A DNA stretch of 64,000 bases from Syntrophotalea acetylenivorans. GTDB taxonomy: Bacteria; Desulfobacterota; Desulfuromonadia; Desulfuromonadales; Syntrophotaleaceae. Below are positions 1 to 64,000 of the stretch, one piece after another. Location of the stretch: assembly GCF_001887775.1 (NCBI RefSeq), contig NZ_CP015519.1, forward strand, positions 682,001 to 746,000, in the 5' to 3' direction. Both the position numbers and the translations under genes were made by a program. The notes beneath the pieces are model-generated. The model was not told the DNA's origin. It worked only from the letters and a program-made list of their open reading frames with translations, and searched no databases. The stretch's first letter is position 1. Each line of letters starts with the position of its first letter.

Positions 1-1437
1 CAACAAAGACAAAATCACCAGGCCACCAGCGACCATTGTTGCCAGAGAATAACGCCGGTTGTAGGTTGCCGGTCGAAAATCATCCTTGTCTGATGCTTGA
101 TAGGATGATTGAGAGGACGCTGACACCAGGCCAGCCAGTGCAAAAGCGTAATATTGAAACCAAACTGGAATCGACAGCTCCCAAAAAGCTACCGCCAGGA
201 CGAAAAACAACAGACCTCCTAAGCTGCCGCCAAATAGATAGATCGCCAGTTTATTACGACGCCTTCGCCATTTGGGCCACGATCGCCAGAGTAAAATTGT
301 AAAGAAACCGATTAAAACGATAATAGACAGCCATCCAATTTCCGTTCTGGCGCGAATTATCAAAGGTCCGGAAGTAGTTGAAAAATCATGCCCCGCTCCC
401 TGCACTTGTTGCCGCTTATAAACCTTTTCATAGGTCCCTAAACCCGACCCGGTCAATGAGTATTGGGAAGCCAGTTCCCTGGCGATTTCATGATCGGTTT
501 TTGTAATTAGTTTTTCTGGGGATTTTTCATTATCTCCACCGTTATACAGGCCGATACTCACCGCACTTACGAGCAGCACTAAAATCAAGGAGAAATACGG
601 GATTTCCCGGCGGCCTCTCTTTTTGATAAACAGCAGAGCCCAGAGCAGACCCAAGGCTAACAAATAAAAGAGCGCATTGCGCCAATCCAACAAAGCCAGA
701 CCAAAGGGTACTAATAATGCTGAAAGTGCAACAATCAAGAAATGATCTTGTACCGTGGCTTGCCAATAACTGTTTACCCTTTCCTGCAGGGTTCCGTAGC
801 GGGAAGACGGTCGAAAGGCCAGCATCGTTGCAAGGGCTACGGGACCAATCAGCAACAGTAACAGACCGAGGAAGGCCAGATCATTTTGCAGAAAAACAGC
901 GAGGTTGTTATCTATTTCAATATATTCGGAAATGAACTGTTTTATAAAATACAAAGCGATGGTTGCAGCCGCCACTCCACCTCCGATTCCAGTTAACCAG
1001 AGGGCTGCCTGTTTGAGTCGATGTCGGTCTTGCAACAACTGAGCAGTCAGAAGATAACAGGCCATTCCGGAGCAAAGTGTAAAAATGGCCTGCAAGGTCC
1101 CCTTGGGATATAAAGACAACCTCATCCAAGGATCCGTTACCAGTGCACCTACACTCTGTTGATAGATCTGCCAGGTATGGGGAGATAAGAGTTTCACCAG
1201 GAAGGCCGGTAAAGGAACCAACTGCAGCAGCCCCCAGCCGACCAGTATCAGCAGGACGTATGACCCCGGTGGCAACTCAAACGATTCGTCGCCATGGCGT
1301 TTTTTCCAGAACCAGAGCGCCAAGGCAATGAGCGGCATCACCTCAATTGCTGTGCCCAGCCAATCCGATCCCATAATTTGGTTGAATGGCGCCAATAACA
1401 ATACTGCGCCAATGAGCAACACGAGAAATTTAGCCAT
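1..1437 (-). CDS. O-antigen ligase/polymerase (Wzy)-like membrane protein, partial
   Basis: An open frame of 479 codons starts with ATG at 1437, six bases after a GGGAGGG ribosome site, and runs off the left edge of the window, so the C-terminus is missing. The translation is a polytopic membrane protein with many Leu/Ala-rich helices. It carries a late periplasmic-loop motif GSGLGTYEKVY followed by GAGHDF and RARTEIGW, which matches the layout of the Wzy_C/O-antigen ligase family (glycine-rich turn, His, then an E-x-G helix). Family members polymerise or transfer lipid-linked glycan. Its start overlaps the stop of the upstream CpsB-like phosphatase by 8 bases, implying translational coupling at the end of the EPS export operon. 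A second Wzy-like gene sits at 27761-28942, so which one polymerises the main repeat unit is unclear. Confidence 0.75.
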   Translation of the reverse strand, partial: MAKFLVLLIGAVLLLAPFNQIMGSDWLGTAIEVMPLIALALWFWKKRHGDESFELPPGSYVLLILVGWGLLQLVPLPAFLVKLLSPHTWQIYQQSVGALVTDPWMRLSLYPKGTLQAIFTLCSGMACYLLTAQLLQDRHRLKQAALWLTGIGGGVAAATIALYFIKQFISEYIEIDNNLAVFLQNDLAFLGLLLLLIGPVALATMLAFRPSSRYGTLQERVNSYWQATVQDHFLIVALSALLVPFGLALLDWRNALFYLLALGLLWALLFIKKRGRREIPYFSLILVLLVSAVSIGLYNGGDNEKSPEKLITKTDHEIARELASQYSLTGSGLGTYEKVYKRQQVQGAGHDFSTTSGPLIIRARTEIGWLSIIVLIGFFTILLWRSWPKWRRRRNKLAIYLFGGSLGGLLFFVLAVAFWELSIPVWFQYYAFALAGLVSASSQSSYQASDKDDFRPATYNRRYSLATMVAGGLVILSLL

Positions 1438-2140
1438 TAATATCCCTCCCGGCAACAATCGCCGCGGGATTAGTTGTCACCAGGCTTCGGGCGGCTTCCT
1501 CACCGATAATGGCTGCCGCAGCCTTTGTTCCTTCAGACAACACCGGCAACCGATGGGTGGCCGAATGACCGTCACTGGCCAAAAAGTGAACCTGCCCCAT
1601 TCTTAACAGATAAGCAGCACAATCTCTCGAATCAGCACCAAAATCCCCAACCAGGCTACCGGCGGTAACCTGCACAAGACAACCAGCGTCGACCAGACTG
1701 AAAAGAAGTTCAGGGTCACGAATAATAGACGGATTACGTTCCGGATGAGTAATGATTGGCCGTAACCCGGACAGCAGTATCTGAAATACAAGTTCGTTAG
1801 CGTTATGTGGAAGATGACTATGGGGAAATTCGAGCAAAAAGTATTTACCACCATTGATGGTATAACGGGCCAACACATCAGGGGGCAGCATGGCGCTGAC
1901 ATCAGCGCCTGTTACAATGAGCAGTGGGTAACCTTGTTTTTTCAGGACCGCATTAAAATCGGCCACCTGCTGTTGCAGAAATTGAGGAGAATGCACCTCT
2001 CCCTTGATGTGAGGAGTCGCGACAACGCAACTTACACCGTCCGCAATAGCAAGCTTGGCCATCGCCAGAGATTCATCCAAACTAGCGGAACCATCATCAA
2101 TGGCGGGCAATATGTGACAATGAATATCTATCATTTCCAT
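1430..2140 (-). CDS. CpsB/YwqE-type PHP-fold tyrosine-protein phosphatase
   Basis: The 236-residue protein begins MEMIDIHCHILPAIDDG, the metal-binding HxH of the PHP fold, followed by ATPHIKG, EFPH, ITHPERN and LASDGHS, which supply the remaining metal ligands of the CpsB/CapC/YwqE family. These manganese-dependent phosphatases remove phosphate from the tyrosine-rich tail of bacterial tyrosine kinases and so tune capsule or EPS chain length. The gene lies 12 bases after the Wzc-like kinase, its expected substrate, and its stop overlaps the start of the next gene. Length is normal for the family (about 240-255). The substrate is inferred from neighbourhood; the fold assignment is firm. Confidence 0.88.
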   Translation of the reverse strand: MEMIDIHCHILPAIDDGSASLDESLAMAKLAIADGVSCVVATPHIKGEVHSPQFLQQQVADFNAVLKKQGYPLLIVTGADVSAMLPPDVLARYTINGGKYFLLEFPHSHLPHNANELVFQILLSGLRPIITHPERNPSIIRDPELLFSLVDAGCLVQVTAGSLVGDFGADSRDCAAYLLRMGQVHFLASDGHSATHRLPVLSEGTKAAAAIIGEEAARSLVTTNPAAIVAGRDING

Positions 2141-2152
2141 TTGGCAATAGCC

Positions 2153-4336
2153 TTAACTAGCAGCAGGACTATCCTTGGGCTTTTCGGCATAATAGTAATC
2201 CTGATGGTAATAGCCACTTTTTTGAGCGTCAAATCCATTAATAACCAGACCGAGCCGCCTGGCACCCATATCGTCGAGTAATTTATTGGATCGTCCCAGC
2301 ACTTCGTAGGTCGTAACACCAAACCTGCTGAGCAGAATCACACCATCAAATAAGCGACAAAGAATACGCGTATCGGCCACCGGCAACAGGGGCGGCGAAT
2401 CGCAGATAATGAAATCGAATTCTTTACTCATCGACTCTAGAAGCATTTTCATCCGGTTAGATGCCAACAATTCCGAAGGGTTAGGCGGAATCGGGCCTGC
2501 AGGTATGACAGCCAGATGCGGCAAAGCCCCTTTTTGAATAATCTGACTGTCGGCAACTCCGGCAAGATAACTGCTGAGTCCTTTTGCATTGTTAAGTTTC
2601 AGCAATTTATGAAAGCGTGGTTTACGCAAATCGCCTTCGATGAGCAACACACGGTTGTCTGAGCGGGCCAGTGCAAACGCCAGATTAACCGAAGTGGTGG
2701 TTTTACCTTCCCCGGGTTCGCTGCTTGTCAAAAGAATCTTCTTGGGAGGACTGTCCGGAAAGGACAGCTGGATAGCAGTTCGAAGAGCTCGATAACTTTC
2801 AGCAAACTGCGACTGCGGCTCATTTAATACAACTTGATCGAGACCTTTTTCGGAATCACGCCAACGACCGATCGTGGTCAAAATCGGGATACCGAAACGA
2901 GCTTCGACGTCTTCAGGGTCTTTGATTGTATTATCGAGATATTCAAGGAAAAAGGTCAGCCCAATTCCTCCCAAGGTGCCGATCACCAATGCTAACAATA
3001 AATTTACTGCAACCCAGGGGCGCGCCGGCTTCAGTGGTACGGAAGCCTTTTCAACTATCCAGAGGTTTATTGGACTGGTTTCTTCAGTAATGCTCTTTTC
3101 TTTCAGCTTTAGCATTAATGCATCGTGAAGCTGGCGGTTGGTATCTACACTCCTCTTTAACGCCCCATACTGGATAAACTTTTCGTTCAATAACAAAGCT
3201 TCGTTCTTGGTCGAACCCAACTGGGAACGCAAACTTCGTTCGTTAGCCTGAGCCAACTCGTATTCGTTTTTAATCGACTCTACAAGACGGTCGATCTCCT
3301 GATTTCTTTTTCTTCTCAAAACCTGCAGATCGCCTTTAACCTTAACCATCAAGGGATGTTTGGCCCCATATTTATTCGACAGCTCCATGATGTTCTTCTC
3401 AGTTTCTACAATCTGAGCGCGAATGGCTTGCAGTGAGGGGTCTGACGATATGGCTGAGACGGTAGTAGCGGCCCGGTAGTCTCTGCCGACCTTCCGGACC
3501 TTGCTATAAAGAGCTTCCAATTCCTTGCGCCGTGACTGGGAGCGAATTAGTTGGATATTAATTTCGGAAAGCTTCTGAGGCGTTACCGTCATACGGTCTT
3601 CGATGGTAACAATATTGTTGGCCTTCATATAATTCTGAAGTTCCATTTCAGACTGCCGCAATTTCTTCGCTTCGGTCTCGGCCTTTTTGGTCATCCACTG
3701 CAAACTGTTTCTTGTGGAGGACAATTTCATTTCGAGGGTTTCTTCAATGTAAGCCTTAGCCGTGGTATTGGCTATAAGAGCTGACAGTTCAGGATTCGGT
3801 GACAAATAACTGATATTTACAATGCGGCTTCCCTCAATGGGACGAACAAGAATTTGTTCACTAATGATTTTTGCCAGGTCATCCTTTTTAGATGATTCTG
3901 CTGCATCGTTCTTCGGCGAGTCCTCATCGGACTTAAATAAATTGCGTACTCGCTCCGGCAGTGCCTTCAGCTCCATGGCAAAAAAGCGCAGTGGTGACGT
4001 CTTTTGTACCGTTTTACCGATAAGGGCATCGTAATTTTCTTCCAATGATAGGATGTTGACTACCCTTCTGGCCACCGCACGGCTTTTTATAAGCTGGAAC
4101 TGTGTTTCATGAAAAATCGGGTCATAAGAACTGCGGTTGTAACTGCCGGTGAGGTCCCCCCCCTCCGTCTTTTCGATCATGACTTTCGTCACTCCCTCGT
4201 AGAGAGGCGTCATGATAAAAGTTGCCACCGATACAAGCACCACCACAGAGAGGAGAAAAACAAGCAGAATATGCCTTCGCTTATTTATAATCCTGATAAC
4301 ATCCCGTAGATGCAGTTCTTCTTTATTGATCGGCAT
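2153..4336 (-). CDS. Wzc-like polysaccharide co-polymerase fused to BY tyrosine kinase
   Basis: The 727-residue protein has an N-terminal membrane helix near residues 22-42, a Wzz-type chain-length domain, long charged coiled-coil segments (about 200-420), a second membrane helix near 435-460 and a C-terminal tyrosine kinase. The kinase shows Walker A SSEPGEGKTTT near 540, Walker A' LLIEGDLRKPRFHK, Walker B FDFIICDSPP near 637 and a tyrosine cluster SGYYHQDYYYAEKP at the C-terminus that is the usual autophosphorylation tail. Such proteins control polymer length and couple synthesis to the outer-membrane exporter. Here the exporter (SLBB protein) is directly upstream and the cognate phosphatase directly downstream. 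ATG has an AAGGGG ribosome site seven bases before it. A single fused polypeptide is the Wzc arrangement, in contrast to the split co-polymerase/kinase pairs of exosortase-A loci. Confidence 0.93.
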   Translation of the reverse strand: MPINKEELHLRDVIRIINKRRHILLVFLLSVVVLVSVATFIMTPLYEGVTKVMIEKTEGGDLTGSYNRSSYDPIFHETQFQLIKSRAVARRVVNILSLEENYDALIGKTVQKTSPLRFFAMELKALPERVRNLFKSDEDSPKNDAAESSKKDDLAKIISEQILVRPIEGSRIVNISYLSPNPELSALIANTTAKAYIEETLEMKLSSTRNSLQWMTKKAETEAKKLRQSEMELQNYMKANNIVTIEDRMTVTPQKLSEINIQLIRSQSRRKELEALYSKVRKVGRDYRAATTVSAISSDPSLQAIRAQIVETEKNIMELSNKYGAKHPLMVKVKGDLQVLRRKRNQEIDRLVESIKNEYELAQANERSLRSQLGSTKNEALLLNEKFIQYGALKRSVDTNRQLHDALMLKLKEKSITEETSPINLWIVEKASVPLKPARPWVAVNLLLALVIGTLGGIGLTFFLEYLDNTIKDPEDVEARFGIPILTTIGRWRDSEKGLDQVVLNEPQSQFAESYRALRTAIQLSFPDSPPKKILLTSSEPGEGKTTTSVNLAFALARSDNRVLLIEGDLRKPRFHKLLKLNNAKGLSSYLAGVADSQIIQKGALPHLAVIPAGPIPPNPSELLASNRMKMLLESMSKEFDFIICDSPPLLPVADTRILCRLFDGVILLSRFGVTTYEVLGRSNKLLDDMGARRLGLVINGFDAQKSGYYHQDYYYAEKPKDSPAAS

Positions 4337-4373
4337 AGCCAGACCCCTTGATTTTAATTTGGGTTATCGCTGT

Positions 4374-5177
4374 TTAGAAAAAACTTTCCGGAACAACGAT
4401 GACGTCATCGGCCTGAACCGGCGTATGCAGAGGTACCTTTTTCAAGACGCTTTCCTTATCATCAACCTTGCGAATTATCTGGATTTTCCTCTGCGAAGCC
4501 AGTTCGGTAAAACCACCTGCCATAGTTATGGCTTTGATTACGGAAGTCCCCTCTTCCAATTTATAAGCTGCCGGTCTGTTCACCTGACCGGTCACGTAAA
4601 ACACACCAGCTCGTGGGACAAACACACTGTCTCCATCCACGATCATAAGATTTGAAACATTTTCCTTCTTTTCCAAAAGGCTTTTAAGACTGACGGATAT
4701 AATCTGGTCAATCTCAGGTTGAGAAAGATCTTTCCTCTTTATGGTCACCAGGTCACCGGCATCTATGGTCAAACCACCCGCTTTGGAGATCAATTCCATC
4801 AGCGAACTGGGACCGCTCAATTCATAGAGACCCGGGACCTTCACTTCACCCATGATAATAGTTTTTTGACTACGGAATTCCTGAACGAACACAGACACTT
4901 GGGGGTCAATAATATACCCCTGAGCTAATTTTTTAGACAGATCCTGCGCTACTTCAGAAACAGTATACCCATCGATCTTCACCTCACCGATCAAGGGAAA
5001 AAGAATCGTTCCATTGCCACTGATTCGAGTGGTTGTCTCCAGGTCGGGGTTGTCGTATACCAAGACCCTAAGCACGTCCCCCTCGCCAACCCGATAATCC
5101 ATACTGTCGGAAGGAGCAGCAAAACAACTGAAGCTCAACATCAATACCAACGCTACTGTGCTCAACCATAGTTTCAT
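4374..5177 (-). CDS. Wza-like polysaccharide export protein (Poly_export/SLBB)
   Basis: The 267-residue protein has a Sec signal peptide with a hydrophobic core VALVLMLSFSCFA, then a Poly_export domain beginning DYRVGEGDVLRVLVYDNPDL and two SLBB-type segments (one starting with the KTIIMGEVKVPGLYEL stretch, the second with FYVTGQVNRPAAYKLEEG). Proteins of this family form the outer-membrane or periplasmic channel for exported polysaccharide. The Cys in the signal region is not in a convincing lipobox, so signal peptidase I cleavage near CFAA is as likely as lipidation. The start has an AGAGG ribosome site. It lies between the barrel protein and the Wzc-like co-polymerase, the standard export order. 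Confidence 0.9.
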   Translation of the reverse strand: MKLWLSTVALVLMLSFSCFAAPSDSMDYRVGEGDVLRVLVYDNPDLETTTRISGNGTILFPLIGEVKIDGYTVSEVAQDLSKKLAQGYIIDPQVSVFVQEFRSQKTIIMGEVKVPGLYELSGPSSLMELISKAGGLTIDAGDLVTIKRKDLSQPEIDQIISVSLKSLLEKKENVSNLMIVDGDSVFVPRAGVFYVTGQVNRPAAYKLEEGTSVIKAITMAGGFTELASQRKIQIIRKVDDKESVLKKVPLHTPVQADDVIVVPESFF

Positions 5178-5201
5178 GAGGTAACCTCTCGATGAACGGT
5201 T

Positions 5202-6524
5202 TTAAAACGATGCGACCAGATTCAAATAGACGGAGTGCTTGTCGTAATCGTTATCCACAGTATTGGAATCCCTCTCTATGAACGAATAGCCTCCGGCCAG
5301 ATTGAGCCACCGGGTCAATGTATATTTCAAGTCACATCCGCCACCATAGTAATCATCCTCCCGGTTGTCCCCCTTGTACTCATCGTTCTGATAGAAGAGA
5401 TTAAGAGAGGCCAGAAATTTGGCGGTCAGACGCTGGAAATACCGTAGTTGCAGCTTATGTGAAAGGATGTATTCTCCTCCGCCGGAATCCGTTTCATTGG
5501 TACGGCGGTTGCCACGCAGGTCAACATAGGTTTTGGGTGTAAAACGGTGGCTGAATTGTATTTCAGAAAGAAAGTTGTTGGCATCATCGATTCCATCGTC
5601 ATCAAAATCTTTCTTTCCGTACCCGACCATGGCCCGCCACCGCGATTTGATGGTTTGCCGCCACTGGAGGCCAAGAAATGCCTGATGCTCCTTGCTACTT
5701 GAGAGCACATTTTCGTCATAATCAATATCGATAAAGTTATATTCAATGAATGTTGATGTTTTTGGCATAAAACGATAGAAGGCCCGGCCGGTCAGACGAT
5801 GATCATCCCGGTCACGAAAAGTGCTTGCATCGTCATCGTACTGAAGCGTGTACCAGGCATACTCAATTTCCGTACGGGTTTTGGAACTTATTTCATAAGA
5901 AACTGTGCTCCCCAAAAGATTTGAGGTGAATTTATCAAGGGAGCGAGTCGGTCCGCTACCGGCAGAATCATGCTCAAGCTCATATACATTGAGCAGGTCT
6001 ACCGACAATCCTCCGCGGAAATTGTAGCGGAAAAAACCTTCGGCTTTCTGGTTGACCTGATCTTCTTCGTTAAAACGGTCGTGCCGCAGAATATCGGCCT
6101 GATAACTACCATAGGCCTGCAACCGGGTCTTCCCTTTGGTACGGAAACGGCTCAATTCCAGTCCGCCCGGGGCAACGTTAAGGGTGTTGAGACGAACCAG
6201 TTGATGGGGGCTGGCTGGCAGCGAGACCCAGATACCAGGGGTTATCCGAGTAACATACTCACTCTCAACATTGTTTTCTCTTTCAAAAAAGTTACTGGTA
6301 TAAAATTCACCTATGGCCAGATAGGGATGGATGTAGCCGGTTTTTCCACCGATAACATCGCCAATATTTATGGCATTTGATCGTTGTTCGAATATGCTTT
6401 CTCCGTAAGCCAGAGGCGGTACGATCTTTGCGGCATCAATCTCAACCACCGGTTCTTCTGCGAAGGCACACTGCCATCCGGATAACATAAGCACCATAAG
6501 CAACCATCCAATTGACCATTTCAT
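5202..6524 (-). CDS. EPS-associated outer-membrane beta-barrel protein
   Basis: The 440-residue protein starts with a signal peptide (MKWSIGWLLMVLMLSGWQCAFA, cleaved after AFA) and continues as alternating amphipathic strands rich in Tyr, Phe, Arg and Asp, ending in the C-terminal phenylalanine (LNLVASF) typical of outer-membrane barrels. It resembles the putative beta-barrel porin (BBP2-like/EpsL) proteins that accompany EPS export operons; that resemblance is by architecture and context, not by a search. Its ATG overlaps the TGA of the upstream dehydratase (ATGA), so the two are translationally coupled. It may form part of the exit path for the polymer with the downstream SLBB protein. Confidence 0.82.
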   Translation of the reverse strand: MKWSIGWLLMVLMLSGWQCAFAEEPVVEIDAAKIVPPLAYGESIFEQRSNAINIGDVIGGKTGYIHPYLAIGEFYTSNFFERENNVESEYVTRITPGIWVSLPASPHQLVRLNTLNVAPGGLELSRFRTKGKTRLQAYGSYQADILRHDRFNEEDQVNQKAEGFFRYNFRGGLSVDLLNVYELEHDSAGSGPTRSLDKFTSNLLGSTVSYEISSKTRTEIEYAWYTLQYDDDASTFRDRDDHRLTGRAFYRFMPKTSTFIEYNFIDIDYDENVLSSSKEHQAFLGLQWRQTIKSRWRAMVGYGKKDFDDDGIDDANNFLSEIQFSHRFTPKTYVDLRGNRRTNETDSGGGEYILSHKLQLRYFQRLTAKFLASLNLFYQNDEYKGDNREDDYYGGGCDLKYTLTRWLNLAGGYSFIERDSNTVDNDYDKHSVYLNLVASF

Positions 6525-8509
6525 GTATCCCTCCCGTCTGGATTTATTACGCTATAAGTCATATTTGGGCCCTTTTGACCCACCAGATTGAGTTTATCTC
6601 CCTTTACAGGAAAACCCATTTCCTCTTCCAGAGTATGATCTGTTTCATGCGATTCGCAATGAAACTCCGGTACAATTTTTTTCAGTGTGCGGACCAAAGT
6701 ATCCACATCCGCATTCTTCACCGCGTTATAAAGTGCTTCTGTTTCGTTATGTAAATCTTCTTCGGAAAAATGGGTTGCCTCAAGAATTCGAATTTTTTCG
6801 TGATCCGTTGCCTTGACGCCCTCCCCGGCAATGAGAAGCTCTTCATAAAGCTTTTCTCCCGGCCGCAGCCCGGTGAAGACAATTTCTATTTCTTCATAGG
6901 GTCGCCGGCCTGAAAGTCGAATCAATTCTTCCGCCAACCGCACAATTTTCACAGGCTCACCCATGTCGAGCAGAAATATTTCACCTGCGCCGCCCATACA
7001 GCCGGCTTGCAGCACCAATTGAACAGCTTCGGGGATGGTCATGAAAAACCGTGTAATTTCAGGATGGGTAACAGTAACGGGCCCTCCCTTGCGGATCTGT
7101 TCCTGAAAGGTCGGGATGACACTTCCATGACTTCCCAAAACATTTCCGAAACGCACGGTGGTTGCTTTCGTGCGTGCTTTGCGAACCAGATTTTGCACGT
7201 AGATCTCAGCAACCCTTTTTGTCGCCCCCATAATATTGGTTGGATTAACGGCCTTGTCGGTCGAGATCAGTACAAAATGTTCGGCACCAACGGCGACGCT
7301 GGCATCCACCACACACCGGCTGCCCATGACGTTGTTTTTAACCACCACCAGAGGATTCACCTCTGACATTGGCACATGTTTATAGGCAGCAGCATGAAAC
7401 ACAACCTGTGGCTTATGCTCCCAAAACACATGAGAGACTCTATTTTCATCTCGTATATCGCTAAGGCTTGGAGTAATGGTCAAATCTGGGAATTTTTCCC
7501 GCAATTCATTTTCGAGGTTGAACAAGGGAGTTTCTGCGTTTTCAAAAAGAACAAGGTGAGCGGGCCCAAACTGCGCCACCTGGCGGCAAATTTCACTGCC
7601 GATACTCCCCGCAGCGCCGGTCACCAGTATTCTTTTGCCATGTAGATATCCATTAATCTCTTCAACATCCAGCCGGATTGAAGGTCTGCCGAGCAAATCT
7701 TCAAGTTGTACGGAGCGGCACTGCTGGAGTGAAACCTGACCGGAAATAATGTCACCAATTGCAGGCAGAATTTTGGAGATAATTTTATTTCTTTTGCAAA
7801 ACGCGACAATATCGCGCAGCTCTTTGGGAGAAACCGAACTTTGCGCAACGATGACCATATCGATACCGCTACGCTTGCAGATATTCTCCATATCATCCAG
7901 GGTGCCTATGACAGGCACCCCGTAAATAACTTTCGCCTGGCGGCGCAAGTCATTATCGATATAACCTAGAACAGCTTTCTCTAACTTAGGGTTTTCCCTT
8001 ATCTCTCGAACGATGGACTGAGCGACGGTACCGGAACCTACGACCAGTACACTTTTTGGCCTGGAATGATACCCCCTTGAATTAAGATCCAGATGTTCTC
8101 TGATCATACGAGTGGAAACCCGTACGCCGATCATAATGAAAAAACAAAGGAGAAAATCGAGCAGGATAATTGAACGAGGTAATCCGTCAGTTAACCCCAT
8201 GAACAAGACATAAACAACGACCCCTACCGAGGCCAGCAGGTTAGCCCTCAGGATTTGCAGTAGATCGGGCATCGACACATAGCGCCACCAACCATCTGCA
8301 AGGCCCATGCTCCAGAATACAATCAGCTTTATAAACAGCATGGCAGGCAACAGCTGTAAGATTAACGCCCAGTATTGCGAAGGAATATGGAAATCAAACC
8401 GAAGGGCAAAGGCGTAAATCAATGAGGCACTGACAACCGATAAATGAAACAGGGCGATCAGAGTTTTTCGAACCATGCTGTGACGCAACAGCAACGGAAG
8501 ATCTCTCAT
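6521..8509 (-). CDS. WbpM/PglF/CapD-type nucleotide-sugar 4,6-dehydratase (membrane-bound)
   Basis: The protein has about four N-terminal membrane helices, a CoA-binding-like Rossmann domain (VLVVGSGTVAQSIVREI) and a C-terminal short-chain dehydrogenase domain with ILVTGAAGSIGSEICRQV, AAAYKHVPMSEVNP, STDKAVNPTNIMGATKR and FGNVLGSHGSV. The catalytic pair reads Met-xxx-Lys in place of Tyr-xxx-Lys, which is characteristic of WbpM/PglF-type UDP-GlcNAc C6 dehydratases. The expected product is UDP-2-acetamido-2,6-dideoxy-4-ketohexose, the substrate for the DegT aminotransferase just upstream. I chose the ATG at 8509 over an in-frame ATG at 8569 because it has an AGGGGGA site eight bases before it, while the longer start has only a weak one and places 20 polar residues before the first helix. 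Confidence 0.9.
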   Translation of the reverse strand: MRDLPLLLRHSMVRKTLIALFHLSVVSASLIYAFALRFDFHIPSQYWALILQLLPAMLFIKLIVFWSMGLADGWWRYVSMPDLLQILRANLLASVGVVVYVLFMGLTDGLPRSIILLDFLLCFFIMIGVRVSTRMIREHLDLNSRGYHSRPKSVLVVGSGTVAQSIVREIRENPKLEKAVLGYIDNDLRRQAKVIYGVPVIGTLDDMENICKRSGIDMVIVAQSSVSPKELRDIVAFCKRNKIISKILPAIGDIISGQVSLQQCRSVQLEDLLGRPSIRLDVEEINGYLHGKRILVTGAAGSIGSEICRQVAQFGPAHLVLFENAETPLFNLENELREKFPDLTITPSLSDIRDENRVSHVFWEHKPQVVFHAAAYKHVPMSEVNPLVVVKNNVMGSRCVVDASVAVGAEHFVLISTDKAVNPTNIMGATKRVAEIYVQNLVRKARTKATTVRFGNVLGSHGSVIPTFQEQIRKGGPVTVTHPEITRFFMTIPEAVQLVLQAGCMGGAGEIFLLDMGEPVKIVRLAEELIRLSGRRPYEEIEIVFTGLRPGEKLYEELLIAGEGVKATDHEKIRILEATHFSEEDLHNETEALYNAVKNADVDTLVRTLKKIVPEFHCESHETDHTLEEEMGFPVKGDKLNLVGQKGPNMTYSVINPDGRDT

Positions 8510-8660
8510 CACATATCCCCCTAAAAACGAGAAAACCTCCCCTGTCAGATGGGTAGTTACGAAAACCATTCAAGGTCACCGGATAACGGGCGAACCATCA
8601 GTCTCCAACCCTGCAAAACCTATAAAACATCTAAATTCTAAATAGTTATCTTATGTTTAA

Positions 8661-8688
8661 GGAATATCACGGCTCGCCAAATTGTCAA
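8661..8688 (-). promoter_or_regulatory. Possible sigma-70 promoter for the dehydratase-export genes
   Basis: On the minus strand a perfect TTGACA (8683-8688) is followed after 16 bases by TATTCC (8661-8666), in the 196-base gap between the aminotransferase stop and the dehydratase start. The -35 is perfect and the -10 is partial. It would allow the export half of the locus to be transcribed independently of the sugar-decoration half. Prediction from sequence only. Confidence 0.35.
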
Positions 8689-8705
8689 TCTGGTTTAGCC
8701 AACAA

Positions 8706-9896
8706 TCAACCTGCATCAGTAAATACCTCCTCTATGCAGGAACTTATGGCGGCCATTTCCGTTTCTTTAATCGTCGGATGCACGAGGAACATCAAACTGG
8801 TTTCTCCGACCTTGCGGGCAACCGGAAGTCGTGGTTCGGAAGAAAATCCGCCCCGCTGAAAAGACTTTTCCAGATAGATTTCACTACAACTCCCGGTAAA
8901 AACCGGCACTCCCCGATCAGTCAAAGCTTGCAATATTTGCTCGCGTCCTATATCTGGGGCCATTCTGTTGGGTTTCAGGAAAGCATAATATTTATAATAG
9001 GAATGCCGCATGTACTCCGGTGGCTCTTCGATTCGCACCGCTTCTATTCGACCAAACAATTCACTGAGCAAACGCGCATTATTCCTTCTGACTGTTACCC
9101 AGTCATCAAGCTGGGTCAGCGCCCAGCGCCCGAGCACCCCCTGCATCTCCGTCATACGCCAGTTGGTACCGAACGATTCATGCAGCCAGCGAAAACCCGG
9201 TGGGTGTTGCCGGTTATAAACGGCGTCATAACTGCGCCCATGATCCTTGTAGGCCCAGGCTCGCTGCCAAAGGTTTTCATCATTGAGCGTAATCATTCCC
9301 CCTTCCCCGCCGGTGGTCATGATTTTATCCTGACAAAAAGAAAAGGCAGCGATATCCCCCAAACTCCCAACCATACGGCCTTTATAGGTCGCACCATGCG
9401 CTTGCGCACAATCTTCTATAACAGGAATACCGTGTTGTTTGGCCAGGGCCAGGATAGGATCCATCTCACAGGGCCAACCGGCCAAATGCACTACAATAAT
9501 CGCTTTGGTACGGGACGTTAAAACCCGGGATATTGTTTCGGCGTTGATATTCTGACTAACAGGGTCGATGTCCGCAAAAACGGGCCGGGCTCCACGCATA
9601 ACAATGGAACTGGCCGTGGCGATAAATGAACGACAGGTCGTGACGACTTCATCCCCAGGTTCAATCCCCAGCGCATACAAGGCCAGTTCCAGAGCCACGG
9701 AACCGTTTGCCACGGCAATCGCATAACGGGTCCCAACATATTCGGCGAATTCATTTTCGAAGAGTCGACATTCTTGACCGGTCCAATAATTCACTTTTCC
9801 CGACCGGAGGACGGCGCTGACCTTCTCAATTGCTTCTTCAGAGAAAATGGGCCAGGGAGATAATGGAGGGATTTTTCCGTTATGGTTTCGGAGCAT
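8706..9896 (-). CDS. DegT/DnrJ/EryC1/StrS sugar aminotransferase
   Basis: The 396-residue protein is a PLP-dependent nucleotide-sugar aminotransferase. Visible family signatures are VANGSVALELALYALG (cofactor phosphate site), VIEDCAQAHGATYKG (the Asp that pairs with the pyridine nitrogen) and FSFCQDKIMTTGGEGG, whose Lys would form the internal aldimine. Family members transaminate 3- or 4-ketosugar nucleotides. With a WbpM-type 4,6-dehydratase next in the operon, the likely product is a UDP-4-amino-4,6-dideoxy-HexNAc (bacillosamine-type precursor). C3 against C4 specificity cannot be decided by eye. The gene is followed by a 196-base gap containing a promoter-like sequence. Confidence 0.88.
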   Translation of the reverse strand: MLRNHNGKIPPLSPWPIFSEEAIEKVSAVLRSGKVNYWTGQECRLFENEFAEYVGTRYAIAVANGSVALELALYALGIEPGDEVVTTCRSFIATASSIVMRGARPVFADIDPVSQNINAETISRVLTSRTKAIIVVHLAGWPCEMDPILALAKQHGIPVIEDCAQAHGATYKGRMVGSLGDIAAFSFCQDKIMTTGGEGGMITLNDENLWQRAWAYKDHGRSYDAVYNRQHPPGFRWLHESFGTNWRMTEMQGVLGRWALTQLDDWVTVRRNNARLLSELFGRIEAVRIEEPPEYMRHSYYKYYAFLKPNRMAPDIGREQILQALTDRGVPVFTGSCSEIYLEKSFQRGGFSSEPRLPVARKVGETSLMFLVHPTIKETEMAAISSCIEEVFTDAG

Positions 9897-9982
9897 GGCG
9901 TTACTCCTGGTCGAGGTTTATAAACATAACAGAATACAAGATATAAGCAGGCGTGGGATATTTCTGTCCTCTTTCAGGGAGA

Positions 9983-10639
9983 TCAATCGCAGTGGCCGGG
10001 TATTTCCTCAGCAGTTTCAGCCATTATTTTATCCCGCCTTTCCTGATCCAGATCCGTTTCGACAGCGTCCGGATCAGCCGACACACCGTCTCGTGAAACA
10101 ACTTTGACGACCGTCAGCAAAAGGATCTTGAAGTCCAACCACAGCGACCTGTTCTCGACATACCAAACATCAAGGGCCAGTCGTTCTTCCCAAGGCAGAA
10201 AGTTGCGGCCATGAATCTGGGCCCAGCCGGTAATTCCGGGTTTGACACTGTGACGCAATCGCTCTCGGTTCGTATAGTACGGCAGATAACGCATAAACAA
10301 GGGGCGTGGACCAACCAGGGCCATATCCCCCTTGATTACATTGTACAATTCAGGTAGTTCGTCCAGGCTGGTATTACGTAAAACACGTCCCAAAGGAGTC
10401 AATCGATGGGCATCGGCAAGTAATTTACCATCACTGTCCCGCTGATTGGTCATCGTGCGAAATTTGTAAAGGCGAAATGATTTTTCCCCTAAACCGGCCC
10501 TCTGTTGGGCAAAAAATACCGGCCAACCGTGCTTGGCCCAGACCAAGACAGCTACCAATGCCAAAACGGGCCAGATTAACAGCAAACCCAAGACAACCAA
10601 AATGAGATCCATCGTTCTTTTTGGAAAGGAACCTTGCAT
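9983..10639 (-). CDS. Initiating phosphoglycosyltransferase (bacterial sugar transferase, PglC/WcaJ type)
   Basis: The 218-residue product has a single N-terminal hydrophobic segment (MDLILVVLGLLLIWPVLALVAV), a basic FRLYKFRTM stretch, and the catalytic Asp-Glu pair in SLDELPELYNVIKGDM followed by ALVGPRPL. These monotopic enzymes transfer sugar-1-phosphate from a nucleotide sugar to undecaprenyl phosphate, starting the repeat unit. The short form without extra N-terminal helices is PglC-like and fits an amino-dideoxy sugar substrate from the two neighbouring genes. I chose the ATG at 10639 (AGGGG eight bases upstream) over the ATG at 10675, which has no ribosome site. Confidence 0.92.
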   Translation of the reverse strand: MQGSFPKRTMDLILVVLGLLLIWPVLALVAVLVWAKHGWPVFFAQQRAGLGEKSFRLYKFRTMTNQRDSDGKLLADAHRLTPLGRVLRNTSLDELPELYNVIKGDMALVGPRPLFMRYLPYYTNRERLRHSVKPGITGWAQIHGRNFLPWEERLALDVWYVENRSLWLDFKILLLTVVKVVSRDGVSADPDAVETDLDQERRDKIMAETAEEIPGHCD

Positions 10640-10812
10640 AGCATGCCCCTTGAAAATTACCAGACCTCCGTTCATCGGTTCGAATTACAAAAAAACTTAT
10701 TGAAAAGCCTAACGGCAAGGCCATCCCTGCAATGGTGTACCTTCCATCAGGCCGTGTAATTTATCCTTGAAAACTCTCTAAACGCATCCATTTTCGATAT
10801 GTTTATTTTCAT

Positions 10813-12042
10813 TCACCTGATTCTTTTGTGAAAACTTTGCCACCACGATAGAGGCTGTTCCTCCTTTTCGCCTAGTCGACACTGTCTGCGCCGAATTAAT
10901 TGTTTGGCCAAAAAGCAGAGCCTTTGCAGAAAAGGCTTAGGGTCTTTGATGTCCCAGATGGGATGCACATGGGGCTTAAAGTATGGCCGCAGATAAGCGG
11001 ATAAAGGATATTTTTCTTGTCTGAACGACATCAGGGAATAACAAAAATCTCGCGTAATATCGGCCCAGTAAATACCTTCTTTGAACGCAGCAGCTTGGGG
11101 GCGTTCTCCCTCCATAAGGTGCCGGTAGTGCAACCAGGCAAAATTGATACCGCAGTGTACCGACAAAAGGCCGGATAAATTGTGACGACCATTAATCTCC
11201 ATCAATTTATAAAGGCCGTCCCGTGCATCCCATTTGAACTCGGTACAAGCGTAACCGCTGAAACCGACAGACTGGAGAGCCTTTCTGCCGGGCTCGATGA
11301 CTTCAGGTATCCATTCGCTCAGGGCCACCCTCGGTGACCCCCAAAGGTAAGGGGCATTTCGGATATGTCGCGAAGTAAATTCTGTCAAGGCTTGCCCTTG
11401 CCAGGTGTACGCATTGTAATTGACCACCGCATCATCCCCGCCGGGGATGATCTCCTGAAGCATTACCTCCAGATTGTTTTCCGCCGCCAATCGATAGACG
11501 GCGATCATTTCCTCCCTGTTCTTGACCGGGATCATCTTTCTTTTAAAACGTTTATAAAACAGATGCCCCTGGGAGGGTTTTACCAGATAGGGAAACTCTA
11601 TACCGACGGCGTAACTCTCTACATCCTCCACCGAAGTTGGCACGAAAGTCCTCGGTACCGGTACTCCTGCTGACTCTGCCAGAGGGTAAGTATTTTTCTT
11701 GTCTATATACCGGGAAACAATCTCTTGATCCGGACAGGCGACAACAAAATGCTCTTCCAGTCGTTCTTTGTGCCGAGAAACCGCGACCAAGGTTTCATCG
11801 GAACAGGGAATCAGGAAACTGCCGCCAAAACGGGCTCTTTGCTGAACAATAATATCGATAAATTGATGTTCATATTTCTCGGGGTGAGGTACTTGGACTA
11901 TTTCTTTTACATAACGGGAATGATGAGCCATATCCCCTTCGCGATAACAGAAAAGAACAATCGGCACCCCCATTCGCCCAAGAGAGCGAATAACGCCAAG
12001 GGCAACGGTATGATCGCTTAGCACAAGCGCAGGTTTCAGCAT
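10813..12042 (-). CDS. ATP-grasp carboxylate-amine ligase family protein
   Basis: The 409-residue protein begins with a Rossmann-like preATP-grasp segment (ALVLSDHTVALGVIRSLGRMG), then LIPCSDETLVAVSRH, an ATP-grasp core with FPYLVKPSQGHLFYKRFK and MLQEIIPGGDD, and late acidic metal-binding residues in YKLMEINGRHNL. Enzymes of this superfamily join a carboxylate to an amine through an acyl-phosphate. The fold is clear but the substrate is not: relatives in polysaccharide loci are generally uncharacterised. Position between the GNAT/ligase genes and the initiating transferase suggests it amidates a uronic acid or attaches an amino acid to the glycan precursor. No signal peptide is visible, so it should act in the cytoplasm. 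Confidence 0.78.
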   Translation of the reverse strand: MLKPALVLSDHTVALGVIRSLGRMGVPIVLFCYREGDMAHHSRYVKEIVQVPHPEKYEHQFIDIIVQQRARFGGSFLIPCSDETLVAVSRHKERLEEHFVVACPDQEIVSRYIDKKNTYPLAESAGVPVPRTFVPTSVEDVESYAVGIEFPYLVKPSQGHLFYKRFKRKMIPVKNREEMIAVYRLAAENNLEVMLQEIIPGGDDAVVNYNAYTWQGQALTEFTSRHIRNAPYLWGSPRVALSEWIPEVIEPGRKALQSVGFSGYACTEFKWDARDGLYKLMEINGRHNLSGLLSVHCGINFAWLHYRHLMEGERPQAAAFKEGIYWADITRDFCYSLMSFRQEKYPLSAYLRPYFKPHVHPIWDIKDPKPFLQRLCFLAKQLIRRRQCRLGEKEEQPLSWWQSFHKRIR

Positions 12043-12083
12043 GAAGTCTCCTGAAATAATATTACCTTTTACAAACTAACGAC

Positions 12084-13046
12084 CTATTTCAGCCCTAACA
12101 CAGCCATTACAGGGAAATGGTCAGACCCACCTGAATCTTTAATCGTTCCTGCTTTAATGGATATAAAATGATTATTAAAAAAAATATGATCGATTCGAAT
12201 CAGAGACGGCACCGAAACCAAACCGAACACCTTTATGACCGAAGAAGGAAAAGAAAAACCGAACCCGAATCCCGATTCCCAATGAGCATTTTTTAAAACC
12301 TCGCTGATATGTTTATACGTCTCTGCCTGATCCGTGGTATTGAAATCTCCAGCAAGGATTACAGGACCTGTTTCTTGAATTATATCTTCCTGTAGTAAAG
12401 TTGCTACTTTCCGGTACCTGGACAGCCAGCCTCCCCGTCGCAACATGTGAACATTAAAAACGGTGATTTGACCGGATGGAGAGTTTAAAACAACTTTCTG
12501 GACCCTGCCCTTTCCTTTTAAAACAGTACTAGAATTCGCTGGGTAACGGCTTGCTACCGCCAGTAACAGTTGAGGTTCATAGGAAAAATAGACTTTATGA
12601 CCGTCATAAAGATCTTGAAGTTGGCTTGCCAGTCTCTCGAATACCGCGGGCTTAACCTCCTGCAACAGAAGAATATCAGGCCTCTGCCCCTTGATAACCC
12701 CAGCGATTCGACCCGTGTCCAAATTTTTAGACCAGGTATTATAACTGAGAACCTTGAGGTCCATGACACCAGGATCAAAACTTCCCGAACGTGACCAGAA
12801 AAGAGGGGCATAGTTGACTACGATGATCACTGCAGAAAGCAGCAAAAGAGCGGTCAGCCAGCGATATTGAATCAAACCGGCCCAGAGGGCACCGGGCAAT
12901 AACGCGAGAAGAAGCCAAGGCATCAGATATCCCGTATAGCGGGCAAGAAAAAGCTGATCGCCGGTCCACCAACGCAGAATCAAACCTGCAAGAAGAAGTA
13001 GGCCCAAAACCCACCAGGCCAGCCATAATATGGTAGGCATTCTCAT
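12084..13046 (-). CDS. Membrane-anchored endonuclease/exonuclease/phosphatase-fold protein
   Basis: The 320-residue protein has about three hydrophobic N-terminal segments (residues 5-90) followed by an EEP-fold domain with LKVLSYNTWSKNLD, PDILLLQEV, ILAGDFNTTDQAE, RIDHIFFNN and GSDHFPVMAVL. All metal and catalytic residues of the fold (Asn, Glu, Asp-x-Asn, Asp-His, Ser-Asp-His) are present, so it should be active. The membrane anchor argues against a DNA-repair role and for a phosphodiester such as a lipid-linked or surface substrate. The arrangement resembles YafD-like proteins. Its role in the locus is unknown. Confidence 0.75.
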   Translation of the reverse strand: MRMPTILWLAWWVLGLLLLAGLILRWWTGDQLFLARYTGYLMPWLLLALLPGALWAGLIQYRWLTALLLLSAVIIVVNYAPLFWSRSGSFDPGVMDLKVLSYNTWSKNLDTGRIAGVIKGQRPDILLLQEVKPAVFERLASQLQDLYDGHKVYFSYEPQLLLAVASRYPANSSTVLKGKGRVQKVVLNSPSGQITVFNVHMLRRGGWLSRYRKVATLLQEDIIQETGPVILAGDFNTTDQAETYKHISEVLKNAHWESGFGFGFSFPSSVIKVFGLVSVPSLIRIDHIFFNNHFISIKAGTIKDSGGSDHFPVMAVLGLK

Positions 13047-13153
13047 GTCTTTCTCAATATATTTGAGCGCATATCATTTACAAAAGCCGGTATTCGAATT
13101 GTAACCTTCCAGCTAATATCTCTTGCTTTTTTCATTTATAGGGACAAGGCACT

Positions 13154-13786
13154 TCAGTCCTTGACCTGAGCGGTCCGATAAAGAAGAAACCGCCGCATGA
13201 TATAATGAGGCAGCTCCTGATATCCGAGCAGCCTATGAACCCACAGAGCGGGGATATTGGTCGCGGAGTAATAACCATATGCCCTGTGATACCCTTTACC
13301 ATAAAGATGGTGCAGTACACTGTTCAGTAAAAAGGTCGCATGCCCACCTCCCCGCTGTTCGGCACCGACGTGCATATCGAACATGTAAATTTCTTTGTCG
13401 GCGAGATCAATTTTGAACCGCTGGACATCAGGATGGATCTCTGGGGTTTTAGCCGTGCCGCGACTCACGTACCAAAGATCGCCAATCGCCCTGCCATCAT
13501 GGACCATGGCCAACCCCCGATACCCCTTTTGGAAATAGAGATCAACCCTTTCCTGACGGCTGCGCAGGGGATATTTGAATGCCTGGGGTGAAAAATTCTC
13601 TGGGGTCACCTCGACCAGGTGCATCCCTTCTTCGGCACCTTTGAGCGGCGGCAGATCCGTCAGGCTCCTTACTACCGGCACTTCCTCATCCCGGTGGTAA
13701 AGGGCGAAACAACAGGCCGAAAGAAAACCTTCCTGATGCCAGTGCTCAATAAACTGGAAATATTTCACCCGCAGGAGAGACAACAT
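13154..13786 (-). CDS. GNAT-family N-acyltransferase-like protein
   Basis: The 210-residue protein ends in a GNAT-type domain: YMFDMHVGAEQRGGGHATFLL fits strand beta4 plus the acyl-CoA pyrophosphate loop (Q/R-x-x-G-x-G/A), followed by YHRAYGYYSATNIPALWVHRLLGYQE, the usual N-x-P/A helix. The first half is not recognisable to me. It is separated by 4 bases from the amidohydrolase gene and belongs to the carrier protein/dehydrogenase/ligase operon, which makes it the best local candidate for moving the carrier-bound acyl group to an amino sugar. That role is inference; it could equally use acetyl-CoA. Confidence 0.68.
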   Translation of the reverse strand: MLSLLRVKYFQFIEHWHQEGFLSACCFALYHRDEEVPVVRSLTDLPPLKGAEEGMHLVEVTPENFSPQAFKYPLRSRQERVDLYFQKGYRGLAMVHDGRAIGDLWYVSRGTAKTPEIHPDVQRFKIDLADKEIYMFDMHVGAEQRGGGHATFLLNSVLHHLYGKGYHRAYGYYSATNIPALWVHRLLGYQELPHYIMRRFLLYRTAQVKD

Positions 13787-13790
13787 CGGT

Positions 13791-14849
13791 CTAAACCTCC
13801 TTTATGAACAATTTTTCCGGGTTCTCACCTGCAATCAGTGCAAACAGGTCTTCCGGTCGGGAAAATTGTTGTTCCAGAACCCAGTAAAGCTTGACAGCCG
13901 CTTTCCAGGAAAGCTCATACAAAGCATCTGAACCAAAAAGGATCCGCTCAGGTTCTACCTGACCCACGAGCACGCTAAGCACATCAACCGACAAAGCGGA
14001 GGTATCCACCAACAAATGATCATATTTGGAAAGTAGCTCATGTAACTGCGGCAAAACCCGACGTTGAAACTCTTCGGCACCGATCCCAAAGGCTCCGGCA
14101 TGGGCGATGACGATGGGGTAGCAAGACCCGGCCAGATCGAGTTTGGCCAGATGGTCTAATTCGCCCTGTTGACATGCCGTTGGCGGATATCTCACGCTTG
14201 GGCTCTTCCCGCCATGCACAATCACCGGCATACCAACCTTCTGGGCCGTCTTTAAAAGAGCATCTACGCGCGCACGCCCTTCCACTGCAGTGAGCTCATG
14301 CCCGGATAATGTCGGATGGACTTTAAGTACGCTGATTTCGTACTTTTTGATCGCTTGCTGGATGTCCTCCTCGACCCTTTCCGGGGCCAGCGTATTTGGC
14401 AAACTATAGCCCCATAAAAAATGAGGGTCATCACCGAACATCCTGGCCATTTCCGCCATTCGAACATCGGCGGTGCGGCCCGGCTGTGCCACAGCCAAAA
14501 GAACGAATCTCCCCAATCCTGCAAGACGCGCCTGATCAAGCCAATATTGGGGCCCGGTATGGGTAAAACGGCGCCGCATGGTCAACAGCATCATTCGTTC
14601 TACCAAATCACGAGGCGTATCAGGATCTGGCGATGCCGGAGCTTCGAGAGAAATAGCGGCACTCATTGGCGGCACATAACACGCCTTTCCGGTACTATAA
14701 ACTCCGGCCACTTCTGAATTAGGCTCGTATCTGCAATCGTCGTACATTACTTCATAAGGATGAGCATGGCAGTCTGTCAGTCGCACCGACGCTCCGATTT
14801 CTTGAATCGTCGCCAGATAACGCTCGACGGATGTCTTATCGATCCGCAT
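13791..14849 (-). CDS. Amidohydrolase-2 family metal-dependent hydrolase
   Basis: The product of about 352 residues shows the TIM-barrel amidohydrolase_2 signature: DCHAHPYE near the N-terminus (first metal HxH), LKVHPTLSGHE, MPVIVHGGKSP, IVIAHAGAFG and ILFGSDALYE (the conserved Asp). This family contains decarboxylases and C-O/C-N hydrolases. I chose the ATG at 14849, which has GGAGA seven bases upstream and overlaps the 3' end of the adenylation ligase by 14 bases; the in-frame ATG at 14906 lies deep inside that ligase gene. The overlap implies co-translation, so it probably acts on the ligase/carrier-protein product or its precursor. No specific reaction can be assigned. Confidence 0.72.
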   Translation of the reverse strand: MRIDKTSVERYLATIQEIGASVRLTDCHAHPYEVMYDDCRYEPNSEVAGVYSTGKACYVPPMSAAISLEAPASPDPDTPRDLVERMMLLTMRRRFTHTGPQYWLDQARLAGLGRFVLLAVAQPGRTADVRMAEMARMFGDDPHFLWGYSLPNTLAPERVEEDIQQAIKKYEISVLKVHPTLSGHELTAVEGRARVDALLKTAQKVGMPVIVHGGKSPSVRYPPTACQQGELDHLAKLDLAGSCYPIVIAHAGAFGIGAEEFQRRVLPQLHELLSKYDHLLVDTSALSVDVLSVLVGQVEPERILFGSDALYELSWKAAVKLYWVLEQQFSRPEDLFALIAGENPEKLFIKEV

Positions 14850-16419
14850 GTTTGGTCTCCATGGCCAACGCTCGCAGCGCCGCACGATTAATTTTTCCCC
14901 TTCCACATCGGGGGATATCCGCCAATGGCAACAAACGCCGAGGCATCATGTATCCCGGAAGACGGTCACGCAATCGTGCCATAATAAATGCGTGGTCAGT
15001 TCCGCCATTGTCCTCGACAAAAGCAACCAACTCCTCCATCCCGCCCCGGTCTGCTGTCACTACCGCCGCCTCGCAAACCCCATCGATGGCCCGGAGCGCC
15101 TGTTCAATCTCTCCCAATTCGATACGATAGCCCATGACCTTAACCTGCTGATCCTTGCGGCCGACAAACTCGATATTGCCATCCTCCCTTCGCAATCCCA
15201 GGTCTCCGGTATGGTACCAGTTCTCTGCGGAAGCTCCCGGGACCCTTACCGTAAAAAACACCCGGGCGGTACGCTCCGTATCGTTCAGATAACCTTTTCC
15301 CAGACCTGGACCGGTCAAACAAAGCTCACCAACCGTTCCATTCGGAACAGGCAGGAGGCTTTCATCGAGCAGGTCCGCCTTCATCCCTTTGCAGGAACGA
15401 CCGATAGGAATACGCTCTCCAGGTTCTTGCGGTATATTTTTAACTGGATAACAGAGGGAAATACCCGTGGCCTCGGTGGGCCCATAAACATTGAAGAATG
15501 ATTTGTCCGGGAATGCTTCCATCCAACGGATAAGAGTGCGAGTCGGCAGCGCATCGCCGCCAAAAAGAACACGGCTCATGGTAGGAATTCTCCCTGGAGC
15601 AATAACCCCGGCCCGGTCCATATAGAAAAGGAGAGAGGAGATACCCTTCCAGATAGTGACTTGCTCCGCTTCCATGAACCCCAGAAGTTTTTCTGGAAAC
15701 AGAGTCAGGGCTTTATCCGCCAGACAGAGAGTAGCCCCGGCCTTAATCGGGCACCATAGATCAAAGGTGGACATGTCGAAATGAAAAGGAGCCGTACCTA
15801 GAAGTCGGTCTTCACTATTTATGGCAAAATAGTCGACCGCCCAGTCAATATAGTTGCATATATTTCGATGAGTGATCATGACCCCTTTAGGGGCACCGGT
15901 CGATCCTGAGGTATACAGTACATAAGCCAGGTCATCGGGCTCGTTACTGCACGGGGGTGCCCTCATCGAACTTGCCAGGACATCTTCTATCGCCGCTGCC
16001 GCTTCAACACCGGCAAGAGGCAGTTCGCAACGGGGCGCGAAAAAGATACGTGGTATAGACGCCTTAACAGTCTCCGCTAGAGGCAGGATTGTCTGACTGT
16101 CACATAAGATGGCAGTCGGCGCGCAATCGGCCACAATCTTTTGCCACCTTTCCGGCGGGGAGTTGGGATCGAGCGGGACATATACCGCATCAGCTTTAAG
16201 AATACCCAGAACGGCTGGAAGAAAAGATGCCGACCGGTTTAAACAGAGGGCCACCCGGTCCTGGCGGCGGACTCCATATTGCTTCAGCAAGGTGGCCAGG
16301 CGATTGGAAAGGTCTGCCACTTCGGCATAGGTGATAGACCTGCGCCCATCGGTACAGGCCACCTTGGCCGGCGACACCGGGGAATGGTGCAGGTAATGTT
16401 GAACGAGGTTCCCATCCAT
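14836..16419 (-). CDS. Stand-alone amino-acid adenylation (AMP-forming) ligase
   Basis: The 527-residue protein carries the adenylation-domain core motifs in order: YVLYTSGSTGAPKGVMITH (A3), FHFDMSTFDLW (A4, with the Asp that usually binds a substrate alpha-amine), NVYGPTEAT (A5), WYHTGDLG (A7), KVMGYRIELGEIEQAL (A8) and GKINRAAL (A10 Lys). There is no fused carrier or condensation domain. It resembles DltA and the prolyl/amino-acyl carrier ligases of pyrrole-forming pathways. The carrier protein is encoded two genes upstream, with an acyl-CoA-dehydrogenase homologue between. An eye alignment of the pocket residues did not give an obvious proline code, so the amino acid is left open. Confidence 0.85.
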   Translation of the reverse strand: MDGNLVQHYLHHSPVSPAKVACTDGRRSITYAEVADLSNRLATLLKQYGVRRQDRVALCLNRSASFLPAVLGILKADAVYVPLDPNSPPERWQKIVADCAPTAILCDSQTILPLAETVKASIPRIFFAPRCELPLAGVEAAAAIEDVLASSMRAPPCSNEPDDLAYVLYTSGSTGAPKGVMITHRNICNYIDWAVDYFAINSEDRLLGTAPFHFDMSTFDLWCPIKAGATLCLADKALTLFPEKLLGFMEAEQVTIWKGISSLLFYMDRAGVIAPGRIPTMSRVLFGGDALPTRTLIRWMEAFPDKSFFNVYGPTEATGISLCYPVKNIPQEPGERIPIGRSCKGMKADLLDESLLPVPNGTVGELCLTGPGLGKGYLNDTERTARVFFTVRVPGASAENWYHTGDLGLRREDGNIEFVGRKDQQVKVMGYRIELGEIEQALRAIDGVCEAAVVTADRGGMEELVAFVEDNGGTDHAFIMARLRDRLPGYMMPRRLLPLADIPRCGRGKINRAALRALAMETKHADR

Positions 16420-16421
16420 AA

Positions 16422-17570
16422 TTAAAGCCCCATCAAGCGCGAAATAATGGCCTGTTGCATCTCGCTGGTACCTGAGTAGATGGTGGCTGCAATGCTGTCT
16501 CGCAGATCTCTTTCGATTTCGTATTCCTTGGAAAAGCCATAGCCGCCGTGAACCTGAACAGCATCCAGGCAGCTTTGTTTCAGGCCCTCACTAATGTACA
16601 ATTTAGCGATGGAGGCCTCCATGGCGGCTCTCTTACCCTGGGTTTTAAGGGTTGCAGCCTTGTACAAAATCAAACGGCCAAGTTCAAAAGCAATTTTCAT
16701 ATCAACAATTTTATTGGCCACCGATTGGTGTTTACCGATAGTCTTGCCGAAGGAGGAGCGTTTTTTGGCATAGGCAATAGAGGTCTCCAGCACCCGCTCA
16801 AGGGTTCCAAGGTGGGCAGCCGGAAGGAGACTCCGTTCTAACTCCATCGACTCGTTGAAGATGATCGCCCCCTGCCCTACCCGGCCAAGCAGAGCGGATT
16901 CCGGCACATAGCAATCATCGAAAACGAGTTCCCCGTTCTGCAGGGTGGATAACCCCATCTTTTCTATGGAGCGGCATCGCTCAAAACCCGCCGTTTCCTT
17001 CTCGACCATAAAGCAGGAGACACCGCCAAGGCGACTCCCTTTAGAATCGGTAAGGGCAAAAACGATGACTACATCCGCTATCGGTCCGTTGGAAATAAAC
17101 ATCTTCGAACCATTCAGGACATAACCATCTTCCGTCTTTTCGGCTCGAGTGCTCATGGCCCCTATGGCATCGGAGCCGGCACCGGGCTCGGTTATCGCTT
17201 GCGCAAAGATCTTTTCACCACGGCATAGCGCTGGCAGGAAGCCTCGCTTCTGCTCCGGGCTACCGAACTGTTGGATCTGCAGGCCACAGAGGATTTGCGT
17301 AGCAAGAGCATGAACCAGTCCAGAATCCATGCAGCTATAGCCAAGCGCCTGCAACACAATAGCGGTTGTCAGGAAATCACTTTCACAACCGCCATACGCC
17401 TCAGCAAAGGGAAGAGCGATGATCTGCATGTCGGCACACTTCTGCCATGATTCGAAGGGAAAGTTTCCTTCTTTATCGTAGCTGGGAAGGTCATGGTCGA
17501 TTTCCTGGCGGGCGAAGCGGATAACCGCATCTCGCAAATCTATCTGTTCATCGCTCAAGACGAATTCCAT
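16422..17570 (-). CDS. Acyl-CoA dehydrogenase-like flavoprotein (acyl-carrier dehydrogenase candidate)
   Basis: The 382-residue protein has the complete acyl-CoA dehydrogenase fold: [75 protein letters not shown] and IYSGTSEMQ. The usual catalytic Glu of the IYEGT motif is Ser at about residue 366. A Glu stands in the MELERSLL helix at about residue 245, the place used by isovaleryl-CoA dehydrogenase and by prolyl-carrier-protein dehydrogenases. With the carrier-protein gene one base upstream and the adenylation ligase two bases downstream, it probably oxidises a carrier-bound aminoacyl group. The ATG at 17570 is preceded by GGGGAGGG; the ATG at 17585 would place that site inside the coding region. 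Confidence 0.87.
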
Positions 17571-17571
17571 A

Positions 17572-17829
17572 TCAACCCTCCCCAACGATGCCGTTTTTTT
17601 TGTCGACTAAGGAGGAAATCGCTGCAAGGGTGGCGAAATTTTCGGGGAGCAATTCGTCACCTTCAATAGTGACGGCAAATTTCTTCTCCAGGAATTCCAA
17701 TAGAACGATAATTCCCATAGAGTCGATAATCCCCTGATCGATGAGCAAATCGGTGTCGGTAATGGGTTCGCAATTTCCACCACAAATCTCGGAGGTTATA
17801 AAATGCCTGATATTGTCGATCGTCCTCAT
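17572..17829 (-). CDS. Acyl/peptidyl carrier protein
   Basis: The 85-residue acidic protein has the carrier-protein four-helix pattern with IIDSMGII, where Ser37 is the phosphopantetheine attachment site, followed by LLEFLEKKFAVTIEGDEL. It is not the fatty-acid ACP type (DSLD) and resembles stand-alone carriers paired with adenylation ligases. I chose the ATG at 17829 because AGGGAGGA lies nine bases upstream; an in-frame ATG at 17904 adds 25 residues with no family counterpart. The stop codon is one base from the dehydrogenase ATG, so the two are tightly coupled. It is the first gene of the operon, downstream of a 584-base gap containing a terminator-like hairpin. Confidence 0.85.
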   Translation of the reverse strand: MRTIDNIRHFITSEICGGNCEPITDTDLLIDQGIIDSMGIIVLLEFLEKKFAVTIEGDELLPENFATLAAISSLVDKKNGIVGEG

Positions 17830-18049
17830 TAGGTCTTTCCTCCCTGGCATGAAGAACTGCGTCGTCCTGTATCGCTCCTCGTCTCTTAAATATCCCGGGG
17901 TCAAAATTCATAGGAATTTTTGCACCCTATTAAACATGTTCAGAAATATGAGCCAGCCGGTGACAGTTTAAAAAATTCGTTATGTCGAAAGTATATCAAT
18001 CATCGATAAAGGCTCAACCTGAGAAGCCTGAATAACTTCCCGGAAGGCT

Positions 18050-18094
18050 AAAACAAAAAGACCTCTCCAAATGCTTAAAATGAATCAGAGGTCT
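18050..18094 (-). terminator. Intrinsic terminator inside the leader of the carrier-protein operon
   Basis: Read on the minus strand, an 8-base perfect stem (AGACCTCT at 18087-18094 and AGAGGTCT at 18059-18066, loop of 20) is followed at once by a T-tract (TTTTTGTTT, 18050-18058). No minus-strand gene lies before it: the genes to its right run on the plus strand. It would therefore stop a short leader or small RNA starting nearer to etfB, about 230 bases before the carrier-protein start. Confidence 0.55.
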
Positions 18095-18285
18095 CCCACA
18101 AGGAAACCCAGGCAACTCATTTTACGAGGGAAATATTCCATATCAATAACAAGGTGTTGAGTCGGTCAAATATGAACGATTCGAAATCCCTTTCAATGGC
18201 CCGCAACCACTGTCAGGGAACTTTCCAGACAATCCGTCACGCCTGTTACGTATTTATTGTTGCTAACCCTCGCAGAAAAACTAAA

Positions 18286-18291
18286 ATTATA
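18286..18291 (-). promoter_or_regulatory. Possible -10 element (TATAAT) upstream of the leader terminator
   Basis: The minus strand reads TATAAT at 18291-18286 in an AT-rich stretch, but no good -35 hexamer lies 16-18 bases upstream. If used, it would give a transcript of roughly 200 nucleotides ending at the hairpin at 18059-18094. Confidence 0.25.
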
Positions 18292-18413
18292 GAAAATTCT
18301 TTGGATTGGTCACTTTGACTCAAACAGCCATCCAGAAGGAATCATCCCATTTACGACGTTTGGGTAACCTGTAGTTGCAACGTCCGGATTTTCCAAACTT
18401 AGAGGGTGACCTT

Positions 18414-19208
18414 ATGCATTTTGTCGTTTGCATTAAGCAAGTCCCGGATACGATGGACATAACGATTAATCCGGAGACCAACACCCTGCAACGGGACGGT
18501 GTCGCTTCCATCATCAACCCCTTCGACATGTATGCCATAGAAGAGGCCATACGCCTTCGCGAGAAACTGGGCGGGCAGGTAACAGCCCTCAGCATGGGGC
18601 CGCCCCAGGCTGAAAGTGCCCTCCGCGAAGCGATTTCTATGGGAGTCGACAATGCTGTTCTGCTCTCCGACCGTGCTTTTATCGGCAGCGATACCTGGGC
18701 TACCAGCTATACCCTGGCAACGGCCATACGAAAACTTGGGGATTACAGCGTGATATTGTGTGGCAAACAAGCGGCTGATGGGGACACAGCCCAGGTCGGA
18801 CCAGGCATTGCTGAGCACCTCGATTTACCCCAGATAACCTATGTGCGCAAAATTGAAAAAATGACTCCGGATCTTATTGTGGCCCAACGCATGCTGGAGG
18901 AGGGAGTCGAGGTGCTCGAAGCAGAGTTGCCTTGTGTATTGACGGTGGTTAAGGAGATTAATAAGCCCCGGCTACCATCATTGAAAAACATTATGAACGC
19001 CCGCAAAGCACCCATTACCCACTGGCAGGCGAAGGACCTTGCCTGTGACACCTCAAAGCTCGGGCTGGAGGGGTCTTTGACCAAAGTATTAACAGTTTTC
19101 AGTCCTCCCCCACGAAGCAGTGGTGAGGTTATGACCGGAGAGGCCGACCAAATCGTTCACGCCCTGGTGGATAAAATCAAAGAGGCGATCATAACGGCAG
19201 CGTTATAG
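18414..19208 (+). CDS. etfB: Electron transfer flavoprotein beta subunit
   Basis: The 264-residue protein begins MHFVVCIKQVPDTMDITI, with INPFDMYAIEEAIRL and the ETF beta signature around VLCGKQAADGDTAQVGPGIAEHL. ETF beta pairs with ETF alpha to carry electrons from acyl-CoA-dehydrogenase-type enzymes. I chose the ATG at 18414 (GAGGGTG three bases upstream) over the ATG at 18375, which adds 13 residues not seen in the family. It lies divergent to the carrier-protein/dehydrogenase operon, so the dehydrogenase at 16422-17570 is a plausible electron donor. Confidence 0.93.
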   Translation: MHFVVCIKQVPDTMDITINPETNTLQRDGVASIINPFDMYAIEEAIRLREKLGGQVTALSMGPPQAESALREAISMGVDNAVLLSDRAFIGSDTWATSYTLATAIRKLGDYSVILCGKQAADGDTAQVGPGIAEHLDLPQITYVRKIEKMTPDLIVAQRMLEEGVEVLEAELPCVLTVVKEINKPRLPSLKNIMNARKAPITHWQAKDLACDTSKLGLEGSLTKVLTVFSPPPRSSGEVMTGEADQIVHALVDKIKEAIITAAL

Positions 19209-19232
19209 GACTATTGAAAGTGAAACAGACCC

Positions 19233-20432
19233 ATGGATCCTATTTGCATCATAAAAACTAAATGCATCGGTTGCGGGTTATGCGTTAAGGCATGTCCCTT
19301 TGCCGCTATCAGCTTGCAAAATGATCTGGCAGTGGTCGATGTACCCAAGTGCACCTTATGCGGGGCCTGTCTTGAGGTTTGCCCCCATGACGCCATCGAG
19401 ATACGTCAAGCACAGGGCGTTGCTCAGGATTTGAATGATTATTATGACGTATGGATATTTGCGGAACAGAAAAATGGGGTGGTTCAACCCATAGCCTATG
19501 AATTACTGGGCGAGGGTCGCAAACTTGCGGATACCTTGGGAATGTCCCTTTGCGCCGTTTTGATCGGACACGATATCCAAAAACAGGTAACCGCCCTCAC
19601 CTCGCGGGGAGCCGATCGAGTGCATCTTGTCGATCGCGCAGAGCTGGCCTACTTTCAGGATGAACCCTATGCCAATGTACTGAGTGAGCTGGTCCGCCGT
19701 CACAAACCGGCGATTTTACTCTACGGCGCCACCAGCATCGGGCGCAGCCTGGCGCCACGGGTGGCGGTGGCGGTTAACGCCGGCCTCACGGCCGACTGCA
19801 CCGGCCTGTCGATTGTTCCGGAAACCGGTGATCTTTTACAGACCCGTCCAACCTTCGGCGGCAATATCATGGCGACCATCATCAGTCCTGACAACCGCCC
19901 GCAAATGGCTACGGTGCGCCACAAGGTCATGAAAGAAGCCGAGGTCGTTGAGGGGCATAACGGTGAGATTGTGCTGGAAAAGATAGCGAGCGAGCTGTTG
20001 CGATCACGCACACGGCGCTTACGCTTCGAGCCCGAACAGGAAACCACCATGAATATCGCCGAAGCCAATATCATTGTCTCCGGCGGCCGTGGTTTGCAAA
20101 AGCCAGAAAATTTCAAATTAATTCGTGACCTGGCTGAAGTTCTAGGAGCGGGTGTTGGATCGTCCCGTGCGGCAGTAGATGCCGGCTGGATTCCCTACTC
20201 GCATCAGGTGGGGCAGACCGGAAAAACCGTCTGCCCGAAGATATACATTGCCTGCGGCATCAGCGGTCAGATTCAGCATCTGGCGGGCATGTCTTCATCG
20301 GATCTAATTATTGCCATCAATAAAGATCCGGATGCCCCCATATTCAAGTTTGCCAACTATGGACTGGTTGGGGACCTGTTTACAATCGTCCCGCTCTTAA
20401 CCAAAGAGTTCAAAAACCTTTTGGGCAAGTAG
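19233..20432 (+). CDS. etfA: Electron transfer flavoprotein alpha subunit with N-terminal 2[4Fe-4S] ferredoxin domain
   Basis: The 399-residue protein is about 75 residues longer than ordinary EtfA because it begins with two complete ferredoxin motifs, CIGCGLCVKACP and CTLCGACLEVCP, within the first 55 residues. The remainder is ETF alpha, with IFAEQKNGVVQPIAYELLGEG and the FAD-binding C-terminal half (VSGGRGLQKPENF, GSSRAAVDAGWIPYSHQVGQTG, YIACGISGQIQHLAGM). The ferredoxin head offers a route between FAD and low-potential carriers or a membrane oxidoreductase and is common in anaerobic deltaproteobacteria. It starts 24 bases after etfB. Its stop is about 11 bases from the convergent FemAB gene, with no terminator visible between. 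Confidence 0.93.
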   Translation: MDPICIIKTKCIGCGLCVKACPFAAISLQNDLAVVDVPKCTLCGACLEVCPHDAIEIRQAQGVAQDLNDYYDVWIFAEQKNGVVQPIAYELLGEGRKLADTLGMSLCAVLIGHDIQKQVTALTSRGADRVHLVDRAELAYFQDEPYANVLSELVRRHKPAILLYGATSIGRSLAPRVAVAVNAGLTADCTGLSIVPETGDLLQTRPTFGGNIMATIISPDNRPQMATVRHKVMKEAEVVEGHNGEIVLEKIASELLRSRTRRLRFEPEQETTMNIAEANIIVSGGRGLQKPENFKLIRDLAEVLGAGVGSSRAAVDAGWIPYSHQVGQTGKTVCPKIYIACGISGQIQHLAGMSSSDLIIAINKDPDAPIFKFANYGLVGDLFTIVPLLTKEFKNLLGK

Positions 20433-20443
20433 TTGCGTATCGG

Positions 20444-21495
20444 TCAAAAATCCTGCCGATAGACCGGAAAAGCCTCCCTGTCCTGCCTAACCTGTCCAGA
20501 CAAATTACGCCATTTTTCTTCCAGTCGATCATATTCCTCATGGTTAAGCACCATGCGAAAGGTAAAAAAGTCTGCATAATCATTGGAAAAGCCCGCCTTG
20601 AACTTAAACAGGGAATCGGCCTCTCCCCCAATCCGCCTCCCAGATGCAATACGCGATGCCCTTCCTCTTTTCCCCAATTCCGCACGTCGTAAAACATCAA
20701 CTTGCTAGGCGCCACACCAAGAAATTGTTCGGCAGTCCCTCCCAGATGATACTCGATGATACCGTTTGTCACCGTAAACACAGCACCTGCGGCGAACTCG
20801 CCATCGGCAGAGAGCACCACCCATAAATCGAGTTTGTCTTTGAGAGCCTTTTTAAGATCATCGAAATACTCATCGGAAAAAAGATAGAACCCTTTTGCCT
20901 CGACCCTTCGCATCGTTGCACGGTAAACATCCATGAACTGGTGCCAGAATGTCCAAGCATTCCTTACTGTTGAGAATCCATTGTTCTGTAACTTCCTGAT
21001 ATTACGTTTATGATTCTTGCAAGTCTGCCCCAGCATGTCTTCGCAAGATAAACTTAAATCGCAATGAACGGTCTGGCCATGCTGTATCAGCAACCCATAT
21101 TTTTGCAACGTCTCTTTGGGAAAAGAAAGCAAGGGATGCATACGCATGAAGACCGAAATAAGCCCACGCTCCTTTCCCAGTTCAATAAACTTTTGCCATA
21201 GAGCGTCTATAGCGTTTTCATCAGGAGAGCCATAAAGAATTGGGGCGGGATAACCGTAAGGAGACAGGGCATCGCAACCATCAGACTGGATATTTAGATT
21301 TTCTGGCAGCGGTCTGATAAGTAAGGGCAGCAACAGGCCCGCACCCTGTTCTTCAGCGAGGAAGGCCACCGGCTCGCCCTCTTCGTATCTGGCGGCAAAA
21401 GAGACATATTCCGGAAGGTGATAGAAATCGTGAGCAGCTTTGGCCAGGAAGGCCTTCCACCTGGGATCATCTGGGGTAATGAATTCGGCGCTCAT
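20444..21495 (-). pseudogene. FemAB/GNAT-like aminoacyl-transferase family protein, frameshifted
   Basis: The gene reads FITPDDPRWKAFLAKAAHDFYHLPEY, QTCKNHKRNIRKLQNNG and HLGGGLG, which fits the FemAB-related family found in exosortase/EPS loci. After HLGGGLG the frame is lost: the family-like ending (GEADSLFKFKAGFSNDY, DYADFFTFRMV) is in another frame and stops at 20444. One extra base in the C5 run at 20625-20629 would join the two parts into a 350-residue protein, the normal length. The unshifted frame would instead overlap the 3' end of etfA. Start ATG 21495 has GAGGTG close upstream. Its putative role is aminoacyl or acyl transfer onto glycan or peptide. Confidence 0.78.
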
Positions 21496-21560
21496 AGTCA
21501 CCTCACTATTGAAACAGGATCATATGCAAAAAACCATGTGGATATGGCCGTATTTAGTAC

Positions 21561-22780
21561 TTATTCGGCGGCTCCTTCCAGCCAGGCGACAAATCTTTCG
21601 GCGAGAATGCCGCGGCCAAACTCCTGCTCAGCCAGAGCACGGGCATTTTTCCCCATTTCGACCAATTCGTCCCTGTGTTCCGCCATGTATTCCAGGGCAT
21701 CTGCAAAGGCTTTCGGGTCAGAGGGAGGGACCGCGAGGCCACATTTATGGTCTTTGATCATGCCGGCGAGCCAGCCTGGGTAGTTGTTCAGTACCGGCAA
21801 ACCGGAAGCGATGTAATCAAAAAACTTGTTGGGTGAGGTGCCATAGTAGAAAGCCGGAACATTGGCCAGGATCATCAACCCCACATGAGCGGCCCTCTGC
21901 AAACAGGCCAGCTGCTTTTTGGGCACGGGGTCGAGAAAAAGGCAATTGGTTAAACCTTCCGCTTCGGCGCGCTGTTTCAGGGACGGCTTGAGTTTTCCAT
22001 CCCCGATAAAAACCAGCTTGATGTCGGATCTGTGCCGTTTGATTAATTCCGCAGCCGCATCCAATACAGCAGTGAGTCCATTAGCAATGCCATGGGCGCC
22101 GGAAAAAATGGCCACAAAATCGTTTTCGGAAATAGCCTCCGGAAGGAAAGTCTCTTCGGCATAGGGGGTAAAAAGATCCAGATCACAGCCATTGGGAATC
22201 ATGGCTATGTCGGCGTCATCGATACCGCGCCGCTTGATCCCCTCCACAATCCCCGGAGACAGACCGATGCATTTTCTGGCGGAATGGTAAGAAAGCCATT
22301 CCAGGATATCCATGGCCTTAAGCACAAGGGGATCCCTGATAACTCCCATTTCGCGAGGGAGTTCCGGCCACAGGTCTCTGACCTCAAAAACAAAGGGTTT
22401 TCGCCGGAAAAAGGAACCGACAATGCCGGGCAGGCCAACGGTTAAAGGAGTGGAAGTGGTAAAGATAAGATCGTATTTTTCAGTAAGGACAATTTTTAAA
22501 CTGCGCAGGGAAAAGCGTAAGAAGGTAATGCTTCTTTTATATATGCTGTCGTAGTTCGAGTAGGGCAATTCAAGCTCGATCACCTTGATGCCATCGACAT
22601 ATCCAATACGCTTGCCCCCTTTGAACTCTCCGGAAAGGCCGGTCCTGCCAAGAAAAGTAGCCGCGCAAACCATGGTGACCTCATGGCCCGTTGAATCAGG
22701 GCCTTGGCCATTTCATACGACCTAAGACCGCCTGCTCCTTCAGGAGTCGAGAAATACTGGTGAAAATATAAAATTTTCAT
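21561..22780 (-). pseudogene. GT4-family glycosyltransferase, frameshifted near its N-terminus
   Basis: The N-terminus MKILYFHQYFSTPEGAGG with RSYEMAKALIQR is in one frame (ATG at 22780, GAGGTG upstream) and the rest, from MVCAATFLGRTGLSGEF onward, is in another. Adding one base to the C3 run at 22687-22689 restores Q-R-G-H-E-V-T-M-V-C-A and a 406-residue protein, typical of WbuB-like GT4 enzymes. The C-terminal half has the donor-binding pattern (IFSGAHGIANGL, LVFIGDGKLKPSL, PNKFFDYIASGLPVL with the E/D-x7-E-like region). It would add a sugar to the lipid-linked EPS repeat. The restored reading frame is otherwise clean, arguing that damage is recent or an assembly error. Confidence 0.82.
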
Positions 22781-22787
22781 AGTCACC

Positions 22788-24680
22788 TCAAGGGTTGATG
22801 TAAAGATCAGAGGTAATAATAGCCTCTGCAGCGTTGATCTCTATTTCCAGCACAGGAATCTGCGCTTTATGCAGATAAAATCGCGATTCCCAACCATCCT
22901 GCAATTCGAAACGACTGATCGCTACGTTACCGGATACTTTTATCTCTAACTGTTCTCCAACACATTTCAAGCCATCAACCAACCAATTCCCAGGTGCCAG
23001 GCGCCAACGTAAAACAGCCTTAGTTTCGATTCCACCTAACTCGTCGACGACTCTCCACAGACTGCCCACGTTGGTAATGGTACGCTTATGACTAGCCCCG
23101 CGATAATCGCGATAGGAACCGGACCAGGATGTCTGTCCATTCGAAAAGCTCAGTTCTCCCGGTTGCTCCATTTGCAGCCAGCCCCCGCGCAAAAACCGGC
23201 TGAGTCGCGGCATCTGATCCCGTCCGTCAAACTCAACAGTATTGTGGGCTCTGGTGGATGAGAAGTAACTCTGCCAGGGTTCTTCGGCATTGTAAGAATA
23301 AGATCCCGAATCGCGCAGCAGGTTGTCACCCCGATGCCACAAGTCCAAATGAAAGGCGTCGGCATGGCCTGGGCGAAAACAGAAGTTCGGATAACGCAGG
23401 GCACCCCATGTCCTGTCCTCGCCCCTGATCACCACATAGCCTCCGTCAGGAAAATCGCAGGCACTCTGAGAAACGCTCACCATAGGCAGACGTTCATTCG
23501 TCAACTCGAGCCATTTAAGAGGCTCATCCCACGGTCCGGATGGATACACCTTGCCGTCATAAAAAAGGCACATGCCGAGCTGCACTGTTGGGCGAAAGTC
23601 CCGGTAGTCGGTGTCCGAAAGAACGAAGAGCCGGGCACCATCATTGGACCCCAAGTTAGGACCATCTCCGCTTTCGTCCGTCAACTGATACAGCCAGTTA
23701 ATCGCAGCCTTACATCGGGCATAATAATTGGCAGAAAACTCCTTCTGTCTCAACTGACGGCGCCAGAACTCTACGATATTCAAGGTGTCCACAAGAAGTC
23801 GGTGGTAATTGATGGAATATTGAGAAAAACTGCCATCTATCGCTACCAGTTTTTGTACCCTATTTTCCAGCCATTTAAGGCCTTTCTTTTTAAACCGGCG
23901 GCCATTGGTTCTGAGCCTGGGTTGTTTGGCGAATTTTTCAAGCCAGGCACCACCGACATAGAGGGCGGCCGCCTCACTCGTCCCGTGATTGTTATCCTGG
24001 GCTATGGCGTACTTTATGGTAGGCGCTATGCGGCCGCAGTGTTCCGCAATAAATCGGATAAGCCTAGTACTCGGGTTTTGATCCTGCCCGAGCAAAAAGC
24101 CGGTCAGCAGCACCTGTAGTAATCTTATGCTGCTCTCCTGACCGCATTTCCAATTGAGGCCCGCGTTGAGGGGGTTATGCTTAATCCAGTCCGCTACCCA
24201 GGAGTTTAAGGTGACAAGAAAACGTTCATCAGCTGTCTTGCCATAGGCCCTGGCCAAAACAAGTGCCCAATCAAAACGCGAAAGTTCCCAGCAAACCTTG
24301 ATGTCGCCAACATCCTGATTGAAATCACCGATTTTCGACCAATGCCGCTCAGGGTCTTTGCAGGTGCGACCAGTCAAAGGATTTCTAAACCAGTCAGGCG
24401 GCGCGCCCACTTCGATGAACTGATGCGAAAAGTATTTGATTTTGCCTTGCAGGATGTCTTCAGCTTCCTTGACAACGGAACCGCTCAAAGATGGTTGAGA
24501 TGGGCTATCACAGCAAACAGGCTCAGCGGTGAAAAATGCTCCTTCATAGTTCCTGCCCTTTGGGAGCAGCTTTTCAATCAGACCGGAACGAATGGCCAAT
24601 CTGTACAAGGCTACGACCGCTACGTTGTTCAAGCCAAGACGATACAACGTAGGCATATAAACAGACAGTTTTCCAAGCAT
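22788..24680 (-). CDS. Heparinase II/III-fold polysaccharide lyase-like protein
   Basis: The 630-residue protein has an alpha/alpha-toroid first half (WELSRFDWALVLARAYGKT, LNWKCGQESSIRLLQVLL, ISQYSINYHRLLVDTL-like helices) and a beta-sandwich second half with FRPGHADAFHLDLW and TRAHNTVEFDGRDQM, the His-containing signatures of the heparinase II/III family (Tyr and His catalytic residues are present). It lacks a clear cleavable signal peptide. In EPS clusters such proteins are thought to trim, degrade or remodel the polymer. It sits between wecB and a glycosyltransferase in one operon; the ATG at 24680 has an AGGAG site. Confidence 0.85.
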   Translation of the reverse strand: MLGKLSVYMPTLYRLGLNNVAVVALYRLAIRSGLIEKLLPKGRNYEGAFFTAEPVCCDSPSQPSLSGSVVKEAEDILQGKIKYFSHQFIEVGAPPDWFRNPLTGRTCKDPERHWSKIGDFNQDVGDIKVCWELSRFDWALVLARAYGKTADERFLVTLNSWVADWIKHNPLNAGLNWKCGQESSIRLLQVLLTGFLLGQDQNPSTRLIRFIAEHCGRIAPTIKYAIAQDNNHGTSEAAALYVGGAWLEKFAKQPRLRTNGRRFKKKGLKWLENRVQKLVAIDGSFSQYSINYHRLLVDTLNIVEFWRRQLRQKEFSANYYARCKAAINWLYQLTDESGDGPNLGSNDGARLFVLSDTDYRDFRPTVQLGMCLFYDGKVYPSGPWDEPLKWLELTNERLPMVSVSQSACDFPDGGYVVIRGEDRTWGALRYPNFCFRPGHADAFHLDLWHRGDNLLRDSGSYSYNAEEPWQSYFSSTRAHNTVEFDGRDQMPRLSRFLRGGWLQMEQPGELSFSNGQTSWSGSYRDYRGASHKRTITNVGSLWRVVDELGGIETKAVLRWRLAPGNWLVDGLKCVGEQLEIKVSGNVAISRFELQDGWESRFYLHKAQIPVLEIEINAAEAIITSDLYINP

Positions 24681-24706
24681 GTTGCTCCTGTTGAGCCTGG
24701 TGCTAA

Positions 24707-25821
24707 TTAACTGGCATGGAAGTTCATATCGAGTATGGCATCAACGATTCTTTCCGCCGCCTTACCGTCCCATTTCTCCGGTATTTTTCCACCCTTAAAT
24801 TGGCCATTCAGAATCCGTTCAGCTGCCTCCAGAATTTTATTTCGACTATTTCCAACAATGACATTGGTCCCTTCTTCACAGGTTATTGGTCGTTCTGTAT
24901 TGTGCCGCAAGGTGATACAGGGAACTCCCAACACCGTCGTTTCTTCCTGCAATCCCCGCTGTCAGTGAGGACCATCGTGGCGCCCATATTCAGGTGCAGA
25001 AATTCGAGATATCCGAGGGGAGACGTGAGCCAGATTCCTTCAACCTTGTTCCCCGTGGTAAAAAAATGATCCAGACCAAACTCGCTTACCATCTTGCGGG
25101 TGCGGGGATGGATAGGGAAAACAATGGGCAGTTCCCTGGAAATTTCATTTAATGCCTCCAGGATTTCCACCAGGGTTTCTTTATCGTCCACGTTGGAAGG
25201 TCGATGAAGCGTTAGAGTGGCATATTGCCGACAACCAAGACCCAGGTCTTTACGAAGACTGAGTCGTTCGGCCATCTCCTTGTGCTTTAGCAAGGTGTCG
25301 ATCATGACATTGCCGACAAAATATATCTTGTCCTGCGCAACGCCTTCGGTTTTCAGGTTTTGACCTGCCATGTAGTCTGTGATGAAAAGCGCATCGCATA
25401 ATACGTCGGTACAGAGCCGGTTAATCTCCTCCGGCATGGTCATGTCACGGGAACGAAGTCCCGCTTCCACATGAGCAACACGAATCCCGAGTTTTTTGGC
25501 GGTTATGGTACAGGCCATGGTTGAGTTCACATCTCCCACCACGATTACCAGGTCAGGTTGCTCTTTAATACAAACATTTTCGAATTCCACCATGATACGG
25601 GCAGTCTGTTCAGCATGCGATCCGGAACCGATTCCCAGGTCTATATCGGGTTTCGGCATACCCAGTTCTTCAAAGAAGACCTGGCTCATCTTTTGATCGT
25701 AATGCTGACCGGTATGCACAAGAATATGGTGAATACGATCCGGATATCGATTCATGGCATCGATAATCGGTGAAATTTTCATAAAGTTGGGGCGAGCCCC
25801 GACAACATTGATAATTTTCAA
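24707..25821 (-). pseudogene. wecB: Non-hydrolysing UDP-N-acetylglucosamine 2-epimerase, frameshifted
   Basis: The protein opens KIINVVGARPNFMKISPII and carries VHTGQHYD, VVVGDVNSTMA, RVAHVEAGLRS, MPEEINRL and LTLHRPSNVD, all hallmark WecB segments giving UDP-ManNAc from UDP-GlcNAc. At the C-terminus the frame breaks: the expected SGG-LQEETTVLGVP is split, with the tail (CITLRHNTERPITCEEGTN) in another frame. Adding one base to the C4 run at 24954-24957 gives a 371-residue protein, the family length. I chose a TTG start at 25821, because GGTGAGGAG lies seven bases before it and the protein then starts exactly at the family N-terminus. Confidence 0.88.
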
Positions 25822-25868
25822 ATCACAACTCCTCACCAAAGCAAGAGAGAAATCATATATTCAACTCT

Positions 25869-26642
25869 CTAAACAGCATCATTTAAGACGGGGCCATCCC
25901 CAGAATTAATATCTTCTCTGGTAATTATATCCAAAGGGGTCATTAAACCGACGAAGGCCAAAGCTAGCTCCAGTATTTCTCCGACATCGAAAAAAAGTTT
26001 ATCGATCAGTAGATAGGCAATTAAATTGACACCGCAAAAAATGGCGGTACTCAACGAAGGAGATGGCAAGGTTGAAATCAATTTATTCCGGACAAAAATC
26101 CCTATTTTTTTCATAAATGGAATGACAAACCATACAATTCCACAAATTAAGTAAAATAAAGGGTTAAGTATGATATTAAAGTTACGCAAATAATTGCACC
26201 TTGGGTCACCATCGGGAAGGCCGCAAATCTTACAGATATTTAAATTGTGTACATTGAATTCATTTTGTTTGTTGTATTCTTGCAGAATTTTCGTTGTTTC
26301 AAATTGAAAAACATGCTGTCCCCAGCTCAGCTCTTCTCCAAAACATACGAAGCTAAACAGAGAAAAGCCAACAAGCCAGAAAGCAACCATATTCCAGCCA
26401 TTTTTCCTAAAATACTTAAGAAATATCATCAAAAATATAATTGCAGAGCATAGCCAGCAGAGTGCTTCAATATATTCTATAAGGCCTTCCCCGTTATAGT
26501 TTCTGTTGGCTATTTTTGCGGACCATTCACTCAACGACGGAAAAATAATTCCACTGATACTGATAAGGAAAAACAGGGCTACTATAACCGAGGCTAAATA
26601 GGTTCTTTTTAAACTCATGGACAAATTGAATATTGATATCAT
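25869..26642 (-). CDS. Uncharacterised membrane protein with GEELSWGQ motif
   Basis: The 257-residue protein has about six to seven hydrophobic helices and no assigned function. Its central motif FGEELSWGQHVFQ lies just after a helix, and I recall similar E-E-x-S-W-G-Q proteins annotated only as hypothetical. A Cys-rich loop (ICKICGLPDGDPRCN) follows. The DNA is visibly richer in A and T than the flanking glycosyltransferase genes, with many Ile/Phe/Asn/Lys codons, suggesting separate acquisition. It sits between a glycosyltransferase and wecB and is co-directional with both. A conserved acidic pair at a membrane edge could be catalytic, but this is not established. Confidence 0.7.
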   Translation of the reverse strand: MISIFNLSMSLKRTYLASVIVALFFLISISGIIFPSLSEWSAKIANRNYNGEGLIEYIEALCWLCSAIIFLMIFLKYFRKNGWNMVAFWLVGFSLFSFVCFGEELSWGQHVFQFETTKILQEYNKQNEFNVHNLNICKICGLPDGDPRCNYLRNFNIILNPLFYLICGIVWFVIPFMKKIGIFVRNKLISTLPSPSLSTAIFCGVNLIAYLLIDKLFFDVGEILELALAFVGLMTPLDIITREDINSGDGPVLNDAV

Positions 26643-26646
26643 CACA

Positions 26647-27720
26647 TCACCTTTCCTGCGGCATTTTGTGGCTTTTTCGAAAGGAAGTATTGGTATGCAT
26701 ACAATAACTCACAAAACGGTCTGTCCATTTCTCAAAATCAAACAGGGCTCTTCGATTTTGAACGCCGTGACATAAAGTCTGATACATCGCCCCATCAACG
26801 ACCATGTCGGACATGGCGTTATATAAACTATCTGCATCTTGAGGCGGAATCAGTATTCCGCATGTTTCATCGACAATTTCAGGTATGGCTTTCCATATCG
26901 TCGTAATGACGGGAATTCCTGCATTAAATGCTTCCAGTATCACTCCGGGATACCCTTCCCCGACATAATAGGTGGGCAAAATAAGCGCATCGTGGTTCTG
27001 AAGTATTTCCGGAACCCTGTCCGGTTCGGCAACACCGCAATAACTGACACGTTTGCACTGGTTGAAAACGTCTTCCTTCAGGCCATCATAAAACGGTCCA
27101 TATACATTAACCGATACACTATCGTCAAAGCGCTCCGCCGCGGCGATTAGTTCCGGAATGCCCTTAGTAGGGCGAACATGCCCTAAAAACACGAATCGTC
27201 TGCATTTTGCCCTACCTCCGCTACAGTCAGAGAAAGTTCCCGGCAAAGGCCTGCTGGTGGGAAACCACTCTACCCTTTCAAGCCCTGCATCCTTGGCCCC
27301 TTGCTGCAGAACCCGGGTCTGAACCAGATAAAGATTGGCTCTCCGTATGACCCACTCGCCGACAAAGCCTTTCAGCCCCTTAAGCTCCCGATGATCATTT
27401 CCTCCAAACCGCCTGATCAGAAACGGTTTTTTTGACCAACGGCAGGCGGTATAAACAAAAGGACCGATCAAGGGCAATGCACCCAGCCCGACATGCAGTG
27501 TGACAACATCAACGTCACGAACACAACGAAAGATCTCAAAAACAGTCCTCAAAAATTGCCGGATTGCCTTGAACCCCGTACTGCGAATACCACCTGTATT
27601 GATAACCCGGACCCGAACATCATCCCTGCTCTGTAGAGAGCTTACTAGATGCTTCAGCGATACGCTGGTGCCACCGACCGGAGGTGGAAGTGTTCCTATT
27701 ACGCATATCTTAAGAGTCAA
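26647..27720 (-). CDS. GT4-family glycosyltransferase
   Basis: The 357-residue protein starts KICVIGTLPPPVGGTSVSL, a typical GT-B N-terminal glycine-rich loop, and ends with the GT4 donor site: RRFVFLGHVRPTKGIPELIAA and EGYPGVILEAFNAGIPVI with the E-x7-E pattern. It should transfer a sugar from a nucleotide donor to the growing lipid-linked repeat at the cytoplasmic face. TTG at 27720 is used as start because AAAGGA lies seven bases upstream. Donor and acceptor are unknown. Confidence 0.88.
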   Translation of the reverse strand: MTLKICVIGTLPPPVGGTSVSLKHLVSSLQSRDDVRVRVINTGGIRSTGFKAIRQFLRTVFEIFRCVRDVDVVTLHVGLGALPLIGPFVYTACRWSKKPFLIRRFGGNDHRELKGLKGFVGEWVIRRANLYLVQTRVLQQGAKDAGLERVEWFPTSRPLPGTFSDCSGGRAKCRRFVFLGHVRPTKGIPELIAAAERFDDSVSVNVYGPFYDGLKEDVFNQCKRVSYCGVAEPDRVPEILQNHDALILPTYYVGEGYPGVILEAFNAGIPVITTIWKAIPEIVDETCGILIPPQDADSLYNAMSDMVVDGAMYQTLCHGVQNRRALFDFEKWTDRFVSYCMHTNTSFRKSHKMPQER

Positions 27721-27760
27721 CGGACTATCCTTTGCTTCGTTAAAGCCACTGGGTCAAAGG

Positions 27761-28942
27761 TTATGCTTTCGGTGTATCGGCAACAGACTGTATTTCCTCA
27801 TCCTGTTTCAAGTATACGGCCCCCTGGGCTGCCACCAGAGAGATAAAGAACCAGGTCGGTTTGCGATGAGCCCAGCCCAGTGTCATAACCCCTACAAGCC
27901 AGGTTGCAAAAATAAATATCCACAATCTCCTTTTGACTACGGGCATGTCTTTTAGCCCGTAAAGAGCTGCCAGAACAATAGCGATGAATAACAGCAGCCC
28001 GACAATTCCAAGGTCGACCATAATCGACAAAAACAAATTGTGGGGTGACATCGGAACCCCGAGAAATGGCTCAACACTAAAAGAAAAGGTGCCAATCCCC
28101 GACCCAAAGAACGGATCATGAAAAAATGCCTTCAGGCCACTTCGCCAGATGTTCATGCGCGAACCCAGATCACCGGCAGACACCTGACTGCCTATGGTCA
28201 TCAACCTGGCCCATGAATAGGATGGGATGTATTTTATTGTTAATAAGCTTGAAACAAGGACCAAAAGGAACAATGCACATTTATTGAACAATGATAGACG
28301 GGTAAAACTTGCAACCACAAAAAGCATCGCCACCATCAAGGCAATGAAGGCCGACCTTGAGGCCGTAAGTATGATTGCAATTGTCGCAAGGGGAACATAC
28401 AGGCGAAACAGCCAGGACATCCAATTGCCCTTCACCAGGGTCCCAAGATACCAGGCGATTGGAACACCGAGCGCTATGGTCAAACCGATATCGTTAGGGT
28501 CAAATCCGGCAGCTGAATAACGGAAATACGAACTCTGGGCCCCCTGGAAAAAAGCCATTGCTATGTTGATTATCGGTATCAGTGCTCCAAGAACATAGGC
28601 TTTAAGAAGCTGAATTTGCCGTTCTTCAGAAACAGCTATTTCCCAGACAATCCATACAAATACTCCCTGTTGGGCAAACAGTTTGATTGCATCCCGACTG
28701 CTGACAAGATCCCTGCTCCAGTAAAAAGTTGCCGTAATCCATATGAAAAAAAATACAAAAAGAATTTGAACAGGCCCAATCCTCCGTATCCTCTGTTTCT
28801 TGCATAATAAAAGCATTACAGCAGCGGCAACCAGAATACCGACAAACCGGGAGATCGTTCCGATGCCCGGCAATACGAGCATATTTTCTGCCGGAATCGA
28901 AAAAACAAGGAGCCAGAGAAGTCGAAATGCTAATTTATCCAC
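27761..28942 (-). CDS. O-antigen polymerase/ligase (Wzy)-like membrane protein
   Basis: The protein of about 393 residues has ten or more predicted helices and the Wzy_C loop signature: FFGSGIGTFSF, then MSPHNLFLSIMVDLGIVGLLL, where the His-Asn and following Asp/Gly are the conserved positions. It is the likely polymerase of the repeat unit flipped by the nearby Wzx. A GTG start at 28942 follows AGGGGAG and overlaps the upstream gene's stop (GTGGATAA), indicating coupling. Longer starts use TTG codons inside that gene and are less likely. Confidence 0.85.
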   Translation of the reverse strand: MDKLAFRLLWLLVFSIPAENMLVLPGIGTISRFVGILVAAAVMLLLCKKQRIRRIGPVQILFVFFFIWITATFYWSRDLVSSRDAIKLFAQQGVFVWIVWEIAVSEERQIQLLKAYVLGALIPIINIAMAFFQGAQSSYFRYSAAGFDPNDIGLTIALGVPIAWYLGTLVKGNWMSWLFRLYVPLATIAIILTASRSAFIALMVAMLFVVASFTRLSLFNKCALFLLVLVSSLLTIKYIPSYSWARLMTIGSQVSAGDLGSRMNIWRSGLKAFFHDPFFGSGIGTFSFSVEPFLGVPMSPHNLFLSIMVDLGIVGLLLFIAIVLAALYGLKDMPVVKRRLWIFIFATWLVGVMTLGWAHRKPTWFFISLVAAQGAVYLKQDEEIQSVADTPKA

Positions 28943-30053
28943 AACACTCCCCTTCAACAACTTTCAGATAATCGTTGACCGCCCACTCGGGTTCGTATCT
29001 TTTCATCAACCCGTCATCCAACATACCCTTTTCACTATCAAGACACTCGACAATGGCTTCGGCAAGCTGCCGGGCATCATCGACCGGAACCAGTTTACCA
29101 AGGGCACCACCCATAAGAATCTCTTCAGGACCGCTTCGGCAATTGGTAGAAACAACGGCCGCCCCGACGGCAAGGGCCTCGATAAGAACGGTCGGAAGAC
29201 CTTCCCACTTGGAAGAAAGAGCAAAAACAGCTGCCTTACTCATATATTTATAGGGGTTTATAACAAAACCAGGCAAGGCCACATCTTCGTCTAGATTCAA
29301 TTCAGATATTAGCTTTTCGAGGTCTGGTCTCAATTCTCCCTCTCCCAGAATCATCAACCGGGCAGCCTGTTTTTCTCTGACTAAAGAGAAAGCCTCTATT
29401 AATTTTGCATAATTTTTTTGTTCGCTCAGGCGGCCTACGGATAGGATGACAGGCGGCTCCTCTGAATTGAACCAGGGGTGTTCCAGGATTTCTGCAGCTT
29501 TTTCTAAAACCTCGGACGTTATCACCGGGTTATATATTACCTGTATTTTTTCAAGGGGAATCCCTGTGACTTCGGCATAGTCACCGGCCACCCCATTGGA
29601 GACCGCAACGATTGCATCAGCCCCGGGAAAAAACCTTCGGATCAAAAACGGGAAGAGCTTTCGTCTGGAAAAGAGCGGTGTTGTCTTCATTTTTTCGGAG
29701 ACGGTATTGTGCAGGGTAATGATAACCCGGGTTTGAACTCCAGCCAGCCGCTTGGCCCACAGGGCCGCGATATTGGCGTGATCCAGGGCAGAGATCAAAG
29801 CTTTTGGACGTTCTGTTCGAAGATATCGAACAAGTGCCGGCAAGCTTGTAAGCACCCTGGATGCCTTTAGATCCACCAGCCTGGCTTCTTCAGGGAGTTG
29901 GTCCAGAAAAGGCCCTTCGGCCCTTCCCAGGATAAAATCCACCTTGTGACCTTTACTGACAAACCCATGGGCCAGATTCAAAATGACCCGTTCGGCTCCT
30001 GCCCCGACAAGCAGAGGCAGAAAGAGGGCGATGCGATCTGATTGAGATTTCAT
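28935..30053 (-). CDS. GT4-family glycosyltransferase
   Basis: The 372-residue protein has an N-terminal GT-B loop (LPLLVGAGAERVILNLAHGF) and a C-terminal donor site with VILSVGRLSEQKNYAKLIEAF, RLMILGEGELRPDLEKL, KWEGLPTVLIEALAVGAAVV and STNCRSGPEEIL. The E-G-x-P-x-V-L-I-E-A pattern is standard GT4, often an N-acetylgalactosamine or related transferase in polysaccharide loci. The start ATG has GGGGGA upstream. Its end overlaps the start of the Wzy-like gene by 8 bases. Confidence 0.9.
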   Translation of the reverse strand: MKSQSDRIALFLPLLVGAGAERVILNLAHGFVSKGHKVDFILGRAEGPFLDQLPEEARLVDLKASRVLTSLPALVRYLRTERPKALISALDHANIAALWAKRLAGVQTRVIITLHNTVSEKMKTTPLFSRRKLFPFLIRRFFPGADAIVAVSNGVAGDYAEVTGIPLEKIQVIYNPVITSEVLEKAAEILEHPWFNSEEPPVILSVGRLSEQKNYAKLIEAFSLVREKQAARLMILGEGELRPDLEKLISELNLDEDVALPGFVINPYKYMSKAAVFALSSKWEGLPTVLIEALAVGAAVVSTNCRSGPEEILMGGALGKLVPVDDARQLAEAIVECLDSEKGMLDDGLMKRYEPEWAVNDYLKVVEGECCG

Positions 30054-30157
30054 TGGTCCCCCTGTATTTTGAAAGGTTGTCCTTTCACTGTGCTAACCTC
30101 TGTCGTATCTGTTCATTTATCCAGCTCCTGGAAAAATTCCTGGAAAAATACATATAC

Positions 30158-31582
30158 TCAAGGTACCCGCTGTATAAGGCGTGACAGGTGCCCCCTCATC
30201 CCTCCTACATTTAAAAGCCATAGCAGAACGCCAAAAACGACCGTACCCCAACTCACCTGAGCGGCAAGCTGTAAACCGCCGCGCAAGTTTTCAATGGGCA
30301 GCAGAGCCAGCACCATAATGAACGTTGCAAGAACCAACTTGGCAGCTTCTTTGCCCGGCCAGGGTAAAACAAAGACCTTCCGCCCCATAATCAAACTCAA
30401 GACAATACCTATTGCGTAAGCGACAACGGTCGCGTAAGCGGCTCCTATAAAGCCGAAGACCGGAATCCACCAAAGATTTAACGCAACATTAACGACAGCA
30501 GCGACCAGGGCAACCCACACTTGACCCATCGTATATTGCCCAAGCTGAAAACTAAGATCAAAATGGAAGGACTTGATTCCGGATAGAAAAGCTCCGAGAG
30601 CCACCCATGGGATCAGTCCGGTTGCCGCTTCGCGAAAAGCTTGCCCCAGAAAAACCTCCGCTATGTTGGGGGCCAGCAAAGCAAGACCTGCAGCAGCCGG
30701 CAGTGAAATAGTCAACAAAAGAATCGCATTTTTCGAAAGCTGAAGGTTTGCGGCTTCCTTGCCCTTTTGCTCCAGAGCACTGACTGCCAGGGGATATGCA
30801 GCGAGATTAACCACCATCATAAATATCCCCAGTGAATTACTGGCAAGATCGTAGCTAACGGAATATAGACCCGTAGCCTCGCTGTGAACCATATATCCCA
30901 GAAGAAAACGATCAGAACTTCGAACAATAAATTTCAACGCAAACGTCGCCGTTAGGGGCAATCCATAAAAGAGAAGTTGACGAAAAAGAGCCGAGCTCGC
31001 CAGCCGCAGTCGAACCGTTCGCCAGTCCCGCCAAACTTGCCAGATACCCGGCAAAACAAAACCTAATAGCAGCCCGTAAAGAAGGCCATTGACGCCCCAT
31101 CCCAAGTAGGCGAGTCCACCCCCTACCCCCAGAGCGATAACTGCCTTAAGAAGGGCCAGAAGCCCATACTGGCTTGGGGAAAAACGGCATCGAACAAGCT
31201 CCTTGTTAAGTTCGAAGAATGCGCTGCCCCAGAGCAAAATCAACCCAATCGCTACAAACCAGCGGAGCAACGGATCAACCATAAAGAACAAGGCAATGAC
31301 AGTTGAAATCCCTGTCAATACAACCAAACCGACAAAACCAATAAAAATCGTGGAAAGGAAGACGTCCTGCTCTTCTTTGTAGGCCGGTAAAAACCTTAGT
31401 AACCCAAGGCTCAGCCAGCGAAAAAGCACCACATTGAACAACCCTACCCCGGCGACTACCAGAGCGTACTGACCGTAAGCTTCAGGTGAAACGAGTCGAG
31501 TCAATACAGGTATCGCCAACAGATTGACTGCCCCGGACAGTCCGCAAGCGACAAAATATAAAGCACTGTGTTTTAAAAGCAT
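30158..31582 (-). CDS. Wzx-type polysaccharide flippase (MOP superfamily)
   Basis: The 474-residue protein is almost wholly hydrophobic, with about 12-14 helices. It opens with the usual MOP first-helix pattern (FVACGLSGAVNLLAIPVLTRLVSPEAYGQYAL). Such proteins flip undecaprenyl-linked repeat units to the periplasm. It is the first gene of the second minus-strand EPS block, so a promoter is expected in the 700-base gap to its right. Together with the downstream Wzy it makes this block a complete Wzx/Wzy assembly unit. Confidence 0.9.
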   Translation of the reverse strand: MLLKHSALYFVACGLSGAVNLLAIPVLTRLVSPEAYGQYALVVAGVGLFNVVLFRWLSLGLLRFLPAYKEEQDVFLSTIFIGFVGLVVLTGISTVIALFFMVDPLLRWFVAIGLILLWGSAFFELNKELVRCRFSPSQYGLLALLKAVIALGVGGGLAYLGWGVNGLLYGLLLGFVLPGIWQVWRDWRTVRLRLASSALFRQLLFYGLPLTATFALKFIVRSSDRFLLGYMVHSEATGLYSVSYDLASNSLGIFMMVVNLAAYPLAVSALEQKGKEAANLQLSKNAILLLTISLPAAAGLALLAPNIAEVFLGQAFREAATGLIPWVALGAFLSGIKSFHFDLSFQLGQYTMGQVWVALVAAVVNVALNLWWIPVFGFIGAAYATVVAYAIGIVLSLIMGRKVFVLPWPGKEAAKLVLATFIMVLALLPIENLRGGLQLAAQVSWGTVVFGVLLWLLNVGGMRGHLSRLIQRVP

Positions 31583-32281
31583 CGGGCATAATCCCGGTTA
31601 AAATCCGGGACCCTCTTTGAAGAAACTCCCTGGAAGATCTCTCAACTCTCAAGGCAATTTATTTATAGGTAGACGCTTTCTACGAGACTCCTCATATTAT
31701 TTTCTTCATTGTGATATTGCTTAACCAAGGCCCACGCCATCATGCTGGACAACTTGAAGCCAGCGATTCAGGTAACCCTGCTGTTCTTACAACAATAGAA
31801 CACTTGAAACCCGATTCAAGGGGTAGCCCCTAAAAGAGGCTGATTGAGAAAATTACGAGGTAGAACAATAAGGAAAGAGAGTCCCTGAACAGGAACCCAT
31901 TTAATCTTGCAGGAAAATTTCAGTAGAAAATGAAAACAGCATTAAAGAAAGTGGTTAGTTCATACCGTATGTTTCGAAAGCGGCTACCATACCTAACCGG
32001 GCTCGCTCATATGCCTCTGGCTACAAACCGCTGACAAATATATAGAACGGTACTCAAGAAATCATGAAAACAATTGACAAGGAAAACACTTTTGTACAAA
32101 CCCAATATTGCAAGTAAATCGCTAATGATCTGCTATCATTGGTTAAAAGGTAATCGGAATCTAGCATCGACGAGAATTCAAAAAGCATCCCAGGCAAATG
32201 CTAGACACTTGGGAAAAATTCTTTTGTGGTTGAAAGTAAGATACATGTCGATTCCCGGCCGCCTATTTCACTATCGAAACT
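31583..32281. other. Divergent intergenic region between Wzx and the plus-strand beta-helix lipoprotein
   Basis: About 700 bases with no convincing gene. A 72-codon plus-strand frame (32074-32292) overlaps the next gene and has no ribosome site. On the minus strand GGGCCTTGGTTAAGCA (about 31714-31729) weakly resembles a sigma-54 site but lacks the TT before GC. TTGACA occurs near 32075 on the plus strand without a good -10. The region must contain promoters for both neighbours, but none is clear. Confidence 0.4.
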
Positions 32282-33778
32282 ATGGAACTTAAACTAGAAA
32301 AAAAATCAAGTCTGGCAATATTAATTGTGTTCCTCCTTACTGCTATTCTTCTTTCCATTTTTGCTTGTTCGGAATTGAATTTGGCATCAGGGCATTCGAC
32401 CGCCCCACTCCCTGAAGCACAAAGCCATTATGGTAGCAGCAGAGATATTATCAATATTCCTTCGGTTAAGACTCTCAGCAATTCCTCCCTCTGGCCAAAA
32501 CGAACCTTAAAAGTTTTTCCAGGCGCTGAAGGTTTTGGAACAGAGACCCCGGCTGGACGGGGTGGAAAAATCGTTAAAGTAACAAACCTTAAAGACAATG
32601 GTCGCGGTTCCTTGCGCAGGGCAATAAATACAAAGGGTCCAAAAATTATTGTATTTGAAGTAGCGGGAACCATTGAACTTGAATCAAACATAATAATCAG
32701 TCATCCCTATTGCACAATCGCCGGACAAACAGCACCACCACCAGGCATAACTATTAAAAATTATGGAATCAAAATTTCCGCTCACGACATTTTGATACAG
32801 CATCTGAGAATAAGACCTGGCGACCAGGGGAAAACCAGGGATGGCCGCTGGGACAACCTGGACGCTCTTCAGCTCAATTCTGGTGCCGGAAATGTGGTAA
32901 TCGATCATGTTTCCGCCAGTTGGGCAGCAGACGAAAACGTAAGCACCTGGACGGGTGGGATGAACAATGTCACTTTTTCCAACTGTATTATCAGCGAAGG
33001 GCTGCACAATTCCATTCACACTGAACAACCTCATTCTAAGGGATTGTTGATTGGACCCAATTCCGGAAATGTTTCAATAATTAGCAACCTGATGGCGCAC
33101 AATTTTGACCGGGTGCCGCAAATCCAGGGAGGCAATAATGTTGTAGCCGTCAATAATCTGATTTATGAGGGTGGCGCATATGCCTTTGTTGATCTGACCG
33201 ACCCCTATAAAGGAGGTCCGATAAGGGCCAATTTCCAAAGCAACATCTTTATAGATGGCCCTGCCACCTCCGGGAAAAGAATTTTTGCCTTAGCCGATAA
33301 CCTCCACCCGAAATCCCTGTTTTTCCAGCAAAACAATATCCACATCAATCGCTCTGGGACCCAGGTACCTGTTCTGATCAGGGACAATACACCTGGTGGG
33401 ATAGAGACTACCGAATCCCCAATTTCGATTTCAGGAATAACTGTAAGGGATCTTGCGGTATTGGAGGATCATGTTTTAGCTACCGCCGGCGCTCGCCCCG
33501 GAGAGAGAGGAACTCCCGACGCAGATCCCGTTGATGAAAGAATCGTCAAACAGGTAAAAAGCCGCACCGGCAAGCAGATCGACTGTGTAGAAGGCTGCGA
33601 CAATTCTTCTCCAAATGGATGGCCAGCCCCTCAAGTATCAAAAAGAGCATTCCCTATCCCACCCTATCCCCATGATGATTTTGATGCCGATGGGTATTCA
33701 AATATCGAAGAGGTATTGCATCACATGGCCGAAACGGTAGAAAAATCCAACAAGAATGTTAAATGGTGGCGATGGTAG
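32282..33778 (+). CDS. Secreted pectate-lyase-like beta-helix lipoprotein (PelB/PL1-like)
   Basis: The 498-residue protein begins with a signal peptide ending in a lipobox-like IFAC and then a short linker. From residue about 75 it has the PL1-type beta-helix: FPGAEGFGTETPAGRGGKIV, VTNLKDNGRGSLRRAI, NVVIDHVSASWAADENVSTW, NLMAHNFDRVPQIQGGNN. The C-terminus carries an EF-hand-like calcium loop DFDADGYSNIEEVLHHM. The RxPxxR-type motif keeps the first Arg but has Gln-Gly for the second, so activity on pectate is doubtful. It has no FN3 or N-terminal helical domain, unlike its two paralogues on the other strand. No strong ribosome site precedes the ATG. Confidence 0.85.
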   Translation: MELKLEKKSSLAILIVFLLTAILLSIFACSELNLASGHSTAPLPEAQSHYGSSRDIINIPSVKTLSNSSLWPKRTLKVFPGAEGFGTETPAGRGGKIVKVTNLKDNGRGSLRRAINTKGPKIIVFEVAGTIELESNIIISHPYCTIAGQTAPPPGITIKNYGIKISAHDILIQHLRIRPGDQGKTRDGRWDNLDALQLNSGAGNVVIDHVSASWAADENVSTWTGGMNNVTFSNCIISEGLHNSIHTEQPHSKGLLIGPNSGNVSIISNLMAHNFDRVPQIQGGNNVVAVNNLIYEGGAYAFVDLTDPYKGGPIRANFQSNIFIDGPATSGKRIFALADNLHPKSLFFQQNNIHINRSGTQVPVLIRDNTPGGIETTESPISISGITVRDLAVLEDHVLATAGARPGERGTPDADPVDERIVKQVKSRTGKQIDCVEGCDNSSPNGWPAPQVSKRAFPIPPYPHDDFDADGYSNIEEVLHHMAETVEKSNKNVKWWRW

Positions 33779-33813
33779 AGGGTCAACTAAGATAGCCCTG
33801 CCTTTTCACATAA

Positions 33814-33851
33814 AAACAGGGGATGAATCAAGTTTGATTCACCCCCTGTTT
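33814..33851. terminator. Bidirectional terminator between convergent beta-helix genes
   Basis: An 18-base inverted repeat (AAACAGGGGATGAATCAA and its near-perfect partner ending in CCCCCTGTTT) with one mismatch lies between the plus-strand lyase-like gene and the minus-strand paralogue. Both flanks carry A/T runs, so it can serve either direction. Confidence 0.85.
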
Positions 33852-33929
33852 GGTTCAACCTATGGGAAAGGCCTTAAATTTTAACCTGTAGCATTTCCCT
33901 TTTATACTTTTAATAAACTGCGCCCTGAC

Positions 33930-35520
33930 TTACCTTCCTTCAACCTGCATGGCCATCTGATGCAAGACTTCTTCAAGGTTGGTGTAGCCGTCGCCATCGC
34001 TGTCACCGTTCGGGGACGAAGGAATGTACTGATCGAAATCCCGCGAGGTCGAAGAATAGCTGGGCCACAGGCCGCTGGAGTGGTTTTTCCGAGAACCGGT
34101 GCCGCTGTATACCTCGGAGACGATCCGTGCGTCGACATCGTCCCGCTGCGCAGGACGGCTGCCGGCATAGGTCAAGACCGAGTCCGCCACCTGACCGCTC
34201 GCCAGAGGAGTGTAGTCGGAAATCACGAGGGGCGGCGAGCTGACCCGGCAACCGGCGCTGTCCTTAATCAGATAGGACGGACGGCTCAGATTGACGTTAT
34301 CGTCTGCATAAAACGCTGAACCGGAAGCCAGGTTGGATTCGGCTTTGATGGCGTAAGCGCCGGAAGCCGACTGCGGACCGTCGACGAAGACATTGCCCTG
34401 ATAGGTGGCCAGAGTCTTTTCGCTGACGTAATTGCGGGTCATGTTGGAGATAGAGTAGCTATCCCCGCAGTTGTACATGACGTTGTTGGCGATAACGGTG
34501 CTGGTTCCACCCTTGAGCTGGGGGTTGCGATCAACATTGTGAGCAAACAGGTTGCCGATGATGGCCACGCGCTTGGGGTTGTTGCTGCTGCCGCCGATCA
34601 GCAGACCCTTGGAGTGGGAACCTTCCGAATGGGCCGAGTTCACCAGGGCTTCACCAATAAGACAGTTACTGAAGGTAATGTCATGGGCGTTCGAGGCCCA
34701 GGTACTGGAGTTTTCGTCGATACCCCAGGACCAGGAGCAATGATCGATGACGATATTACTGGAGCCACTGCCGGTAATCTGCAAAGCGTCCTTATTGTCC
34801 CAGGAACCGTCCGAAGATCGGCCATCGTCACCCACCCTGATGGCGATATGTTGCATCAGAATGTTAGAGGCGGTAATTCGCACACCATGTCCTTTGAGCA
34901 TGATGCCGGGAAAAGGCGCCGTTTGTCCGGCAATAGTGACATTACCATTGGATATTCTCAGATCGCTGTTCAGATTGATCGCACCGCCAACCTCAAACAC
35001 GATAGTCCGTGTACCGGAAGCATCTATGGCAGCTCTCAAGGAACCCAAGCCACTGTCATTGAGGTTGGTGACTTTAATGATTTGACCGCCACGACCAGCC
35101 GTGGTTTCAGTGCCGAAACCTACCGCGCCGGGAAAGGCCTTGACAGAGCCGCCAGTGGAGCTGGGGGTTCTACCCCACCGGAACCATCACTGGAATCTCC
35201 GCCCGAAGATCCGGAGTCGCCGCCGGAAGTATCGGCAGGGATCGTCTCGGAAAGTTCGTTGGACAAAGGCACCTGATGAGGATCGGCCTGTAGCCAGCGG
35301 GCCTGGACCTTGAAAGTATGTGCCACGCCGCTGGAAAGCCCTGTGATCACAGTGCTTGTTGCAGTGGTGCGCCAGTCGGTTCCGGTGTCCACGCTGTCGA
35401 TGATTATGTCGTAACCGCCGGAAGGAACATCGCTGGTGCCAGCAGGCAGACTCCAATTCAGAACGAAGCTGCTACCATCCACCTCTACGCTGTCCAGAAT
35501 GGGAGCAGGATAAGTAGTCG
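33930..35520 (-). repeat. Direct repeat, copy A (FN3 plus beta-helix segment)
   Basis: About 1.6 kb encoding one FN3 module, linker and beta-helix is highly similar at DNA level to 37537-39117 in the same orientation. Long runs match with scattered third-position changes. Confidence 0.75.
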
Positions 35521-36535
35521 GCTCCGGTTCGGGCACAATCACGCCTTGAACCGTGATATCGCCGGCAAGATCGAGCTGGGGATATTGAGTTCCGTCGATG
35601 TCAGGCAAAATATCATGGTTAACAGCTTCCTCGATGGCAGCGTCACCGCGATTTTCCAGCACATAGTAATGCAGTGTCAATTCGGTAAGGCTATCGTTGA
35701 GCACGGCAATTTCGCCCACCAGGTCCACCGGGTCTGCGATATCACCGTCCCGGGCAGCAATAGTCAAGGTTTCAACGGTATTGCTGGTTGCGCTGATCAG
35801 GTGGTCGAGGGTCACTGGACTGGAAAAATCTATCAAAGTGTCGCTTAGTTCACTTTGAACCTCCTGGTAACGGCTCAAACTGAGCCCATATTTGACCATA
35901 TCGGCAGCTTCACCAAGGTAAGCGACGACACCAGGATCACCAGGGCCATAGTTAAAATTATCGAGCCGCAGGAGGAAACTATTCACTGCCATGCTTGCCT
36001 GCAGCAGAACCAAATCGTCATCTGTGAACGTTTCAAGGCCGGCCAGCCCTACCATTGGGTCGTTATAGAGATCGCCTTCCTGCAGGCCGCTGATCCCAGC
36101 ATCTTCCAGCATGGCGATCACTTGTCCAGATGAAAACCCGTTTGCAAGCAAGGTTGTCAGGGGTGAAGCCACCAGCGCTCCGGAATGATCAGCTATCCCC
36201 CGCAGAGAACCCTCGTAGGGCTTGCCCGCATGGGTCCCTTTCTGGTCTTCCTTGATGCGTATTGTCGAATCGGTTCGGATCGTTTGTGGAAATCTGAAAT
36301 TGCCCTCCGCATCGGAGATAGAGGACCTTTGCAACACCTGCTCTTCAGGGGACACTTCCTCAAATACCGCTCCCACGATATAGGGGTCTACGGCTACACC
36401 GGAAGTACCACCACTAACTGAAGCACTGTCACTACCTCCACCTCCACCACCACCGCCACCGCCGCAGCCGGGCAACAACAGCATTACGGCGACTAAAATC
36501 ATCCAACTCGTTCTAAATATCTTTTGCTTCTTCAT
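33930..36535 (-). pseudogene. Secreted FN3 and beta-helix (PL1-like) lipoprotein, frameshifted
   Basis: Restored, this is an 868-residue lipoprotein: signal peptide with lipobox LPGC followed by ten glycines, a small beta domain (about 40-105, SDAEGNFRFP), a helical domain starting SPLTTLLANGFSSGQV, one FN3 module (about 340-430), a Gly/Ser linker and a PL1-like beta-helix with IDHCSWSWGIDENSSTW and DRNPQLKGG, ending in a calcium loop DSDGDGYTNLEEV. Translation currently stops at 35120 because of a missing base in the run at 35163-35167 (five present; the paralogue at 37537-40815 reads on as P-P-S-S). It has its own sigma-54 promoter and an AAAGGA site before the ATG. Confidence 0.85.
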
Positions 36536-36709
36536 TTGTACATCCTTTCATAAAGCCTGTTTTGAACTTTATGACTCTGGTTAAAGGGATCGATTCAATA
36601 CCAATCCGAAAGTCGTCTCCCCCTGCTACCATCCAAGCATTGCACCTGCGCTCGACAGCGCTAACTTATATAGCTTTTTTTGAACTACGATTATGTTTCC
36701 TGCATTAAT

Positions 36710-36725
36710 AGCAAAGGAGATGCCA
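36710..36725 (-). promoter_or_regulatory. Sigma-54 (-24/-12) promoter for the frameshifted beta-helix lipoprotein
   Basis: The minus strand reads TGGCATCTCCTTTGCT, an excellent match to TGGCAYRNNNNTTGCW with exactly ten bases between the invariant GG and GC. It lies 175 bases before the ATG at 36535, almost the same distance as the twin promoter at 40986-41001 from its gene. Transcription should need RpoN and an enhancer-binding activator. Confidence 0.85.
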
Positions 36726-37416
36726 AAACCTTGGATGTAATAATTCGCAACCCTAGTTCCGTCAATTTTGAGGCAATGTATTATCAGCTAGTTACACAGG
36801 TTGGAAACTGCCAACACTTTGAGATGTTTGGTTAATTAAGGATTGATAGAGATGTGATTAGTATTTTCCATATCAATAAATGAATGGTTTTAATAACTTG
36901 CACAGTAATTTTAAAAAGTGTCAAAAACTGGTTTCAGCATCGGCCTTCTCGCTTAGATACTCAATGTTCATGACTGTTTCTTTGGTTTTATATAGAAAAA
37001 AAATGGTTATTGTAAATCTGCCTCGTGTGTTATGAAACTCTCATCTGTTTTACAATTCAACCACCGATTCGGTCATCTGAATGTCACCCATGAGCGACGC
37101 TGGAATATGAACGTTTAAGAAAGGCCTGACAACACCCTTTTAAAACTGTTGTCTATTTGTGACAAACCTGCGCAAATACGCAAAACTGCAGCTAATAGTC
37201 GAAAGGCCTGGAGAAACAAACTGAAAACTATAAGTAGAAGTTCTCGGACATTACTGGTCGAATGGCCCAGTTTTAGAAATATCCTGAAGCGCGAAACCGA
37301 GCCTAGAACTCTCTTCACCTAAATACCCAAACCTTTCCTCTTGATTTACAATTGCGAACAGAAATACTGCCTATCATCCATTCCAGGGCAATACAATTTT
37401 CTAGCTCTAATATAGA
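36726..37416. other. Intergenic region upstream of the sigma-54 promoter
   Basis: About 690 bases without a credible gene. The part next to the promoter (36770-36830) shares fragments with the region upstream of the twin promoter (for example a CAGTTACAYAG-type stretch), a plausible activator-binding area. A short hairpin GACAAC/GTTGTC occurs at about 37126-37154. AAAGGCCTG occurs twice (about 37120 and 37201). Nothing else was recognised. Confidence 0.4.
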
Positions 37417-37458
37417 AAAAGGGGGGGAAGAATCAGAACTGATTCTTCCCCCCCTTTT
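37417..37458. terminator. Strong terminator with 20-base perfect stem
   Basis: A perfect inverted repeat: AAAA, seven G, then AAGAATCAG, a two-base centre, and the exact complement ending in seven C and TTTT. It lies 78 bases past the stop of the 1092-residue minus-strand gene and has T-rich flanks on both strands, so it works for that gene and would also block plus-strand transcription. Confidence 0.93.
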
Positions 37459-37536
37459 ATTGTGCAATGCTTGGAAAATGCTCATGGATTACCAGGGGAG
37501 CATTTCCCTTATGTGCTTAAGTATAAGCAGACATTT

Positions 37537-39117
37537 TTACCTGCCTTCCACCTGCAGAGCCATCTGGTACAGCACTTCTTCAATGTTGGTGTATCCGTCG
37601 CCATCGCTATCACCAGTGGGGTTCGACGGAATGTACTGATCGAAATCACGCGTGGTCGACGGATAATTGGGCCACAGGCCGCTGGAATGGTTCTTCCGTG
37701 AACCGTTCCCGTTATAGACCTCGGAAACGATCCGAGCATCGACATCGTCCCGTTCTGCAGGACGGGTGCCGGTATAGGTCAGAACGGAATCGACTACCTG
37801 GCCGCTAGCCAGAGGCGAATAATCTGCAATAGCAAGGGGAGCAGAACTCACCCTGCAGCCGGCACTGTCTTTGATCAGGTAAGAGGGACGACTCAGGTTG
37901 ACATTGTCGTCGGCATAAAAGGCTGATCCGGACGCCAGGTTGGACTCGGCCTTTATGGCGTAAGCACCCGATGCGGATTGGGGACCATCGACGAAGACGT
38001 TGCCAAGGTAACTGGCCAGGGTTTTCTCGGTCACATAATTCCGAGTCATGTTGGAGATAGAGTAGCTATCGCCGCAGTTGTACATGACGTTGTTGGCCAC
38101 CACGGTGCTGGTTCCACCCTTCAACTGAGGATCGCGGTCGACGTTGTGGGCGAACAGGTTGCCGATAATCGCGATATTTTTCGGATTGTTGCCGCTGCCA
38201 CCAATAAGCAGCCCTTTCGAGTGGGAACCTTCGGAATGGGTCGAGTTAACCAGAGCTTCGGCGATAATATTGTTACTAAAGGTGATGTCGTGGGCACCCG
38301 AAGCCCAGGTACTAGAGTTCTCGTCGATACCCCACGACCAGGAGCAGTGGTCGATGACGATATTGCTGGCACCGCTGCCGGTGATCTGCAAGGCGTCCGC
38401 GTTATCCCAGGAACCGTCTGCAGTGCGGCCATCGTCACCTACGCGGATCGCTATATGCTGCATCAAAATGTTGGAGGTGTTAATACGCACTCCGTAACGC
38501 TTGAGCATGATACCCGGGAAAGGTGCAGTCTGACCGGCAATGGTAACGTTGCCGTTAGAGATGCGCAGATCGCTGTTCAGGTTGATGGCACCACCAACTT
38601 CAAAGACGATAATACGCGGACCTGAGGCCTCGATAGCGGCCCGCAGAGAACCTGACCCGCTGTCGTTGAGGTTGGTAACTTTGATTATCTGCCCACCACG
38701 ACCGGCAGTGGTTTCAGTACCAAACCCGACTGCACCGGGGAAGGCCTTGACCGCGCCGCTGTCGGAGCTGGGAGGCTCTACCCCACCGGAACCGCCGTCG
38801 GAAGGATCGGAATCGCCGCCGGAAGTATCGGTCGGAATGGTGCCGGAAAGTTCGTTGGACACGGGCACCTGATGGGGGTCGGCTTGCAGCCAGCGGGCCT
38901 GAACCTGGAAGCTATGGGCCGTGCCGCTGGAAAGCCCGGTAATGACGGTGCTGGTCCCGGTGGTACGCCAGTCGCTGCCGGTGTCGGTACCATCAATGAT
39001 AATATCGTAACCGCCGGAAGGAACATCACTGGTGCCGGCAGGCAGGCTCCAGTTCAGAACGAAACTGCTGCCATCCACGTTTACGCTGTCGAGAATGGGC
39101 GCAGGATAAGTAGTCGG
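37537..39117 (-). repeat. Direct repeat, copy B (FN3 plus beta-helix segment)
   Basis: Partner of the repeat at 33930-35520, same orientation, with the centre of the two copies about 3.6 kb apart. Confidence 0.75.
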
Positions 39118-40815
39118 CTCCGGCGTGGGAAGAGGGTTTACAGTAATGACACCGGAAAGCTCGTTGGACAGAGGCACCTGATGGGGATCGGCCTGCAGCC
39201 AGCGGGCCTGGACCTGGAAGGTATGAGTCGCGCCAATTTCCTGACCCGTGATCACGATACTGGTCTGGGTGGTACGCCATTCGGTACCGGTGTCCACGCC
39301 GTCGATGATGATATCATAACCGCCCGAAGGAACTTCATTGGTGCCGGCGGGCAGGCTCCAGCTTAATACAAAGTCACTACCGTCTGCATCCACGCTCTCC
39401 AGAATAGGAGCGGGATAGGCAGCAGGCTGCGGCTCAGGGGGCAGACTAACAGGTATGATACCGGTAAGTTCGTTGGACAGTGGAACCTGGTCCGGGTCGG
39501 CCTGCAGCCAACGGGCTTGAATCTGGAAGGTGTGGTTTACGCCGGCTTCCAGACCAGTGATCGCGATAGAGGTGCCGGTGGTACGCCATTCGGTGCCGGT
39601 ATCGGTGCCATCGATGATAATATCGTAACCGCCTGAGGGAATTTCGCTGGTACCGGCAGGCAGGCTCCAATTCAGTACAAAATTGTTGCCGTCAACTTCG
39701 ACGCTGTCCAGACTGGCCGTAGGGTAAGCGGTCGGCTCCGGTTCGGGAGGGGTTACCTGGAAGGCCGCCGAAATCTCGTTGGAGAGCGGACTTTCATCGG
39801 GATCGGCCTGCAGCCAGCGAGCCTGAACCTGGAAAGTATGGCTTACGCCTGGTTCAAGACCGCTGATAACCATAGTGGTCTCAGTGGTACGCCATTGGGT
39901 ACCGGTATCCACGCCGTCGATGACAATATCGTAACCGCCGGAGGGAACTTCGCTGAGGCCATCAGGAAGACTCCAATTCATAACGAAGGTATTACCGTCG
40001 ACTAACACGCTGTCCAGTATGGCGGCCGGATAAGCAGCGGGAGCAGGATCAGGAGTAGATCCAATGTCGCTAGAGGCCACCGATCCGTCCTGGTTATAAA
40101 TGGTCACCAATCCGCTGAAATCGATCCGGGGGTATTGGGTCCCGCTGATATCCGGAAGGATATCGTAGCCGATCGCATCCTCGATGGCTGCATCACCCCG
40201 ATTTTCCAGGACATAGTAATGCAGTGCCAGCTCGGAAAGGCTGTCGCAGAGCGAAACACACTCGGCAACTGGATCTGTAATTTCACCGTTACTGGCCCAC
40301 ACGGTCAATGTTTCAAGATAATTGTTCGTGCCGCTGATCAGATGGTCGATCGTCAGAGGACGATTGAAATCAGCCAAGGTGGGATTCAACTGAGTAACCA
40401 CTTCCTGGTAGCCTGCCTGGCTGAGGCATCTCTTGACCATCTGTACGGCTTCATCCAGATAGGCAAGATCACCTGCATCACCGGGGCCCCAGGAATAATT
40501 GTCCAGGCGCAACAAAAAGAGGTTTACGGCAGTTGAAGCCTGCAGCAAGGTAATCTGGCCGTCAGTAAAGTTTTCCAGCCCAGCCAAACCTTCCATGGGA
40601 TCTTTATAAATATCGTTTTTCCGCAAGCCACTGATGCCTGCATTTTCCAGCAGAGAAACGACCTGATCGGCAGAAAAGCCATTGGCCAGAAGCTGGGTCA
40701 GGGGCGAATTAACGGTAACACGCCGCCCGGCAGAAGCCTCCGTGAGACTACCGAGCAGGAAAACTCCTGCAAGCAACGTCATTAAACATGTTCTTAAAAC
40801 TTTTCCTTTAAACAT
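37537..40815 (-). CDS. Secreted protein with four FN3 modules and PL1-like beta-helix
   Basis: The 1092-residue protein starts with a signal peptide cleaved after EASA (not a lipoprotein), a helical domain (SPLTQLLANGFSADQV to about residue 230) shared only with the neighbouring paralogue, four tandem FN3 modules of about 100 residues (each with VLNWSLPAG- and VQARWLQADP-type signatures), a Gly/Ser linker and a PL1-like beta-helix (FPGAVGFGTETTAGRGGQII, IDHCSWSWGIDENSSTW, DRDPQLKGG) ending in a calcium loop DSDGDGYTNIEEV. I chose the ATG at 40815 because GGAAGGA lies six bases upstream and a signal peptide follows directly; the ATG at 40932 does not. It is the intact paralogue of the 33930-36535 gene. 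Probable role: cell-surface or EPS-matrix glycan binding or cleavage. Confidence 0.88.
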   Translation of the reverse strand: MFKGKVLRTCLMTLLAGVFLLGSLTEASAGRRVTVNSPLTQLLANGFSADQVVSLLENAGISGLRKNDIYKDPMEGLAGLENFTDGQITLLQASTAVNLFLLRLDNYSWGPGDAGDLAYLDEAVQMVKRCLSQAGYQEVVTQLNPTLADFNRPLTIDHLISGTNNYLETLTVWASNGEITDPVAECVSLCDSLSELALHYYVLENRGDAAIEDAIGYDILPDISGTQYPRIDFSGLVTIYNQDGSVASSDIGSTPDPAPAAYPAAILDSVLVDGNTFVMNWSLPDGLSEVPSGGYDIVIDGVDTGTQWRTTETTMVISGLEPGVSHTFQVQARWLQADPDESPLSNEISAAFQVTPPEPEPTAYPTASLDSVEVDGNNFVLNWSLPAGTSEIPSGGYDIIIDGTDTGTEWRTTGTSIAITGLEAGVNHTFQIQARWLQADPDQVPLSNELTGIIPVSLPPEPQPAAYPAPILESVDADGSDFVLSWSLPAGTNEVPSGGYDIIIDGVDTGTEWRTTQTSIVITGQEIGATHTFQVQARWLQADPHQVPLSNELSGVITVNPLPTPEPTTYPAPILDSVNVDGSSFVLNWSLPAGTSDVPSGGYDIIIDGTDTGSDWRTTGTSTVITGLSSGTAHSFQVQARWLQADPHQVPVSNELSGTIPTDTSGGDSDPSDGGSGGVEPPSSDSGAVKAFPGAVGFGTETTAGRGGQIIKVTNLNDSGSGSLRAAIEASGPRIIVFEVGGAINLNSDLRISNGNVTIAGQTAPFPGIMLKRYGVRINTSNILMQHIAIRVGDDGRTADGSWDNADALQITGSGASNIVIDHCSWSWGIDENSSTWASGAHDITFSNNIIAEALVNSTHSEGSHSKGLLIGGSGNNPKNIAIIGNLFAHNVDRDPQLKGGTSTVVANNVMYNCGDSYSISNMTRNYVTEKTLASYLGNVFVDGPQSASGAYAIKAESNLASGSAFYADDNVNLSRPSYLIKDSAGCRVSSAPLAIADYSPLASGQVVDSVLTYTGTRPAERDDVDARIVSEVYNGNGSRKNHSSGLWPNYPSTTRDFDQYIPSNPTGDSDGDGYTNIEEVLYQMALQVEGR
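38838..40036 (-). repeat. Four tandem FN3-encoding repeats of about 305 bases
   Basis: Units run approximately 39735-40036, 39425-39735, 39117-39425 and 38838-39117. Each encodes a YPA-x-LDSV start, a W-S-L-P core, SGGYDIIIDG and ARWLQADP. The DNA is strongly conserved between units, so the array could change copy number by slippage or unequal exchange; the paralogue has a single unit. Confidence 0.85.
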
Positions 40816-40985
40816 CTGAAATCCTTCCATGAAGCTCGTGACACAATTTATTAGCCGGGTTAGTGGGATAAGGAAACGACCTACCCCATTGACCACCCCC
40901 ACCCTGTACACAGGGATCACCACAATGCACAACTAGTTGATCTAGGGGGATTTTCTATGCATACGAATTTACAGGAAAGGACATA

Positions 40986-41001
40986 AGCAACGGATGTGCC
41001 A
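40986..41001 (-). promoter_or_regulatory. Sigma-54 (-24/-12) promoter for the four-FN3 beta-helix protein
   Basis: The minus strand reads TGGCACATCCGTTGCT, a near-perfect sigma-54 site with correct GG-N10-GC spacing, 171 bases before the ATG at 40815. It closely parallels the promoter at 36710-36725, including the TTT preceding TGGCA. Confidence 0.9.
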
Positions 41002-41675
41002 AAACATCAGACCTAAGATGTTTCACCAAATTGAACCTGTATTTCCCGGACAACCTATTTTCAACCAGTTACATAGATTAGGTTTTATTTATTTCCAAAC
41101 AAGAGGAATGGCTTTCCTGGAGAGGCAATGGATTATTGAAATCTAGCTATGCAATTTCAAGAATGATCAAGGCAATTTAGCGCTTCACAAAAAAACAGAA
41201 CATAAATTTGTTAGCACCTCTGGCCTTTTGGCGTATACCACATGACGTCAGGACAAAACTTTTCTATATGTTGTTGAAAAATAATGTTTTTATAGTCCCA
41301 AACGCGCATAAATCATAAAAACAATCCACCTCTCTGGTTGTTAGATATCTTCCTGATTATCCAGATTGTCATCTCCAAGCGACAGTTGCCTTCTATTTTT
41401 AGACTTAATGGCTTCAAGAGTCTTAGGAGAGCATTCGTCAATGGGCTAAAAACAGCCCCCAATGGGGAAATGCCGCGACAGACAAACTTATACAAGCTGG
41501 ACAATAGGCAAAACATGTCGGGATATGGATACACCCGGTCTTGAATACTTCCAAAGATAGGAGATAATGGTATCTGGCGAGGCAATGCCCTGAAGGGTTA
41601 AAACCGTCACCCAGGATTATAGGCTTTGTAGATTTATAAGGATTATTCCCGGGTGCCGAACCAAGGAGGCTCTCT
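41002..41675. other. Intergenic region between divergent surface-protein and dehydrogenase genes
   Basis: About 670 bases with no credible gene (a 90-codon minus-strand frame at 41313-41585 has no ribosome site or recognisable product). It should include the activator region of the sigma-54 promoter and the promoter of the plus-strand dehydrogenase, neither of which I can place. An AGGAGG site lies at about 41665. Confidence 0.4.
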
Positions 41676-43313
41676 ATGACCTATTCAGTCAGCCCTGCCG
41701 GGGAACGATTTCCCCTCCCCGGCGAGAAAGACTATGCCGACGAGTTTTTCAAGCTTGAGCAGCTTGTTGCCGATAAACGTGATGAAGGCAAGGAGATTGT
41801 CGTGGTCATGGGGCTCGGTTTTGTCGGAGCGGTCATGGCTGCGGTCGTTGCGGATTCAGTCGATCCAAGTACGTCCCTGCCTGGAAAGTTTGTTATCGGC
41901 ATGCAACGACCCAGCACCAGAAGCTATTGGAAAATTCCCTTATTTAACCAGGGAATCTGTCCCCTAAAAGCCGAAGACCCTGAGGTGGCTGAAATCATAG
42001 AGCGCTGCGTCGTAAAGAAGAAGAACCTCATTGCCACCTATACCAATGAGGTTCTTAAACTTGCGGATGTGGTCGTGGTAGACATCCAATGCGATTTTCT
42101 TAAACAGGACCTGGGTGATCTGCGTACTGGCTATGCCGACATTAGTGCCCTTGAGGAAAGCTTCAGGATTCTTGGGGAAATGATTTCTCCAGACTGTATG
42201 GTGCTCATTGAAACCACGGTACCGCCTGGCGCTACTGAATATATCGCTTATCCCGCCATCAAAAAGGCTTTTCGGCAGCGAGGCCTTTCCGGCGAACCGT
42301 TATTGGCTCATAGTTATGAGCGAGTGATGCCCGGCAAAGAATATGTAAAATCCATTCGTGATTTTTGGCGGGTCTGCAGCGGGATCAACCCGGAGAGCCG
42401 CACTCGGGTCAAAAAGTTTTTGGAAGAAGTTCTCAATACTACCGATTTTCCCCTTACCGTACTCGACAGGCCTATTGAAAGCGAAACCTGTAAAATTGTG
42501 GAGAACAGCTACCGAGCCACGATCCTTGCTTTTCTTCACGAGTGGAGTCTGTTTGCCGAAACGAACGGCGTCGATCTCATCAAGATAATCGACGCGATAA
42601 AAGTGCGACCTACACACAGCAATATGATTTTCCCGGGGCCTGGAATTGGCGGCTACTGTCTGCCCAAGGACGGGGGGCTGGGGCTGTGGGCCTACCGTCA
42701 CCTGATGGGCTTTGAAAACGAGATTTTCCAGATTACTCCCGAAGCCATCAATATCAACGATACCCGTCCGCTGCATGTGGTACAGCTTGTGAGAGACGCC
42801 CTGCGAAACATGGGAAAAATCGTGGCGGCCACGCCGATTACCATCCTGGGTGTCTCCTATCGAGAGGATGTGGGCGACACTCGCTACAGCGGTTCGGAAA
42901 TTGTTCTGCGCAAGCTGACAGAGATGGGGGCTGAAGTTAAGGCACATGACCCCTATGTCGAGCATTGGTGGGAAATTGAAAAACAGGATAGTTATCCGGC
43001 TACCGGGATGAGTCTATCGCGTTTTTTCCGAAATCAGCAGGAATTGGATGACTTTGCCATGACCCGCGAGTTATCCGATGCGCTGTGCAATGCCGAAGCC
43101 GTTGTTTTAGCCGTACGCCACGCGCCCTATTTAACCCTGACACCGGATGAAATTTTGCGCATGGCTGGCGGCCCTATTGCCGTAGTCGACTGTTTTGGCA
43201 TTTTGACGGATGAACATATTCAGCGTTATTTCGAGTTGGGCTGCGAGGTAAAGGCCCTTGGTCGCGGGCATGTCAAGCGTATCAAAGATACGGTAAAAAA
43301 TGCCAGAGGATAG
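41676..43313 (+). CDS. UDP-glucose/GDP-mannose dehydrogenase family nucleotide-sugar dehydrogenase
   Basis: The 545-residue protein has an N-terminal Rossmann fold (VVVMGLGFVGAVMAAVVAD), a central helix with TCKIVENSYRATILAF, and the catalytic Cys motif GPGIGGYCLPKDGG, then a C-terminal UDP-binding domain (ILGVSYREDVGDTRYSGSE). The family oxidises a nucleotide hexose to a uronate in two NAD-dependent steps. It is about 100 residues longer than common UDP-glucose dehydrogenases; extra sequence includes a long insertion after the first Rossmann strand (PSTSLPGKFVIGMQRPS). It stands alone with a good AGGAGG site and probably supplies a uronic acid for the EPS. The sugar cannot be named. Confidence 0.87.
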   Translation: MTYSVSPAGERFPLPGEKDYADEFFKLEQLVADKRDEGKEIVVVMGLGFVGAVMAAVVADSVDPSTSLPGKFVIGMQRPSTRSYWKIPLFNQGICPLKAEDPEVAEIIERCVVKKKNLIATYTNEVLKLADVVVVDIQCDFLKQDLGDLRTGYADISALEESFRILGEMISPDCMVLIETTVPPGATEYIAYPAIKKAFRQRGLSGEPLLAHSYERVMPGKEYVKSIRDFWRVCSGINPESRTRVKKFLEEVLNTTDFPLTVLDRPIESETCKIVENSYRATILAFLHEWSLFAETNGVDLIKIIDAIKVRPTHSNMIFPGPGIGGYCLPKDGGLGLWAYRHLMGFENEIFQITPEAININDTRPLHVVQLVRDALRNMGKIVAATPITILGVSYREDVGDTRYSGSEIVLRKLTEMGAEVKAHDPYVEHWWEIEKQDSYPATGMSLSRFFRNQQELDDFAMTRELSDALCNAEAVVLAVRHAPYLTLTPDEILRMAGGPIAVVDCFGILTDEHIQRYFELGCEVKALGRGHVKRIKDTVKNARG

Positions 43314-43423
43314 AGGAACCCTTGTCTTTAATATCCACCCTTTTAAGACTTTATTACTTACTGCAGGAGATAATTGACAACAAGAAACGGTCCTATAACC
43401 CATACAAGAAAAACCAGGGGACC

Positions 43424-43443
43424 AGGGTCGATACCCTTTTTTC
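43424..43443 (+). terminator. Weak terminator candidate after the nucleotide-sugar dehydrogenase
   Basis: A short AGGGT/ACCCT stem with a four-base loop is followed by six T. The stem is only five pairs, so this is a tentative call; position 110 bases past the stop codon is appropriate. Confidence 0.35.
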
Positions 43444-43531
43444 TCTGCATATCGGATAAGCCTGCACTAGAACGATTCGGAATCTAGGAACGATAGAATT
43501 TCCTCAGTGAGAACAGATCCTGGAGAAGAAA

Positions 43532-44605
43532 ATGAAAGGTCTCGCTAGAGCACTTTGCCTGCTAACTACCTTAAGTATATTGGCTTGTGGCGGTAGCGGT
43601 GGGGGGGGATCGACCGATGTGGCAGAAACGGCGGGGCTCTCCGTCACGATCGAAGATTTCGGTGTCAACATGACTGAGGCAGAGTCCAAATGGTGGGGAG
43701 GCGTCCGAGGGCCGGACGGCAAGATCTATGGAATACCTTACGGTTCGAATGACATCCTTATCATAGACCCGATCGCAAATACCGCAACGCGCAGCTCTAT
43801 GGGAACAAGCCTTTCCGGTTCCAGCAAATGGGCAAGTGGATGCCTTGGCCCTGACGGAAAAATTTATTGCATTCCTTATGATGCTCCAGACGTTCTGATC
43901 ATTGACCCGTTAGCAGGAACCGCAGCTCGAAACAACTTTGGATTGAATCTGACCGACACGGCTAAATGGGCGGGAGGAGTGCTGGGTGCTGATAATAAAA
44001 TTTATTGCATTCCGCGAGATTCCACAAACATTCTTATCATCGACCCAGTCAACGGAACCGCTTCCCGCAGCAACATGGGAACGGTCCTTACCGGCCCCCA
44101 CAAGTGGACCGGGGGAGTGCTCGCTGCAAACGGAAAGATTTACGGCGTTCCCCGCAATGCTATGGATATCCTTATCATTAACCCGGCCACCGGGACGGCC
44201 TCCCGGAGCAATATGGGAGCAGCTCTCACCAGCATTCATAAATATGCCGGGGGAATTCTAGCGCCTAATGGGAAGATTTACGCCATTCCTTATACCGATT
44301 CCCCTGCTATTCTGATCATCGATCCGGCAGCCAATACGGCAACACTCAGTACTATGGGGGTAAACCTTTCCAATTCAGGGTGGTCAGAAGCAATCCTTGG
44401 TCCAGACAATAAAATTTACGCCATTCCATACACGGCTTCAAATCTATTAATCATTGATCCTGTTGCCGGCACCGCTTCACGCATCTCGATTTCCGGTGTG
44501 GAATCGACAGCCTCCGGCAAATGGGTGATGGGAGATATTATAAACAAAGGATTCTACGGGATCCCTTACAAGGCCACGGATATTATTCGTGTGAAAATTC
44601 TTTAG
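43532..44605 (+). CDS. Secreted lipoprotein with seven beta-propeller-like repeats
   Basis: The 357-residue protein has a signal peptide ending in ILAC, a glycine-rich linker (CGGSGGGGS) and seven repeats of about 46 residues. Each repeat has the form KW-x-GG-(V/C/I)-LGPDGKIY-(G/C/A)-IP-Y, then (I/L)LIIDP and GTA-x-R-x-x-MG. The N-terminal strand LSVTIEDFGVNM matches the missing last strand of the seventh, incomplete repeat, which is the ring-closing arrangement of seven-bladed propellers. I recognise no named family or catalytic residue. It would be anchored in the outer membrane as a binding or scaffold protein. The ATG has GGAG six bases upstream. Confidence 0.8.
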   Translation: MKGLARALCLLTTLSILACGGSGGGGSTDVAETAGLSVTIEDFGVNMTEAESKWWGGVRGPDGKIYGIPYGSNDILIIDPIANTATRSSMGTSLSGSSKWASGCLGPDGKIYCIPYDAPDVLIIDPLAGTAARNNFGLNLTDTAKWAGGVLGADNKIYCIPRDSTNILIIDPVNGTASRSNMGTVLTGPHKWTGGVLAANGKIYGVPRNAMDILIINPATGTASRSNMGAALTSIHKYAGGILAPNGKIYAIPYTDSPAILIIDPAANTATLSTMGVNLSNSGWSEAILGPDNKIYAIPYTASNLLIIDPVAGTASRISISGVESTASGKWVMGDIINKGFYGIPYKATDIIRVKIL

Positions 44606-44731
44606 TTAGCGTACTGGTTCTATTTTACAAATGCAGCTTAAGTTATATGCCGCCTCTATCAATACCCTGGTTTACTTAAGGATATACATCATTGATAGCA
44701 TGACCTGTCTTGAAACTATTTCTCACCAAAG

Positions 44732-44773
44732 AAAAAAGGCCATGATGTCTTTTCTGACATCGTGGCCTTTTTT
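44732..44773. terminator. Bidirectional terminator between the propeller lipoprotein and the phosphoglycerate mutase
   Basis: Six A, then GGCCATGATGTC, a six-base loop, GACATCGTGGCC and six T: an 18-pair stem with one G-U pair. It lies between convergent genes and can serve both. Confidence 0.92.
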
Positions 44774-44820
44774 ATATACCCGCACCCCGCTGGAACTGCA
44801 CGCTGGCAACCGGGGTTCTC

Positions 44821-46035
44821 TCAAGAACAGCCTGTAATCAAACGATTCATTAATTCATAACCGTGTTCAATGAAGAATCCGGTATCGACTGCCGCTTTTT
44901 CATGATAGGCACTGCCGGCAAAAGCGTTAGGGTTGTCCTTGGCCCGCGAGTCGAACAGGATAAAGGGTACTGCATCCCCGGTATGGGTCATTTTTGAAAT
45001 CGGTGTCGGATGATCAGGCAGAACCATTAAACGAAATTCTCCCAGCGCGGGAAGACCTTCCAGCACGGTACCGACGACCAATTCATCGAAAGATTCGATA
45101 GCACGAATTTTTTCCGGCAAATCCCCGCTATGGGACGCTTCATCAGGAGCCTCTACGTGAACATACACATAGTCTCTGGTTTTAAGAGACTCCAGTGCAT
45201 AACGTCCCTTGGCCAGGTAATCGGTATCGAGATAGCCCGTAGCGCCCGGCACCTCGATAACGTCGAGACCGGCATAGACTCCTATACCTTTAATCAGGTC
45301 AACAGCCGATATGACCGCCCCGCTGATACCGAATTTTTGCCGCAAAGTTTCCATTTGCGGAGCACGGCCATGGCCCCATAACCAGATAGCATTGGCTGGT
45401 TTATTTCCGGAGGCAATGCGCTCCCTGTTGACCTCGTGAGTCTCAAGCAAAGCCTTGGCACGGTTGGCGAGGTCCTGCAATGTTTCGGCACCCTCCCCTT
45501 TTGGCAGGAATTCAGCCACGGGCTGTCCGGTAATATCATGGGGCGGGGTAAAGGAAAGCTGGTCTCTGCCACCATGCCATACCATGAGGTGGCGATAAGA
45601 AACCCCCGGATGAAAAGAGAAGTTTTCCCCTCCGAATTCCTGCTGCAAAGCCTCGACAAGCTGTCCGGCCTGTTCTGAACCGATGTGACCAGCGGAAAAG
45701 TCATCCATATACACTTCACCATCGCGGTCACCAAGAGTAACCAGATTCAGGCGAAACGCGATATCGTCCGGTCCGAGTTCAACCCCCATGCTGGCAGCTT
45801 CCAGAGGTGAACGACCGGTATAGCAGACAGCTGGGTCGTAGCCAAAGGCCGACAGATTAGCGACATCACTGCCGGGCGGATACCCAGCGGGAATGGTCTG
45901 GACCATGCCAAGAGCACCCTGGCGAGCGAGACGATCCATATTGGGGGTATCGGCTGCCTGGAGAGGCGTTTGACCATTCAATTCGGCCAAAGGCTCATCA
46001 GCCATTCCATCACCTAACAGAACTACATATTTCAT
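44821..46035 (-). CDS. apgM: Archaeal-type cofactor-independent phosphoglycerate mutase (ApgM)
   Basis: The 404-residue protein begins KYVVLLGDGMADEPL with TPNMDRLARQGALGM, PPGSDVANLSAFGYDP and YTGRSPLEAASMGVEL, the alkaline-phosphatase-fold metal site of the ApgM family (the Ser of GSDVAN is the phosphoryl acceptor). DHPTPISKMTHTGDAVPF near the C-terminus adds the second metal ligands. It interconverts 3- and 2-phosphoglycerate. I chose the ATG at 46035 with GAGG six bases upstream over an ATG five codons earlier. It is the last gene of a glnD-xerD-apgM series on the minus strand. Confidence 0.9.
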   Translation of the reverse strand: MKYVVLLGDGMADEPLAELNGQTPLQAADTPNMDRLARQGALGMVQTIPAGYPPGSDVANLSAFGYDPAVCYTGRSPLEAASMGVELGPDDIAFRLNLVTLGDRDGEVYMDDFSAGHIGSEQAGQLVEALQQEFGGENFSFHPGVSYRHLMVWHGGRDQLSFTPPHDITGQPVAEFLPKGEGAETLQDLANRAKALLETHEVNRERIASGNKPANAIWLWGHGRAPQMETLRQKFGISGAVISAVDLIKGIGVYAGLDVIEVPGATGYLDTDYLAKGRYALESLKTRDYVYVHVEAPDEASHSGDLPEKIRAIESFDELVVGTVLEGLPALGEFRLMVLPDHPTPISKMTHTGDAVPFILFDSRAKDNPNAFAGSAYHEKAAVDTGFFIEHGYELMNRLITGCS

Positions 46036-46120
46036 AATAACCTCAAACAAATACCATCGTTAATCGTCTGTGCGTAATCAATTGAAACAGAGAGAAGAAA
46101 TGTCGTTCCGGTGTTTCGAA

Positions 46121-47008
46121 TTACCCTCTGGGATGAATCAGTGCATGTAAGCGTTTCAGCCGTTCCCGGGTAACGTGGGTATATATCTGAGTAGTAGATA
46201 TATCGGCATGACCCAGCATGGTTTGAACAGCGCGTAAGTCCGCCCCATTATCGAGCAGATGGGTGGCAAAGGAATGACGTAATGTATGCGGGGTAATATT
46301 TTTGCTGATCCCGGCTTGCAAGGCTCGCCGCTTAATAATCTTCCAGAAGCCCTGACGTGTCAACCCATTCCCCGATCGGTTGAGAAACAGAAACGAGTTC
46401 ACTCTGTCCTTGACCAGGGACGGACGTCCCATATTCAGATAATCACGCAATTCTCCAAGGGCCGATTCTCCCATGGGAACGATGCGTTGCTTGCCGCCCT
46501 TGCCAAAGGCGGTTAAATAGCCGACATCGAGTTGCAAATCAGAAACCTTAAGCCCGACCAGTTCAGATACCCGAAGCCCCGTTGCATAAAGCAGGTCGAA
46601 CATGGCTCGATCCCTCAGATCAAGGGGAGTATCACCAATCGGTGCCGCAAGTAAACGTTCCACCTCTTCCGGAGACAAGGTCTTTGGCAAACTACTCAGG
46701 GTTCGCGGAGCCTTGATCTGACTAGTGGGATTCTCGCAGGCGTACCCTTCGGCAAGCAAAAAGCGATGAAAAGTCCGCAAGGCTACGAGAGTCCTCGCCC
46801 GGCTCCGGGAGGACAGTCCGGACTTTTTTAAAGAGCCGAGAAAATCCAGCACCAGCGTGGCCGTGGCCTGATCCGGATGGTGAGCTTCTTTCTCGAGCAG
46901 AAACCCCACATAGCGGGACAGGTCCCTTCCATAAGCCTCCAGCGTATTAGCCGACAAGCCCTTTTCGACAGTCAGATAGTTAAGAAAAAGGTCGAGCTTT
47001 TGGTTCAT
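46121..47008 (-). CDS. xerD: Tyrosine site-specific recombinase XerD
   Basis: The 295-residue protein has an N-terminal SAM-like core-binding domain (LDLFLNYLTVEKGLSANTLEAY) and a catalytic domain with all active-site residues: ATGLRVSEL (Arg), HTLRHSFATHLL (His-x-x-Arg), MLGHADISTTQIYTHV (His and the nucleophilic Tyr). Length and motifs fit XerD better than phage integrases. It resolves chromosome dimers at dif with XerC and FtsK. The start has an AGGA site and lies 20 bases after glnD. Confidence 0.92.
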   Translation of the reverse strand: MNQKLDLFLNYLTVEKGLSANTLEAYGRDLSRYVGFLLEKEAHHPDQATATLVLDFLGSLKKSGLSSRSRARTLVALRTFHRFLLAEGYACENPTSQIKAPRTLSSLPKTLSPEEVERLLAAPIGDTPLDLRDRAMFDLLYATGLRVSELVGLKVSDLQLDVGYLTAFGKGGKQRIVPMGESALGELRDYLNMGRPSLVKDRVNSFLFLNRSGNGLTRQGFWKIIKRRALQAGISKNITPHTLRHSFATHLLDNGADLRAVQTMLGHADISTTQIYTHVTRERLKRLHALIHPRG

Positions 47009-47028
47009 ACATTCCTGCTTTACATTGA

Positions 47029-49740
47029 CTATTCTTCGCCTGAGCTATCGATAGCATTAAGCAGATTCTGGCGTAGCTCGGAAATGCGGTCAGGGTCGGT
47101 AATCTTTTGGCTGAAAATATCGCGGACGTAAAAAGTATCGGCCACTTGATCGACCTTTGTCGAGATTTTAGAAACGCCAATATAGAGGCCCATATCTCGC
47201 AAAGTCTTGCTGATGGTATAGAGCAAGCCAACTTTATCGTGGGTATAGATATCGAGGACCGAATAATCCCTGGACACCTCGTTGTCAATTTCCATACGGC
47301 TGGGCTTCCGTGGCTTTGGAGAAGTCGGCAACGCCTTGACTTGCTGGCGATCACGAACAAGATCATCAACCTGCATGCGTCCTTCAATCACAGCTTCAAG
47401 AGAGCTGCGCACCTGTTCCCACTTTTCCTGAGAGACGATCGGTCGGCCCTGATGACCCCGCACCTGCAAAACATCAAAAGCCAGTCCGTCATTATGGGTG
47501 TAGATCTGCGCCCCGAGGATGTTGATATTATAAGCCGCCATCACACCCGTGATCATGGTGAAGAGACCGGCAACATCCAGGGTGACAATCGTCAGCTCCG
47601 TATAATTTGCATCCTTTTCGTTGGTTGCCTTAAAAGCCAGGGTGGAATCTCGCCGATTCATGATCAGGCGTATGTGTTCGGCGATATTTGCCGAACGCTG
47701 CGCAAACAGGTAGCGCATACTCATCAAATTGAGACGCTCCTTGACAGCGCGTTCACTGTACTCGCCCTTCAACAACTCCACAACCCGGCGTTTGCGATTG
47801 CGAATCCTCTCCGAACGGCTCTCCCGGTAAAAGTCGCCGCGCTCCAAAACATCGTAGGCCTTTTCATAAAGCTCTTGTAAAAGCAAACCCTTCCAGGCGG
47901 TCCAAACATCCGGGCCAACGGCCCTGATATCGGCAACGGTCAACAAAAACAACATACGCAGATTTTCGCTCATGCCCATCTGCCGGGCAAACTGCACGAT
48001 CAATGCATCATCGTGCAAATCCCGTCGTTGGGAGATATGAGCCATCTGCAAATGATTCCGCACTAAAAACTCCAGGCGACTGGCGTCTTCCTTATTGAGA
48101 CCGAGGCGCCGGGCGATGGTCGGGATCATGTCAGCACCTTTGTTGCAATGGTCCTTTCCCTGCCCTTTACCTATATCGTGGAGAAGAGCTGCTAACAGCA
48201 ACAATTCTCTTTTTTCGAGGTCATTGGCCACCTTACTCAGAAGTTCAAATGATTTATCGTATTCTCCCTGTCGGATTTTTACCAGTTCTTCCAGGGCAAA
48301 AAGGGAATGAAAGTCTACGGTGTAGATATGGTAAGCATCGTGCTGCACCTTGCAGTAAAGACGACCGAATTCAGGTATGAAGTGATTCAAAAAACGCAAA
48401 TGATGCATGGTATTCAAGGCATCGAAGACCCGGTGCGGAAAACGCAGAATCGCCATAAAGTCATCGGTCATTGTCCGAGAACGACGTACCCGGTCGTTGA
48501 TTCGATGTAGATTTTCCCGGATCAACGTTTTTATTTGGATACTGACCTTAACCCCTTGCTCCTGAGCAAGGCGGAAGGCCCGCATCATCAGCTCCGGTTT
48601 TTCTTCAAACAAACCGTCCTGCTCAACCCGCAATTCGTTTCCGTGAATGTAGAAATGGTCTCCAACTTGGCGTCGTACGGGCCGTCTGCTGCTATGAACC
48701 GCACGCGTCGACTGGGCGTCAAGGGCCCCCATCACCTTAGCCATCAGGTAAGACGTAATATGCTCTACATGGGTGGCATGGGCATAATAGTCCTGCATAA
48801 ACTGTTCGACTGCAGGAGCTTGCTTGGTATCCTGATAACCTAGAAAGTGAGCGATCTTTTCTTGTTGGTCGAAACGAAGCTGCTCGTTTTTTCCCTTGGA
48901 CAAATAGTGCAGTTCGTTGCGTATTCTCCACAGATAGTCGAGGGCCCTCTCAAATTCCTCCCCCTGCCGTTCGGTAACCATTCCTTTCATAATCAGTTCG
49001 CGCAGGTTTCGGCATTTATACTTGGCCTGGGCCATCCACAAAGCGGTTTGGATATCACGCAGTCCCCCTTCCCCCTCTTTGATATTGGGTTCCAGTAAAA
49101 AGACCGATGATCCGTACTTGCCCATCCGTCGTTCATGTTCAACCAGCTTTTCCTGCAAAAACTTTTTACTGTTCCAGCTGTATATTTTGCTGACCACCGT
49201 CCGTTCAAATTCAGCGTAGCACTCCCGACTACCGGTCAGATACCGCGTATCGAGCAGAGCGGTACGCACAGTGGTGTCTTTTTCGGCCATATCAATACAA
49301 TCGCGACTGGCACGAACACTGTAGCCAACCTCAAGATTCAAATCCCAAAGAACATACAGCATCCGTTCGGACAGAGCTTCGGCATAGTCCTGGCCTTTGC
49401 TGGAATAAAAAAACATCAAATCGATATCGGATCTGGGATTGAGCTGCGCGCGACCGTATCCCCCAACAGCCAGCAATACGCAAAACTTCTCTTTATCTTG
49501 AGGCAGGCCTTCAGAGGCAGTCCGATACAACCTCTGCAGCAAAATGTCGTTTAATTCCGTCACCTGTTCAACGACTGCTCGACCACCGAGTCCTGCACGG
49601 TGCCGGTCACGGATTTCCGACTGCCCCTTTGAAAGAAAGGCCCGGGCGGCCTCAACCAGCAGCAAGCGATTCCCCTGATAGTCTTGCTTGCAAGCCGCTA
49701 TCAGTTCGGCAGTAAAATAGGCATCGATATCAAATAACAT
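47029..49740 (-). CDS. glnD: PII uridylyltransferase / uridylyl-removing enzyme
   Basis: The 903-residue protein shows the GlnD domain order: nucleotidyltransferase (VGGYGRAQLNPRSDIDLMFFY, about 145-165), a helical substrate domain, an HD phosphohydrolase (ALLHDIGKGQGKDHCNKGA, near 510) and two C-terminal ACT domains that sense glutamine (TLDVAGLFTMITGVMAAYNI and IYTHDKVGLLYTISKTL). It uridylylates and deuridylylates PII, controlling glutamine synthetase, whose gene is at the right end of this window. All catalytic residues appear present. Confidence 0.95.
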   Translation of the reverse strand: MLFDIDAYFTAELIAACKQDYQGNRLLLVEAARAFLSKGQSEIRDRHRAGLGGRAVVEQVTELNDILLQRLYRTASEGLPQDKEKFCVLLAVGGYGRAQLNPRSDIDLMFFYSSKGQDYAEALSERMLYVLWDLNLEVGYSVRASRDCIDMAEKDTTVRTALLDTRYLTGSRECYAEFERTVVSKIYSWNSKKFLQEKLVEHERRMGKYGSSVFLLEPNIKEGEGGLRDIQTALWMAQAKYKCRNLRELIMKGMVTERQGEEFERALDYLWRIRNELHYLSKGKNEQLRFDQQEKIAHFLGYQDTKQAPAVEQFMQDYYAHATHVEHITSYLMAKVMGALDAQSTRAVHSSRRPVRRQVGDHFYIHGNELRVEQDGLFEEKPELMMRAFRLAQEQGVKVSIQIKTLIRENLHRINDRVRRSRTMTDDFMAILRFPHRVFDALNTMHHLRFLNHFIPEFGRLYCKVQHDAYHIYTVDFHSLFALEELVKIRQGEYDKSFELLSKVANDLEKRELLLLAALLHDIGKGQGKDHCNKGADMIPTIARRLGLNKEDASRLEFLVRNHLQMAHISQRRDLHDDALIVQFARQMGMSENLRMLFLLTVADIRAVGPDVWTAWKGLLLQELYEKAYDVLERGDFYRESRSERIRNRKRRVVELLKGEYSERAVKERLNLMSMRYLFAQRSANIAEHIRLIMNRRDSTLAFKATNEKDANYTELTIVTLDVAGLFTMITGVMAAYNINILGAQIYTHNDGLAFDVLQVRGHQGRPIVSQEKWEQVRSSLEAVIEGRMQVDDLVRDRQQVKALPTSPKPRKPSRMEIDNEVSRDYSVLDIYTHDKVGLLYTISKTLRDMGLYIGVSKISTKVDQVADTFYVRDIFSQKITDPDRISELRQNLLNAIDSSGEE

Positions 49741-49895
49741 GACAGGTCCTTATTTGATGCATTAGCAAAAACCTACAAAATGGATCAGAAAGGATTTCAT
49801 CCTGCAAAACCTGGTGTTTTTCAGGGATAGAGGCATACATCGAAGTCCTGAAAAAATGTCGTGAATTCGGGGGTCTTACATTCTTAGACGTCATC

Positions 49896-51626
49896 CTATT
49901 TGGTAGCGACCATGCGGCTGGCTTTGGCGAATTTCTTGACCCCGGCGACAATAGCGTCAGCGGCCCTCCCCTGGAACTTGCTGCTTTTCAATCGACTTTC
50001 TTCTGTTTTATTGCTGATAAAGGCCGTTTCAACCAGAACCGAAGGCATGGTGGCCCCCAGTAACACGTAGAAAGGTCCTTGACGAACCCCATGGTCCTTG
50101 ATTTGTGAATAATGGCGTCCAAGGGAATTGACCAGACTACTCTGGATCTCCGCAGCCAATCTACTCGATTCATTGATCTTCGAGTTGGCCATCAAATCAA
50201 ACAGAATCATCTCCAAATCCCCGACCTGTTTCAACGACGTACCATTTTCCCGGGCGGCAACCGCTGCGGCCTTATCGTTTTTCGAGAAATTCAAATAGTA
50301 GGTTTCAACACCACGAACAGACCGGTTCCTGCTGGCGTTGGCATGGATTGAAATAAACAGATCGGCACCAACCCGATTAGCCAGGGCGGTTCGCTCTTCC
50401 AACGCCAGATAGACATCCTTGTCACGGGTCAGGACAACCTGACAACCGAACTCTTGTTTCAAGCGCTTTGCCAGCTTAAGGGCCATAGCCAGGGTCACGT
50501 CCTTTTCTTTCGTGCCCCCGGAACCTATCGCACCGGGATCCTTGCCGCCATGACCGGCATCGACTACAATCCGTCGCAACCGATTGCTTCCCCCTTCAGG
50601 CAAACGTACCTGAGGTTGCCGGTCTTCAGGGGTTTGATCCAGAACCTTGGCAATAGGGTCTCCTGCGGCGGGCGGTGATCGTATTTCCGTTGGGTTGGCC
50701 GCAAGCACTGCCTGCTTAGTGGTGCCCATATCGATTACGATGCGATCGGGTCCCTTCAGGGCAAAGGCCTTGTACTCGGCTGCCATAGCGAGATCAAGAA
50801 CTACCCGGGTACTGTTGTTCTTTTGCGTTCCAACGCGGACCTGACGGAGCATCCCTTCTTTGACCACCGTCCTCTGATTAATGCCTGATGCAATCCCGGC
50901 TCCCTGCAGATCAATATAGATTCGCGGCGCGGTTCCTTTGGCAGCATCTCCCGGCAAAGAACCGGTACGAAAAACCACCGAACCGTTGAGTTCCAACACG
51001 ATCCGCGTGTATTCAGGGCTGGCCCAATGACGAATGGCGTTTAACAGCCGTTTCCCCGATACTGCGCTGGATGGTTTTTCAACAGGAGAGGACGCTGAGA
51101 GCACCTTCTTAGCAGGGGCATACGAAGCCAAACGGCGGACCCCCTGTTCCGCCAGACGGATCATATCCCCTTCAGGGTAGCGCTCAACTGCCTCCTGGTA
51201 GAGCAGGTAAGCCTTTGCGTGCTGCTTCTGATGTTTTTCAACAGCCCCTGCTGCCAGCACCAAACCGTCGTCGGCCAGATTACTGCTTGGATACTTGCTC
51301 GCAAGACGTCTATAAAAAGCAATTGACGAAACAATGTCGGATCTTTTTTGAGAAATACCGTAAAGCCGTTGACTGGCTTTTCCAGCCAGATAAACGGCAG
51401 CGGGCGCCTTTGAGTGAGTGCTGTAGCGTTCGGAAAAGTCCTCAAAGCGATTGATAACTCTTTCCCAGTTGTCCCTATAGAGCTGCTTATTTTGCGAAGC
51501 CAGCAGAAGATCGTACTGCTGGCGTGCCTTGTTGAAAGCATCGATGGGACCGGCATGACAAAGTCGGACCGGCAACAAAAAGGCCAACAGCAAAAATACG
51601 GCACAGATAAATCGAATGAATTGCAT
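49896..51626 (-). CDS. N-acetylmuramoyl-L-alanine amidase with AMIN domain
   Basis: The product of about 576 residues has a signal peptide (IRFICAVFLLLAFLLP ending near CHAG), TPR-like helical repeats (about 35-170), an AMIN domain (IRHWASPEYTRIVLELNG, AAEYKAFALKGPDRIVIDMG) and a C-terminal zinc amidase_3 domain: IVVDAGHGGKDPGAIG, LFISIHANAS and VLVETAFISNKTEE hold the zinc His/Glu ligands and catalytic Glu. It cleaves peptide stems from peptidoglycan during cell separation. The ATG at 51626 puts the signal peptide first; a start at 51653 would overlap mutS. Neither has a clear ribosome site. Confidence 0.88.
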   Translation of the reverse strand: MQFIRFICAVFLLLAFLLPVRLCHAGPIDAFNKARQQYDLLLASQNKQLYRDNWERVINRFEDFSERYSTHSKAPAAVYLAGKASQRLYGISQKRSDIVSSIAFYRRLASKYPSSNLADDGLVLAAGAVEKHQKQHAKAYLLYQEAVERYPEGDMIRLAEQGVRRLASYAPAKKVLSASSPVEKPSSAVSGKRLLNAIRHWASPEYTRIVLELNGSVVFRTGSLPGDAAKGTAPRIYIDLQGAGIASGINQRTVVKEGMLRQVRVGTQKNNSTRVVLDLAMAAEYKAFALKGPDRIVIDMGTTKQAVLAANPTEIRSPPAAGDPIAKVLDQTPEDRQPQVRLPEGGSNRLRRIVVDAGHGGKDPGAIGSGGTKEKDVTLAMALKLAKRLKQEFGCQVVLTRDKDVYLALEERTALANRVGADLFISIHANASRNRSVRGVETYYLNFSKNDKAAAVAARENGTSLKQVGDLEMILFDLMANSKINESSRLAAEIQSSLVNSLGRHYSQIKDHGVRQGPFYVLLGATMPSVLVETAFISNKTEESRLKSSKFQGRAADAIVAGVKKFAKASRMVATK

Positions 51627-51630
51627 AGCG

Positions 51631-54244
51631 CTATACCATCTTTTGTAATTCATAGAGCAGATTAAGCCCCTCCAGAGGTGTCATATGAGCGATATCAAGC
51701 TCCTGTAACTTTGTACGTAAAGGATCGTCAGCAGCGCCAAACAAAGGAAGTTGCGGCTCGACAGGACATTCCCGGGGCTGTTGACTACGGGCCAATCTCG
51801 GCTGCCCCTGTTCTTCAAATTCACCTCGTTCAAGATTATGCAAAATCTCCCTGGCCCGACCAAGAACGGTTTCCGGCAAACCGGCCAGGCGTGCTACCTG
51901 TATCCCGTAAGAATGGCTGGCCCCCCCGGGTACGATGCGACGCAAAAAAATAATTTGATCGTTCCATTCCTTCACCGCGATATTAAAGTTTTTCACCCTT
52001 GGACAAGTCATGGCAAGATCGGTCAACTCGTGATAGTGGGTAGCGAAAAGGGTCTTGGCAGCTACCTGTGGATTGTCGTGCAGAAACTCAGCGACGGCCC
52101 AGGCGATGCTGATGCCGTCAAAGGTCGAGGTACCTCGGCCGATTTCATCTAACACCAGCAGGCTGCGGGGACTGGCGTGGCGCAAGATATTGGCCGCTTC
52201 GGTCATTTCGACCATGAAGGTCGATTGACCTTGAGCCAGGTTGTCGCTGGCCCCGACCCGGGTAAAAATCCGGTCGACCAGGCCGATACGAGCCGCCTTG
52301 GCCGGGACCAAGCTGCCCATATGAGCCATCAAGGTGATCAGAGCCACCTGACGCATAAAAGTCGATTTACCAGCCATGTTGGGACCAGTGATAATCAGAA
52401 TCTGGTTTTCCTGGCAATCGAGGCTGACATCGTTCGGCACAAAATTCTCACCAAGATGCATGGCCTCGATAACCGGATGGCGCCCCTCTTCGATAATCAA
52501 TTGGCTGCTGTCGTCCATCTCCGGTTGCACATAATTTCGGCTATGGGCCACCTCGGCCAGTGACTGCAACACATCGAGATTGGCCACCGCCTCGGCAGTC
52601 TTCTGAATACGTTTACCTTCTCTTGCCACCTGGCATCTCACCTGCTGAAAAAGATCGAATTCAATCACGACCATCTTCTCTTCAGCACCAAGAACCTTTT
52701 CTTCGTATTCTTTTAACTGAGGCGTAATGTAACGTTCGGCATTGGCCAGGGTCTGTTTGCGCTGGTAATCCTCGGGAACCTTGGCGGTATGGGTTCGGGT
52801 GACTTCGATGTAATAACCGAACACCTTGTTGAAGCGTACCTTAAGGGATGGTATACCGGTGCGTTCCCGCTCTTGCTGTTCCAGCTGAGCTATCCAGCCC
52901 TTGCCGGTACGGCAGATATGGCGTAATTCGTCGAGATCGCCATCAAAACCATCCCGAATCAATCCCCCTTCACGCAATACAAAGGGCGGGTCTTCGACGA
53001 TAGCCTTGTCGATAAGCTCTAAGACGTCCTGCAAAGGATCGAGGTTTACAGTCAGTTCTGAAATCAACTCGCTGGAAAGTTCCCCCAGTTGCTCGCTGAT
53101 TGCAGGTAATTGTTGCAGGGTCTTTTTAAGCGCGACCAAATCTTTACCGTTGGCGTTGCCCATGGATATCTTGGAATTGAGTCTTTCGAGATCATAGACT
53201 CCGTCCAGCGCTTCGCGAAGTTCATCCCGTATCAGGCTTTCATCAACCAGTTCTGCAACCGCTTCGTGGCGAGCACGAATCCTCGGCAAGTCGATGAGGG
53301 GGCGATTGATCCAATGACGCAACTTGCGTCCCCCCATGGCGGTCACGGTGCCATCAAGCACACCGAGCAACGATCCCTTTTTACGCTGATCATTGAGAGT
53401 GGCTGTCAATTCCAGATTACGTCGGGTGTTGTTATCCAACGCCATGAAATCCTGACAGTGATAAGTCACCAGCGATTGAATATCGCTCGACGACACCCTT
53501 TTGTGTTTCCAGCAGATAATGAAGAATGGCGCCCGCGGCCCCTTGGGCCAGAAGTAAATCCTCGCATCCGAAGGCAGTCAGGGAATCGCAAGAGAAAAAC
53601 TGCTGAATACGCTCCCTGCCGTAATCAGCCTCAAAAGCCCAATCCGGCAAGCGGTTAAGGGAACGTTCCTGCAAAAGGGAATCGAAATCAGTCAATAATT
53701 GCCGGCCGGATTCATCGGCACACAGAATTTCTCGGGCATCGACGGATGCGATTTCGCTGCGAACCGTCTCAAGATCATTTACTTCGGTGACGCGAAACTC
53801 GCCAGTAGTAATGTCCAGCAGGGCGATCCCCCAACTCTTTCCGCTATCGCCGCAAAGAGCCAGCAGATAATTGTTTTGCTTGGGCTGAAGGGTATCGCTG
53901 TCGATGACAAGTCCCGGAGTAACAACCCGTACCACCTCTCGCTTGACGATCCCTTTCGTGGCCTTGGGATCTTCAACCTGCTCACAAATGGCCACTTTGT
54001 GGCCCGCTTCAACCAATTTGGCGATATAGGGTTGACTGCTGTGGAAAGGAATGCCGCAGAGAGGGATCTCGTCGTCAGAGCCTTTATTCCGAGAAGTCAG
54101 GGTAATATCAAGCACGCGGGAAGCGATGACGGCGTCATCCATGAACATTTCATAGAAGTCGCCAAGACGAAAAAACAGGATAGAATCGGCACACTGGGAT
54201 TTGATCTCCAAGTATTGCCGCATCATGGGAGTCATTTTACTCAT
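51631..54244 (-). pseudogene. mutS: DNA mismatch repair protein MutS, frameshifted
   Basis: The two halves together make a complete MutS. The 5' part has the mismatch-binding Phe-x-Glu motif (RLGDFYEMF, near residue 35). The 3' part has lever and clamp domains, Walker [32 protein letters not shown] and the FATHYHELT switch. They are in different frames, meeting at a C3 run (53496-53498). Removing one base gives K-V-S-S-S-D, the spacing expected between the TQK and TY positions, and a product of 870 residues, normal for MutS. If real, the lesion near residue 250 removes ATPase and clamp, so mismatch repair would be lost. Confidence 0.88.
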
Positions 54245-54443
54245 ATCACTGCATCAAAAGTAAGAAATCAGATAAAAACAGGCTCTTGTGAAACGCCGCT
54301 GGAGTTATGTCAGGTCTTATCGTTTATAGGAGTGTTATGTTAACAAAGGGCTTCGATGATGTAAATAGAGTCGGCCACAAGCATATCAGGCGAATCTCTG
54401 AATTTTCGTAGAGTTGCCATGGATATTGACTAGATGAATCTGT

Positions 54444-54449
54444 TATAGT
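54444..54449 (+). promoter_or_regulatory. Extended -10 promoter element before the CDF transporter
   Basis: TGTTATAGT gives an extended -10 (TGnTATAGT), about 60 bases before the ATG at 54508. A TTGACT occurs 12 bases upstream, too close to be a -35, so the extended -10 would carry recognition. Confidence 0.4.
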
Positions 54450-54507
54450 GTTCTGCATCATTTCCTGTAATGAAGACATTTTTCACATTATCCCTTCTGG
54501 GAAAAAA

Positions 54508-55446
54508 ATGGCACCTATGACCAACAGCACTCGAAAAATCCGGGCGGCACGCACTTCTTTGGCTACGACCATTATCCTGACAGGCCTTAAGCTATTGGCC
54601 GCACTGGCTACCGGTTCCCTTGCAGTATTGTCATCTGCCATTGATTCGCTGCTGGACATCTTCATGTCAAGCGCCAATTATTTCGCCATTCGTCAGGCCG
54701 AATTACCGCCTGACCCCAAGCATCCCTTCGGCCACGGCAAATTTGAAACTCTGGCAACCATCTTTCAAGCCATGATGATCGCCCTTTCGGGCCTATGGAT
54801 CCTTTACGAATCAACTCAGCGTCTAATTCATGGGAGCAACCTGGCTCGCTTAGAAGAAGGAATGGTGGTTCTGCTGATCAGTTCGGTGGTTTCCTGGAAA
54901 ATCGCCAGTTACCTAAAAACCACCGCTAAGGCAACCGAATCTTCCGCTCTGAAGGCAGACGCCTTACATTTCTCCATGGACATCTATACCAACATTGCCT
55001 TGGTGGGCGGACTTGGCCTGGTGATGTGGCTGGATACCCCATGGCTCGACCCGGTACTTTCACTTTTGGTGGGATGCTACATCCTTTTCGAGGCGTACCG
55101 TCTGGTGCGTTACGGCATGAGCGACATTCTCGACGAACAACTCCCCGATTCGATCCGCCAGGAAATCGCCGCCATTATCGACCTCCACCAAGCGCACCTG
55201 ATCGACTATCATCGGTTGCGCACCCGACGGGCCGGGTCGCAAAAGATCATCGATTTTCACCTGACTGTTTGCAAGCACCTGACCGTTAAGGAAGCCCACG
55301 AGATTGCGGATCATCTCGAGGAACGGATTCGTACCAGAATCGGCGGCAGCGATGTGACCATTCACATCGAGCCTTGTATCCGGTCCGATTGTAACGAACG
55401 TCAGCCCTGCCCCAAGGATTCTCCACCTTTAGAAAAGGGATCTTGA
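54508..55446 (+). CDS. Cation diffusion facilitator family metal transporter
   Basis: The protein of 312 residues has about six membrane helices and CDF signatures: SAIDSLLDIF (metal-site Asp pair in helix 2), HPFGHGKFETLA and KADALHFSMDIYTN (the second Asp/His site of helix 5). A cytoplasmic C-terminal domain follows (ADHLEERIRTRIGGSDVTIHIEP). It exports divalent metals such as zinc, iron or manganese against protons. ATG 54508 was chosen because GGGA lies seven bases upstream and the N-terminus then matches the family. Confidence 0.9.
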   Translation: MAPMTNSTRKIRAARTSLATTIILTGLKLLAALATGSLAVLSSAIDSLLDIFMSSANYFAIRQAELPPDPKHPFGHGKFETLATIFQAMMIALSGLWILYESTQRLIHGSNLARLEEGMVVLLISSVVSWKIASYLKTTAKATESSALKADALHFSMDIYTNIALVGGLGLVMWLDTPWLDPVLSLLVGCYILFEAYRLVRYGMSDILDEQLPDSIRQEIAAIIDLHQAHLIDYHRLRTRRAGSQKIIDFHLTVCKHLTVKEAHEIADHLEERIRTRIGGSDVTIHIEPCIRSDCNERQPCPKDSPPLEKGS

Positions 55447-55462
55447 TCCTCAAGCCTTTAAT

Positions 55463-55496
55463 AAAGAAAGCCCGGCAGTGATGTCGGGCTTTCTTT
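55463..55496. terminator. Bidirectional terminator after the CDF transporter
   Basis: AAAGAAAGCCCG and CGGGCTTTCTTT form a perfect 12-pair stem around a ten-base loop, 17 bases past the stop codon, between convergent genes. Confidence 0.9.
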
Positions 55497-55614
55497 AAAA
55501 GCGGTATCCAAAAAATATCAAGCCGCCGATAAGGCCGGGCCAATGCCATCCGGTAACCGAAGACTTCTACCATCATGCTGGCAGCCCCCATGATGGAGTA
55601 GACACCTCGCTAAG

Positions 55615-56814
55615 TCACAGGTCGCTTGTCATAATGAATAGTGGCTGTTCCTTGAAGGTTTCGTATTTCGGGCGCAATCGTTCCGGTTGGTAGTGACGGT
55701 TGATATCGACCACTTTTTTGGTGCTGGTGACGACATCCAGAGGCACGCTGTCATAGCAGCCGTTGTGCAAACTGACCAGTCGCCCGGTCTGATCGCTGAG
55801 GATAAGATCCAAAGCAAGGTTGCCGTAAGCCATGGGAACGATAGAGTCGATGGCGTCGGGGTTACCGCAGCGAACCAGATAACCGAGTCGCTGGTTCACA
55901 ACATTAATGCGCTGACCGCAGTTAAAACGGGAAGAGAGGTGCTTGAGCTGGGCGGCCACCCGGTCGCCGATGCCTCCTAATTTACGGTGCCCATACTGAT
56001 CCTTTTCTACCCCCTCAAATGACATGCTGCTGTCCTCGAGCATCTGGGCTCCTTCGGAAACCAGGACCACCGCATATTTGCTCGGATGACGGTTACGGTC
56101 GGCTACCAGCAACTCGGTCAAATGCTCCATACTGAAGGGCTTTTCCGGAATGACACAGCGGTTAGCCGCCCCGGCCATTGTCGGCAGCATGGCGGTAAAA
56201 CCGGCATAGCGACCGAACACCTCGATGACCAGCAGCCGTTCGTGGGAACCGGCCGTGGTTCGCAAAGTATGGGTGAGTTCGATGGTGCGAGTTACGCAGG
56301 TACTAAAACCGATGCAGTAATCGGTACCAGGCACATCGTTATCCATTGTTTTGGGAATAGCCACGACCTTGATTCCCTCTTCGGCCAGGCGTTGAGCATA
56401 GCTCAGGGTATCGTCTCCGCCGATCGGTATGAGATAGTCGATGCCGAGAAATTCGAGATTTTCCAGCACCGCATCAGTCACGTCATTCGTCTCCTCCTGA
56501 TAGCGAGTCCGCAGATGTTCCGGGACTGACTCCTTGGGCAAATGACTTGGCCGGGTCCGCGAGGTGTGGATGAAGGTACCACCGGTCCGACCGGCGCGGT
56601 TGACGATATCCTCGTTCAAAACCAGAACATGGTCGCTATAATCAACGGTCGGGTCGGGCACGAGATCGACCAGCCCAGCCCAACCGCGCCGAATACCCAG
56701 TACCCGATAACCTTCACGTAAAGCGCGGAAAGTCACGGCGCGAATGGCCGGATTTAATCCGGGGACATCACCGCCACCAGTGAGAATACCAATCGTTCCT
56801 CGATAATGAGCCAT
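55615..56814 (-). CDS. Phosphofructokinase family protein, predicted PPi-dependent
   Basis: The 399-residue protein has TIGILTGGGDVPGLNPAIRA, IPIGGDDTLSYA, IPKTMDNDVPGTD, TTAGSHERLLVIEVFGRYAGF and VVLVSEGAQM, the sugar- and phosphoryl-donor sites of the family. Asp in GGDDT and Lys in PKTMDND are the pair associated with pyrophosphate-dependent enzymes; ATP enzymes have Gly at the first place. The expected reaction is reversible phosphorylation of fructose 6-phosphate. ATG 56814 has AGGAGG upstream; an earlier ATG at 56895 adds an unrelated hydrophobic tail. A second family member is next upstream. Confidence 0.87.
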   Translation of the reverse strand: MAHYRGTIGILTGGGDVPGLNPAIRAVTFRALREGYRVLGIRRGWAGLVDLVPDPTVDYSDHVLVLNEDIVNRAGRTGGTFIHTSRTRPSHLPKESVPEHLRTRYQEETNDVTDAVLENLEFLGIDYLIPIGGDDTLSYAQRLAEEGIKVVAIPKTMDNDVPGTDYCIGFSTCVTRTIELTHTLRTTAGSHERLLVIEVFGRYAGFTAMLPTMAGAANRCVIPEKPFSMEHLTELLVADRNRHPSKYAVVLVSEGAQMLEDSSMSFEGVEKDQYGHRKLGGIGDRVAAQLKHLSSRFNCGQRINVVNQRLGYLVRCGNPDAIDSIVPMAYGNLALDLILSDQTGRLVSLHNGCYDSVPLDVVTSTKKVVDINRHYQPERLRPKYETFKEQPLFIMTSDL

Positions 56815-56955
56815 GGGCAAATACCTCCTCTGCAAAATATTAAATAGCGCATAAATAGGATAGCGAAAAAAAAGCGTTTTGCAGGAACAAAACAATTATC
56901 AACCTTTGCGGGAGCCATAATGCGTTCCTTCAGCAGATATCTCCAGATACAACAA

Positions 56956-56985
56956 AACCCCCTGGTCTGTTTAGACTAGAGGGTT
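56956..56985 (-). terminator. Intrinsic terminator after the ATP-type phosphofructokinase
   Basis: A 13-base stem (AACCCTCTAGTCT and its partner, one mismatch and one G-U pair) with a four-base loop is followed on the minus strand by TTTTGTT. It lies about 90 bases past the stop of the gene at 57074-58162, so the two phosphofructokinase genes are probably separate transcripts. Confidence 0.75.
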
Positions 56986-57073
56986 CTGAGAAAATGAAAG
57001 GTGATTTTGACCCTTAAAAAGGGTTAGCCTGACGCGTACCCCATATTTGTAAACATACCCAAACAAGCTCCGA

Positions 57074-58162
57074 TCAACGGCCGACCATAATACCCAGGGC
57101 CTCGGCGGTATGTACCAGACTCCCCTGCGGGTTGACCAGATTCAGCGATTCAACAGCCATATCGATCTCGGCAACAACCACCTCACGCCCACTCAGGGCC
57201 ACCATCATGCCAAAATAGCCCTTTTCGATGAGCTCTACCGCTTTAACGCCGAACCGGGAGCCAAGGATGCGGTCAAAGGACGAAGGCGTACCGCCCCGCT
57301 GCAGGTGACCGAGAACCACCGTCCGAGTTTCGATCCCTTGCCTGGCTTGAATCGCATTAGCGACCTGCTGACCGATGCCGCCCAAACGTTCCATGCCACA
57401 ATTCTGGTCAGCAGATATTTGCACAACCTTATGGCCTCCGATCGGAACGGCGCCTTCGGCTACCACCACGATATGAAAGCGGCGCCCATTTTCCCGGCGC
57501 TTACCGATATGGTCACAAACATGATCGATGTGAAAAGGGATTTCGGGCAACAGAATAACATCCGCAGAACCGGCGATCCCTGATTCCAGGGCAATCCAAC
57601 CTGCATCTCTTCCCATTACCTCAACGACAATGGCCCGGTGATGACTTTCCGCAGTGGTATGCAGGCGATCCAGAGCTTCTGTCACTATTCCGACCGCCGT
57701 ATTGTAACCAAAGGTGACGTCGGTGCCGCACAAATCATTATCGATGGTCTTAGGCACACCAACAACAGGAACTCCCATGTCATTGAGTCGGCGGGCTATT
57801 TTGAGAGTACCGTCACCACCAACGACAACCAGAGCGTCGGCACCAGTTTTCCTGAAGTTGTCGACGACCCGTTGGGAAACATCGAGCAATTCGGTAGTCC
57901 CCTTCTGTTGAACCGGATAGCGAAAGGGGTTGCCGCGATTGCTGGTGCCGAGAATGGTGCCGCCGCGCTGCAGAATTCCCCGTACCGAGGCTAAATCAAG
58001 GGGAACAGTTTGGGGACCGTCAATCAGACCGTCAAACCCGTTCAGGATACCGACGACCTGCCAACCCCGCTTAAGAATAGCAGCTCTGACCACCCCTCGA
58101 ATAACGGCATTCAAACCAGGACAATCTCCCCCGCCGGTAAGAATGGCTATCGACTTGATCAT
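57074..58162 (-). CDS. pfkA: 6-phosphofructokinase, predicted ATP-dependent
   Basis: The 362-residue protein has SIAILTGGGDCPGLNAVIRG, VVVGGDGTLKIA, VPKTIDNDLCGTD, TTAESHHRAIVVEVMGRDAGW and VLGHLQRGGTPSSFD. Gly in GGDGT is the residue found in ATP-using enzymes; Lys in PKTIDND is shared with both actinobacterial ATP types and PPi types, so ATP use is likely but not certain. I chose ATG 58162, with AGGGAC eight bases upstream, over a far upstream ATG that adds about 50 residues with no family counterpart. It precedes the paralogue at 55615-56814 and follows a ROK kinase, giving a hexose-to-fructose-bisphosphate set. Confidence 0.88.
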   Translation of the reverse strand: MIKSIAILTGGGDCPGLNAVIRGVVRAAILKRGWQVVGILNGFDGLIDGPQTVPLDLASVRGILQRGGTILGTSNRGNPFRYPVQQKGTTELLDVSQRVVDNFRKTGADALVVVGGDGTLKIARRLNDMGVPVVGVPKTIDNDLCGTDVTFGYNTAVGIVTEALDRLHTTAESHHRAIVVEVMGRDAGWIALESGIAGSADVILLPEIPFHIDHVCDHIGKRRENGRRFHIVVVAEGAVPIGGHKVVQISADQNCGMERLGGIGQQVANAIQARQGIETRTVVLGHLQRGGTPSSFDRILGSRFGVKAVELIEKGYFGMMVALSGREVVVAEIDMAVESLNLVNPQGSLVHTAEALGIMVGR

Positions 58163-58208
58163 TACTGAGTCCCTTTCGTTAAAACAACCCATCGCCCCAT
58201 AGCTGAAA

Positions 58209-59147
58209 TCAACGGTGTTCCAATCGATCAAATAACAGACTGGCAGCGCCAAGAATACCGGCTCGATCGGCAAGGCATGACTTAACCAGGTGCAGTTGTT
58301 GTCGGTTGACTGCAAAAGCACGCCGGGCTAACTCCTGCTCCAACGATGGCAGCAGCAAGTCTAAGCAACCGCTAAGTCCTCCGGCAAAAACCACGCCTTC
58401 TAAATTCAATAAATTGACAACTCCGGCAATCCCCTGCCCGAGATAACGACCGGCTAAATCAAAGGCCTTTTGAGCGAGGGGGTCGCCTTGGCGAGCCAGG
58501 TCAGCGATACCAAAAGAATCAAGGTCATTTGCTCCCCTGCCAACGCCCAACTCCTGAAAAGTTCTAACGATCCCTTGGCCAGAGGCATACTGTTCAAGGC
58601 AGCCGTGGGAACCACAACCACACGGTCGACCTTCTGCCTCAACAGCCAAATGGCCTATTTCTCCAGCTCCGCCGTATTTCCCCTGCCAGAGCTGGCGATG
58701 CAGAATCAATCCACCTCCGACTCCGGTTCCCAGGGTAATCGTCAAAAAGGAATCGAAAGGCTGACCACCACCATATTGGGCTTCTCCCCAGGCAATAGCA
58801 TTGGCGTCGTTAATCACCAGAGCAGGTGAATTAAGCTCTCGCTGTAGATGGCCTTGTAAATCAAACCGGTTCAACAGTTGAAGGTTGGGCGCGCTGCGAA
58901 TCTTCCCTGAAGGGTCAACGACTCCTGCAGCGCCGCAGCCAATTCCCACAACGTCCAACCCCATTTCGGCAGCAGCGGTTCGCAGATCCTGACAAAAGAC
59001 CGTGAGACTTTTAAGAAACACCGTTAAGTTGTCAGTTAATTCGGTTTCAATCGATCGCCATCCACTGACCTGGCCGCTCTGCGACACGAGAGCACCACGA
59101 CAATTGGTTCCACCGAGATCGATACCGATGGCTACCGCCCTGTTCAC
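58209..59147 (-). CDS. ROK-family sugar kinase (glucokinase-like)
   Basis: The 312-residue protein begins VAIGIDLGGTNCRGALVS (ATP phosphate loop) and carries GEIGHLAVEAEG with GRPCGCGSHGCLEQYASG, the His and three-Cys zinc site of ROK kinases. Likely substrate is glucose, given the two phosphofructokinases directly downstream, but N-acetylhexosamines cannot be excluded. It starts with GTG at 59147 overlapping the stop of exbD (GTGA), with GGGAAAG upstream. Confidence 0.87.
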   Translation of the reverse strand: MNRAVAIGIDLGGTNCRGALVSQSGQVSGWRSIETELTDNLTVFLKSLTVFCQDLRTAAAEMGLDVVGIGCGAAGVVDPSGKIRSAPNLQLLNRFDLQGHLQRELNSPALVINDANAIAWGEAQYGGGQPFDSFLTITLGTGVGGGLILHRQLWQGKYGGAGEIGHLAVEAEGRPCGCGSHGCLEQYASGQGIVRTFQELGVGRGANDLDSFGIADLARQGDPLAQKAFDLAGRYLGQGIAGVVNLLNLEGVVFAGGLSGCLDLLLPSLEQELARRAFAVNRQQLHLVKSCLADRAGILGAASLLFDRLEHR

Positions 59148-59554
59148 CGTCTTTCCCGCTGTTCCGTAGCAATAGCTAACTTGGCGAACCCTGTCTCTTT
59201 GGCCAGATCCATAAGCGCAACTACCTTGCCGTGCAATGCCTCCTTATCAGCCAACAACAAAAAGGTCATCTCCGCAACCCGCTCACCGTGCGTACGCAAG
59301 CGTCGTCGTAACTCGGCCATGTCCACGGGTTCCTTACCGAGAAAAATGTCCCCGTCTTTGGACAGGTAGACCTTGATCTCTTTGATGTCCTGTGATCGTT
59401 GCTGACTGGACGACTCGGGAAGTTTAACCGAGATACCCGGTGTTTCAACAAAAGTAGTAGAAATCATAAAAAAGATCAGCAGCAGAAAAACCACGTCGAC
59501 CATCGGTGTAAGGTCGACACGCGGGCTCTCCCGTTTTTTACGAAGAAAGGCCAT
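59144..59554 (-). CDS. ExbD/TolR-family biopolymer transport protein
   Basis: The 136-residue protein has a short basic N-terminus, one membrane helix (VDLTPMVDVVFLLLIFFMI, with the conserved proton-path Asp) and a periplasmic domain. With the ExbB/TolQ-like protein it forms a proton-driven motor that energises TonB- or Tol-type processes. It lies one base after the exbB-like gene (GGGAGA site) and its stop overlaps the ROK kinase start. TonB or TolB partners are not in the window. Confidence 0.9.
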   Translation of the reverse strand: MAFLRKKRESPRVDLTPMVDVVFLLLIFFMISTTFVETPGISVKLPESSSQQRSQDIKEIKVYLSKDGDIFLGKEPVDMAELRRRLRTHGERVAEMTFLLLADKEALHGKVVALMDLAKETGFAKLAIATEQRERR

Positions 59555-59555
59555 G

Positions 59556-60155
59556 CTAGTCTCCCAGAAGATCTACCAGGCGCAAGGAACTGGCTTCCAT
59601 TTCCAGAACGATACTATCGAGTCGGCTGGAGAGATATTTGTGCAATAACAAAACCGGAATAGCGACGGACAATCCGGCCGCGGTAGTAATCAATGCTTCA
59701 GAGATTCCGCCACCAAGGGTCGCTGGAGTTCCCATACCTTGAGTCGCAATCACGGTGAACGCCTCTATCATGCCAAGAACGGTTCCCAGCAAACCGAGCA
59801 AAGGAGAAATTGTAGCGATGGTTCCAAGCAGTCCCAGGTATCTTTCAAGGGGCGCTGATTCACGGCTGCCGGCTTCTTCAACAGCCGTTTTGATTTGATC
59901 GCGACTGCGGCCTTTGGCCCTGAGAGCCGCCAAAAGAATGTGCGCAAGGGGCGTTCCATAGCGTTGGCAGACAATGGTTGCTTCATCGATGCGCTGCTTA
60001 GCGACAAGATCTTCAACCTCTTTAACCAACTCCCGGGAACCGCGGTTTACCCGAAAAAAACTCCACAAGCGCTCGAGAAAAATACCGAACGCAAGAACCG
60101 AACAGAGCAGAATCGGCCACATAAGTGGTCCACCCTGTATGAAATATTCCATCAT
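59556..60155 (-). CDS. MotA/TolQ/ExbB-family proton channel protein
   Basis: The 199-residue protein has a first membrane helix near residues 8-30, a cytoplasmic region and two further helices with LGLLGTIATISPLLGLLGTV and GGISEALITTAAGLSVAIPV, the TolQ/ExbB signatures. It assembles as the stator ring with the ExbD-like protein encoded next. Start has AAAGGA about ten bases upstream; a second Met follows immediately and may be used instead. Confidence 0.92.
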   Translation of the reverse strand: MMEYFIQGGPLMWPILLCSVLAFGIFLERLWSFFRVNRGSRELVKEVEDLVAKQRIDEATIVCQRYGTPLAHILLAALRAKGRSRDQIKTAVEEAGSRESAPLERYLGLLGTIATISPLLGLLGTVLGMIEAFTVIATQGMGTPATLGGGISEALITTAAGLSVAIPVLLLHKYLSSRLDSIVLEMEASSLRLVDLLGD

Positions 60156-60233
60156 AACAATTTATCCTTTCTTACCTTATGCGAACTCAGATTATCACAA
60201 GACCAATAAAATTCTATGGTTGGAATATGGAAA

Positions 60234-60743
60234 CTAATTGCAACCTTCTTTCTGGAAGTCGGCAAAACACTGGGACAAAAGACGATAGGTTTCCTGCAGG
60301 TGCTGCGGAATAACACGTACCTCGGCAAAAACCGGCATAAAATTAGTATCCCCGACCCAACGCGGGACAAGGTGTAAATGAAGGTGGTCCGCAATTCCCG
60401 CCCCGGCAATGGGACCGATATTCATCCCGATGTTAAACCCCTGGGGCTTGCAATATTTTTCCAGGACCTTTCGAGACAACTTCAAAAGCTGGTGCATTTC
60501 CAGCATTTCCTCATCCTCAATATCCGATATGTCCGCAATATGACGATAAGGGGCAATTAAAAGGTGGCCATTGGTATAAGGGAACTTGTTCATCATGACA
60601 AAAGCCAGGCGCCCACGATGTAAGACCAGTCGTTCATAGTCTTCATCGTTCTTGTCTGCCACACAAAAAATGCAATCGTCACACCGTTCATCCTTGCATT
60701 GCAGATAACTCATTCGCCATGGTGCCCACAAATGCTTTACCAT
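60234..60743 (-). CDS. HIT-family nucleotide hydrolase/phosphorylase
   Basis: The 169-residue protein starts MVKHLWAPWRMSYLQ and has a Cys pair zinc region (CKDERCDDCIFC), and the histidine triad in ADHLHLHLVPRW. Length and the LWAPWR opening fit the Ap4A-phosphorylase-like HIT branch. It should act on dinucleoside polyphosphates or similar adenosine esters. An AAGGAGG site precedes the ATG. Confidence 0.88.
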   Translation of the reverse strand: MVKHLWAPWRMSYLQCKDERCDDCIFCVADKNDEDYERLVLHRGRLAFVMMNKFPYTNGHLLIAPYRHIADISDIEDEEMLEMHQLLKLSRKVLEKYCKPQGFNIGMNIGPIAGAGIADHLHLHLVPRWVGDTNFMPVFAEVRVIPQHLQETYRLLSQCFADFQKEGCN

Positions 60744-60880
60744 GAATCCTCCTTCGGAATAGAGTCGATAGTCGCCCGAAAGCCTTCAGCCGTTACAATA
60801 TCGGCTATTTCTCTAATACGCCAACCGGTTTAAAAACTATCAAGTGCCCTTTGTTGGCAACTGGAAAATCGGCAGTTATT

Positions 60881-61396
60881 TCAATCCAGCGGAATAATAC
60901 GACCCTGAATTGTATCACCAACCTCTAAAATACCTACGGAATGAAACGGCGCATTACGGCGGTCCGTAGGACTACCTGGATTAAAAAGCAATTGTTCTCC
61001 TTGCCATCGGCAAGTCGGCATATGGCTGTGGCCATAGACCAAACAATCGATATCTTCGTCAGTAAACTCTTTCAATAACCGCTGTTCAAGTCCTTTAGGA
61101 GATCCCCAACCATGCGCGAGCCCAATACGAAAGGGGCCCGCAGATATGAGCCCTCGCATGGGAAGATCACCGGTTGGCGGATCCATGTTTCCGCACACCG
61201 CCAGAACAGGACAAGCGGTAAATCGCGTCAGAATCTGCGAATCGACCAGATCTCCAGCATGCAAAACTAGGTCTACTCCTTGAAAATGCTGTTCTTGAAC
61301 GGATTCAAGCAAATTGTTATCAAACCAGGCATCGACGATATGAGTATCAGAAATGACACCGATACGGCAGGGCCATTTGATAGAAAGGTATTGCAC
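60881..61396 (-). CDS. YfcE/MJ0936-type metallophosphoesterase
   Basis: The protein of about 171 residues has the calcineurin-like motifs IGVISDTHI, LVLHAGDLVD, AVCGNMDP, LAHGWG and VYGHSHMPT, giving a two-metal phosphodiesterase. I prefer a GTG at 61396 with GAGG eight bases upstream; the longer GTG start at 61435 places 13 residues before the family N-terminus. It is divergent from thrC. Confidence 0.85.
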   Translation of the reverse strand: MQYLSIKWPCRIGVISDTHIVDAWFDNNLLESVQEQHFQGVDLVLHAGDLVDSQILTRFTACPVLAVCGNMDPPTGDLPMRGLISAGPFRIGLAHGWGSPKGLEQRLLKEFTDEDIDCLVYGHSHMPTCRWQGEQLLFNPGSPTDRRNAPFHSVGILEVGDTIQGRIIPLD

Positions 61397-61518
61397 GTAG
61401 TAAACCTCAGAATTTTTTATAATAACGCTTGGCACTCAAGTCAGTTGAACAATGGCCGGGAAAACGAAAAGTGGTCCCACGGGAGGAGCCAACTATTTCA
61501 TTTCGGCAGTTTAACTGG

Positions 61519-61524
61519 TATGAT
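61519..61524 (+). promoter_or_regulatory. Possible -10 element for thrC
   Basis: TATGAT about 60 bases before the thrC ATG; a TTTCAT 17 bases upstream is a poor -35. Tentative. Confidence 0.25.
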
Positions 61525-61585
61525 GCTGGGCAGTCAAAAACAATTATCACCTATTTACAATTGATGTTGAGGAGAACAACTGCCA

Positions 61586-62974
61586 ATGCAATATATCAGC
61601 ACTCGCGGACAGATTCAGGAAATTTCGTTTAAAGAGGCTGTCATGATGGGCCTCGCGGACGATGGTGGCCTGCTGCTACCCGCCAGCATTCCAAGCCTGA
61701 GCGCCGGGGACATAGCAGCGCTGAGTAAAATGACCTATCCCGAACTGGCTTTGCGAATCATATCCTTGTTTGCCGAAGGCATTCCGGCCGATGACCTTAA
61801 GGACCTGGTCGACCGTTCTTACAGCACCTTCAGCCACAAGGAAGTCACCCCGGTGGTTCACCAGGACGGCATCTACATCCTTGAACTGTTTCACGGCCCT
61901 ACCCTGGCCTTTAAGGATGTCGCCCTGCAATTCCTCGGCAACCTGTTCGAATATCTACTGAAAGAACGGGGCGAGAAGATGAACATCCTTGGCGCCACCT
62001 CCGGGGATACCGGAAGTGCCGCCATCTATGGGGTGCGGGGTAAAGAAAACATCAATATTTTCATTCTTCACCCCCATCAAAAAGTCTCCCCCATACAAGA
62101 ACTGCAGATGACCACGGTTACCGACCCCAATGTCTTTAACCTGGCTATTCGCGGGACTTTTGATGACGGCCAGCGTATTGTCAAAGAAGTTTTCGGAGAC
62201 CTCGATTTCAAATCCGAATTTTCTTTAGGGGCGGTAAACTCCATCAACTGGGCAAGGGTTTTGGCCCAGGTTGTTTATTACTTCTATGCCTTTGGCCGAG
62301 TACAACGGGACACCGGCTGCAAGGAAGCATATTTTTCAGTACCGACCGGTAATTTCGGCGACATCTTTGCCGGATTTATCGCGAAACGTATGGGGCTGCC
62401 TATCCGCCGTCTTATTCTAGCCACCAACGAAAACGACATCCTGTCACGCTTTGTAGGAAAAGGCGACTATTCCATTGCCGATGTGGTAGAAACCCCTGCC
62501 CCGTCCATGGACATTCAGTTAGCCAGCAACTTCGAGCGTTATCTTTACTATCTGATGGATCAAGACACCGCCAAAGTTCGCAAGGCCATGGCCGACTTTT
62601 CCAGCACGGGGGGCTTGAGTTTCGATGCGAACCTGCAACAACGCGTAGCTCAGGACTTCCTCAGCGGGTCTGCCACTCGCAGCGAAACTATCGACACCAT
62701 TCGGGACTTTTACCAAAAGACCGGATATATCCTGGATCCGCATACGGCTATCGGCGTCAAGGTCGGCAAAGAACAAACCGGCGGCGAGTGTCCTCTCATC
62801 TGCCTGGCGACGGCTCACCCGGCCAAATTTGGAGATGCTGTCCAAGAAGCCATCAATACCTCGCCGACCATGCCTGACTCCCTGGCCGGTATTGAAAAAC
62901 GCCCTAGTCGATGTGAAATTATCGACGCCGAAACCGACGCAGTTCGCAATTTTGTCGAACAGCATAGCTGCTGA
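61586..62974 (+). CDS. thrC: Threonine synthase
   Basis: The 462-residue protein has the PLP Lys in FHGPTLAFKDVALQFLGN and cofactor-phosphate loops GATSGDTGSAAIYG and SVPTGNFGDIFAGFIAKRMG. It converts O-phosphohomoserine to threonine. The length (about 460) is the longer, E. coli-like or plant-like class 2 form. GAGGAG lies about ten bases before the ATG. It ends just before a strong bidirectional terminator shared with glnA. Confidence 0.95.
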   Translation: MQYISTRGQIQEISFKEAVMMGLADDGGLLLPASIPSLSAGDIAALSKMTYPELALRIISLFAEGIPADDLKDLVDRSYSTFSHKEVTPVVHQDGIYILELFHGPTLAFKDVALQFLGNLFEYLLKERGEKMNILGATSGDTGSAAIYGVRGKENINIFILHPHQKVSPIQELQMTTVTDPNVFNLAIRGTFDDGQRIVKEVFGDLDFKSEFSLGAVNSINWARVLAQVVYYFYAFGRVQRDTGCKEAYFSVPTGNFGDIFAGFIAKRMGLPIRRLILATNENDILSRFVGKGDYSIADVVETPAPSMDIQLASNFERYLYYLMDQDTAKVRKAMADFSSTGGLSFDANLQQRVAQDFLSGSATRSETIDTIRDFYQKTGYILDPHTAIGVKVGKEQTGGECPLICLATAHPAKFGDAVQEAINTSPTMPDSLAGIEKRPSRCEIIDAETDAVRNFVEQHSC

Positions 62975-63018
62975 CCTTGATCATTCTGAGACGTATTCTT
63001 CTCAGGAACTTTAAAAAC

Positions 63019-63052
63019 AAAAAAACCCCGGTCCTAGGACCGGGGTTTTTTT
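63019..63052. terminator. Bidirectional terminator between thrC and glnA
   Basis: Seven A, ACCCCGGTCC-type arm and its exact complement with seven T form a perfectly symmetric 17-base-per-arm palindrome, placed between convergent genes. Confidence 0.95.
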
Positions 63053-63073
63053 GTTTAACAACCAACGACGAAA

Positions 63074-64000
63074 TTAGCAGTCGTAGTAAAGAGCGAACTC
63101 TTCAGGTACCGGACGCATGCGAACCGGGTTAACTTCAGCTTCGGTCTTGTACTCGATCCACTTCTCAATAACATCTTCGGTGAATACGTCGCCCTTGAGC
63201 AGGAAGTCATGATCGGTCTTAAGAGCTTCGAGAGCTTCAGCCAAAGTACCGGCAACGCAAGGAATGTCAGCCAGCTCTTCAGGAGGCAGAGCGTAAAGGT
63301 CTTTATCCAGAGGCTCGCCCGGATCCAGTTTGTTCTCGATACCGTCGAGACCAGCCATAAGAATGGCCGAGAAGCACAGGTAGCCATTGGAAGACGGATC
63401 AGGAGTACGATACTCGACTCGCTTGGACTTGGGATTCGAGGTGGTCGGGATACGCAGAGCAGCAGAGCGGTTACGGCCGGAGTAGGCCAGGTTAACCGGC
63501 GCTTCGAAGCCAGGCACCAGACGCTTGTAGGAGTTGGTGCTGGGGTTGGTGAAGGCGCACAGAGCCTTCGCGTGCTTGATGATACCGCCGATGAAGTACA
63601 GGGCGTTCTTGGACAGACCGGCGTAGCCGTCGCCGGCGAAGGTGTTTTCGCCGTCTTTCCAGATCGAAACGTGGCAGTGCATGCCGCTGCCATTGTCGTC
63701 AAAGAGAGGCTTGGGCATGAAGGTTACGGTCTTGCCATTGCGTACTGCAACGTTTTTGATGATGTATTTGAACCACTGAAGAGTGTCGCCCATGCTGACC
63801 AGAGAATCGAAACGCATGTCGATTTCGCACTGACCGCCGGTGGCCACTTCGTGGTGAGAAGCTTCAATGCGCATCCCAACGCTCTGCAGGACCTGAACCA
63901 TCTCGTTACGCAGGTCAACCAGGGAATCGGTGGGGGCGCAGGGGAAGTAACCTTCCTTGTGGCGGGGCTTGTAACCGAGGTTGGGGTACTCTTCACGACC
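63074..64000 (-). CDS. glnA: Glutamine synthetase type I, partial (C-terminal part)
   Basis: The frame enters from the right edge ([19 protein letters not shown]) and continues to the stop at 63074, giving about 308 C-terminal residues. [47 protein letters not shown] and [14 protein letters not shown] are GSI active-site segments. DLYALPPEE contains the Tyr adenylylated in GSI-beta enzymes, so activity should be controlled by GlnE as well as by PII signals from the GlnD encoded in this window. Confidence 0.95.

What the first reader, a model, noticed from the sequence alone, without database searches (positions are those of the whole stretch)
6521..13786. Predicted N-acylated 4-amino-4,6-dideoxy sugar pathway
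A WbpM-type dehydratase (Met-xxx-Lys), a DegT aminotransferase and a PglC-like phosphoglycosyltransferase are adjacent, the core of bacillosamine-type synthesis. The PglD-type hexapeptide acetyltransferase is absent. The only acyltransferase candidate is the GNAT-like protein in the carrier operon, so the 4-amino group may receive the unusual carrier-bound acyl group.
Basis: inference. Interest (0 to 1): 0.6.

Follow-up and report, generated by a model that had tools for sequence, protein, structure and literature searches.

The report
Carrier-linked acylation of polysaccharide amino sugar
A bacterium related to Geobacter may decorate an amino sugar of its extracellular polysaccharide not with ordinary acetate but with a custom acyl group built on a small carrier protein, using a transferase whose closest relatives stay with the same sugar genes while the acyl-making genes are swapped.

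Summary
The window encodes a WbpM-type dehydratase (M447-x3-K451), an aminotransferase close to Pcryo_0638 (which makes UDP-2-acetamido-4-amino-2,4,6-trideoxy-D-glucose), a PglC-like phosphoglycosyltransferase (PGT), and a GNAT coupled to a carrier, a prolyl-carrier-type dehydrogenase, an adenylation enzyme and an amidohydrolase. No PglD passes its cut-off in the genome. Of 34 GNAT loci, 31 have a cassette gene within 400 bp. Of 35 loci with this aminotransferase, 12 have PglD, 10 the GNAT, none both. GNAT and PGT are one protein in one relative; in another the GNAT sits between aminotransferase and PGT, the cassette at the locus's far end. The dehydrogenase tree splits by donor type (amidohydrolase or arginase family); the GNAT tree rejects that split and is compatible with grouping by sugar context. 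Carrier-fed GNATs (SbzI, FeeM) are known. Against: the cassette also occurs without these sugar genes; sugar context and PglD/GNAT exclusivity are confounded with locus type; FemAB-like and ATP-grasp proteins are rivals, so 'only candidate' is wrong. Acyl group unknown. New variant of a known kind.

The parts
6521..8569 (-). WbpM/PglF-type membrane-anchored UDP-GlcNAc 4,6-dehydratase, M447-xxx-K451
8706..9896 (-). PglE-type DegT aminotransferase, PLP lysine K191 by motif (motif recalled), nearest solved relative Pcryo_0638 (7l7x)
9983..10675 (-). PglC-like monotopic phosphoglycosyltransferase
10813..12042 (-). ATP-grasp protein; rival N-acylation (carboxylate-amine ligase) candidate; weak family matches only
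12084..13046 (-). Endonuclease/exonuclease/phosphatase-fold protein with hydrophobic N-terminus; often kept next to these genes, role unknown
13154..13786 (-). GNAT acyltransferase, motif R145-GGGHA; proposed to move the carrier-bound acyl to the 4-amino group
13791..14906 (-). Amidohydrolase-2 family protein; invariants H27, H29, K175, H177, H211, H249, D307 (numbering of the first row of alignment A2) fit a metal site
14836..16419 (-). Stand-alone amino-acid adenylation enzyme, pocket read-out DMFKLGVGIK
16422..17585 (-). Acyl-CoA-dehydrogenase-family enzyme closest to prolyl-carrier dehydrogenases (4irn)
17572..17904 (-). Carrier protein with DSMG attachment motif; an internal ATG start is also possible
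18375..19208 (+). ETF beta subunit, divergent; likely electron acceptor of the dehydrogenase
19233..20432 (+). ETF alpha subunit with N-terminal 4Fe-4S clusters
20410..21501 (-). FemAB-like GNAT-fold protein (Acetyltransf_6); rival acyltransferase
5202..6524 (-). BBP2_2 outer-membrane barrel of the EPS locus
1430..5177 (-). Wza-type export protein, Wzc-type co-polymerase/kinase and CpsB/CapC phosphatase: EPS export end of the locus

Best explanation
WbpM and the DegT enzyme turn UDP-GlcNAc into UDP-2-acetamido-4-amino-2,4,6-trideoxy-glucose. In parallel the adenylation enzyme loads an amino acid on the carrier, the dehydrogenase oxidises it on the carrier with electrons going to the adjacent ETF pair, and the amidohydrolase trims it. 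The GNAT then moves this acyl from the carrier to the 4-amino group, taking the place of PglD, and the PglC-like enzyme puts the acylated sugar on the lipid to start the EPS repeat unit. Shown here: gene content, family placement, lack of a PglD above cut-off in the whole genome, conserved linkage, one fusion, tree patterns. Inferred: every reaction, the position of the acyl group and its identity.
For: DegT 500.8 bits to 7l7x, i.e. Pcryo_0638, whose activity on this pathway was shown (PMC8040287, abstract and passages); PGT closest to PglC. No NeuD/PglD above cut-off in the genome. GNAT within 400 bp of a cassette gene in 31 of 34 loci, although the loci were found by GNAT similarity alone. 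Of 35 PglE-type DegT loci, in the stretches read (3.3-32 kb): PglD 12, GNAT 10, neither 13, both 0. In-frame GNAT(1-210)-PGT fusion in L040. In G012 the GNAT lies between DegT and PGT while the cassette is at the other end of the locus (L044, L078). Trees: ACAD splits by hydrolase type with one change (support 100/100) and rejects grouping by sugar context (p-AU 9.7e-29); GNAT rejects grouping by donor type (p-AU 6.6e-43, 6 changes), while grouping by sugar context needs 2 changes (3 with L034 kept) and is not rejected (p 0.33). Precedent: SbzI, a GNAT, installs an acyl from a carrier loaded by an adenylating enzyme on an amino group, and FeeM is named there as another (PMC6331615, passages). 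SbzI (8zt3, Z 10.4) and its carrier complex (8zt4, Z 9.9) are among the model's matches, tied with many other GNATs; the sugar-amine acetyltransferase 5kga ranks first at Z 13.9.
Against: PglD loci and GNAT loci differ in locus type: none of the 12 PglD loci shows the BBP2 barrel, 9 of 10 GNAT loci do, and WbpM, which acts before acylation, separates them as cleanly as PGT does (100/100; 100/99). So neither exclusivity nor the PGT split is specific to the acyl, and the GNAT's grouping by sugar context could reflect inheritance with the EPS locus; the GNAT clade that holds all 11 sugar-context rows has only moderate support (84/86). Three of the 10 GNAT loci (L035, L036, L043) show no PGT of this family in the stretch read. 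GNAT and cassette also occur in Geobacter/Geomonas/Citrifermentans without these sugar genes and beside genes of another amino-sugar type with their own hexapeptide protein (L046, L062, L064; in part L076). Anaeromyxobacter soli's GNAT falls in the sugar clade, yet its genome has no DegT match at E <= 1e-60. Nine EPS-type DegT loci do without this GNAT. The tree groups were tested after a first tree had been seen. Most GNATs use CoA donors. No role of the hydrolase is established.
Confidence: 0.6

Rival explanations
1. The FemAB-like protein (20410-21501) acylates the 4-amino group, and the GNAT plus cassette decorate another sugar of the repeat unit.
For: FemAB-like gene in 9 of 9 EPS-type DegT loci without the GNAT, but in 3 of 11 GNAT genomes; with G122, which has neither, a 3/8 against 9/1 table, Fisher p 0.0075. 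The two halves were measured differently (locus tblastn; whole-genome search at E <= 1e-20).
Against: The window's genome, G103 and G101 have both, so it is not a strict substitute; in the window it lies beyond the ETF genes next to a glycosyltransferase, not in the carrier operon; no fusion to PGT was seen; 8 of 11 GNAT genomes lack it at that threshold.
Confidence: 0.15
2. The ATP-grasp protein (10813-12042) joins a free carboxylic acid to the 4-amino group, as Neisseria PglB2 is thought to do; the GNAT acts elsewhere.
For: It lies next to the PGT; PglB2 is an ATP-grasp/PGT protein responsible for a glyceramido sugar (PMC11130364, passages).
Against: At E <= 1e-6, hits in 5 of 10 GNAT loci, 5 of 13 loci with neither GNAT nor PglD (one of them at 30% identity), 0 of 12 PglD loci, so it goes neither with nor against the GNAT; weaker ATP-grasp hits exist in L038 and L042. 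In L040 and L041 it sits by the ETF genes, away from the PGT. Its similarity to PglB2 was not tested.
Confidence: 0.1
3. The GNAT simply N-acetylates the 4-amino group with acetyl-CoA; the carrier cassette serves something else.
For: The nearest structural match is a glucosamine N-acetyltransferase (5kga, Z 13.9); an RxxGxA-type loop is present (RGGGHA).
Against: 31 of 34 GNATs have a cassette gene within 400 bp, also in genomes without these sugar genes; a plain acetyltransferase has no reason for that.
Confidence: 0.08
4. The cassette and GNAT make an acylated small molecule or modify a non-sugar acceptor, and lie in the EPS locus by chance or for regulation.
For: Seven Geobacter/Geomonas/Citrifermentans copies show no DegT match to the references used within 20 kb or less; in the four whose ORFs I listed the neighbours look like housekeeping genes by eye.
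Against: GNATs from sugar contexts fall apart from those copies on the tree; GNAT-PGT fusion.
Confidence: 0.07

Closest known systems
Bacillosamine pathway (C. jejuni PglF-PglE-PglD-PglC; P. cryohalolentis 0612/0638/0637, PMC8040287)
   Same: Dehydratase, 4-aminotransferase and PGT are relatives of the same kinds and in the same logical order
   Different: No PglD-type hexapeptide acetyltransferase above cut-off; a GNAT coupled to an NRPS-like carrier cassette stands in its place
SbzL-SbzG-SbzI of altemicidin, and FeeM (PMC6331615, passages)
   Same: Adenylating enzyme loads a carrier, a GNAT moves the acyl to an amine
   Different: There the product is a small molecule; here the proposed acceptor is a UDP sugar for EPS, and a dehydrogenase and a hydrolase act as well
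Neisseria PglB/PglB2 (PMC11130364, passages)
   Same: The 4-N-acylating unit is physically joined to the PGT, as in the L040 GNAT-PGT protein
   Different: The joined unit is an acetyltransferase or ATP-grasp, not a GNAT with a carrier cassette
Vibrio cholerae O1 perosamine N-tetronate (PMC3441752, passages)
   Same: A 4-amino-4,6-dideoxy sugar carries a dedicated non-acetyl acyl made by genes of the locus
   Different: Different sugar and acyl; that its genes include a ligase and a carrier is recalled, not checked
Prolyl-carrier dehydrogenation cassettes (AnaB 4irn; PigA/RedW; PltF)
   Same: Carrier, stand-alone adenylation enzyme, dehydrogenase; best solved relative of the dehydrogenase is a prolyl-ACP dehydrogenase (the name AnaB is recalled)
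   Different: Below the PigA and RedW cut-offs; extra hydrolase and GNAT; substrate not shown to be proline

Membership tests
Bacillosamine (Pgl) pathway | Met-xxx-Lys dehydratase of WbpM/PglF type | tested here: met
   Polysacc_synt_2 391.1 bits; M447/K451; that this motif marks the type is recalled
Bacillosamine (Pgl) pathway | PglE-type 4-aminotransferase | tested here: met
   500.8 bits to Pcryo_0638; NCBIfam PseC 234.8, below its 423.5 cut-off; activity untested
Bacillosamine (Pgl) pathway | PglD-type LbH N-acetyltransferase | tested here: not met
   No TIGR03570 match over cut-off in the genome, best 56.8 of 160.8
Bacillosamine (Pgl) pathway | PglC-type PGT | tested here: met
   202.7 bits to PglC, WbaP types 120.4 and less; NCBIfam EPS_sugtrans 248.3, under its 295.55 cut-off; sugar specificity untested
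Carrier-fed GNAT N-acyltransferases (SbzI/FeeM kind) | GNAT fold | tested here: met
   Model pLDDT 90.7; Foldseek probability 1.00, VIA Z up to 13.9
Carrier-fed GNAT N-acyltransferases (SbzI/FeeM kind) | Encoded with a carrier and an adenylating enzyme | tested here: met
   4-bp gap to the cassette; 31 of 34 loci with a cassette gene within 400 bp
Carrier-fed GNAT N-acyltransferases (SbzI/FeeM kind) | Acyl transfer from carrier to amine | not testable with these tools
   Needs biochemistry
Prolyl-carrier (pyrrole-type) cassette | Dehydrogenase over curated PigA/RedW cut-offs | tested here: not met
   376 of 500 and 326.5 of 650 bits
Prolyl-carrier (pyrrole-type) cassette | Proline-type adenylation code | tested here: inconclusive
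   DMFKLGVGIK; not the proline codes I recall, but those were not fetched; PltF is among single-domain relatives (6o6e, 240.1 bits)
XrtA-associated ligase TIGR03098 | Curated cut-off | tested here: not met
   234.1 of 592.35 bits

The most novel reading that the evidence does not exclude
A modular 'designer-acyl' system for polysaccharides: an amino acid is loaded on a carrier, oxidised there and trimmed, by an amidohydrolase in type A cassettes or an arginase-family enzyme in type B, and a GNAT specific for the UDP-4-amino sugar accepts either donor, so that the first sugar of the EPS carries an amino-acid-derived N-acyl group not known to me from polysaccharides (dehydroamino acyl, pyrroline or pyrrole type), with donor cassettes exchanged on a fixed acceptor during evolution.
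Probability: 0.35. Interest if true: 0.78.

Novelty: new variant of a known kind. Interest (0 to 1): 0.6.

Why it matters
It would join two fields: NRPS-style carrier chemistry and polysaccharide assembly. If right, the C4 amide of a bacillosamine-like sugar is a programmable site, with a family of transferases (34 loci read here) whose donor cassettes can be swapped. That gives a route to polysaccharides with unusual acyl groups and a testable account of why PglD was not seen in a class of EPS loci in Geobacter relatives, where EPS matters for biofilms and metal reduction (the last point from general knowledge).

Tried and rejected
PGT tree as evidence that PGT reads the acyl group: the split of PglD loci from the rest was strong (12 PglD rows plus L080 on one side), but the WbpM control split the same way (10 PglD rows plus L089), so I do not use it. 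The DegT tree mixes them more (4 changes for the PglD label). The 209-272-aa ORF between WbpM and DegT in several relatives was suspected to be a hidden PglD; it is a LuxR-type regulator in the four tested.

Adenylation pocket: 11 of 11 type A rows read DMFK[LI][GA].G[IVG]K, with K at position 278; 4 of 4 type B rows read DLFN[IL]S[LV]S with one unaligned position. K278 recalls acidic-substrate codes from memory; not enough to name the substrate. Amidohydrolase fold search: uncharacterised amidohydrolases, decarboxylases, lactonases and others lie at Z 22.4-19.0; no chemistry assigned. The arginase-family protein of type B (one sequence, L038) is nearest to agmatinase-2, proclavaminate and guanidino-acid hydrolases, which hints at a guanidino group, unproved.

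Literature: searches (0 papers; 9 papers, titles and abstract starts seen) looked for such a cassette in EPS work and showed none; 82 (34 papers, 8 listed), 85 (14, 6 listed) and 86 (22, 6 listed) gave nothing used; 74, on acyl carriers and flagellin viosamine, gave 0; 73 was malformed. A claim of absence from print rests on these searches alone.

L034 was left out of the GNAT tree (short contig, context unknown; no DegT match at E <= 1e-60 in its genome); with it the sugar-context label needs 3 changes. L044's donor label was taken from L078. L037 was labelled sugar-context because its genome has the DegT on another contig (L103). ACAD tree: 30 rows, those with over 55% of the length. The PglD profile was built from the 12 hexapeptide candidates themselves; 10 of them were checked against TIGR03570. 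The 13 'neither' loci include L089 and L090 (no PGT seen), L102 (3.3-kb contig) and L103 (see above).


Full report
Observation. The window lies at 682,001-746,000 of a 3.22-Mb single-contig genome; its kin are Desulfuromonadales, judged from contigs shared. On the minus strand, from 17,904 down to 1,430, an EPS locus runs: carrier, acyl-CoA-dehydrogenase-like enzyme, adenylation enzyme, amidohydrolase, GNAT, exo/endo-phosphatase-like protein, ATP-grasp, PGT, DegT, WbpM, barrel, Wza, Wzc, CpsB. The first five are tightly coupled; the GNAT starts 4 bp after the amidohydrolase, and 107 bp separate it from the next gene. An ETF pair is divergently encoded next to the carrier.

Sugar. The aminotransferase matches 7l7x with 500.8 bits, the next solved structure with 213.9. 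7L7X is Pcryo_0638, shown to act in making 2,4-diacetamido-2,4,6-trideoxy-D-glucose with a left-handed beta-helix acetyltransferase, Pcryo_0637 (PMC8040287: abstract and passages). The PGT is nearest to PglC. So the pathway up to UDP-2-acetamido-4-amino-2,4,6-trideoxy-glucose is well supported by sequence. The acetyltransferase is missing: the NeuD/PglD model finds nothing over its cut-off in the whole genome, while 9 of 10 such genes tested from relatives pass it and the tenth misses by 0.5 bits.

Cassette. The dehydrogenase's best solved relative is the prolyl-ACP dehydrogenase 4irn (353.7 bits), but it is below the curated PigA and RedW cut-offs. The adenylation enzyme passes the general amino-acid adenylation model (401.7 of 317.4 bits), with aspartate at the amine-binding position (that this position binds the amine is recalled).

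Linkage of GNAT and cassette. GNAT relatives were sought by GNAT sequence only: 17 of 136 genomes of the order, the window's own included, and 28 named loci (11 of them copies of the former). In the 34 distinct loci a carrier, dehydrogenase, adenylation or hydrolase gene lies within 400 bp in 31; the exceptions are L048 and L049 (1.3 kb away) and L044, whose cassette lies at the other end of the same locus (L078). Cassettes come in two kinds: type A with the amidohydrolase, and type B with an arginase-family hydrolase and a different adenylation subtype.

Linkage of GNAT and sugar. Of 35 loci with an aminotransferase of this kind (35 of 136 genomes), 12 have PglD nearby, 10 the GNAT, 13 neither, none both, in the stretches read (Fisher p 0.007). 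In L040 GNAT and PGT are one 422-residue protein. In L038-L041 the GNAT lies between adenylation enzyme and PGT; in L035, L036 and L043 no PGT of this family was seen. On trees, the dehydrogenase splits exactly by cassette type (one change, 100/100) and rejects grouping by sugar context (p-AU 9.7e-29). The GNAT does the reverse: grouping by cassette type is rejected (p-AU 6.6e-43) and needs 6 changes; grouping by sugar context needs 2 (3 with L034) and is not rejected (p 0.33). A type A GNAT (L042) sits inside a supported clade of type B GNATs from the same sugar context. The plain reading is that the GNAT recognises the sugar while donors are exchanged. The groups were tested after a first tree had been seen, so the p-values are descriptive, and the clade that holds all 11 sugar-context rows has moderate support (84/86).

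Limits. PglD loci and GNAT loci are different kinds of locus: no BBP2 barrel was seen in the 12 PglD loci, one in 9 of 10 GNAT loci, and WbpM, which cannot see the acyl group, separates them as well as PGT does. Inheritance of the GNAT with the EPS locus could therefore give the sugar-context grouping without any recognition of the sugar. Nine EPS-type loci have neither GNAT nor PglD; all nine have a FemAB-like gene, which only 3 of 11 GNAT genomes have, the window's among them. The ATP-grasp gene is another candidate, with the Neisseria PglB2 precedent (PMC11130364, passages), but across loci it goes with neither side. Geomonas-type copies lie without these sugar genes, so the GNAT family is not confined to this sugar; Anaeromyxobacter soli is an exception inside the sugar clade.

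Mechanism and precedent. Carrier-fed GNATs exist: SbzI moves an acyl from carrier SbzG or SbzK, loaded by SbzL, to an amino group, and FeeM is cited beside it (PMC6331615, passages). The GNAT model is confident; its nearest solved match is a glucosamine N-acetyltransferase (5kga, Z 13.9), with SbzI at Z 10.4 and the SbzI-SbzG complex at Z 9.9, tied with many other GNATs. A shared fold alone proves no function. Dedicated non-acetyl acylation of a 4-amino sugar is known from V. cholerae O1 (PMC3441752, passages). Each step has a precedent; the combination, an NRPS-like oxidising cassette feeding a UDP-sugar acyltransferase, is what I did not find described.

Verdict.

Noticed in passing
L061, L067, L068, L069, L072, L073, L077: Type B cassette with GNAT and arginase-family hydrolase in Geobacter/Citrifermentans/Geomonas without the sugar genes nearby; acceptor unknown. 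ORFs were listed for L061, L067, L069 and L072 only.
   Followed up: partly
window 20410-21501; L079-L083, L085, L091, L097, L099: FemAB-like gene nearly complements the GNAT among EPS-type loci (9 of 9 GNAT-less EPS loci; 3 of 11 GNAT genomes).
   Followed up: partly
window 32282-40932: Three proteins matching the PelZ pectate-lyase model below its cut-off lie beyond the EPS genes, one of 1131 aa.
   Followed up: no
L085:11157-17060: A different adenylation enzyme and carrier next to the PGT, followed by ORFs that look like NAD-synthase-type and asparagine-synthase-type proteins (by eye): perhaps a third donor chemistry on the same sugar.
   Followed up: no
L042:8376-9359 and relatives in L079, L081, L082, L097: A 290-330-aa protein beside the PGT, without Pfam match in the one tested (L042), possibly a further acyltransferase by eye.
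   Followed up: no
window 19233-20432; L035:14219-16219: ETF alpha with 4Fe-4S clusters; relatives add a 666-aa CCG/Fer4 protein, which suggests a dedicated electron path from the dehydrogenase.
   Followed up: partly
L047:11732-13252: By eye, an exosortase-like ORF and its partner stand beside a type A cassette.
   Followed up: no
G012:C23:46417-47565: The dehydrogenase match in G012 is listed with one TGA inside.
   Followed up: no
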